Source: Xiphias gladius
Taxonomy: Eukaryota; Chordata; Actinopteri; Istiophoriformes; Xiphiidae
Assembly: GCF_016859285.1 (NCBI RefSeq)
Contig: NC_053411.1
Coordinates: 6,173,001 to 6,237,000, forward strand
Direction of reading: 5' to 3'
Length of the DNA stretch: 64,000 nt
The notes under the pieces were generated by a model that was not told the DNA's origin, ran no database searches, and saw only the letters and a list, made by a program, of their open reading frames with translations. Shown piece after piece: positions 1 through 64,000 of this stretch (position 1 is its first letter; every line of letters begins with the position of its first letter). The position numbers and the translations under genes were made by a program.

Positions 1-9109
<9,109 letters not shown>

Positions 9110-10383
9110 CACACTTCTCCACACCGATTCATCCAATCAGAGAGCTCCAGTCTTCAAAATGTCACAACAGCAAACTTGTCACATTGATATCAACTGCTGG
9201 TTCACTGGCCTCCATCCAGGTGAAATTACAAACTGACATGTGGATGAAAAATGGTTATATTATAGATTCTTAGGACTGAAAAAAAAAACAAAAAAAGTAT
9301 AATTCAATCTTGTGACAATGACTTGATAAATTTAAACATTACGTTTGTGTAATTATAGAGCATTAAAAGATCATTCCTTTCCTAGTCTTTGTCATTATGA
9401 TGAATGAATTCTATATTTCAACCCTTACTTCACTGTGGGGCTTAATGTAGACCCAAGCTGCTGGAAGAAATGCTTTCCATTACACACATACAGAGATGAA
9501 CTTTTAAACCGAGTTGTAAAAATGGCATAAAAGACTATAATCTGTTCAAGCCTGGAAAACCTGTCATCCCCAAAAGTTTTAGCTTTACTACAAATTTTTA
9601 ATGATGTCTTTGCTCAATTTTGACAGTTAGCTGTTTCCAGGTCTACAATGCTGTACAGTTAGTGTTTAACAGTAGGAATCATACTGGTAGGACAGTGGAA
9701 CATTTTGATATTCCCTCCTACACTATCACATATCAAGATTGAAAACTATATCAACTAAATATTTGACTTACCGTTGTTTGCTGGCCATCTAAAGCAGTTT
9801 ACCTCTAGTAAAGAAATGTGTAATGCTCCTGCTTTAGCCTGGTGTCCATTGTAATCTGTAGGCTCTCTACATGTGTGTCTCCGCCCTATGCTTGGATGAT
9901 ATCAGTTTTAATCTCTCTTGATCCCTTCCTCTCTTCTTTTTTCACAGCCACTTTTGGCTCAGTCTTTACAGATATTTTTCCTGGTTGAAATTCTTTCAGC
10001 AATTAACAACAATGTTAAATGATTATGTGCAACGACTGTGTGTTTCTGTGCATGCATTTACTTCAGTGACATACCTGTTTGTGTACAGCATGTGTGTATA
10101 ATTCCTTTTCCCAAGACTCTATCTTGAAGTCCATCTCAGTGCTCCATCTGTCTCGAAGCTAATCTTGTCTCTTTGCTAATCTGATTAGCAACTGTCAGGC
10201 TGTACTATCTAACCTCTAGCCTGTAATGACTATGGACAGTTATTATTTGAAAAGGGCAGGTCTAAGATCTGTGCTCAAGGTGTTATGTTTTAAGAGAGTG
10301 TTACTTTTTAGAGAGCACAAGGGAAGGGAAGATGAATAAGGAGGGGGAGTAAACGTAAATTTATACAGATACAACAGTTAAAG
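9110..10383. other. Intergenic: rpgrip1 upstream region and TRIM 3' flank
   Basis: No coding exon is seen here. The first ~100 bp above 9109 should hold the rpgrip1 5' untranslated region. An inverted CCAAT (ATTGG on the minus strand, 9133-9137) lies just upstream of the start codon, but it is too close to call a promoter element. The rest is AT-rich unique-looking DNA up to the TRIM polyadenylation signal. Confidence 0.5.
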
Positions 10384-10389
10384 TTTATT
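10384..10389 (-). promoter_or_regulatory. Candidate polyadenylation signal of the TRIM gene
   Basis: AATAAA on the minus strand, about 260 nt past the TRIM stop codon at 10650-10652. It is the nearest canonical hexamer downstream of the stop, giving a 3' untranslated region of roughly 280 nt. Confidence 0.5.
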
Positions 10390-10649
10390 AAGGCAAGGAG
10401 GCAAGTTGGAAATAGGATATGTATGATCCATGTGTGAAAGTAGCTATTGTGAATGAAACATCAAATGGTGATGAAGAGCATAACTAATCGTATCTCTGTA
10501 CAAGAGATTTCAGAATACAGTGTTTGAAAGTTGTGAAGCAAAACCACAAGTGTTTGAGATGACACAGACAGCTGTTTTATGCTGTTTAAAAAAAAAACAC
10601 ACACAAAAAAACCTTGGGATAAAAACAGACACTGTATATACATTTCACT

Positions 10650-13165
10650 TCATATTGTAATATCATCTACATCCCCGCCTCTATTGACTCCACTGACAGG
10701 GCGGATGATAAGTGGTGATGTGTTGTCTCCGCTGTCACTCATTTCTGGGTTAAAAAAGGGAAACATGGCCTCAGTGAATTGGAACTGTGTAAAGGAATAG
10801 ATGTGTGACTGGGCCTCTGCATCATAAAAGGACACCGTCCCATCCTCGTAATCCAAAAACACCCCAACAACCTGCGGCCTCCGAGAAAGACACAGCAGCT
10901 CTGCCGGTCCTGCACATGCCCAGTACTCACTGCCCTTCCTCAAACAAACAGTCCAATAGCCATCCTCTGGGCACAGCGTCACCACACCATTCCTGTTGAC
11001 TGACTGCTGCGCTACACCCAAGTCCCAGGCGGTCTTGTCTCCCACGTCCACCTCCCAGTAGTGCCTCCCTGTGGTGAAACCCTGCAAAGCAAGACCGGTT
11101 CAGGTCACTCATTTCTCAGAGTGTGAAACAGAAAGACATTAACATTCCTACAGGGACAAACACATTCAAACCACATCTTTATTTACCTGGGTGGCAAGGA
11201 CACATGGCGCTGTATCAAAACGCTCTGGTATGTCACTCTGGTTCTGTTCAACATCTCCATCCCAGACCTGTCTCCCATCCTCTGATAGAACCAGCCAAGG
11301 GTTGGCTGTCCTAGGGTCCAGATGAACATCAACTGGTAGACAGACACAGGTTATATGGACCTTTAACTTCATAATCCTCTTTCTCCTAAAATCAAATTAT
11401 CAGTTGAGGCGTTCAGGAAAAGTATTTGATGAAAAGTAACTAAATCACTGTTTCTCAGTGTGTTACAAAACTTTTAAGTATCCTGTGGATTGTCTTTTTG
11501 ACAATATGCACAGAAAAATTGTACACAGATGATTTGGAGTTTTGTTTGTTGTTTTTATGGCTGAGAAAACCCAATCAGAGCTGAGACAATTAATCAATCA
11601 ATCAATTAGTCAATAGTCAGAAAATGAATTGGCAAGATTTCAACTGATCAAGCAAAAAATACAAAAAAAAAAAAAAAATCACGAGTGCCATCTTCTAAAA
11701 TGTGAGGATTTGCTGTTTTACTAAATTTTACTTTAAACTAACTATCTTTGGATTTCAGATTGTTGGTTGGAGAAAATAAACAAGCTGGAGAAGTCGTCTT
11801 GAGCTTTACGAACCTGTGACGGGCATTTGTCACTATTTTCTGACATTTTATAGACAAGGCAATAAATTAAAAAAAATAAATAAAAATCAATAGATTAATT
11901 GAGAATGGAGACAAACGCTGTAGTCCTAAACCGTTCTATAAATTTTATAAACATTGTATATTTTATAAAATATATAACATATTAAATATTAAATTATATA
12001 TTAAATTATATATTCATTATATATTTCCAACTTTTCAGTTGGATTTTTACATTAATTTTTCATTTTCTATCCTTTGATGCTGTATTTACTGACACCAGTT
12101 TTGTTGAGAAACACGACAAAAGACGTAACAAAAAGAGAACAGTGACGGATGATGAAAGATGCGAGACTCTTTCTGACTTTGTTTTACTGTCTAAGTCAAA
12201 CTGTACCTGCATACTGCTGCATCTTCTCATGCTCTGTAAGTTAAAAGAGCCAAAATGAGACAGACATCATTCATGTATTCAAACTGTGATCATTGACATT
12301 CAATTAAAATAGCTGTAGTGTTGTAGCACAGAGGAATGGTGAATCTCTGTAGAAATTGACCTCGAATGGAAAGCTTTTTCAAAGCCAACTGGAGCTGCTC
12401 TTCAGTGTTGGCCACCGCTCTTCTTACAGTTCCCAGACATGTGTTTGAATGGACGATGATGTCAGAACAGGCTTTGGTAGATGGAGGAGAACTCAGAGCT
12501 GGAAACCTCTGGCACAATAAGCCATATAAGTTAGAAATGGCTTTAAAGGAGAGATGAGACTGGACAACGTGACATGGGATGGGAATAATGATAAAATAAA
12601 TGAGAAAGTAGAAAAACAAGAACTTTGTACTAAGTATCAAACTTCACTTTAGTTAGAGAACTCCATAGTACTCCATAGTAGAGAACTCTACCAACTCTGT
12701 TTCTACTATGGATTTCTCCCTGTATGACAATCACATTTTCATGGTGAGTGTAAAAAAAAAAACTGTTGTTGCAAGAATTGATAGCAAAACCATGACACAT
12801 GATCCTTCTCCCATTCATCTTTCCATCCTGCTGTGAGTCAACTCCTGACCTGCAGAAGATGGAGGTGGTCCTCAGAGTGAGAGAGCTGCTCCATCTCACT
12901 TCTCTTCCTCTCCAGCTCAGTGATTTCCAGCTCCAGTTCTGCGATGAGCCTCTCTGCCCTCTGTTCTGCTGCTGCCTGCTTCTTCTGGATCATGTCAAGC
13001 AGCTCAGCCTGACTTTTCTCCATGTAACGAAACAGAACGGAGAAGACCTCCATGCTATCCCCAATGTCCCTCTTTGAATTTTCCTGGAGACATTGAATGA
13101 GGAAAAAAAAAAATTGTTTAAGTGTATAAATATGCATAAATACACACACGTATGTATATATATGC

Positions 13166-13233
<68 letters not shown>

Positions 13234-13270
13234 GCATCTACATATATATATATATGTACACAAACATATT

Positions 13271-13301
<31 letters not shown>

Positions 13302-13334
13302 GCATCTTCCTATAGATATATATATATATATACA

Positions 13335-13388
<54 letters not shown>

Positions 13389-14360
13389 TCTACATATATA
13401 TATATATATGTACACAAACATATTTATATATATATATATATATATATTATACATACAGTTAGTTGGGTGTGTTCAGCCTCTTTTCTTACATTCTTATACA
13501 TAAACTGTTTTAACTGCTGCTACAAATAGTACACAGTTTTCCAAACATCCAATTAAATCGTTCTATGATCTTATATCAACTCACTTTGCTGAGCTCCACA
13601 GAGTGTTTGATCTCCTCTACTTTCTGGAGCCTGTCCTGGATCATCTGCTGAACATCAGCCTCGATCCTTTTCATCTGAGTCTGAAATATCACAACAAGAA
13701 TTTAAAACAAAACTGGAGTCAAAGTCCAAAGGCTGCCAAAGTATTTGATGGGATGATGGCAAAATGATGATGAGTATTTTAGGACCTCACCTTTTTCTCA
13801 TGACTCTCTCGCTCCACTGGGACGGTATCATGACAGCGGTGGTTGGTCTCGGTGCACAGCACACACACACACCTCTGGTCGCTCCGGCAATACAGCTCCA
13901 GGAGCCTTTGGTGCCTTTTACACATTCTGTTCTCCAGCATTGCAGTAGGTTCAATCAGCTTGTGAATCTTCAAGGTGGCAACTCTCAAGTGAGGCTCCAG
14001 GTGACTCTCACAGTACGAAGTTAGACACACGAGGCAGGACTTATAGGCCTCAGTTTGCTTCCTGACGCACACATCACAATATATGGTATTTCCTACCATC
14101 GACATAATGCCGTTCTGCCTTCTTGCTCGGATCTGCTCTGACATTTCCTTGGCAAAATAGTTTTCACAAAGCTCTGGACGGCCCTCAAAGACTGTGTGAC
14201 ATTTGGGACAGCTGATGGCAAGGCTGTTGTCCCAGTGTGAGGTGATGCAGGTGAAGCAGAAGCTGTGACCACAGGGGATGGAGACTGGCTCAGAGAAAAC
14301 ATCCTGACAGACGCAACACTGAAACTGCACTTCTGACAGGAGAATGCTGGGGGAAGCCAT
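10650..14360 (-). CDS. Bloodthirsty-like TRIM E3 ubiquitin ligase (RING, B-boxes, coiled coil, PRY-SPRY)
   Basis: Complete 550-aa TRIM protein. Coding exons: 13791-14360, 13585-13680, 12850-13083, 12361-12508, 12207-12233 (27 bp), 11187-11332, 10650-11081; all phases join. The RING (C3HC4) has C15, C18, C30, H32, C35, C38, C51, C54; this domain recruits E2 enzymes for ubiquitin transfer. Two B-boxes follow (about 95-124 and 147-177), then a coiled coil (about 185-310, [20 protein letters not shown]). PRY starts near residue 359 with the LDP motif ([13 protein letters not shown]) and SPRY carries WEV ([10 protein letters not shown]) and LDYE ([10 protein letters not shown]). The exon plan, the [18 protein letters not shown] segment and the MQQYAVDVHLDP junction are typical of fish bloodthirsty-related (btr) TRIMs, a large expanded family often linked to antiviral response. 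The exact orthologue cannot be named. The start ATG lies 3 nt after a splice acceptor (exon edge 14363), so the leader is spliced. Confidence 0.93.
13140..13460. repeat. Compound (CA)n/(TA)n microsatellite with an internal higher-order repeat
   Basis: Lies in the TRIM intron between exons 13585-13680 and 12850-13083. A (CA)n tract at 13171-13219 passes into long (TA)n tracts. A block of about 60 bp containing TGCATCTACATA, (TA)n and GTACACAAACATATTTATA occurs at ~13222-13282 and again at ~13373-13433, so the array has expanded by block duplication as well as slippage. Confidence 0.85.
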
Positions 14361-14961
14361 GACCTGAGAAATTAAGAAAGAATATCAGTGTTAACTAATT
14401 ATGAGTCACAGAGGAAAAGTGTTTTGGTAACATTACCAATCACTATAAAAAATAAAGACATTAACAAAACATATGGAATAGGCCACAGAATTTTTCAGAG
14501 CTTTTGTCCTTATTGTTGTTAATGAAAGCACTGTAAGTACTTTTATTACAGCCAGAAACATCTAAACTTACTTATCATTAACTTTAAACAAATCACAGCT
14601 GCCCACTGGCCAAAGTCCAGCTGCATGGTCAATGACTCAGCTTCTCTTTCACTCTCAGAAATTCACTCTAAGTTCCACTTCAATCATGGACTGAGTACAC
14701 CCATTAAAATCCAAATACTAACATGCATGCTCCTTTCCACCCGGTGTAATTCATCAGCCTTCAAGTGTTTTAATGTACCATGCTCCCATAATTCGCTGTA
14801 CACCCCACCAGGAGATGAAGACTAATGGCTTCAAATATTAGTCCCCTATATTCCATTTTACCTGCTTGGCACAAAACTAAGCACAAACATCACTGAAATG
14901 ATTGTATCTGTTTAATCAAAAACTTAAACCTACCAGTCTGTTAAGTTTGTTTTGATCTTAC

Positions 14962-14990
14962 CTTGTTGCCCAGTGTGAAACTTGACCTGT
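14962..14990 (-). other. Probable noncoding 5' leader exon of the TRIM gene (approximate)
   Basis: On the minus strand a good donor (G|gtaagatc) ends a segment about 600 bp above the TRIM start exon, which itself opens with an acceptor 3 nt before ATG. The upstream limit is not defined and may extend to ~15,080. The upstream DNA (15,051-15,064) contains GAGGAAGT on the minus strand, an Ets/PU.1-type motif that would suit an immune gene, but a single short motif is weak evidence. Confidence 0.35.
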
Positions 14991-15109
14991 AAAGTAGCAA
15001 AGGCAAACACTCAGGCTGCATAGCCAAAGTCCTCCTCCCTTTGCTGTTACCACTTCCTCTGGGAATTTTTTTCACTCCAGAGCTCTACAGTATAACCACC
15101 GTGTTGTTC

Positions 15110-16265
15110 CAAGATGGGAGGAGTAACGTCTAGTACAGGTGCCTTACTGGGTTTGTATTGTTTAGCATTTCTTTGTATTGTACTTTATGATAGTATTGTA
15201 TTTGTACTGTTTTGAAATGCACTGAGCGACAACAAGGAAGTACTTGGATAAAGTTTAGTCACATTTATCACTTCACCACTCCAAGGGTCTTTATTTCATA
15301 CTGACTGAATCATACCATGTATAGTCACACACATTTCCACAATACTTTAAAAATAAAATCTTAATCTTACTGACAAAGAAAAATTCTCACAGCTATAACC
15401 ACTTTCTAAGCAGAGATGATTCTACTATTACAGAAAAGATGAGCTAAGTACAGTACTGTATATGTGTTTTGGGACTGATCTCTGCAACTGTTACAGCTAC
15501 ATGGAGTGCATAAAGTGAGGTTGCATAAAGTTCTTTCAAACCTCACATTAAAACACATAAATTAAAAAAAAATAAAAATCCTGGCTAAATTGACCTCTAC
15601 TTGACTGCGAATCATCATGGCACCTCCGAAATCCATACTAACCAGTTGAAGTACGTTTTCAGTATCTTCACAAAGAAGTGATGAAGTGAAGTATACTCAA
15701 ACCAAACAATATGCACAATAAATACAGTTGATTTTTTTTAAGTCTACTGTCGATAGACACTATTTTCCCATAATGCACTGCACAAAGGAAGCACTACTCA
15801 CACCTGGACAATTTTGAAAAAATTTTGAATGGTGGTGAAACAGCTCCAAAAGATCTTGGAAAACAAACAAACAAAAAAACAGTACAACATTTTAGGAAGA
15901 CCTTTGATTTCTCTTTTTTTTTATTTGACTAGCAGTGCATTCAAAAGCTGCAGTTTCATTAGTGCATGTATTGTATCATCAAATTATTTTGTATGGTGAC
16001 TGTTAAACAGTATTATATGGTCATTAGTATGTAGGGCACACTGTAAAGAATTGTTATTGAAGTATAGATTTTGGATATGTCATGTCTTATTTTAAGAAAA
16101 TTCTCCAAATAGGTTAAACTACATTTCATCTGATAAACAGATTTCCATTCTCCTCCATCTCATTTTGTCTTTCCTCCACAGGTCTCCTGTCTCAACAGAC
16201 TGAACCTTCAGGGACAACAACCGTGGTGACAATCTGTACTGTCTGAAGAGCTAGACACACACACA

Positions 16266-16328
<63 letters not shown>

Positions 16329-18190
16329 AAAAATTATGTTAATACTGAACAAAATAATTTGTAGATTATTAGATTTGAATTAATAATGAATACAAACTAG
16401 GCATGATACTGAAACAGCGGTTAGTTTCACCTCCACCAACACACTATCCATGTCTGAGTCTGAGAGCTGAATAAATGACTTTAATCTGATGTTCAATCCA
16501 ACAACATAATCAGTTGACATAAATGCACAATATGTTACAAATACTGTACTTATATCAGATTATACTATTAGTAATTATGAGTTATATATAATTGATAAAA
16601 ATTGCTTCACCATATTTATATAAAACTATTACGCTTACAAATTTATGAAACAGACCAAAAACTGACATGTATTTTCTGTACACAATACTACTTTAAGTAG
16701 TACGCGTCACTATTTTATAAATCATGTTTAAATTTCATATATTTATAAAATTGTAAAATTGTGCATTTATTCTTTGCTTCTGTAAACACACAAAGAATAT
16801 TAGCCCCGTTACTGCTTTAGCAACAGTTAAAGTAGATCCAACAACATAACAGATAATAAAAAATACATACAAGTAAAATAAAATAAAAATAGTAAAGTTA
16901 TGATTAGGATATGAATTATAATTGAGCTGATGAGAATACATTTATTAATTGGGCACTCAAAGCAAAGGCTCAGGACTATGCAACGAATATAACCAATGCA
17001 CGTATTGACAAGGCCCTTTTGTTGTAGCATGTGGTGTCAAAAACGTTTTTGGCAAAATGGAAAGAAAAATATGTTCAGATAAATTAATATTTTGTTAAAA
17101 ACTCTAGAAATTCTGATATGTAAATGTCTCTATAAAATGTTTCAAACTTTAATTGCATGATTTAAAACTGAAAATAAAATGAAACATAATTTACTTTATT
17201 GCTTTACAGAGCAAAGAAAAAAAAGGCACGAAAATCTGAAGGGCAGCTCTTAAGTACATGAAGGAGGAAGGGGAAGGATTTTTAAATGTAAAAAGCAAAA
17301 GACTAATATTGCTGCAGGTACGTAGTATTACTATTAACTGATTAATTTTCTCCTTGCAAAACCTACTCACATTGCAATGTGAAAATGAATCAGCTTTCAC
17401 CTACATCTGGTGCAAAATAAGCTACTGCTGCTGCTAACTGATTTTGCTGATGCTAACTTTCAGTCACTAGGCAGTGGCCACCAATACATTGCAACTAAGT
17501 TCAAAAGGTCGTTAACAATAAAACCACCTCTGTTATACACTAGTCATTCAAATGTATATTCCATCATCTAGTACAGTGATAGAACAGGAACGTTGTAGTT
17601 AAATTAATGACACACTGAAAAAGTGAAATCTCACCAGTAACTGCAGTGATGCTTACTCAACAGAGCTTACTATTTAAGAGCCCTCACCACAAATCTATTG
17701 ATCGTGTCCATGTACTATTGCTGCTAGTATTTATTGTAAAGTAGTTGTGGATATTGAAATTTGAAAATAATTTACATTTACTCTCATCCACATTTCGTTT
17801 TGTTTCAGTCACAGTGGCTATCGCTTTTCCTGCTGCTATCTTGTTAATGGCTGCCAAGACACTGGAAGCTAATATAGAAATCATTAAATTGGCATAAGTC
17901 TATTTCTGAGATACACTAGGCATTCATAGTGTGTTTCACCATCAGGAATGTTTTCATTTTCAGTGAGAAATTGTTTCAAATGCTAAATTGACCTAAAATG
18001 TCAATGATTTTACTGAATAGACTTCGATTAATTTTTTGAAACTATGCATCCTCTATTAACCATTTTTTCACAATCCACATTATAGTCTTTTACAACTGCC
18101 TGTATTTGAGGCAAGTTTACCAACATTGTTGCATGTTGGTAAACATGCTCCTAATGCTCCTAATGTACAGTACATGAATCCAATATTGAG
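15110..18190. other. Intergenic, AT-rich, no gene recognised
   Basis: No exon with family similarity is seen on either strand. It includes a (CA)n tract at 16257-16323 and AT-rich stretches around 16,500-17,100. A pyrimidine-tract/AG followed by a short open stretch at ~16,180 looks like a splice acceptor but joins to nothing recognisable. Confidence 0.5.
16257..16323. repeat. (CA)n microsatellite
   Basis: CA units with one AAAC interruption near 16,267, in the intergenic region right of the TRIM gene. Confidence 0.95.
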
Positions 18191-18197
18191 AACTTAC

Positions 18198-18369
18198 CTG
18201 CATAGTTCGATATGGTGGTGTTTACTGCACTGATGTCAGCAATGTTTTATATGGTGGCCAGGTCAGTGTAGACCTGTCTGCAGAAGCTCTGAGCTTCAGT
18301 CCAGTTCAGTGGCCTGCTCACAAAGTGGTACTTACAAGTTTTGGGCAGAGGCAAGGCTGACCAGTGCTC
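18198..18369 (-). pseudogene. C-type-lectin-like domain exon with in-frame stop
   Basis: The 172-bp segment has an acceptor (tttgttttag) and donor (gtaagt) on the minus strand. In frame it reads [17 protein letters not shown], then [20 protein letters not shown], a TAA stop, then NIADISAVNTTISNYA. The order YHFV...NWTEAQ.FC...YTDLATI is the classic first half of a fish C-type lectin domain, where the next residue is usually acidic (ATIEN); here that codon is TAA. No second half (WIGL/WxDG/C-containing exons) or signal-peptide exon was found nearby. It is either a decayed lectin gene or a single stranded exon. A sequencing error at one base could mimic this. Confidence 0.72.
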
Positions 18370-18454
18370 CTAAAACAAAGCATATTTAGTTTTTTATTAC
18401 TTACTTTTTTAAGAAGTATGTCAACTTTATATTCTTTTACAGTAAATATGCAGA

Positions 18455-18492
18455 GGCACCATGCACCATGCACCATGCACCATGCATCATGC
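18455..18492. repeat. Short tandem heptamer (GCACCAT)n
   Basis: About five copies of GCACCAT in tandem, the last with one substitution (GCATCAT), about 85 bp upstream of the lectin-like exon on its coding strand. It is too short to be more than a minisatellite. Confidence 0.9.
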
Positions 18493-18499
18493 GGTGGGT

Positions 18500-21271
18500 T
18501 AAGCAACATTATTGTGAGGTTTTACAAAGATTCTTCCTCATTAATGAGATTTCCGTAAGCTAACTCTGATCTGCAAGCAATAAACAGAAATTTGAACGGA
18601 GCAGAAATGTTTTTGGATACTGCTCATACAGTGAGAGGTCTATCTAAGTTTCTCATTTAATCATAGTAAAATATTTAAACACTGTGGAAAATTCCCTCCC
18701 CAACTCTTCTGCTATGTCACTGACTGGGTTGTGTTGTATCATGACTAATGTGCAAGGAAACAGTGAATGCTCCAGTGAACCTAAACAGCCCTGCTGGATT
18801 TAATGTCTAATGCCTGAACAATTTGTCCACCGCAAGCTTAAGCTAGATCAAGTTTCAGTTTGTCTCACTAAATCAGTGTTCACTGTTCACCACTGAAAAC
18901 AGAGAGGAGAACCAGCTAAACTACCCGAAGAAACTGAGGAGAAAACATAAACTGTTACAGCACTGGACTCTAGTGAGCTTAAAAAAATACCCTCATAAGC
19001 CTTTTTCATTAAAACAACAGTCCATAATTTCGAGAAATATTTGTATAAATGCGTGTGATTACATTTGCAGTGTTCAAAGTAAGTTGATACACACATTCTC
19101 TTCTCTCCCTATTGAATGTTGCATCTATTGACTTTCTTTGTCACTGTACCATCATCTTCACTTATGACTAAGGTCAGAATCTAAAAAAATGTAATTCCTT
19201 CCACAAAAATCTGGAAAGGAATAAACTGTGTTATATCAAAAACTAATGAAATAACATTATAATAACATTTGTTGTCATTTTATGCAATTTCTCTCTAATA
19301 AATTGTCCCCTTTCTCTCAGTTCCACCTAGTGCAGAAATACCTATATTCAGCCCTCTGTGAAGACTAATTAAGTTGTACCTGCTTTATAAAGACAAACAG
19401 TCAAACAAGAGGCTCCAACATGTGAGCAAAAAGATGATCAGCCCATAATCCATGAGTTAAAAATTTGAAAAAATGCATTTTGAAAGATACATAATGTTAA
19501 TTTATTTATTTTTCTGCATAAACTTCAATTTAATTTAAAGTTTCCACTCACATTTTATGTCGTGTGTGTGGATATTTGCCAGTATATAAATTCCCAATAC
19601 ATTTCCCCGCAAAATATTGTAGTTATTAATTCTACTTACCATTATCCTTTTAACCTCTTGCTGCTCAAAAATTCAGGACCTCAAACATCCGTGACTGTCA
19701 GTTACTCTATGCTATTGTACGGTAGCTGGGTACTTGTTTGACGCTTATTAGTGCTCAGCTGCTGTGTGTTGAAAGTTCTTAATCATGGGTGTACTTTCTT
19801 TAGAGAAGGAAAAAAGACTCTTTTATGGCCAAGACAACATTGGTGCAGGAATCAGGAAGTAAAAGCTAAGCCAGACAATTTACTATCAGCCATTTTTTCT
19901 TCAAAGTGCATTTATGGAAAGATATGCAGGTCTGGGCAAACCCAATCTGTTTAACTCTGCGTGCTTATCCTCCTTTGTCTAACACTACAGAGTATAGAGC
20001 AGTGTCTTTTGTCATTTATGATTAATGTGTTCTCATAAATAAAAGTAACAATTTACATTAAGCTTCATTAATGTCACTGGTTAACTTTTATATTCAATTG
20101 TACTGCACTTTTGAGTATTTTGTGTGTTACCTTTACTAAGGATGTTTAAATGGAAGAATATTGCTTCGCTACATTCTAAATCACACCCATCACCAATTTT
20201 ATAAGCAGAATCACATTATAGCTATTGTGTTGGTTAATTTTCACATAAATAATCCTCTCTATTTAGTTTTTTAAAATAACAGATTTCAGTCTTTTTTTTT
20301 AATTTTTTTGTGGAAAAAAAACAACATCATTAATAACTTTATTCTATTCTGTTGTTACACCAATGAATTATTTTAACTTAAATTGTTACACCATCAGTTT
20401 CACCAAAATTTCATAAATGTAAAACTTACTTTAGTGCAGTGAATTCCTCTTTAAAACCTGATGCTAGCAGTTTAGCTAATGAGTTTAGAACAATTTCCTG
20501 CTTACCTAAACCCAAGTTGTTTTTCTCATATTGTTTAAAAGAATTAATAAAATGAAATATGATTTGTTTGTGGGTGATTAGTACCCTCTGTTTTATATAT
20601 GTTATTGTGTATACTGTATAAGTCATTAACAAACACAAATAAAAGGTTGTCAAAATGTAGATTTATTATATATATAAATATATAATATATTTTCTCTGGT
20701 ATCCACTATGAGAAATTAACCAGACCTACTATCAGTTCACCCTCTGATGTGGCACTGGTGTAATTAAATTCAATTCCAGCAAGGGGTGCTCACAGTCAGA
20801 TTAATACAGTAGCCTATTAACATTATTAACAATGATAGGATAGGAAATGTACAAAGATATTATACAAATATCCCATGATAAATGAATTTGTTAGGCTACA
20901 AACAGACATATAAAAAATCTACTATTTTAAGTGTACTAAAGTGTGTAACAAAGTGTATCACGTAGTATTTTAATACAAAGGACAGAAAGTAGGACAGCAT
21001 ACTGGCATGACTGCTTAAGATACATTCAGTTAGGTTTATAATTACACCTATAATCCTGATAGTTTCCAAAACGTCTCCTTGAAAGCATCTCATATAGCAG
21101 TGTGTAGAATTGAAGTATCCAGTGAACAGGTTAAGGTCAGTAAAGACATCTCACCATCATGCTCTACACATCTCAGAATTTGCCAAATGATTCATATATG
21201 ACAGATTAGGCTTTAACGAAATGGCCACTGAATGTGATTATTAGGATACTCATTCACCGTGCGCGCCACAC

Positions 21272-21324
<53 letters not shown>

Positions 21325-23170
21325 ACTTACTCATCTTGCCAGCATGAAGCCAGTGCGCCTGTGCGGCTGGAGATTGAAAGCGAAGGCTGCCTTCACGGCT
21401 ACCGAAAAAATTTGAAATATGATAAAAACAAAACAAAACAAACAAACAAACAAAAAAACCCACAAATGTTAGTGGAGAACTTGTCACAGGGAAGAGGTTG
21501 TTGAGATTGTTTTTATCGCACACTTCTGTCACAGAATCAATTACAAATTTATTTTATGAATGTGGCTACACTTTAACCATAGATTAATTTTGACCATGCT
21601 GAAATGGCGTGTGAAACTTAAGTTTATTTACAGAAAATACATGTATTTCTATCTTAAAATAAAGATATTGACAACAGCTGTATCTTGAATGCAAATTTTT
21701 ATGTGCGATTGGTAACAAAGAGTAGGACCTGTGAAAATCTGTCTACAGCTATCTTTACTCTATAGTGTAGCTAGTGTTCCCGTAATTGTTTTATCTGTCA
21801 TGCTTTGTGTAACTTTCTAATAACTAAGTTGGCTATACTTTAATTATAGAAAACATTTAATAATTAAATACACTTTTAACGATAACTATTAATCTTAAAA
21901 TCTGTCTAACGTTAGCTATATTATGCAAAGAAAGTTGTACATCTATTTTGACACCTCGCTTATACGTTAGTGGCATTACTCAAAATGTTCATATTAACAC
22001 TGAATGGAATTATTACCTGTAACAGTTTTGGGAAAGGGGGCACTTAGTTGCAGAGATCAACCTAATATACATTAATGTTACCCTCCCGGCGCTAAACGGC
22101 CGACAAAATTAGCAACTAATGTTAAGCTAGCTGATGAAAAAATGTCAAACTAGCTAACAGTTTAGCTAAGGAGTTAGTGAAGACCATACAGAGCTAAAGG
22201 GCAAGTGAATATCACAAATAGCGTTACATTTCATGTCAAGAGGCAAGACACATCAATTCGAAAGCATGATAAAGTTGGTCTGGGTCGGTGTACCTTTACA
22301 GGTTACGGAGGCTGTGTCTGTCCGAGGTCCCCTGTTCCCTGCAGGCCAAAATAGGGCACGGCTTTAGGAGGCCCCGTTCCCCCATTGCCAAGTCAGAGAG
22401 GCAACAGGTATAAAACCAGGGCCGTGGAAGCGAATCACCTCAGCTGAGATACGCCTGTGCTTTTTCCTGCCACAATGAATATGGTTGATGCAGTTTTTTT
22501 AGTCCCAAACTTGCTACAAAAATATAACAAATTAATCTACCATATGTACTTATGCCATATTTATGTAACTGTTCTTCACTTTTTAATTTTCTTTAAACGA
22601 GTATAATTTTTTTTAATTTGTATTTTTTTTCTTTTTCTTTTTGCAGTTTTTTCTTTTTTAGTGGTTTTAATGCATTATGTAAAGCACTTTGAAATGAAAT
22701 ACTTGGTGATCTAGACACGATTTCTGCTGTAGTCAAATAGCTTCTCGTCTCAATTGTGAAAATATGTTCTCTCTATATATGCCCATTAAAAACCATACTA
22801 ATTTTATTTTATTGTTGTTTATATATATATATGTATACAGTTCTGCTTTTAAAATTTTACAGTTATGTTTGTCTTTACTTTAGCATAATTTATTGTTTCA
22901 CGTTGAAGTACCCTAACTGTTTAGATAGCCTTGTTGCTATAAAAAATAAAGTTATAATTAGATTTTTATTATTATTTAAACCTTAACCTAATATTTAACA
23001 ATGAACCTAAATTGGATAGGCGTATCTCTGTTATAATTTTGCTGAAAAAACTCAGCCACCAAAAACGACCTCTTTTGCAGGCACAGTTTTGTGATTGTTT
23101 TTTTTTTTGTTTTTTTTATCTTTCATGATCCTTAATTATGATAAATCACGTTATTGTACCTGCAATTGCA
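18500..23170. other. Intergenic, no protein-coding gene recognised
   Basis: Mostly AT-rich. It holds a (CA)n tract at 21268-21323 and a GC-richer island at ~22,060-22,460 with a TATAAAA (22,411-22,417), plus several TAACGTTA/GCTAGCTAAC-like words common near teleost promoters. No exon with recognisable homology was found. Confidence 0.45.
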
Positions 23171-23288
23171 ACTTTGGTGCTCGTAAGCAGGGGTTTCTGC
23201 TGAGCACCTGAACGCAGCACGAGAGCTCCTGTAGTAGAGAGAAAGAGAGGGAGAGGAGGAGGAGGTGGAAGGCAGATCGAGGAGAAGC

Positions 23289-23312
23289 ATGAAGAATATA
23301 CCCGGTATCTAA
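23289..23312 (+). promoter_or_regulatory. Upstream ORF in the O-GlcNAcase-like leader
   Basis: ATG AAG AAT ATA CCC GGT ATC TAA: a seven-codon ORF ending 86 nt before the main ATG at 23399. If the transcript starts upstream of 23,289, as the purine-rich leader suggests, it could reduce initiation at the main start. The main start has a good context (A at -3, G at +4). Confidence 0.4.
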
Positions 23313-23398
23313 GCTGACAGAGGGGAAAAGCATCTCGTCTTCCCTCACTGATTAGGGGCCGACTGGAAGCGGAGGGAAGCAGCGGGGCTGAGAACAGG

Positions 23399-25144
23399 AT
23401 GGAGGAGAAGAAGAAGCAGTTTCTTTGTGGAGTGGTGGAAGGTAAGAGCGGCCGACTTCATAACTGACCTCCTGTCAGCTCATGTGATTTTCGTTTTTCT
23501 TCCCTTGGGGGGGCGACTTCGAATAGACCACCGTTTGACCTATATTTGCAACCCAATGTTTGGTCACCTATTGTAAGGGGGGGCGTGGGAGTGGGAATAT
23601 GTGTAAGGACCCTGGCGTAGGTAGGATGCAAAGGTCTTTATGAGATGATGTGGTGGTGATCAGTCAGGCTTGAAGTGGAGATCAAAGAGCAGGCGGTGAA
23701 AAACCTTCAGTAATGACTGGTTCTAAGGCTGCAGCCTAAGGGAAGCAAATACTCTGGATAATGGCTGGTGGTAGCGAAGATGATGATGATAATGATTGAT
23801 AAAGTGATGAATATAGGGATGATAACAAAGATGATGGTGGAAACAAAGATGCTGTGAGGATGTTGATAATGATAATAACGCTAAAGGTGAAGATGAGGAT
23901 TAAGATGGTAATGATAATGATTATGATAGTACTGATGACTGGAGACTGAGGATGTGTTTTGTTGGGATGACATGACAGTAATGATGATGATGGTGGAGAT
24001 ACTGGCACAGGATGTGAGGAAGAAGGCTGTAATGATGATGATGATAATGATGATGATGATGATGATGAAACAATGAAGAAGAAGACAATTTTAGGACCCC
24101 AATAAAAATATTTCCAGTGAAGAGCATTAATATTGGAGATGATGATGTTGAAAGTGATGGAGATAAGGGTGACGATAATGTGCATAATGATGATAAAGAA
24201 TAGGAGAAGATAACGACAACACTAGCAGTAGTGATAATAATAATAATGACGCTACAGGTTATGACAAGGACAAAAGTAGTGTTTTCTGTGTAAAGAAATC
24301 TGAAGGATTTCTAATATTTTTTCAACAGACAACAATAACAACAATCCATATGCATTTCATACATTTTTGTTCATACCAGTGAGAGCAGGTGAAAACAACA
24401 ACTTTCTGTCTCTTGTGAATCCCATCGAAACATCCACAATTATACAAAAGAATATTCAATACCAACATTTGTTACTTTTTATAGTTGTGCTGCCATGATA
24501 CCACAATATATTGTGTTGAGTAGTTATCAGGAACATGATGAGATTTTATGTTATCACAAAATAATAGGGTGGCTTATTGATAGTGAGAGCACTCCTATGT
24601 GATGCTAAAATGATGCGGAAATATGTCTGTAACCTTCGTGAATAAGCTGAATTGCAATTGCTCCAACTAAAAAAATATTTTCATCCGTTATATTTATTTT
24701 AATGATTTAAATAACTGCAAGTTAGCAGAGCCATCCTTATATGTTTTGTTCTGTCAGCCCACTAGTCCAAAACCCTAAAATATCTTACTTAAAGAATTAT
24801 AAAACAGTGAAAAACAGCAAACCCTCACATTTGAGAAGGTGGATCCAAATGTTTGGTATTTATGGTTGTTAAATTAAAAAAAAAAAAAAACATCGATGGT
24901 TGAAAATGTTGCCAATTTAGTTTTGGTCAGTGGACTAACTGCTTCAGCACCAGTCTGTTTGTCCACTGTCTCAACACTCCAGCCCTATGAATTTCAGCTA
25001 ATCTGCTTTCACAGACCCACCTGGACGTGTTTATTGTGGAAACTCGAATGGCACTGTTCATAAAAGTATGACATGCTTTGCAGTTCTAGCTCCAACACTT
25101 TCTCTCTCTCTCTCTCTCTCTTTTTTTTTCTCTCTCCATCTCTT

Positions 25145-25194
<50 letters not shown>

Positions 25195-28100
25195 TATTAC
25201 AAATTCTTGGTGGAACCCCTCAAATCTGGGTGTTTCGAAATCCCATGTGGTGGCATCCAACAGAGTTCTTAGTAACTGGGTCTGGCTTAGAGGGGAGCAC
25301 TTCGCATGCAAACATGTATGCAAACAGGTAGACGTATCATACACATGCACACCAAAATACACACTTCCCACAAGCACGCAGCAGAAAGCAGTCTCAACTG
25401 TTAGTGGTTCTGTTTTACTTGTCACTATGACCCACTTACTGTACACACATATGCAAACACACACACCCACTTTGCAGACTTATTCAAATACACAAAGGAG
25501 GGGAAACGAACACTGGAGAGGCTCCCATTTCTAAAAGAGTGTAGCTGGAGAGGAATTTTGCCTCCGCCAAACACATTGAAAGCTCTGGAGGAGCTTTCAT
25601 TGCTTTATATGCCCATACATACAGAGCTGTAGCTGTAATGTCAGCTGTTTGTTCCCAGTAGCTCATAACTGTCCAGTTTGTGAAGAAAAGATACAGAGCT
25701 GCAGATGAACTGAAAAACAGGGAACTATATATGACATATACTAATATTGGCCATCAGTGTTATCAATGTTATATTGAAAATTTTACAATGTAATATATAT
25801 TCACAAAGTACTGAGTTACAAACATGCAGTGCATTTTCCTCATTCCCATGATGTATTTTCGGTGAATATGCATCTGTCTGAACTCAAATGTGGGAAATTA
25901 ACATTTGCAGGAAAAATAACATCTATAGTTAAAGTCTCTTTTTCAGGGTTTACATACACCTGCTAACATGTGTACTGACCTGACATGTATGCACTCCTTT
26001 TTATTTTTCCACTCCAGGATTCTATGGGAGACCTTGGTCTATGGATCAGAGGAAAGTTCTCTTTCAATGGTAAGTCTGTCACCACCCTTTTAAGAAGCTT
26101 GTAAACTGTAATTAACTTGGTTTTTGTCTGCAACCCTGCATATACTGTTCTGAATGTACAGTATGTGATCACAGGTGTGCATATGTCCTTTTAACTTTGT
26201 CAGAGGGGATGGTTCTGTGTTCACATGAATAGTATGAGATTAGGAGCCACTGACCTGAGGCCTCTGGGCTAAACCCACGTTCATTTCAGTGACAGGCAGA
26301 GCAGAAAGAAATCACTAACGCAGAAGGACACCGTAGCAAAGGGGAGGCTCATCCGCAGGCCTGAGGCTCAGCCATGGATGACAGGAGGGGGCGAAGGAGG
26401 GGGCAGATAATGCATTTTTTTATGGTTTAAGGATAGAAAAAAGGATCAAATATGAGATCATTTGGTTCCGTAGATATTGTTTTTAGCTATGCTAGCATTG
26501 CAGATGTAGGGATGGTACTCTCTGTCTGTCAGTCCACCACTTTGGTGAAAACTGAAGTCTCTAAACAACAATCCGATTACTGAAGATTGCTATGAAACTT
26601 TGTACAGAATTGTGGTGTCCAGAGGATGAATTCTTGTGACTTTGGTGATCACTTGTGGTGATCACCATGAATTTGGCATTTGTTGGTTTTAAGTGAAATG
26701 TCTAAACAACTATCAGATGGATTGCCGTGCAGCTTGGTTTAGACATTCATGTTCCCCTCCAGGTGAACTGTAATAATGTTGGTGATCCTTTAACTTTTCT
26801 ACTAGCACCATCATCAGGTCAAAATTGCAGTTTATCCATTACCTTATTTTATGACTATAATACCTGCATAACCAATGATATTCCCATCTGCCTAAACTGT
26901 ACTTTGTATTTAGTGCTAATTAGCCAATGTTAGCATTGTAACACACTAAACTAAAACCTGCTAAAGCTTGTTAGCAGGCTGACATTAGCATTAGCTCAAT
27001 ACACAGCTGCACAGTCTCACAGAGCCACTAGCATGGCTGTAGAATTGTCCAATGTTTGCATGTCAGCACTATCAGTAAATGGTGTGTTGCAGAATTCCAA
27101 AGACTTTTTGATGTCCATTTAATGGCACAAAAACACAAGTATTCAGTGTTTCCTCCAGTGTGTTTTGCTTAGGATTGAGAAGCCTGTTAAATTCTGTTAA
27201 ACTATGCAGTGGTAAAAACAACTCTGACATATTCTGCTTCCTTGTAATGAAGAATGAATAAATGGTAGTAAAAGTTATTTTTTGCTACATTTTCTTAATC
27301 TAATAACTACGACATAATTTATGTGTCCTCGTAACCTTTACTGGGGTAAGTTTTGCTGGGCCCCAAGCTCTTGATATAGCAACAGCATTGTTTTTTTCCA
27401 TGCAGAGACCTTCATACCAGAGAGCTGCTCAGTCACTGTTGGCCACAGAGTATGCGACGATACCACTTTAATGCTGGACTCCCTCTTTTGCAGATGAGAC
27501 CTAAGCATCATGACAACATAAACAATGTGAACAAAAGCCAACGGAAAATAGGAGATAATCAAATGTTTTATAAAATATGAGTGCTCCAAGAGACGGTAAT
27601 CCAATATAAAGGACGGAAGCATAAAGAATAGTCTCTTTTGACTAAACAAAACCAAGGCAGCTCCTTACTGAGTCTGCAACAGCAGTTTTCATTAACAGTT
27701 TCATCAGCTCACAAAGAGAGACACGCTCTTTTAGCGTGCATTAGCTCACAGGGATTTCCATCACAGTGAACTACGGTAAAAGACTGAAAGATAATTTCAG
27801 TTGAAGTGCCATTTAAAGCATCTGGAGATCAAAACATGAACACACTGGTAATGGAACAACAGTGTGTCAAATATGAATTTATACACTAATGAAGTATGTA
27901 GCATTCCCTTTTTCATCCGCATTTATATTGAGTCATGTTTTTACCTTGTAGGGAACCAATTAATTCTTGATGACACACTGATCTATGAGATATATGAGTG
28001 GAACGACATAAATCCCTGTTGGGAGCCGTGACACAGTTTTGTAGCTCAGCAGCCAATAGTAAGAGCCACCTGCATCCCCAGAGATCAGTTGTTCTATCTG

Positions 28101-28520
28101 CTCTCTGCGTTCCACTGTTCTTTAATATACAGACCAAACCATCATACTGTAATATTTCGGTTCCAATCATTATGATTTGATAATATTTGTAATAAAAACA
28201 GACAATCCGTAATCATGATCAAGTCACTGGAATATGTCCCTAATCTTCTTTTGATTTTCTTGTGATATATGCTTACGATGCATGTTTTCTGTATAGATGT
28301 AGCTACACTTTGTTGAACAGGCCATCACTGCTTTATAAAGATAATATGAAGATGAATTTGACTTCCAAAACTTTGTCAGTGTAGCAGCAGCTGAGTGTGT
28401 GGGCTCCAGGTTTATTTATAGATTTGTTTTTTAGACTCAAGTGTGGGGTGCAGGCAAAATTCATATTCACTGTGTGTTGCATAAGTTAGGCAGAGTGGGG
28501 CTGTGGATGTGTGTACAGTA

Positions 28521-28561
<41 letters not shown>

Positions 28562-28738
28562 TTGTGTGTTTGAGGGAGGTAGGCTGCAGCTTTGTGGAGG
28601 CGACTTACGTACCATCTGTCCAGGAAATGAAGCAGAGAGAGAGTGAGAACACAGTCCACCCGCAAATGTCAAGGAAGACGAGAGCTGGTCCATGTCCAGA
28701 GAGAGAGAATGAGAGAGAGAGAGCTAGATTCATGTTTT

Positions 28739-28828
<90 letters not shown>

Positions 28829-31800
28829 TGCATGCTGATGTAGATATTGTTTCACTCCATGTACTATGCTCTATTTATAATTCAGGAGGTCATTTCCTGT
28901 AACTGAGGCGGCCATTGAGCCCCTGGATCAATACAGTGGATCTACAATTAGGTCCATAAGTATTTAGACGGTGACACAATTGATGAGGCCATCGAGATGT
29001 GATTGAAGAGTAGACTTTCAGCTTTAATTCAAGTAGTTTAACAGAAATATCACATTAACCCTTTAGGAGTTACAGCCGCTTTTATACAGAGTCCCACATC
29101 TTGATGGCTTTGTTTCAAATCCATTGCGGTGGACTACAGAGGCAAAATAACGAAAATTGTGTCACTGTCCTAATATTTACCTACCTAACTGTATTTTCTT
29201 ACTGCTTGTTGTTCTCCTTTTTTTCCCCCCCGCCCTCTGTCCTTGCCTCATTCAATCAATCTCAGCTCTTCTTCTCTGTCCCTCCAGGAGTCCAACCCGA
29301 CATCTGATATAATAAATCCAAAGAAATAAATTATATTTACAAAGTATTTACAGAGAGAGTTATAGAATAATAGGACTTTAAAGCAGAATATAAATAAAAT
29401 CCAATCAAAATGTGATCTGCAGAATCTAGATATAGTGGATTCAAATGATGCATGTGCAAATTAAATTTAAAAAGCACTAATTTAATTTAATGATTAATGA
29501 ATAATGATTAACTGCTTGGATCTGCTTTAAGATATTATTTTGTAAGTGGCAAGCCTGGATGGAAGAAGCTAGATCATCTTTGATGTTGCTCAAAAAGGAG
29601 TATTTAAGTAAAAGAAAAACATGTTTGAGTTTAACAAAGCATCTTGTGCATCAAGTGGTTGCAGAAGAATAAAATTGCAGGGATTGAAAATGAAAGTTCT
29701 GACGTTTGATTTGTGAAATTAAAAACCCTCTCTTACTATCTGTATTCCCAGCCTTGCTCCTGATACACAGATTTCACAATGAAATAATGTCCCTGTCTTT
29801 GTCCACCAGGATGCAACATTGGGGGTTGAACACCTACCTGTATGGTCCGAAAGATGACCTAAAGCACAGACTGCTGTGGAGAGAAGTGTATTCTCCTGAA
29901 GAGGAGAGTAAGGACATCCCTTTCATCGATCTACCCATCTGTCAAGCTATGTATTTGAGCATCCATCCACCCATATATGCAACCAGTTTTTGCTGCTGAG
30001 CTATAAATTTCCATCAGCTTTTTTTTAACTGTCCCTCGTGTGTCTGACAATGTTATAGGAGTGAAATGCTAAATCGGTGGTGTACCACAGTTCTTATGTT
30101 TTTATGAATTGAGCTCAAATATGTACTGTAGACTGACTGCAGACGAACTAGTTTGAGAGCTGCACCGGAACTGCACCAAGATATTCTCTCTTCCATCAGG
30201 GTGGATATTCACTATGCCAAATATGAAATTGACTTTTTTGATTTTACTTTTAAATTTTATTTTTGAGTACCATCATAAAAGCGTCAACAGTTTTTATGTT
30301 GTCCTTTATTTTATTTGTATTGTACCCTGGAAGACTGCATGGCGTTAGTCAGGAGGCTTTAGAGCCAAGCTGGATTCCCTCAGAGATGCATAAAATAGAG
30401 ATTAGAGAGAACAAATACACCTCTCCCAGACATCTGCAATTGTTGTTTACATTTTTTGTTCTTGCATATGCACTGTATTGAATGACTCTAGCAAAAAGTT
30501 CTGTATTTCTCAATTTACTACCCTCCCTTCCATGCATCACACTCCCTCATATATCCTTCCTTCTCTATTAGTTAAAACGATAATTTTTATTCCTCTTTTA
30601 TTTTGGCCCGCCTGTCTCATTTTGTTTCACCTTAAATTTCAAATTCAAGATTTTTTCTCTTCTCTCCTCCTCCTCCTCCTCCTCCTCTCAGGTCAGTTGC
30701 ATACTCTCATAGTGGAGGCCCAGTCGAGAGGCCTGAGGTTTGTTTACGCCCTCTCTCCTGGTCAGGACATCGTCTTCTCTTCTCCCTGTGACCTGACACT
30801 GCTCAAACGCAAGCTGAGACAGGTATAATAACATGAAATAAGATAATAAATACTGCTGAATGTCATCGATTCGTTGTTTGACCCTCTGTGTCTTTAATCT
30901 CTCATATACAACCTCATCCCTCTCTTTCTAGGTATCAGACCTGGGTTGCCAGGCATTTGCCATTCTGTTTGATGACATCGATCACTCCATGTGTCAGGCT
31001 GACAGCGAGGCCTTCTCTTCATTTGCCCACGCTCAGGTCAATGTAACAAATGAGATCTATCGGTTCTTGGGGGAACCACCAGTCTTCCTCTTTTGCCCAA
31101 CAGGTAGGAGTAGAGGTGGAAAACTTTTGGTCTACAGGATTTCATAAAATCGATCATTACACTTAATGAATAAACGTAACTCTTTCTCTCTCCCTGTAGA
31201 ATACTGTGGTTCTCTGTGTTCTCCCAGTATATCTAAGTCTCCATACCTTCAGACTGTTGGAGAGGACCTACTGCCCAACATAACAGTAATATGGACGGGT
31301 GAGACTCTCTTCTTTACCACACTGTACTGTGTAATGTGGCTGTAATCCTGCAGACATAAACCAGGATCTTTAAGTACAGTTTCTTGTTTTTGGTTTTTTA
31401 GCCTCATTAGTTGACCTACAGTTTCTTGGCTAATAAGAGAGCTCAGCGTGCACACATGCAAATAACTCCACACACAACCTCCTCCACAGACCAAAAAGTG
31501 ATTTAGGTGCACATCCAGCCCACATGCATATGGAAGTACAGTAGGAACACAAGCGCACACGTACACACTTTATGCCCACTCTCTTTTACTTCTTTTCTTG
31601 AATTTTATATCTTGTCTCTATTTTTCAGCATCAGAAGATATTCTCCAGTAGCCACTCTGTTGCATTGTGATTGTTAAAATTTTCATTGTAATGTCACATT
31701 GGGCAACATAATGTTGTTTTTTTATATTATTTATATTACTAAAACAGCATTAGAGGAAAAGGCAAAGCAAACTTTCCTCTACACATACATGTATATTATA

Positions 31801-34800
31801 CTGTATACTGTATTTATGTTCAGCCCTGACATGCTTCGCTCACTCTTGTTGTTTGCAAATTGCAGATAAAATTGCGGGTCAGGTGCTCATGCATTGATCA
31901 CAAGTATGGTTGTATTGCATTGGTACATGCTTCCTTCGGATCTGCAACCTTTGTATGATGGATTAGGTCTTTTTTTCCAACTTTCTGAGAAGTTTTCACT
32001 ATAGGACATTGAATTAGGAAAACAGAAGCACTTCCAGGAGGCCTATTTGAACAAAGACAGGTCACTGTCAGCTCAATAGGGCAAATATTCTACAAAGCTA
32101 TTCAAGATATATGCACGATCACTGTGTTAGGAACATATGAGCAAAGCTGGGACACCTGATAGTCTATTCAGAGAAACAGTTTTCACTCTTTTTCTCTCTC
32201 GGTCCTACAGGCAATAAGGTCATCTCTAGGAAACTTTCTGTAGACTGCCTGGCTGAGGTGGAATCTGTCCTCCAGCGCCCCCCGCTCATCTGGGACAACC
32301 TGCACGCTAATGACTACGATTCCCGACGTCTCTTCCTGGGGCCTTTCAAGGGTCGAGAGCCTCAGCTGAGGAGCCACCTTAGGGGCCTGTTGCTCAACCC
32401 TAACTGCGAGTTTGAAGCCAACTACATCCCACTGCATACGCTGGGGAGCTGGTACAGAGCCGGAAAAAAGGAATGGAAGGGTGAGGGGATCGGCTAAGGG
32501 AAGGCAGATGAAAGGAGGAAGTAGCCTTGATGAGGCAGGGGATGTCCCGAGTTAATAAACGAATATTGGCTCTGCCAGACCACAGCAATGTGCAGCTAGT
32601 CTCATTACTTCCGGAAAAGTGTTTAATAAGCCAGTGTTGCTTGGCAACAAAACACAGTTTTAACCACCAGGCAGAAATTTTGTTTGATATTACACAACAA
32701 GTAAATTAACTTCTCGGAATTAAGAGCTTCGTCTGAGCCTTCGTACTATAAGACTTTGTGTAAGACCCATACAGTGGTAGAGCTGTGGTAGCCTTTGCAT
32801 CACCTTAATTTCACGTTTGGCTCATATTTATTGTATTTGATTTACCCTGACGGTAAAATACATGAGAATACAGCCAGAGAAAGAAAGAGGAAATAAAGAA
32901 GTTGGATTAAAAAATGTAGGGGAGCCACCACTGTGATGTTTTTTCTGAAGTGGGGGGAGAGGTGGTAATGGAGGTAATTGTGTGGTGTGATGAAGGAAGA
33001 AATGAGAAGAGAGGAAGGTCCCTCTGTGGAGGAGAAACAAGGCGGAGGGCTCGAGAAGAAATAGGCTTTAAGGGAGGGGATGAGGAAAGAGATGAAGGGC
33101 AGGCTGAGGCCTGTGATGTGGAGGGAAATGAGAAAGGAATCTTAATGATTACATGAGCGGGAGGGGGATGGGTTGTTGGTAGTATGTGGAGTAATTACTG
33201 GATGCAGTGTTTTTGAGAGGTAGGGACCTAACTTTCTGATTTCTACTGTGGTCCGAATTTGATGAAAACAATACAAAACAAGAACAATGTTTACTTTCTG
33301 GAGTAGGAAGAATTACAGGTTGGATCAGAGGTTAGATTAGACATGTAATTGTGTTTAATGTTTTGCATTTAAGCATCAAGGTCAAGTTGATCTGGTTATA
33401 CTAGTTCTTTAATTGCCCTTGTCTATTTGTTTTGAGTTTGTCATATTGAACACTCATCACACCAGACAGCCTTTGTTTACGTTGCTTGCACTTCTGGGGT
33501 CATTTTCTTGGTTGATGCTGTATTGTCTTAATTCCCACAATTCATTTTTTTTTCAAATACACATGACATAATAGTGCAGTGTAAGTACAGAAGGGAATTT
33601 TTTTTTTGCAAAAAATGTAATGTAGAAGAACATTTGCACCTGTCATGTTTTAGTGTTAGTCCTCTTGAAACTGTGTAAAATTATATTTTCATATTTATAT
33701 ATGAATATATATTCAGTTTATCCATTAGCAGTAGCTTCAACAGACCAGCAAACACAAGATAAGTTGCCTTCTGAGAAAGGTGTGTATCTTCTAGTAATGC
33801 ATAGATCTGTCCACCTGACTGATTATGCGAAGGAATTTGAGCGTCGTTTTCTCTATTGTTCACTGCATGAATATATGTAATTTAGTATCCTCATATATAG
33901 TAACACAATGTTTTTAAATGCTCTAGATGAGGAGTGTGAGTACTGTCCTGATAGAGCTCTGTCTTCTGCACTACACGATTGGATGGAGGAACTCAACCAA
34001 CCACTGCAAGCAGGTAAAATAATTAGGATTTGGTGCTGCGCTTGTGTATTTGTGTGTTGATATTAGACTGAACACAAACGCTTCAGCTGCTCAGTCACGT
34101 TCATGATCTTTGAACGGACCGCTGAAATCAATGTATACCTTAACGCCATTTTTTCAGTGCTTTGTTGACAACAAACGGAACAAGAGTTTCTATTGACCAC
34201 AGCATTGTATTTGTGCTTAAAAACATAATCCATTTTTTTTCTAAAATCATAATAGGTCGGCAGAGCACACGAGCAGACCAGCGTTCCTCTGATCCAATGT
34301 CTCGCTGCAAACCTCCGGACAGATCGGACTGCCCCTCCACAATCAGAGGGACCTCTGCTGTGGCCAAACTCCCGGTCTTCCCCCTGAACTCCAGCTCACC
34401 CCCACCGTCACCCACTAAGCTCAAGGGGCAGAGGGAGGGGCGAGACAGTGAGGAGAAGAGGTCAAACCAGCCTAGTCAAAATCACCAGCCTCCAGGAACC
34501 AGACCGGGAGCACCTTCAGCTGGAAGCCGGGGACAGAAGGCCCAGGGTCGGGGGGTCTGCAGTGGGAAGGGCCTGCTAAGTGAGTCCCAGGTGCGGCTGT
34601 TGGTTGGGCTTCACTTTCTTCCCCATGAACACGGCCCATCTGCCCAGAAACTGCTACAGGATCTGACCTGGCTTAAAACAAACTGCAACCTGGTTAGCGC
34701 TAACAGTAAGAAGACACCGCCTCAGAAGGTTGGTGTTTGTTCTGTGTGGATTTCTTGTTAGTGAAATTTTAATTTGTGTAGTTGACATTCTCTATTTCAA

Positions 34801-37179
34801 TGTCTTTTCCTACTAATTATAACTTCAAACTCTGCATTAGTCACACAAATGGTGTATGTTAGGGCATGATAGTCACAATGACAGTGTCCTTATGACCTTG
34901 TTACATGTATGTATGTCCTCAGCTTGATGAGTGGCGTGGTCGGGCCTCCAGGTTCCTGTCACTTTGTGAAGACATAGCGCAGCTCCACTGCAGCGTGGTG
35001 GCCGGGGCCAACAGGGCTGTGCTCTATGACCTCTACCCCTATGTGTGGGACCTGAGGAACACCGCCCTGGTGGCAAAGGCCTTCATATGCTGGCTGGGTA
35101 AGGATACAGAGAGATGGTAGTCGGAAAAATACTGGAAACAGAGTAATATAATGTGTTTTACTGTACTGTATTACTGTATACTGAGTTGTTACTATTGTCA
35201 TACTATCTCTGTGCTGTAAAATGCTGTGCTATGCTATTCTTTGGTCTTCTACCTGTACTAGAATGTACTATGCTCTGCTAACACAAGGTATAGTATAGTA
35301 TAGTATAGTATAGTATAGTATAGTATAGTATATCATAGTACATTATATATAGCTATAGCTATCCAGTAGTATACTATACTATACAATACTACCCAGTAAT
35401 ACTCAGCTTATAGTACATTATAGTATAGTATAGTACAGTGATGTGTAGTATGTTATTCTATACAACCCTATAATATTTACCCTATAGTATAATATGGAAT
35501 AGCATATCATAGTATAATGTAGTGTTGTATAGTAATATTATGCTATACTACTCAACAATACTTTTCCTATCGTGTAGTATATTATAGCTTAGTATAGCTA
35601 CTAAGCTATATATACAGTTTATAAGCTCTGTATAGATAGCTGGGTAGCTATATATGCATAGCGTGGTATAGTATAGTATAGTATAGTATAGTAGAGCTTA
35701 GTATACTATACTGAAGTATAATATAGCTCTTCTATTCGTTGTTATGCTATACCATACTATATACTATAATCTAAACACACAATACTACACATGTAGTACT
35801 TGTGTTAGAGAGAGGACATGGGATAATTGAAAAGGTTCTGTAGATTAGTGTGGTGTTGCTGTCTCATTTTAATTACTCTGTCTGTTGCCTTGCACGCCGC
35901 CCCACCCACTCACTTACCTCTCTCAGATGGACGAGTGTTGAGTGACAGCTCCACCCTGGGTTCCTGGAGGAACTGCTTCCACTGTGAGTAGGCATGACCT
36001 TTAAACTCTTTGTCTCCCTATCTAAGGCATAGATAGGGAGGTAACTAAAGGTAGCCTCTGCTGCACAAATCAATCCTGACCTCAAGTAACTTTGGCCTGA
36101 CCAATTGCCACCCAACTAGCTCGGTGGATCTCAGCGGCATAAAAACTGAAAAAGAAGTTTATTTCAGCCAACATCTCTTGAGGATCTGTAATGCGTTCAA
36201 ACACTGAACTTTTATGTTGGCACGAATATTTTAAGCAGGTGTAACTGTGCGATAATTTTCCGTCTACGCTGATAACTTTTCTGGCATTTCATTGGCCTTA
36301 ACCGCATGATGTCACCAACCTGAGATCCGGTTTTTGTCTGTGGTAGGGTGTGGGAAGACCACAGGGGCGGACCTACTGGGAGTTGAGTCAGAGCCATGGG
36401 TGTTCAAAGGGGGTGTGTCTGGGGAGGTGCAGGTAGGGTGTGTGTTAGTATAACATGTCATTTTTCCATGGATTCGGTAAATTACTTATTACCTGCCTTG
36501 GTCGTTTAATGCTCAGCCGCATTAACGTATATGTTTTGGTTTGTGTGTTTGTGTGGTGTGTAGATGCTTCTCCCAATAGGCAGCAACAGTGAACTCTTCA
36601 GTCATCCTCCTCCTCTCTTCCCTACCTCTCGTCTCTATAACATCAGGCCCTACCACAACAAGGACAAGGTATATGGGAGAAGTCTCACCCACACACATTA
36701 TCGTTTCACACATAATGCCAGGATAATTCATGGAATATCATGGAAGTCAAAGAGGTGCTTTCAAGATAGGGAAAGTCAGGGAATATCTGTGTAAATTTTT
36801 TCAGATACAGAATACACAATCACTGCATCAGCTGAAACATTTCGGCATAGCTGCTTTGGAAAGTACACTATTTACTTGGAAGCAAACCAGGAAGGAAGAA
36901 TATTTTTAGGTCATGCAGATGCTCTGACTTAGTGACGGAAAGTCTTGCAAAATTTATGGAATTTTCAATCAGTGCCACAGTAGGATCCTTATATGGAGAA
37001 ATGCTGCAAAATTAAAGAGAGATTTCTTAAAGGACCCTGATTGTTCAGTCACCTGTAGATTTTTAGTTCAAAATGTTTCCCCTCACTGGTAGGGGAAACA
37101 CACGGCCTAAGAGACAGAGACATAAAATCACAGCCATCTCTCAAACCGATACCAAATATTCTTTTACAATGGTCTTTCC

Positions 37180-37269
<90 letters not shown>

Positions 37270-39854
37270 TGTAGGTGGAGTTGTATCGGATGGTCCGCCA
37301 ACTTCACCTGAGGACTCAGGGTGGCCAAGAGTCCAGTGTTGCTCACCCAGATGTCGTAGGAGACAGGTATGTGTTTGAGAGAGGAAGAAAGAGGAGTGAG
37401 TGAAATCTTCTGCATTTCAAAACATTTCCATAATAGATATTTATCACATTACTCCACTATATTCACATTTCACATATTTTTAAACAGTCATGTCTTTTCA
37501 TTTATCATTTCTATAGATGTCTCGGACCGTGCCTGGCGTTGTGCCCCGAGTACAGCTTCATCCTGGAGGATGAGCTGGGTGTGTGTGGCTGTGTGTTGGG
37601 TGTCTTGGATGTTCGCTCCTTTGCCAAACGGTGCCAGGCCAGCTGGATGCCTGCCATGAGGGACAAATACCCACCCAAAGGAGGCAACACACACCCCAAC
37701 ACACAGGTGAATACGAGGAATAGAAGAAGCCAAGAAGTCACTGAACATCCACTTTTTAACAATAGCTATTCTGTCGTTCTCAACAGCACAGGAGTCTAAC
37801 CATTTTAGAGACAGACACTCAAACCCAACACACATGTACAATCATGAAAAACAAATGTTTAGACATATCAGTACCTGCAGTCACACAATCTGGATCCCTC
37901 TGTGGTGAATCAATAACCCACTGGGAGTTAGATGGCACACTCAGGTAAACAAAGCGAATGACACACACAAAAACACACACCTACACACACACACATACGG
38001 ATACACTTAGACACACACAGACACAGATTAGACTCAATATTTTTTTACAGAAATGTAGACACAACCTTAGTATTCTCTCTCCACCTCTCCATGTTACTAC
38101 GGGGTTGTAGTTTCTGGATCAGCAGTGCACCGCATTGGCAACCAGATTTGGCAATTGTGTTGCCAGGTGCTTTTAGCCCAACAGTGATGCAGTTGTAAAA
38201 AGAAAAAAGAAAAAAATAGATCAGTAGTCATGGTAGAGAAAAGCCAGTCATGACCAATCAAGTTATTTTTCCTCTCTGCAATGACAACCTTTTGGTAAGT
38301 ACACACTTGTGAATATAGAGCACTTTACATTAAAGTATCTTTTTTGAAAACGGGAGGATGTACTGTAACACACCTGGTTACAGTGTTGCTGTTGCCCATC
38401 ATGACAAACAGTTCAGTGGTCTCGGGTAAAGAGCCAAACAGAACCGGTGGTGAGCAACAGAAACAGTCACTACCCGACATCTGTGGAGAATTTATCTGCC
38501 CACTCTGTGCGTCATGCTGCACACTGACAGTCCCACTTTGCGTGACTATCATTTACGCTGCAGCCACAGATGTATAAGCGATACAGTTGAAGGATTTACT
38601 GTTTACTGGCTAAACAGGGTTAATGAACTATCACCAGTGTTTTATGTAATCACTTAGTACTGTAAGTATTTTGTTACCCATACATATATCTGCCTTAATG
38701 TGTATTTATTACATAAAAACTAGACAAAGAAAACCTCAAGAAAAAATTCTTACCAGTTTCTCAGACAGGAAGTACATTAGACCATTCACAGAGGTCTGTG
38801 ACTACACAATAAAAGCTGATGCAGCAGAGACTCTGTTGATGTTACAAGGCATTGAATGTATGCTCCAAAATAATTTGGTGTTGGTTGCTGGGTAACTTGA
38901 AAGCACCCTAGTCTAATGAGTTTGTAAGGTGCAGTCAGTCAAATATGGCTCATTAGTAAGATCTAGTGGCAGCTGTAGGAAACTACAACAACATAGGAAT
39001 ATAGAGTATACGGTTCAAAAGCCGTTTTCCTCAACAAGCACCAACAAGAAAAATGTCCACCACCCAACAATCATTTAGGCTGGACAGGACCAAGTTATCT
39101 TTCAGGATCTTTATCTATCATCAGCAACGCACTGTGAGAACATCCTTGTGTCCTCTATGTAGGACTTGATCCAGCTGATGGAGGAGGACCAGGGTGAGTA
39201 CCCGGACTCTCTCCTCTATCACTTCCCCTCTCAGCTGCGACTGGATGCCCTGCCTGAGCTAGTGGACATCAGCGTCAGCCGCACCCTGCTAACCGCCCTC
39301 CTCACTGCGCTCAAGGCAAACGGTAAAGACAGAGTGTTGAGTCGTTGTGTGTTCGTATGTATGTGTGTTCCTCATTTGCTTTAAACTCCGGTCATGGAAT
39401 ACTAAAAGTGCTATTAACCCCCACGTCTGACAAAATGAGGATTATGATGGTACAATCTGAAATGTTAAAACTATTAGTTGCTCCGTGCTCACCGGCTCAA
39501 CACTAAACAGAAGAGCAGAAAAATACGGGGGGGTGGAGCAGTTACAAAGTAACACTTAACATACTCCATTAATGCGAGCAGGATTCAAGTGGGAAGACAC
39601 TAAATTCATTTAGTTGTAAATCATTTAACAGTCTTGAAACAACATTTTTTTAAATGATTTTTTTCTTTTGCGTGTGTGTGTGTGTGTGTGTGTGTTTATT
39701 TGTGTGTTTGTGTGTAGGTTCTCAAGGTGTGTTCTGTGAAGTGCAGCCAACGGACCGTCAGAGGCTGGAGTTTTTGACAAAACTGGGCTTCCTGGAGATC
39801 CTCAGAGGAGAAGCCAGGAGCAGGGAGGGAGTGGTGATGGGAAGGCTGCTCTGA
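23399..39854 (+). CDS. oga-like (mgea5l): Protein O-GlcNAcase paralogue (GH84 hydrolase plus acetyltransferase-like domain)
   Basis: Removes O-GlcNAc from Ser/Thr of nuclear and cytosolic proteins (family function). Seventeen coding exons, all in phase, total 2,427 nt (808 aa): 23399-23441, 26018-26069, 29810-29907, 30692-30822, 30932-31103, 31200-31298, 32211-32480, 33927-34013, 34256-34728, 34923-35097, 35927-35983, 36347-36432, 36564-36668, 37275-37366, 37517-37706, 39163-39322, 39718-39854. The GH84 core shows [20 protein letters not shown], the catalytic Asp pair in [27 protein letters not shown] and [10 protein letters not shown], so active-site residues appear intact. The helical stalk includes [19 protein letters not shown] and [10 protein letters not shown]. 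The C-terminal acetyltransferase-like domain has [13 protein letters not shown] and [19 protein letters not shown]. Human OGA is about 916 aa; the shortage is in the linker after the catalytic domain. Vertebrate fish carry a second OGA gene, and the divergence suggests this is that paralogue rather than canonical oga. Confidence 0.95.
23442..26017 (+). other. Intron 1 of the O-GlcNAcase-like gene with GAT-rich low-complexity tract
   Basis: 23,775-24,260 is a degenerate (GAT)n/(AATGAT)n tract on the plus strand; the long open frames read through it on the minus strand are by-products. A (CT)n(CA)n compound microsatellite lies at 25,100-25,191. A perfect 8-bp inverted repeat (GAAAGCTC...GAGCTTTC, 25,578-25,598) lies in a non-repetitive stretch. 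No exon is seen. Confidence 0.7.
26505..27050 (+). repeat. Dispersed percomorph repeat (copy A, direct)
   Basis: Recognised by a chain of phrases typical of a widespread fish repeat: CTGTCTGTCAGTCCACCACTTT, repeated motifs meaning 'ACTTTGGTGATC', 'GATGGATTGCCGTG', CACCATCATCAGGTCAAAAT, GTGCTAATTAGCCAATGTTAGC, and CACTAGCATGGCTGTAGA. Internally it consists of diverged copies of an ~80-bp unit followed by a unique tail. It lies in intron 2 of the O-GlcNAcase-like gene. A reverse-oriented relative lies at 50,215-50,760. Confidence 0.75.
28500..28830. repeat. Two (GT)n microsatellites
   Basis: (GT)n at ~28,521-28,560 and a long tract at ~28,741-28,826, separated by unique DNA with a GA-rich patch (28,700-28,725), in intron 2 of the O-GlcNAcase-like gene. 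Confidence 0.9.
28941..29193. mobile_element. Short inverted-repeat (MITE-like) element
   Basis: The left arm (28,941-28,998: GGTCCATAAGTATTTAGACG, GGTGACACAATT, GAGATGTGATTGAAG) matches the reverse complement of the right arm (29,095-29,193: GTAAATATTAGGACAGTGAC, ACACAATTTTCG, CATCAAGATGTG). The left arm lacks a segment present in the right arm, including CCGCAATGGATTTGAAACAA. The centre contains CTTTCAGCTTTAATTCAAG, seen in a common fish DNA-transposon-derived repeat. There is no coding capacity, and the family name is not assigned. Confidence 0.75.
35281..35780. repeat. (TATAG)n pentamer array with degenerate and inverted segments
   Basis: Pure TATAG/GTATA repeats at ~35,288-35,332 and ~35,668-35,692 are linked by degenerate derivatives, including reverse-oriented CTATACTATAC at ~35,372-35,383. 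The array lies in the intron between exons ending 35,097 and starting 35,927 of the O-GlcNAcase-like gene. Confidence 0.85.
37182..37268 (+). repeat. (GT)n tract abutting a 3' splice site
   Basis: About 43 GT units end 6 nt before the exon that starts at 37,275 (TGTGTGTCTGTAG|GTGGAG). No pyrimidine tract separates the repeat from the acceptor. Confidence 0.95.
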
Positions 39855-39860
39855 ACATAA

Positions 39861-41458
39861 AACACACACACACACACACATCTCTCACACACGAACACAT
39901 ACACGCGCACTCACATGGTCACACACATACTGAGGGAGTTAGAAAATTCTTAAGGGACAGTCCTGGATTCCTGTGAGTCTGTGTGGCAGTAATGGGGATG
40001 AGCCCAGAGATTTCTGAGGGATTTACAAAATATAAAATAAGCTTTGAATTTAAACCTTGAGCAGAGCTGTGCTAATCTTCCGTGGCTTCTACCCCTGGCT
40101 GAGGATTACAAGATTTAGTCAAGTTTCAAGGAAGTCCGTAAAAGAATAGGCTGATATGGGAGCAGAGTGCTAGATCACAGCAGCAACAAAGTTCTCCTTT
40201 GTGGGACGTGTTATTCAATCATATGAATATTTTTTTTTAAGTGGCTATAATCAATATTTTTTAGTAACAATGGATCACATGACTTCTTGTATGTGAAGGG
40301 GGTTGATCATAGTGACTTGGAGAGCTCACAGAGAAATATCATTCCACGGCAGTTCTCCTCAGCTCCGCGGCACGTTTTAGCATCTTTCAGCTCATTGTTT
40401 TGTTTTTCCGGCCCACAACTTTACTGTTTCCTTCACTGTTGGAGCCTTCAACAGTTCCAAGCGTCTTTTTTCAGCGAAAAAGCTTGGAGAGTTGGATGTG
40501 GCTTCAAGGATCTACCCTGCTGAAGTGTCCCTAAGCAAGGCCCTAAAACCTTACCTTAGTCAGACATGACCTCTGACCTATCTGGAGAGTGGCAAATATT
40601 AAACCCACAAAAACCATGTAAAAAAACATGTGGTTTTATGAGGGGCTATGTGCCAGACTCTTTCTTGGCCATAATTAGTAAGTTACTTCAAGTTACTGTG
40701 TGGTTGCCAGACAGGCAGCGGAGACATTTTGTCTTTTGTACAGATTAAACAAAAGAGATATAACTTGTTACTTAGTGAACTTTTAGTGGTGCAGGTAGGT
40801 TGATTTTGTTTCCTTTGGACGGAGCCAGGCTAGCTGTTTCCCACCATTTCCAGTCTTTGTGCTAAACTAAGCTACATATTTAGAGTACAGACATGAGAAT
40901 AAGGGTATTTCCCAAAATGTCAAAATATTCCTTTAAGATCACATAAAATAATCACCTCCTGATCATGACCACAGTTAAGCTGCTATGGTCCGTCTTGTGC
41001 TCTGCTCCCTCTCTGCTTCGTGTAAACAATCATTTTTTTAATTAAAAGTTAGGATGTTGTTTTTCTAGCTCCTGTCCTGTTGGTTAAATGGTCTGCTAAC
41101 ACGGGACCAGACCCAGGCACAGTGTCACTGTCTACACCTGTTTAGGTTAGATGAATGTTTACATGCATGAAGAACAAATGATTGTGTGGCTGTTCACATA
41201 GTGGGAGTACATGTTCTGACACTGACACAAACATAAACATATAATTTCAATGGAATTCTCTAACATGGCAACATTAATGAAGATCTTTTATTCGGCTTTT
41301 CTCAGCCATCATACAGTAGCTGTAAGGTCTTAGGAGGAAACATAATAAAAACGTAAGTGCATGCACTCTAAAATTCATCAGAAAAAACAAAAAAGTATCA
41401 AGTTTTCAGATTTCTGCGCATGAAAACGATCATTCGGACATATAAGAGACATAAAACA

Positions 41459-41511
<53 letters not shown>

Positions 41512-43106
41512 TCACACACACGAACACATACACGCCAAGACTCACATGGTCACACACATACTGAGGAGTTAGAAAATTCTTAAGGGACAGTCCTGGATTC
41601 CTGTGAGTCTGTGTGGCAGTAATGGGGATGAGCCCAGAGATTTCTGAGGGATTTACAAAATATAAAATAAGCTTTGAATTTAAACCTTGAGCAGAGCTGT
41701 GCTAATCTTCCGTGGCTTCTACCCCTGGCTGAGGATTACAAGATTTAGTCAAGTTTCAAGGAAGTCCGTAAAAGAATAGGCTGATATGGGAGCAGAGTGC
41801 TAGATCACAGCAGCAACAAAGTTCTCCTTTGTGGGACGTGTTATTCAATCATATGAATATTTTTTTTTAAGTGGCTATAATCAATATTTTTTAGTAACAA
41901 TGGATCACATGACTTCTTGTATGTGAAGGGGGTTGATCATAGTGACTTGGAGAGCTCACAGAGAAATATCATTCCACGGCAGTTCTCCTCAGCTCCGCGG
42001 CACGTTTTAGCATCTTTCAGCTCATTGTTTTGTTTTTCCGGCCCACAACTTTACTGTTTCCTTCACTGTTGGAGCCTTCAACAGTTCCAAGCGTCTTTTT
42101 TCAGCGAAAAAGCTTGGAGAGTTGGATGTGGCTTCAAGGATCTACCCTGCTGAAGTGTCCCTAAGCAAGGCCCTAAATCCTTACAAGCCTCAGAGCGACC
42201 GTTCTTAGTCAGACATGACCTCTGACCTACCTGGAGAGTGGCAAATATTAAACCCACAAAAACCATGTAAAAAAACGTGGTTTTATGAGGGGCTATGTGC
42301 CAGACTCTTTCTTGGCCATAATTAGTAAGTTACTTCAAGCTACTGTGTGGTTGCCAGACAGGCAGCGGAGACATTTTGTCTTTTGTACAGATTAAACAAA
42401 AGAGATATAACTTGTTACTTAGTGAACTTTTAGTGGTGCAGGTAGGTTGATTTTGTTTCCTTTGGATGGAGCCAGGCTAGCTGTTTCCCACCATTTCCAG
42501 TCTTTGTGCTAAACTAAGCTACATATTTAGAGTACAGACATGAGAATAAGGGTATTTCCCAAAATGTCAAAATATTCCTTTAAGATCACATAAAATAATC
42601 ACCTCCTGATCATGACCACAGTTAAGCTGCTATGGTCCGTCTTGTGCTCTGCTCCCTCTCTGCTTCTTGTAAACAATCATTTTTTTAATTAAAAGTTAGG
42701 ATGTTGTTTTTCTAGCTCCTGTCCTGTTGGTTAAATGGTCTGCTAACACGGGACCAGACCCAGGCACAGTGTCACTGTCTACACCTGTTTAGGTTAGATG
42801 AATGTTTACATGCATGAAGAACAAATGATTGTGTGGCTGTTCACATAGTGGGAGTACATGTTCTGACACTGACACAAACATAAACATATAATTTCAATGG
42901 AATTCTCTAACATGGCAACATTAATGAAGATCTTTTATTCGGCTTTTCTCAGCCATCATACAGTAGCTGTAAGGTCTTAGGAGGAAACATAATAAAAACG
43001 TAAGTGCATGCACTCTAAAATTCATCAGAAAAAACAAAAAAAGTATCAAGTTTTCAGATTTCTGCGCATGAAAACGATCATTCGGACATATAAGAGACAT
43101 AAAACA

Positions 43107-43157
<51 letters not shown>
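39861..43157. repeat. Tandem duplication of a 1.63-1.65-kb unit with (CA)n boundaries
   Basis: Copy 1 (39,861 to ~41,508) and copy 2 (~41,509-43,157) are nearly identical: offset 1,630 bp at the left and 1,647 bp at the right. The shift comes from about 20 bp present only in copy 2 near 42,185 (AAGCCTCAGAGCGACCGTTC) and 2 bp missing near 42,275. Few substitutions are visible (for example 40,611/42,230 region and 41,021/42,667). Each unit begins in CA-rich sequence with TCTCACACACACGAACACAT and ends in a (CA)n array. The unit holds no gene. It begins 7 bp after the O-GlcNAcase-like stop codon, so copy 1 probably forms that gene's 3' untranslated region. Confidence 0.93.
40625..40940 (+). repeat. 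Dispersed teleost repeat inside duplication copy 1 (also 42,275-42,588 in copy 2)
   Basis: Contains GAGATATAACTTGTTACTTA, GGAGCCAGGCTAGCTGTTTC, CCATTTCCAGTCTTTGTGCT and AATATTCCTTTAAGA in the order known from an abundant non-coding repeat of percomorph genomes. The second copy arose from the tandem duplication, not from a separate insertion. Confidence 0.65.
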
Positions 43158-43159
<2 letters not shown>

Positions 43160-44265
43160 ATTTGAAGTTTACACTTGGTTCAGTTGGATGTAATAGATAC
43201 CTCTCCCTCATTTCACATAATTTACACTGTTGTCCCATACCTTAAACATCACCGGTGTGTATGTATAATGTCTGTGTATAGTTTGTATGAGGCATATGTA
43301 TGTGTGAGTGTGTGCCAAATGTACCAACTAAGACAGCTACAATATGTCGTTCTGCCTTTATTCTAAACCATGATGAACACAAGCATACAAGCAGAGACAC
43401 ACACACACACACACACACAGTCATGCTAAGAGAAGCACAACAGCACTCAATCAGATCTTCAACTGAAAGTATGTAGAAATATGAATGTTCATTTTTTGTA
43501 ATACAGCTTAAAAAAGACACAACTACTGTTTGTGCAAGTATTTATATTGATACTTTTGATTTTTTTTTTTTTTTAATTAGGCTTGATCAATCACAGACTG
43601 AAAGGCACTTTTGTATGTTTCTTCTTGTTACCAACCTCATTACCATTGTCCGTGAGGTATTTCATGGTAAAAGAGTCTAGTCCCAGAACTGAAAATTATG
43701 TAGACAAAAAAATCTTAAAGCACTGAGATAGAAATGCATGACGTAAAGAAACATTTTAGAAAAGATGTCACTGTTTTTCGCACAAGGTTGTCATTTCACC
43801 CAAAAATGTGTGTGAATGTAGGCATGTGTGTGTTTGGGAATAGGTTTGGTGATGGGGAATATACATAAATTGTGCACAGGCAACATGAAGCACTGTGAAA
43901 AAGGACAAAATCTGATTAACAAACCAGAGCAAAAATATTTTTGCTTTTCATTTAAGATCATTTTTGATTAATAATAACAATAATAATAATAAAAATAATG
44001 ACGATGATGATGATGATGATAAAAGTTGCCTTCAAACTCCAGGCCTAAGTAGCCGACCACTCCGTCCATTTCAGAAACACATTACCTCGTCTGTGTGTAC
44101 TCATTGTCTCACTGCCTGCATTGAAGTTCATGTTTATACAGTGAGTTCCAGTAGTGCTATGTAGTATGTCTATGCAGGGTAATGAAGGGTTACAAATAAT
44201 TTCTGTAGAAATCATTCCGTGTTTTTAATAATAACAGTAAAACTGTCATTTTAACAATTAATGAT
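43158..44265. other. Intergenic spacer between convergent genes
   Basis: No exon is seen. It holds a (CA)n tract at ~43,397-43,420 and an (AAT)n(GAT)n tract at ~43,970-44,022. The O-GlcNAcase-like gene (plus) and the urea transporter (minus) end toward each other across this region and the tandem duplication. Confidence 0.6.
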
Positions 44266-44271
44266 TTTATT
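44266..44271 (-). promoter_or_regulatory. Candidate polyadenylation signal of the urea transporter
   Basis: AATAAA on the minus strand, about 475 nt past the stop at 44746-44748. The predicted 3' untranslated region would contain a (CA)n tract (plus-strand (GT)n at 44,663-44,736). Confidence 0.45.
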
Positions 44272-44662
44272 GAACTGACTTGTTGATTTCATGCCAATTA
44301 AAAGATGTTTTCTTTCCCTTTAACTTGGTTGTCTTTTGGCTTTTACGTGTATCATGGCAGGGAATACAATACACAATAAAAAGCTGGGTAACTGATGCAA
44401 AGCACGGAAACACATACTGCAATAAAACCGATGGCAAAAACGTGCACAATACGTGGTCGAAGATTTGACATTTAATAGAAAGGGGTGGGTCTGAATACAG
44501 GGCCTTACATAACAAGGTTGAGATGCTTCAGAAACATTTTCTTGCTGAGCACACGTTGCCACCTTGTGGACAAAAGGTAGTGAGGGCTTCCTCAAATTGT
44601 TGAATCAACTTTTTTTAAGTCACTTGTAAGGCTTTGATAAAATGGTGCACAGCAATCTGTGT

Positions 44663-44736
<74 letters not shown>
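44663..44736. repeat. (GT)n microsatellite in the urea transporter 3' region
   Basis: About 37 GT units, ending 10 bp below the stop codon on the minus strand, so it is transcribed as (AC)n just after the coding sequence. Confidence 0.95.
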
Positions 44737-44738
<2 letters not shown>

Positions 44739-44745
44739 CCTAGCA

Positions 44746-47178
44746 CTACACATCAGTGCTTTCTTGCTCGGCATTGTTCCCAGCTGCCCATTGGCTGCGA
44801 GAGCGCAGGTTGTGTTCAGGGGCCATAACTTGACCAATAGGGATGCGGTATGCTGCTAAACTGCCGGTCAGCAGCAACATCAGTGTGGCTATCAGAGTAG
44901 CTGCCCAACTGCATGCTGGGAGACCCACCTAGGCAGAGAGAATAACAATGAATAAAAATGAGTGAAGTGACTCAAAAGGTCCAAGTACAATTTATACGTA
45001 TGTAAATGTATATGCTCTGTACTATATATGTGCAAAGAGTTTAGAGTTCTAGCATTAACCCAATATTCCTGTTAGGTTTTTGATGCCAATTTAGACAGGA
45101 CTCTTCAAGTTTAACCATTTATTTCAACATGACATTCATTGTTCTTTTGCGGTGTGGATGCTCATGTGCTGCTCTGGAGCGAATCTTAGCAAGCTTGAGA
45201 TACACAATATCTGATGAACACAACCACAGAGAATACGTATCCTGCAACCACACCTAATGCTAATACTAAAGGAGGCTGAGGAGATGGAGGGGGTTTTACT
45301 GCAGAAGGCAGGTCATGCAGGACTTCGGTGCCTGCTTGAACAACCGCAGTGCTCCAGTGCATAAAAGTGTGTCAGGGCGTGTGGCGTTTTTCACATAAAT
45401 GTGTTGTTTGAGGGTATGTAAAAGTTCATATAATATTGTAGCTGGTGTTTTTTTTCTTTTCATTTGGTTTTATGCATTGCTGGAGGATACATGTTATATT
45501 TTTTGGATGTTTGACATATGAAGGACAAGTAAATTATTTGGGGGGGGGGGGTCCACTGTATGGTAACCAATGTTTTTCCCAAGTGTTTTATTTCTTGCAC
45601 AAGACTGTGCTAGTTAATGAAAGCAAGAATCCACAAAACAAAATGGACCAGACCTCTTCAGTGTGTGAAATGGAAAAAAAAAAAAAAAAAAGAAATGGAA
45701 AAAATGTGTTGGAGCTTCATACACACATGGCTTAAAGTGTGTGTACTTACAGTTCCCAGCAGATTCCTGAGAGCGATGTCAGCATATGCAGAGAGGAAGG
45801 CTGCAGGCAGAGGAGAGGAGATTTAGGCTAAATATATCCTCCACACACTCACTCTGTATCTTTTCCCAGGTTGCTGATGTACATACAGTGGGATGAACAG
45901 ACAGAGGTTGGCTGCAGTTGGTCTGAGACCAATTTGCCTAATATGAATAGATTAGCTCCCTGCAAAACTGGTAAGTATTCATGTCCATGGTGCTCCAGCT
46001 GCATTTTCAGATGTGTTGTGTGTATGTGTGCACATGTAATTTTGTGAATTTGTCTGTTGTCAAGAGTGAGAGCAGAAGTAGAGAGGGAGACAGGAAAGCC
46101 CAGTCTAAATAGATCAATTCAATCAGGCTTTGAATTGACAAAATTTTTAACCTCATCTCTGCATTACAGCCATTCAGCACAGAGACATTGTAAAAAGATG
46201 TGAAGATGGGTTTAGATAAGTAGAGAGATGCAAAGAATGTAGAGTAAAACGAATGGGCTGAATAAGCTAATTTGTTTTATTTTACCTACTAGCTGTTTTT
46301 AGTAGCACCGCTGAGTTTAACCAGGCTGTAGGACCCAGTACTCCCCGTTTACAAAAAAGAGCCCTTTCCCTCCTTCAGAAGGAATGACTCAGATTCAGCA
46401 TGTGGTTGATTCAGCAGAAGAATGAGTTCATGATTTACTGGGAGGAGCAACGGTGCAGTAAGCGACATCTTGCTGCCTGGAAGGGCTCAGGCAAATTAAA
46501 TAAACTCACAACATGATGCATCACAAAGTCTGGTAAGATGTGAAACAAGTTCTTCCCCAAAAAGTACACAGAATAGTAACATTCAATGCAGTAAAGTTCA
46601 AAGGGACCTGTTGAAATTGTAAAGGAAGTTTTGAGGGCCATGGCTGAAGGTTGAAGGATTTAAAAAGGTGAGGGCTTAGCATTGCTCCCAACCCTTTCCT
46701 ATTATTGTCCATTTGACATGCAGTGCATTGCATTTGATATCTGTTTGTGGGCGTTCAGTTAAATTAAAGTCAAGATTAACAGAAAGAGAGAGAATGAAAA
46801 TGGCTTTGACTTTTTCAGAGATAAAGAGAAAGATGTGATTATTTGAATCCGCTGGACAGAGACAACAAGAGCGACTGAAGTGGAATGTTTCAGAACCATG
46901 GACAGAGCATGTTGATGGAGCTTGATTTTCTCTGTATCCCTCCAGTGGCTGAGTACAGTAATACTGCCAAATAAAAATAAGGCCAACTCATCTGAAGTAG
47001 AAACTTTTTTTTTTATTTTTTAAAACCCTGAAAATAATGATCATACAATTCTTGTTTTTCTGTCAAAAACCTTTAAAAAAAAACCCCCCACGTTTTATAG
47101 TTAAGAATACTACACAGTTATATTTGCTACTAACACTGTCATTATGCACTTGGAACAACAAATAACACCTGTGTCTGG

Positions 47179-47247
<69 letters not shown>

Positions 47248-47422
47248 TGGGTGTGCGTGTGCGTGTGTGTTGTTTTTTTTCACCGCTGGCAATGGCAAAG
47301 AGGTGGGTCCTCCAGCTGAAGGTGAAGAAGAGTCCTCCGATAGCCATGCAGCCCAGAGCTCCATTAAACCCTGACAGACCTGAGTACAGAGAATCATGAC
47401 ACACCGCCACGGATAAACCTGC

Positions 47423-47510
<88 letters not shown>

Positions 47511-50500
47511 AATACAAACACACAAACACACAGATCATAATTATGTCCTGCTGAATCTGCAGTACTAGAATTATCCATGTGGTGGTGGTAGGCACATACT
47601 GTTGTATGGTTGCCTTCATAGCTGTATTTATTTGTGTGTAACCTAATAAGGACATTTCTTGATTTTCCTTTTTTATTGCCCCATATTTACATAGGAGGGA
47701 TACAGGTATCTGATCCAACATGGAGGATATTTTTAATACTTGCTAAAAACATCATTCTGTTGTCTGCAGGTCTTTGGAGTGTTTATGGGATATTATGTAC
47801 CATCATTGCTAAGTTGGCCCCTTTGTCTGTTATATTTGTGATTTTCCCAGTTTGGAACAGACCATTTGTGTTCAGCAAAGTAACGATGGCAAGTAGGGCC
47901 AGGCCAAGGGGAAATGATAACAAGGACCCTGCCTGCCTCCAGTGAGCTGGAGTTACACATTCACATTCACTTACACATTTACATTCTTAAGTCCTGATTC
48001 CATCATCCAGTCGTTTCGCTGCAGAGTATTGATGCGGTAGGTGGATGAGCATGAGGTCAGTGTCTCAACTCTGACTCGCGTCCATTCTAAACAAACGCCC
48101 CACTGTGATGCTGAAGCTATAAGCAGACTGCACAGGGGGGCACGTTGACCCTAATACATCTCGGCGAGTCCAGAAGCACTGTCCTTTACTCTGCTGGCTT
48201 TCAGCAGTACCTGCACCGTGTCCTTCAACCCACATGTGACAGGGAATCAGAATCAGCAAGACTAGGCTACTGAGTTCAGCTGCAAAGGCCATCAAGCTTC
48301 AATCAGAATCAGAAAGCACGATGCTTAAATATTTACATTTGTAAGTATATTTAATTCAGTTCTTCTTTTCCGTATCCTGATGTTAATCTGAACTCTTGCT
48401 CAAATTTTGTCCCGTTTCGACAGGAGGTTAATGCTTTCGTCTTTCTGACTTAATTTCCATTGGTTGCATATGGCATGAGCAAACAAAGCATTCTGATCAG
48501 CAAAACGTGTTCATTCCAGAGTTGCATTGCATTCAGCTGTACATGGACACAAACCTGCGGTGTGTGTGTAAGCAGAGGCCGTCAGCCCTGTTGCCCCACC
48601 CAGGTTCATAATCGGCTGCCACTGTTCAGCTGTGGAAAGGAATGAGCCTTAAACCTGCTCACTGACTGTTTCATTGATGTATACCGCACTTATGTCTGTG
48701 GGAGCATGAACCTTTCAGCATAAATTGTGTATTTTTACCTTCCTGGGTAAGAGTAATATAATAAAAAACTACTGAACACTGTCTGACTGCGGAGAAGAGT
48801 GACCCTCTAATCCTCCATTTGCTCTAGCTACATATATTATTTACGCACACATGCAGCATGCAGACAGCGGAATGTGCTCCTGGGGGAGTGGGAAGGAATT
48901 GTCCTTTGCTCCTTAGTCTGTTTCCATTGTCATATGAACACATTTCCACTTGGGGGACTAAAATTTTGTGATCATTTTACAGAAGCAGTCCTGTCACACT
49001 GGCCTTTGCTGCAGCTGCTCCACCCTGCATCTTCCCTGTATTAATACTGCAGGATTTTCCAAAGAGTTCATCTGCAGTAACTGTAAATTTTGGAAGCTCT
49101 TCGGTAGATAAATGATCCTCAGGCTGTGCCATGATTGATTTCCTTATTACCAGGCATTGTGGGCTGCAGTTTAGCAGTCTGGTCCTGAAGCAGACTGACC
49201 ACACCCCAGTACTGCCTCCTCACTCTGTGTGTCTGGTGGGCTACTCTGCCATCCTCTCCCTCTTTCCACTCCTCTTTCACAGCTACCCCTCCTGCGGTCT
49301 TTAAATGCTCCAATTCCCTCCGCACTCATCTCGTCGCTTCCTCATTCCACACTTCATTATCCAGCTCGCCGTCCTTCTGTTGTTCATTGTCACCATTTCC
49401 CTTTGTTTCTCCCTCACGGTACTTCCCTCGTTCCCTTACTTGCTTCCTAACTCCCTTCATCACATCCCTCTGGTCTAGTTGTTTCCTCCCCGTGTAAGGG
49501 TGTCATTAAAGACTAATGGCAATGTGGGCGGGAGGCCCCAGAGGATACTAAAATTTTTACTGTTTTTCTACTATGTGTGTGTGTCTGTGTGTATGTTTGT
49601 TCGTGAATCTCTCCCAGTATGATGTTGTCTATGCTAATAGAATGAGTCAGAGAGCTCTTCATCATATGAAGCCCAATATATCCTCTCCTCTCCTCCAGTG
49701 GCTGCCTGCATCACACCACAGTGACTGGCTGCGGACTAAATGGAGGACAGTGTAATAGGTTGGAATGAAACACTGAAATGAACTGTACATAATATCTCCT
49801 GTGGTGTGAGTGGGTAATGGCTAACTTTGCATTTGGGCCTTTGCTCTTCATTCAGCCGGTAAATCCATCATTGTGTCCTTTGATGCCTGCGAGGGGAAAA
49901 CTGTTTGTAGATGCAGCTAAATGGATGAGGGCCCATTTGTTAACACTGTCCAGATATCAGCAAAATGAGCTGTAGAGGGAACTGTTTGTTGCTCACCATT
50001 TCAGAATTTTAAGTGTTGCACTGCTTTGTGTGTGTGATAAGTCTCTATTTACATCAACATTTCTGTAGTTAATAGCCTCATTTCAGATGTTGTATTGGCC
50101 TATTTCTGTAACTCTCTTTCTCTGTGAATGCTTTTACTGCTTTTAATAATGCGTGCCAAGAATTTCTGTATTTTATCCTACTAGGATTACCATTAGGTCA
50201 ATGAAATTCTCCGCTCTTTTTAGAAGTTAAATCCTTGCTAATATGCTAAAGTGCTAAAATCAGTGTTCTAACACCATTGCAATGACAATACCACCATTTA
50301 GTTTACCATTTTAGCACGCTAACATTTGCTAATTACAACTTAAAACAATGTACAGCTGAGGCTGATGGGCATGTAGATAGTTTTGCAGGTATTTGGTCAT
50401 AAACCAAATTATTTAAAAAAAAAATTAAATTTTGACCTGATGATGGCACTAGAAGGAAACTCAGGGGATGTCTAAAATAAATAAAATTCCTTCTGAAGGT

Positions 50501-52451
50501 CTGTACCAGATTTCGTGTTAACTTACTCAATAGTTATCGAGACATTTTACTCAAAACCACAAAGGTCAACCTCATGGTGGCTGTAGATGAAAAGTCAACG
50601 TCAGTAAGATTCCTCCTTAATGGACCATGAATAATTGTACAAAATTTCACGACAAACTAGTCAATAGTTTTTGAGATAGAGTCAGTTTGGACAAAAGTGG
50701 TTGACAGACTGATCAAATGATCGAACGGCATAGCCATCCCTAGATCCACGCTAGCATGGATAACTTTTCTAAATAGACAGTTCAAATTGTTCAGTTCAGT
50801 CATTTAGAAGGAATTCTCATTCATGCCCCAGACTGTATACAGACAGTAGCTCCTCTTAAGGCCTGTTATGTAACACCCAGAGGTCTGACTCAAAGACTAT
50901 TAGTGTACAGTTTTGAAAATAACTCTGCCAATAGCAAAAAGAAAATCGCATTCCCTATGGTTTACGACATTACTGTAATACAGATCATAGACAAATACCC
51001 TCCTAAAAAAATATTTACTTTCAGCTTGCAGTGGCTGACCGAGAGCCCCCTGCTTTTTTTACTTCTCTCCTGTCTGATGCTGCAGACAGTTTGTCAAACC
51101 AGTGATGGCAGATGTGAGATTTTTACTTGAAAATGCCTTTTATGTGGGGTTTCACATCATAAACATAAAGCTACTTAAAAGTCTCAGACTTAAGCAGTGA
51201 ACCCCAGTTGACTTCTTTAACTGCCTCACTTCCTCTTACCTCCCGATTCTGATCCCTCTTTGAAGCATTTCTACAATTATTCTCCCGCGACATGAATGCA
51301 GCAGAAGGTAGAGGCTCTGGCCTACATACAGCCCGTGATCCCCTCCTCCGGAAACCCCTTGTGGGAATAGTTGACACCACAATGCTTTGAGTGATAGCTC
51401 TAAATATGGCCTCACATTTCATGTCTCTTTCCTCTCTCAGTCTGACCCACGTTGCTGTATCTCGCCGTCATTCTCGCTCCTTTTCGCAGGCAAAGCAGGA
51501 ATTAAGGTGATGAAGCTGATTACTCATAGAGAGCTACCCGCCTGTCGTCATACACACATCTCCAAACATTTACTGTCTGCCCACATTTGGTCTCTCACCT
51601 TAGCTTTATCTTTGAAAGAAAAAAAAGATAAACCAATAACAACAGCACCAAAGGTGTGGAGGAATAAGACGGGTGACTCCAGCAATGATATTCTTTAGTG
51701 GTGAATGAAAACAATGGTGGCAACAGTGTTTTCGGTGGAGACAATGGAAAATGATGGTGATGTCAAATGAAAATGACAGAAGTATTGATTATAATATAGA
51801 GATTAATAATGGAAATAATGATGAAAATAATAAACCATTGAAACTTATGACAGTGAGGGGAGGCATATAGCTAAGGATGAAGAGGATGATGATGACATGA
51901 GGAAAATGACACCGGTAACAACGAGGATAATGGTAAATGTTGTGCAAAGTGTCAGTTAATGCTAACGCTAATCCTCTGTGGGTTGGGTGAAAACTCCAGC
52001 TGCCATTTTAATTTTTCCAGCCGATTTATTTCAAACCAAGAAGCTTATAAAAAGGTCTTAAATATGTAATGTATTTAAACAAAGTAAATTATTTAGAAGA
52101 CATGGAGATAAAGAAGCAGCACTGCTCTTGTATTCAAGCAGAGAGATAGTTATTATTGTAGAGTATTATGAATAAAAATAATGACAGTTATTCTTTCTAA
52201 CGTTAGAAGGTGATTAGAAAAGACACCACCCTCCAAACTGTGAGATACTGAGTATCTTTTATTAGAGGGCCTTGCACACCATTGCAGCATGTGAAGAAGT
52301 CCAAATCTTGACAGGCTTGCTGTGCCTGATTAGGGTTGCTAAGCTGTGATTGGACAATCACGGACTGGGGGTGATTGGGGACAGGCTTTACGCAAAAATT
52401 ATGAGTTCTTGTCAGTTATCAGTTAACAGTGGGGATGGTGATGACGCTGAC

Positions 52452-52493
<42 letters not shown>

Positions 52494-52505
52494 CACACAC
52501 ACACG

Positions 52506-52567
<62 letters not shown>

Positions 52568-55500
52568 AACAGACACCCACACAAACACATGACACATGCA
52601 CACCCCCACCTTCTCTTTCATGAAAAGGAAGGAGTATCTGGGGGGGAGACTGTTAAAAAAGACGGTGTCAACAATACCCTTGGCACACAAACATTTTCAG
52701 ATCTTTTGCTCATTCTTGGAGTCCTCTTTCTTCTCTGTTGCATTTATTAGCATCTTTCTCTGATGCAGCTTTTTCTCTTTCACTCAATTTATGCCCCCCG
52801 TTTTTTTTTCCTCCTCGGCTCTTCATCTCTTTTCTCTCCTCTCCATCTGACACTTTTTTCTTTGTCTCCTGACACTGATCCTTCTTTTCCCCAGACAGGA
52901 TTAAGTTTTGAATCTGACCTTGTAGCACCTATTCACACTTTTAACTTTCCCACTCTGTACTGCGGCTTCATTTGTTTCTGTGCGTGGGTGTGTTTTAGTG
53001 CATTTACATTTATTCAGGGCTACCGAACTCCATGGAAAAAGATACACCATACTGTACATCAAATTTCCATATTCTGCTTATGACCACCAACAAAAGTGAT
53101 AATGAACTTGCTCATCACATTCTACCAAACAAAGTTTGAAAACTGTCCTAACAAAAAGTGACACTAACAAGAGTAACAATATAAGAAGCAACTACAAGAC
53201 AAAAAGAAAGAATAAAGAGACCTAAAGTATTATTAAATGAGAGGAAACACAGAGGTAAAAAAGGGGGATAAACACAAGAAAATTCCCTTTATATTTTTGA
53301 GGCTGTAGTTTTTAATAAATGTTACTCAAACAGGAGTAAACAGTCCATTTCTTGGGGACAATTGTAACTGTGGATTAATATACATTTGGTACTCTAATGA
53401 GTATATACAGCAAGACTGTGTGTGTGATTGACTCCAAATAAACAACAGTGCAAATGTTTATCATAATGAAGGAACACGCAGTCCAACAGTGGGGCTTATT
53501 GATTTGTTCTTAATAGTTTGTGGAGTTCTGTTGCACAGAAGAACAAGCTTTGTCAGACTAGGTTCCAATCATAATTAGTTTTGATCTTTTTATGGGATTT
53601 GTTGACAGTAAGAAAAGTATCAAGTGTCTCCAGCCTTACTCCTTTCGGCTCTGTTGCCTACACAATCTCATTACGGCCGCATCGCTTTGATCATTTTCTC
53701 GTCACACTGTTGTTTTTACTGCAGCAGCGTGCGTGTGTGTTCCCACCGCTGTAAGCATCGGTCCAGAAGTTTGTCCAAGTGTGTGTATGTATGAGCTCAC
53801 TCCCACCCCTCTGTTATTTTACAGTATGACTCATAGCTTTAAACACATGCACAAACACGCATCCACACCAAAGTATTTTAGGACACTGTATTGTACTTAT
53901 AGCAGAAGACGGAAGCAGGGGACTAAAGTTTTAAATTCTCAGCATCTCTTATTCTGTTTCTCTCTTTCGCTCTCTCTAACTCCCTGAATAGTCACAGTGA
54001 GGCAGATGTAAAAGGCATACGTAGCTACAGGCCTGCGTGTTTCAATATAAGCCGGTGGTTATCAGCACCCTGGCTAATTGCTGTGTTTCTTTTGGAGCTG
54101 AGCAGCCGCCCACAGGCTGCTGCTGCCTGTCTTACAGCTTCATATTTAAATGTGCTGTTGACATTTTGTCTTATTGCCAAAGGGATTCATAAACCTCACC
54201 CGATTTTAACCTCGGTAAAACGTACTGTAATTTAACATCTGCCATGCAGGCAGCTAATCCTGCGATCTATTTGAGGTCCTGACTGATGGTTTTCTAAATG
54301 AACATAGTACATGGTTTCAGTAACAAAATAAGGCATGGTAAAGTATTGTATGCTTTTATGCTTTTATTTTTGTCATCTGCAGCCAATAATAATTTCCCAC
54401 TGCTAAGCAGTACAGTATAACAAATGACTCGAGGAATTAGTAAAGTAAATGTAAACAATATGAATTGATGTGATTTAACTGTCAGATTATATATTGTGCT
54501 TGTAAAAGGTGCTCCAGCCATTTACTATTGTACATCTAAATTGCAATATTGTTTGGAGTTTGAATGTTCTCAACATGCCTGCACAATTTCCTCCTGGTTT
54601 TCCTCCACAGTCCATGAGACAAGACATGCAGGCTATTTGGATGGTGTGAATATGAATGTGAACGTTTGTCCGTCTAAATGGTAATACCTTGCTTCTCACC
54701 CAAACTCAGTTGGGATAGACTATAACCCCCCGCGACCATACAAAAGGTAAATGGTTGTAGATAATAGATGGATTTCCAAGTTGGGGAACTCACAAGAGAC
54801 ATTAAAGACAGAACGGGGGGTGTATCCTCAAAAATACTAGGGGGTTCTGGGTCAAGCTCTAAAAATCCTGGATCCTACCTCCACATAATGCAACCCCATA
54901 CAATATTTTTGTTAGACCCTTCCTACATGGTTAAAGCAACATCTTTCAAACTCCATGCACAGAAATTTGTTGGAAGCTTCTTGTTATAAATGTTGTCTCT
55001 GAGCCCAAGCTGAGATAACCCTGACGACATCATTAGGGGTTATTTTGTCAAACTTCACAAAGCCCCTTCAGAGCCCCAGAAGACATTGTATTACATGAAT
55101 GTTCACAGGATGAGTAGTGCTCCATACAACTAGTAGTTTCCCTGGATGTAATGATACCTAAGACGACCTACCTAAGTGCGATGCTAGCACTGAGAAATGT
55201 GTGGTGCCCATAGACACTAATGAAATCTCAATGTGAAACTTAATCCCTGATTAGTTCAACCTAAAAACAACACCAACTGTAGCCAGGTATGAGGTCAGGG
55301 TTGCAACCTATGTAAAACAAATGTTAAAAAGTAACCAGGTGTTGGCTTGTATTACATTACCACAAATGAATCCAATAATATTCCCCCTTTTACTTACTCT
55401 CCCACTCCTCCCACGCAGACACATGAACACACGGATTGAGACTCACCAGCCAACGTGCCAACTGCTGATCCCAGCAGACCGTGGATGGCCAGCAGGGGTG

Positions 55501-58500
55501 AATAGAGCAGAACGGCTCCCAGGATGAGGAGGGAGGGCCCCAGGGCTCCACAGGCAAAGATCTGACCCACACCAAGAGGTATGCCACGTATCACCTGCAT
55601 GGTCAAGAGAAAGGAGTCAGAAAATGGAGGCGGATTTGGAAAGGAGATCACACTATGAAGCATATTGCACATACGATAAGATACAATACAATACAATACA
55701 ATGCCATACCATGCGATATGATATACTGTCCCCTTAGGGAAATATTTGGGCTGGTGTTGCTGCATTTAACAAATGTCATTCTACATTTTACATACAGATT
55801 ATGTAGCTATGTGACAAGACACCCAGATACTAGTATTCATATGTACATACATTCAAGTGCCGTTAGTAAAAACTTAAAAACAACATATTTCACAACCCGT
55901 CAATCCCAAAAAACTCACTTTGGGGACTATGGCCTCTATGGCTCATACAATGTCCTTACTATTTAACATGTTGATAGTAGAAGGCATAAATGAGTTTTTA
56001 AAATTATTGAGTCGCCACTTGGCTACTCTATATCGTCTGTCTGAATGTAAAAGCTTGTACTCAGAGTGGAGGACCTGGGATGGATCAGTGAGCATTCTCT
56101 CCTAGCACGGACTGTTCCTATATAGATTGAAGGGACTGGTATTCTATCTTCCCTGTAACTTTCATGGCGGTCTGAATAAGACGAGCCAGCCTAGATTTGA
56201 ACTGTACTGGGAGGTTATCATACCATGCCTGTATCCAGTACCTGTTTGGGCTTTCCAACACTGCCAAGTAGAACAGATAAATACATTTCTGGTTAATCCC
56301 ATACACTCTGAGCCTTCTCAAAGAGTGCAACCTCTGCTGTAGCCTGCAGCATAGGCTGTCAACATGGGCTTGCCAGGTAAACGCCAGGCTACTTATAGGA
56401 GCACACCTGATTAATGAGAGTGTTGTGGATAATCGCACAGTCATACACCGTCTTTTCAGTTTTCTTCACATTCAAAATGAGGTGGTTAACATCACACCAA
56501 TGTACAAAATTCTCCATTTCAGATTAGTAGGGTGATATATCATTGTGTCTGTACAGTAAATTCAGGATAGTGTAATCAGAGAATTTAAATATGTAGTTAT
56601 CCGGGTGTATGCACACACACTTATTAATATATACAATGTGAAAAGCACTGGAGAGCTCACACAACACTGGGTGGTACCTGTACTGATTGATTTGGTGCTA
56701 GAGAGGATGTTATCGACCTTTACATGCTGGATACAATCTGTCAGAAAAGAGAGGCACCATTTAATAATAAAGGGCTTGAGATGCATCATGATTATACACA
56801 AGTCTTATATGCAATTATGAAATCCCAAGAGAAGAGACACACTCGCAAAAACATGACAACATATGTGAAATCACCCAGTTAAATACACACACACTCTTAC
56901 ACACACATATGCTGCATTCCCAACTCTCGGTGAGAAGTTTCCATGGCGACGTGATGGGTGCACCTGCCTTTATTTACAAGTCATAAATGGTCTTCAATTA
57001 TATCGCTGCCTCACCACCAACCGTTTGAGCGTGCCTGCACGATTCTGTGCTTGTACGTGTGCGTATGGATGTGCGTGTTTGTGTGCAGTAAGATTAAATA
57101 CGCTGCTGCGGTAGTGCAGCCGGAGCGCCATCCTCAGCAGAGTGAAAGCTCAAGACATTAAATATAAATAGGACTGACGTCATCGTCATCTCCAGAGAGA
57201 ACCATGGGAAAGAGAAGGAGGGAGGAAATGAAGATGGGTGGAGGAAAAGGAAGGAGGAGAGCAATAGAGAAGTAACATGGGATGAAAAGGGGAGAATAGA
57301 GAGAGAAGAGGAGGAGGAAAGAGAGAGGTGAATGGGGGGGTGAGATTGTGTCACAAGGACTATAACAGAAAAAAATCTATGACTCTGTTATGTTGTCCTT
57401 GAAAATGTGGTTAGATAGTTGTTTATTGTAAACTGAAAAGGGATTAAAAAAAAGACAGAGACGATTGAAGAAGTGATGGAGGAAGAAGAGGAAGGAGGAG
57501 GAGGAAAGCCATTTGCGTAGCAGAGCAGAGAGATGGATAGAGACTGGGGAGAGGATTATCAGAGATAAAAGTAAGATTTAGAGGTTTCAGATCTCCCAAG
57601 TAACAAACCAAAGGGAATTAATAACATGAAAGAGATATCATTTACAAGGCGAGAGACAGACAGAGGGAGGGAAACAGGAAGGAAAAAATTTGGAATTTTA
57701 AAAAGAAAGAAAAAGAGATTGAAGGAGGGGTTAGAAATGAGGGAGAGACTCTGAAATAGAGTAAGAAATATGAAGAGAGAGAAATAATCTCAGGTGGAAG
57801 GGCTGAAACTTGTGGAAAGTAATTATTTAGCGTGAGGGACATACTTTGCCACGGGATATGATGCTTGTTAATAGAATCCTGTGTAAATCTTGGCTCTATA
57901 TTCAGGACACCTATCAGCGCTTAGAGGGTTTAGTCAGCGTAGCTAATCTAGTTTGCACAACTTCACAGTCAGTTTGCAGATCATTGTATGCAGAAATACA
58001 CTATACAACATCCTTCTCTTCTAACACACACAATCGCCATATTCTAAATAAACCCAACCACTTCAGTCAATTGTCTTTGTCGGATAGTTTCACACTGAGA
58101 AGCCCTCTTATACGTCTAGTGACGTGTCTTCAGTGTTATGTTTCAAGAGGGTTTTTCCAGGAAAAAACACTGAAGCAAGGTCATACTGGAGACACAGAAA
58201 AGGTGTTTTGTCACCATATAATAAGTATGATCATTTACATCTACAGTCAGGCTAATGTAGTGGATGAATGTAATGAATTTTACATTCAGCCTTGATGCAG
58301 CAAGGGTCTCGGGGTGGAACTGAACTCGGGACATGGCGGTTAGGTGGTCCTAGACCACTGGCACATCTCAGATGATGTTCTAAAATGCTGTATTTTTTAT
58401 TTCTCTTTGTTCTCTCAGGTACCACATTTGTATCTTGTTACCGTTTACGGTTTTTGTTTCCTCTCTGCAAAATGCAGATGTTCTTTTAAGGTCAGCCTTG

Positions 58501-61500
58501 TGTGGAAAGGGTCATTTTGGGTGTATACTTTATAGCATAATGCGGGAGTTTGTCATCGTAAAAGACATTCGTTTGATTTTTTTGGCCACTTGGGGGCAGC
58601 GGAGCACCCTTTAGAGTTAATGTGGTGAATGCGTTAGCAATTTTCATTTACACATCCAGCAGACAAGGAGCAACATTAGCATTCATTTGGAGTCATGTCT
58701 CTGGTGACCAGAAAAGTACAAAGCCAGTATTCACTTGGCTTATAACTATGAGGGGCTGAGGGGAACAGCAGAGTTGGGTGATACTTTTCTACAATGAGTG
58801 ACCTCTACCACATTACACATACTTATCTGAGCCATTGTTAATATGAAAATATTGATTGGTGCAGCTTTAAATTATCTCATGTATTGGATATAATACAATA
58901 TTTTTCATACAATGTGTTATGCTCATAATATATATTGTGTAATGATGTTTTTTAAATATATTTGTATATGTGCATACGTTCATAGGACTTTCTATAGTTT
59001 GTTGTATCTGTGAATGGAGTTTTGTTATCCATTTAATCAGCTCATACAGTCAAACCATAAGTTGTCAATACACAAACACAGATTTCTCTATCTTTCTTTA
59101 CTCTCATTACATTTGGAAGAAGATTGAGCTTTTCCGATTCGGATCACATAATCCGTTCTGCCTATTTCCAAACAAAAGCATGAAGATTAAAATTCAGTCG
59201 CTCTTTAAGCACTGAGATGCCAGCTGGCTCACAGAGATCAAAAGCCCAGTGCAGCAGGTGGCGGGAGTCTGGATTCTTTTGCCAAGGTCTCGTCAGGACT
59301 TTCAGTAGCACAGGAATTTAGGCTTTAAGGTCTTATTGTTATTGTTTGTTGTTTTTTTTTCCTTCCTTAGGTTACCAAGGTAACAGCTGCCCATAAACTC
59401 CCGTTCAATTTTTCCATTCCGTAAATCTGACTGAAACTCATGATATTTAATCTTCAGCTACCTCGTCCATCACAGTTCTAAATATTATACACAATCTCAG
59501 TCCACAGAAAGTGAACGAAATATGAAAAACACAGTGTCTTGAATGCACCTCCACCGTGAGTTTCAGTCACCAGAATTGTTAATTAAAACAGTTTGGGCTG
59601 ATTATAATTTCCTAACAGGAGCTCCATCAGTGACTGTTGCTAAGTAACTGGGGAGTCATCGCTGGCTGATCTTATGCATATTGTGCTCCTATCAGTAACT
59701 TGATCTGCCTTGAGACTGGACTGCAACGTGGCAACCGCACAGAGGAAAACGCTGGCCTTATTTCAGCTTGGTTTTTGCCTTTTTGTATTCTTGCTTCATT
59801 ATGTAATCTAACGTTTCCCTTTGAGACTATTGATGAACTGAGCCTGTTGTTCTCATCATGTGACTTAATGGGCTGCCTCTGTTTAAACATCAATGCAAAT
59901 GTTACTCTGACAGATAGCCTCATGATGGAAGCTTGCTGTTTGAAATGCTGATGAAGTAAAAATGTAAATTGAGCCTCGAAGCGTGCTCTCCCTCCCATCG
60001 GAGCTGACACTAGGAAAAGTAACTATGATTGAGGAGAACCAAGGCAAACACTTACGTCAAATAACCATGCAATAATTTACTGCTGTTCAGACATGATTTT
60101 AAAAATAGTTTTTCAGCTGTTGAAGTCATCAGCTGACAAACTAAGCTACTGGTGAGATTTGAGTGTTGCTATATGCCGTGAATAGGATGCAAAATAGATT
60201 TTATAAACAGCTTAATCCAAACACAACCTTATGTACAATAAGGTCAATGGTCATTCACCATTACATTCTAACTCACAGAAGAGACTGGATTTGGATAATT
60301 TTGTGACTTCCTCTACTCTCCTCTCTCTCCAGTTTAAAATTTTGTTGCAGTGACTTGATGCACATATGATTTGAAATGTAGGCAAAACAATAGACCAAAT
60401 TTTTTATTTAAATGAATGCACCATATATGTTATTTATACATGGTAACAAGGTCATTCTTTGTGGGTTTTTGTGAAAATTGTGTGCCAAAATGTAGTGGCT
60501 GCTGGACTAGCAAATCATGAATCAATAACAAAACTAGACATTATTTGCCCTTGGCAGCATATTTCAGCTGCTTACTATTTACACTTGCAGTACATCTTTG
60601 ATGAGAATATTAGTTTCCTGTCAGAAGATGGCCCAGACTCATGGCATCATTAAACAGGTTGGCCTTGATCTGCACTGGATCCAAACAACCCCCCATTTTA
60701 CCTCTAGAAGTACTATAATGAAATTCTCCCAGTGCACCTTTTCCATACATGCTAAAACATCCTCTTTGCACTGGGCAAGGTGCACCTGGGGTATGAAAAT
60801 CAGGGAGTTATCCATGTTTTCAAATTTAAATCTGGCACTCTCACGCATTGTTTGGCACCAGTGGCGTTAACAATAATTGGAAGACCACTGAAATACACAA
60901 TGAAATGATTGTACTGAAGTTGCATCAATAGTGCTTGATTTATAAATGGAATAAGGCGGGGGGGTTTTTTGTATATATATAACTGCCAAAAAATATTTAA
61001 CATACGGTATATAACGTTCTTTATAGAGCTTTTAGAGTTACTTAATAAAAACTGTCTTCTTCTTTTAGTATTTCAGTACAGTTATGTCATAAGGTTTTTC
61101 AATGGTGGTCTGTGATTTTGTCCACACCATTTATATCAATGAGGATAGGCTAAATAAAGCGAACACCTCTCTGTATAATGCAGTACAGGTCATTAGCCCT
61201 GTAAACAGACCAGTGGTTATACCAATTTAAGAAAAAAGTAGGAAAATGCTCTCGGTGAAGTAAACCAAACTCTGCCATCTGAGATGTGAGGCAGCTTACA
61301 AGCATCGACTTTTTCTTGACTTAGCCCCCGCACAAACATTTAATCAACGGTAGCTTGCTTCCTTACCTCCACTGCAACGAGTTTGGTGTCATTAGGCCCC
61401 AGCACCCCTGGTGGCACAGCCGGGTATTGCGGAAAATAGGGATTGTCTTGGCCGGTACAAAGGAGGTAGAGGATGATGATGATGTTGAAGGGAAACACAG

Positions 61501-63733
61501 CTACCGGCAAGTCCCAGCGGTCCAACACTGAGGAGAGACCACTGAACAGAAAGACACTGAAGAAAGGGAAGGGGGACAAAAGAGTGGATGGACCGATTAT
61601 ATTTAATAAAATGGACGTTACTTACATGTTGCAATGAAATGTGCAAACTTAATTTGTACAGACAGGTGTGTTTCAAATGCAGAATGAATGCAGAGCCCTT
61701 CCAAAATGGGCTCACTTTCGCATCGATTTTACAAGTGCAAGTGAACTGGAGGGAGAACGATGACAATCTGTAGTGAGAAGAGATCTGCTGACATATTTTC
61801 TTTAGCTATAAGTCTTGAACTCTGTGTAAAAGGTCTTAATATTTGAAAGTTGACAAACTATAGGAATAGTGTCTTTTGGTGCCCTTGGAGACAGGAGCGG
61901 ATCCCACTGTTTCTAACAGTGACTCACAACCACCGTGGCCCAAAATACCACGAATTTATTCAGAAAACAGTTAGATGAATCATTTTTTTGTCATGGTCAT
62001 ATGTAATTTTGAAAGGCCCAGGTCAGGTGGTTTAGGGAACCCAGTGTAAAATGACCTACTTATTCATTTAGTTTGGAGGAGTTGTGGGGCCTGCCATGAC
62101 TGTCGAGTTGTGTGTGTGTGCGCGCGCGCGTGTGTGTCTCACCACGTAGCTGACCCCAAGCAGACAGGCAGCAGCAGCCACCAGTACCAGTCCCCAGCCG
62201 AGCTAAACACTCCCATCAGCAGAGACACCAACATGCCGTTAAAACCATGGAGACCTCCTGACACCTCAGCGCTAAACACATACACACACATCCCCACACC
62301 GAACAGGGAGATACACATATTATTACGTCTTGCTTTTTCTATTTAGAAGACAAAAGAAGGCAACATTACTGCACAGCGATGTACATTAAGATCAAAAAAA
62401 TGTTTTTTGTTTTCATGACCAAAACACTCATTAGCATAGCTTTTTATGGGTCCTCATGAAACCAGTTGTTCAGTTTTAATGAGAAAAGGCCCTAGGGTCA
62501 CACTAAATATGTTCAAAATGTCAGACAAAAAACATTGGTGGCCCCAAGTCAGCTGGAATTATTTTTTAATGCAGTAAAACAAGGTTGCCTATTGGCATAT
62601 TATACTGTGTGTGGCGTAAATATTGGGACAGGGACTGAAATAAGAATTGCTAAACGGTGGTTGTAGGTGCACACAGGGCTTTGGTCATGGAGCTGTTCTT
62701 CTCACGAATTTCAAGTAGTGGCCTGAATCAACTTTAGTCATACGGGCAGAGTAAATTATAGGCTTGTGTTTTTAATGAGGGTTCGATTGTTTAAAAGGGA
62801 CATTTTTTATGTTGTGTGCTTATATAAATACCTAGATAATTACAAATGGACAAATAATTGAGTGCATTTTTGAGCCTATATACTATTTGTGTGTAGTTGT
62901 TCATATCCGTCCACCTGTCTTGTCCCATGACAACAGCTGTTAGTGTAGAGACCAGTATACCCAGAGTTCCCAGCAGACCCTGCCAGGGGGAAGCCCAGTA
63001 CAATGCAGCCAGGATGAGAGCGCCGCTCAGCGGGTTGTTGGCTAGAATCACTCTGGTCACCCCTCTCAGGCCCCACACTGCCAGCTGCAGCACAAATGAC
63101 TTGTCTGAGGACAGGAAGAAAAACATGGACTCTGAAAACCACACTTTATAGCAATGTTGAGATGATTAATATTTCCAGTTTTGTTTTTCACAAATTCCTG
63201 AAAAAGTGGAACTAAAGAAGCAAACTGCAGCACAAAACTTGTTCTCAGTTGGATTTCTTGATGCCAATTGAGGACTTTATAAAAGAATCAAAATGGGATT
63301 TTAATGATAATTATATTCTATGTGCAACAGCATTAACCCTGGGAGTTGTGTAATGATTACATCTGCATTTTTAATGGCAATACAAGCATTTCAGAGTCAT
63401 TTATGTATGATTATGGCAGTTTAACACATTTCAAGTGTTTGAGAACTACCTCTATTCAAAACGTTCTGTCATTAATCACATTATGAAGGGACTAGATGAA
63501 TAATGCATTTTTTTGAAATACATTTTTAAAAAGGTCATGCCATTTTATACTTCAAAGATTAGAAGTAAGACAAAATTCAGGATGTAGCAGCGTGGAGTCG
63601 TCCTACCCTGCATGTACTCATTCAAGTGCATCATGTCCCCAGTACACAACAGCAGGCTGCTCAACACACGCCGGCTGAGGCTGGCACGACTCCTGCTGGC
63701 CTCTTCCACCTCTGCTTTTGTTTCCATCCACAT
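44746..63733 (-). CDS. slc14a2-like: SLC14-family urea transporter
   Basis: Facilitative urea channel of the plasma membrane (family function). Coding exons in transcript order: 63607-63733, 62915-63104, 62143-62271, 61367-61556, 55447-55594, 47284-47418, 45751-45800, 44746-44928; phases all join and give 383 aa, close to the ~390 aa of single-unit UT proteins. Diagnostic segments in order: [111 protein letters not shown]. The two halves show the internal repeat of this fold. The signature LPxxTxPF reads LPVAVFPF in the first half and LPACSWAA in the second, so the usual Thr is Val/Ser and the second PF is AA. The start is the first ATG after an in-frame run at 63,736; MWM... could begin at 63,727 instead, or an upstream exon may exist. 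Whether this is UT-A type or the divergent fish UT-C type cannot be settled. Confidence 0.92.
47181..47508. repeat. Paired (GT)n and (CA)n tracts flanking one exon
   Basis: GT-rich 47,181-47,272 and CA-rich 47,423-47,508 lie either side of urea transporter exon 47,284-47,418, at 11 nt from its donor and 4 nt from its acceptor. In the minus-strand transcript the order is (GU)n, exon, (AC)n. Confidence 0.95.
50215..50760 (-). repeat. Dispersed percomorph repeat (copy B, inverted)
   Basis: The reverse-complement relative of 26,505-27,050: it carries TTTTGACCTGATGATGGCAC (complement of the CATCATCAGGTCAAAAT phrase), GTTTTGCAGGTATTTGGTCATAA, CATTTTAGCACGCTAACATTTGC and TAGCCATCCCTAGATCCACGC. It begins with the nested 'CTAGCATGG'-side edge at its right. 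It lies in a urea transporter intron. Confidence 0.75.
52455..52564. repeat. Long interrupted (CA)n microsatellite
   Basis: About 110 bp of CA units with GCAC interruptions at ~52,487, ~52,505 and ~52,509. Confidence 0.95.
56105..56805 (-). mobile_element. Decayed non-LTR retrotransposon (reverse-transcriptase C-terminal part)
   Basis: Minus-strand frames, broken by stops and shifts, carry the order of motifs seen in common fish LINE polymerases: [32 protein letters not shown] (the 'TGxPQGxxLSPxLF' box, degenerate), [19 protein letters not shown], then [33 protein letters not shown] and [15 protein letters not shown]. The catalytic YADD box is missing or unrecognisable. It is a 5'-truncated, inactive copy inside a urea transporter intron. 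Confidence 0.85.
57180..57830. repeat. Purine-rich (GA/GGA) low-complexity stretch
   Basis: Two strongly purine-biased blocks on the plus strand (~57,185-57,350 and ~57,430-57,790) with GGAGGA and AGAGAG words, on the antisense strand of the urea transporter intron. Confidence 0.8.
58545..58880 (+). repeat. Dispersed fish repeat
   Basis: Carries GGCCACTTGGGGGCAGCGGA, CATTAGCATTCATTTGGAGT, ATGTCTCTGGTGACCAG and, at its end, GAAAATATTGATTGGTGCAG plus CTTTAAA, phrases that recur together in percomorph genomes. No coding capacity; family not assigned. Confidence 0.6.
62110..62137. repeat. Compound (TG)n(CG)n(TG)n tract next to a splice donor
   Basis: Lies 4 nt from the donor of urea transporter exon 62,143-62,271, so the transcript reads gtgagacacacacgcgcg just after the exon. 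The alternating purine-pyrimidine run including (CG)5 is Z-DNA-prone. Confidence 0.9.
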
Positions 63734-63933
63734 CACAGCAGCTGCTGGACCACAGTGCTATAAATGTTATAAATATGTTGTAGCGATGCTGGGAAAAACC
63801 CAAAGCTTTTCTCCACTCTGTTGGTTCTTTTTGTTCTTTTCACACCTCTGTTTGTTCTCCTGTTGCTTCTTTCTCACTTTGCTTCTCATTCATCCCTTCT
63901 CCCCGTTCCTTCTCTCCCTCTCTCCTTCTCCAG

Positions 63934-63971
63934 TGAGGTTTAAGGGGATGACTTATAAACTGCTGGACCAG
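63934..63971 (+). CDS. Possible internal exon of an unidentified plus-strand gene
   Basis: A long pyrimidine tract (63,836-63,930) and AG precede a 38-bp open stretch reading RFKGMTYKLLDQ and ending at CAG|gtaacg. Both splice sites are good. The product is not recognised and only one exon is in view, so this may be a chance match. It would be divergent from the urea transporter, whose start lies about 200 bp away. Confidence 0.3.
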
Positions 63972-64000
63972 GTAACGTATTCACTCAGCTCTTGACCGGC

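Follow-up and report, generated by a model that had tools for sequence, protein, structure and literature searches.

An exon of a urea transporter gene is enclosed by two complementary repeats, a GU-rich tract directly before its acceptor and an AC-rich tract directly after its donor, and these are predicted to pair across it. Our best explanation, in which we have about even confidence as a whole, treats this caged exon as an ordinary coding exon that a teleost-like SLC14A gene has kept from its ancestors. It would be mainly included, with a distant branch point, a GU tract in place of the pyrimidine tract, and leakage that depends on repeat length.

The caged exon and its flanking tracts

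The window, by which we mean the whole 64-kb stretch of DNA that was analysed (C12:6173001-6237000), carries a urea transporter (SLC14A family) gene on its minus strand. Its genes and repeats suggest a teleost. Seven coding exons were placed by spliced alignment with human UT-B as the query, and the reading frame stays open through them until a stop codon directly ahead of 44745. The gene model comprises these seven aligned exons to the stop; the start codon and the N-terminal part lie outside it. When joined, the second-half exons matched the Pfam UT family at 8.2e-37 and solved urea transporters at up to 1.8e-76.

The caged exon (47284..47418, minus strand) was located by tblastn and spliced alignment to human UT-B. 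It is 135 nt long, runs from phase 1 to phase 1 and encodes a segment of the second half of the channel with the motif GLSGFN. It is open, and its similarity to human UT-B is 48%, against 41–58% for five other exon hits of the gene. The borders given in the preliminary description were borne out by the alignment to human UT-B and by a 135-nt exon in each of two paralogues. The neighbouring coding exons lie at 55447..55594 (upstream) and 45751..45800 (downstream, 50 nt), both on the minus strand. Skipping, as had been proposed, would join 55447 to 45800, keep the frame and remove 45 amino acids.

The GU-rich tract occupies 47423..47532 (minus strand) in the upstream intron and ends 4 nt before the exon. 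Tandem Repeats Finder gave it 110 nt, 55 copies and 89% matches, which is longer than the approximately 85 nt first noted. The AC-rich tract in the downstream intron (47170..47270, minus strand; 101 nt, 50.5 copies, 87% matches) also exceeds its earlier estimate of about 90 nt. It starts 13 nt beyond the last exon base, that is, 11 nt after the donor GT as originally reported. The pure cores are 70–71 nt of GU, about (GU)35, and 64 nt of AC, (AC)32.

With a stroke marking the exon border, the acceptor reads ...GTGTGTGTGGCAG/GTTTATCC and the donor reads GCCAGCG/GTGAAAAAAAACAACACACAC. Only 45% of the 22 nt from -25 to -4 are pyrimidines, so the acceptor has no normal pyrimidine tract, in agreement with the preliminary description. 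We compared it with 13 other acceptors located by homology in the window (one of the 14, at 63105, is placed one base off; the sequence gives an exon start of 63104). Twelve of them had 64–100% pyrimidine in the same interval. The thirteenth, at 62271, also had 45% and belongs to the other caged exon of this gene. The GU tract at the acceptor of 47418 is half uridine and free of AG.

The stretch from the acceptor AG to the nearest upstream adenosine (47421..47512, minus strand) lacks any A. Apart from the A of the AG, the 94 nt upstream of the exon contain no adenosine and the nearest one is 47513, at -95; an adenosine branch point would therefore have to lie at least 95 nt upstream. From the adenosine positions, the nearest region able to hold one is probably 47513..47560 (minus strand). 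This distant branch point, the second caged exon and the published precedents for such tracts were all absent from the preliminary description.

The segment 47150–47560 (411 nt) was folded and compared with 100 dinucleotide-preserving shuffles. Its predicted energy, computed like the others for protein-free RNA, was -226.4 kcal/mol versus -160.2 ± 7.0 kcal/mol for the shuffles (z -9.5), and none of the 100 shuffles was as good. In the computed fold the exon is closed off by a GU:AC stem, with about 90 GU:AC pairs predicted at 10, 20, 28 and 37°C; the computed duplex has an energy of -172 kcal/mol. The CAG of the acceptor has a computed unpaired probability of at least 0.73 at 20°C and above, and of 0.46–0.47 at 10°C. 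Several bases of the donor, GCG/GTGAAA, which is weak as judged by eye, are predicted to be mostly paired. The hairpin around the exon is thus strongly favoured in silico. That the tracts can pair and loop the exon out, as first suggested, agrees with this model. The first interpretation is thus partly supported as a whole, and its further proposal that the hairpin could favour skipping or back-splicing is a fair hypothesis.

Two other repeats occur in the same transcript. One is a pure (AC)36 at 44665–44736, about 9 nt past the stop codon, so the mature mRNA should contain an AC tract able to pair with the GU tracts too. The other is a long GU tract (52455–52589, minus strand) in the middle of the same 8-kb upstream intron, which could act as a competitor for the AC tract.

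A 129-nt exon in the first half of the same gene (62143..62271, minus strand) is caged in miniature. It encodes the corresponding first-half segment, with GLHGFN. GGTGTGGGGATGTGTGTGTATGTGTTTAG precedes it and GTGAGACACACACGCGCGCGCGCACACACACACAAC follows it; the acceptor side is GU-rich (62274..62300, minus strand) and the donor side AC/GC-rich (62107..62137, minus strand). A duplex of -35.7 kcal/mol is possible between the two flanks, and the minimum-energy structure contains the stem around the exon. The overall stability of the region is unremarkable (z +0.72; 153 of 200 shuffles did as well), and this smaller cage is weak on energy. Its acceptor has an A at -10; the A-free stretch is therefore not common to both caged exons.

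We considered whether the two cages were inherited through the ancient internal duplication of the channel, and rejected this idea. The introns before the two exons are 7 codons apart in place and differ in phase (2 in the first half, 1 in the second), and the one paralogue with a reading of both counterpart exons lacks either cage, over 89 nt on the upstream side of its first-half exon.

Paralogues, tract placement and other cages

A protein search of the 691-Mb genome gave six matches at three places, which are this gene (C12) and paralogues on C20 (L032) and C19 (L034). The second-half exon was read in L032 and both exons in L034. In both paralogues the homologous second-half exon is also 135 nt with the same borders, and the first-half exon of L034 is also 129 nt. 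Across the 150 nt that flank each of the two 135-nt exons on both sides, no GT or AC run reaches 8 nt (longest 7 nt). Around the 129-nt exon of L034 the longest such run is 4 nt in the 89 nt upstream and 150 nt downstream that were covered. The acceptors of the two 135-nt exons and the 129-nt exon have 68, 68 and 73% pyrimidine, with the nearest A at -13, -23 and -12, respectively. Since two paralogues keep the 135-nt exon with the same borders and without the tracts, the cage is unnecessary for defining the exon. Either the exon predates the cage or there were two separate losses of the cage, and the former is simpler. The open exon, its similarity to human UT-B and the tract-free paralogues together argue that the caged exon is normally included.

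The window contains 15 tracts of 24 nt or more. We re-placed these at random, in position and orientation, in 200,000 trials and counted a hit when a complementary pair flanked one or more of 12 gene-model exons. With both tracts at most 15 nt from the exon ends this happened in 4.5e-5 of the trials, and with both at most 50 nt away in 7.8e-4. This null is too kind, as tracts are not uniform and favour splice sites here. The pattern was also chosen after the fact. If 250,000 exons are assumed, the uniform model predicts between about 1 (15 nt) and 9 (50 nt) exons per genome with GU before and AC after.

Such numbers bear on the reading that the tracts are neutral microsatellites with no measurable effect. 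The abundance of tracts in the window, the 1 to 9 such exons expected by chance and the absence of tracts from both paralogues are all consistent with it. Yet these tracts take the place of an entire pyrimidine tract and move the nearest upstream A out to -95, a change that is hard to see as neutral, and we regard the neutral reading as very unlikely.

Near splice sites the tracts share one strand orientation. Of 14 acceptors, 3 have a GT run of at least 8 nt no more than 50 nt away and none has an AC run of that length; of 11 donors, 3 have such an AC run at that distance and none has a GT run. The 8-nt threshold matters to these counts, as 7-nt runs are present at further sites. Eleven exons had both sides annotated. 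Two of them carry a GT acceptor and three an AC donor, and two carry both (one-sided Fisher test, 3/55 = 0.055). Complementary tracts at both ends were found in none of the 11 annotated introns.

On the plus strand a GU tract (39672–39717) forms the acceptor of the exon starting at 39718, the last aligned exon of an O-GlcNAcase-like gene (29.8–39.7 kb). The intron before it has no AC tract at its 5′ end. Unlike the caged exon, this acceptor has an A at -20. Because GU tracts recur at acceptors without a partner, as at 39718, a GU acceptor seems to be tolerated.

Just downstream lies a tandem duplication of about 1.65 kb with 98% identity (39862–41508 and 41490–43156). Its ends and joint carry AC tracts (39862–39880, 41460–41508 and 43108–43157), as if it were microsatellite-mediated. 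The minus strand at 10653–14384 carries a TRIM-like gene with RING and SPRY domains and a B-box match below its cut-off.

We searched the whole 691-Mb genome with a strict cage pattern (GT12-CAG, 105–135 nt, GTGAG, at most 30 nt, AC10) and used the reversed pattern as the control. The pattern gave 12 overlapping matches at two distinct places and the control gave none. Both places were confirmed as coding with Pfam, one as an M13 peptidase exon and the other as a cadherin exon. The M13 peptidase exon (C7:4422616-4422796) follows a short intron filled with GT and has a long AC tract about 20 nt after its donor. It keeps its own pyrimidine tract between the GT tract and the exon, and a strong hairpin is predicted around it. 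At the cadherin exon (C462:697223-697395) a 111-nt GT tract touches the acceptor CAG and an AC run follows the donor. The nearest A beyond the AG is at -116, yet the exon encodes a recognisable cadherin segment.

When the exon length in the pattern was changed to 135–165 nt, three overlapping matches were obtained, all at the same cadherin exon, with five for the reversed control. With a GTAAG donor there were 13 overlapping matches at one place (C15) and none in the control. The C15 place is not coding, with stops in all three frames. In total, two of three distinct cage places are coding exons. The exon in the window itself fits none of the strict patterns, having a GTGAA donor and GGCAG at its acceptor.

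GT on both sides at the strict-cage spacing gave 27 overlapping matches at seven distinct places, with one match in the reversed control. Two of the seven (L035 and L036) were read and neither is exon-like. The opposite order, AC before and GT after, occurred at chance level (204 overlapping matches versus 203 reversed). A loose cage pattern gave 17,618 matches against 11,598 reversed, but these are overlapping positions and were not counted as evidence. GU/AC cages recur and are rare at the strict stringency, and the strict patterns give no sign that they outnumber other combinations such as GT on both sides.

Relation to known splicing systems

Fish introns with AC and GT tracts that bridge the intron were described by Lin et al. 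2016 (Genome Res., doi 10.1101/gr.181008.114), as cited in excerpts of PMC7404189, PMC9198270 and PMC9508853; the excerpt of PMC7404189 speaks of minigene-tested structures, rich in AC and GU, at both ends of some fish introns. The caged exon resembles these in having AC- and GU-rich tracts at its splice sites and a predicted GU:AC structure, and we count its lack of a pyrimidine tract as a further likeness. In the bridging class the GU tract is reportedly at the acceptor end and the AC tract at the donor end. The tracts of that class stand at opposite boundaries of one intron, whereas the partners around the caged exon stand in two introns and enclose the exon.

Accordingly, neither intron around 47418–47284 has AC and GT tracts at both of its boundaries, and intron bridging was rejected for both. 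The upstream intron starts GTGAGTCTCAATCC... without an AC tract, and the 3′ end of the downstream intron has a normal pyrimidine tract and no GU tract, the longest GT run there being 7 nt. The complementary tracts are predicted to pair, though across the exon. Introns of the bridging class are reported to splice without U2AF2; on this point the caged exon shows its missing pyrimidine tract. Intron bridging was likewise rejected for the two introns around 62271–62143, where no partner tract is present and the preceding intron starts with an AC run of only 7 nt. A short-intron bridging pattern (GTGAG, AC tract, 40–70 nt, GT tract, CAG), which covers one narrow spacing, had no match in the whole genome.

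Complementary pairing of intronic repeats has been proposed to join exons and to aid alternative splicing (Lian and Garner 2005, Bioinformatics, as cited in an excerpt of PMC10027321). In both cases complementary intronic repeats could bring neighbouring exons close and loop out the intervening part, and the caged exon has such repeats in both flanking introns. It differs in that its repeats reach up to the splice sites and occupy the place of the pyrimidine tract, and alternative splicing is hypothetical here; the paralogues and the conservation argue for a mainly constitutive exon.

The UG-tract acceptor of CFTR exon 9 and TDP-43 are named in an excerpt of PMC12276007 and among the references of PMC13174678. 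Like that exon, the caged exon has a UG repeat directly before its acceptor. In CFTR exon 9 the UG repeat reportedly leads into a short U tract and has no long AC counterpart, and skipping at acceptors of this type depends on TDP-43. The caged exon has no U tract, as GTGTGTGTGGCAG runs to the exon, and it does have an AC partner. A CA repeat in an intron is also shared with eNOS, for which CA repeats and hnRNP L were linked by Hui et al. 2003 (a reference in PMC13174678). The CA tract of the caged exon, where protein binding would be hypothetical, starts 13 nt after the exon.

Other excerpts give further context. In humans, the neighbourhood of splice sites is enriched in pUG repeats of 12 or more (PMC12276007), excess TDP-43 leads to skipping of constitutive exons with short UG motifs near them (PMC11163724), and long spacing between branch point and acceptor weakens splicing in fission yeast (PMC9508853). 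A study of splicing-affecting repeats reports length-dependent binding of TARDBP to GT repeats and of HNRNP-L to AC repeats (PMC13174678). Among the titles and abstract openings that searches listed, none dealt with this exon or with GU/AC cages across fish exons; coverage of subscription journals was thin, which makes this weak evidence of absence. Complementary AC/GT repeats at the ends of fish introns are already in print, as are complementary intronic repeats that lead to alternative splicing; here the pairing crosses an exon. What is unusual is that a missing pyrimidine tract and a putative distant branch point occur together, with tract-free paralogues available as controls.

Inclusion, skipping and other outcomes

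In the best explanation, the microsatellites that both paralogues lack sit at the exon flanks, (GU)n at the site of the pyrimidine tract and (AC)n just after the donor. The exon would be included in most transcripts through a branch point at least 95 nt upstream, and the GU tract would stand in for the pyrimidine tract. Competition between the GU:AC hairpin and GU- or CA-binding proteins (of the TDP-43/CELF and hnRNP L type) would let some transcripts lose the exon, to an extent that varies with repeat length. Most of the minor product would be a clean skip with in-frame loss of 45 amino acids, very probably giving a dead channel. A single-exon circle may also form, but this is less likely. 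Evidence for the mainly included state comes from the paralogues, from the conservation and open frame of the exon, and from the GU acceptor at 39718, which has no partner. Three points count against this explanation. The predicted hairpin is so strong (-172 kcal/mol) and so local that skipping could become the major product; the weak donor is partly paired in the model; and frame retention in one reference genome is compatible with a young, harmful allele.

The first of these points leads to exon looping, in which the hairpin forms once the AC tract is transcribed and hides the exon, resulting in substantial skipping and a transporter that lacks 45 amino acids. We consider this possible and would not call it probable. 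The predicted stem of about 90 pairs (z -9.5) and the missing pyrimidine tract would favour it, as would the order of transcription, since synthesis of the AC tract ends long before that of the next acceptor, 1.5 kb farther on. Against looping, helicases and hnRNPs frequently prevent repeats of this sort from folding in cells, and the exon is conserved and present in the paralogues. The idea itself is published, both for complementary repeats (Lian and Garner 2005, via PMC10027321) and, in an excerpt of PMC7404189, for skipped exons flanked by stem-forming GC-rich sequence.

By analogy with the fish intron-bridging class, the hairpin might instead help the exon by juxtaposing its acceptor and donor, which would offset the missing pyrimidine tract. 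The caged exon would then be a cross-exon counterpart of the fish AC/GT introns, in which GU and AC tracts replace the protein bridge of exon definition. Such an exon could be recognised although it lacks a pyrimidine tract and its adenosine branch point lies some 95 nt or more upstream, and each half of the transporter gene would have one. The two caged exons of the gene do have the lowest pyrimidine content of the 14 acceptors. Complementary tracts also lie across 2 of 11 annotated exons versus 0 of 11 annotated introns, and two more caged coding exons exist in the genome. However, the GU-tract acceptor at 39718 has no partner, the caged M13 peptidase exon has its own pyrimidine tract, and the paralogues do without a cage. 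The strict patterns give no excess of GU/AC over GU/GU flanks, and a long stem would separate the branch point from the AG. We therefore find a cross-exon bridge doubtful.

Back-splicing into a 135-nt single-exon circular RNA would be the least probable outcome; 135 nt is short for such a circle and the acceptor has no pyrimidine tract. The circle is possible in view of the predicted flanking complementarity, its one support, since pairing between intronic sequences on the two sides of an exon is a known determinant of back-splicing (PMC7404189, section 4.1, and PMC9198270, both in excerpt).

On the best explanation the cage looks recent and is probably a minor splicing quirk of an already described kind; it is not a proven switch. 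Two tract-free paralogous exons and the partnerless GU acceptor of a neighbouring gene can serve as controls here, which makes the locus well suited to showing cleanly whether an exon gains or loses by GU:AC pairing. If the repeats act, inclusion of a channel exon would depend on two fast-mutating microsatellites, and urea transport could differ between individuals by repeat length.
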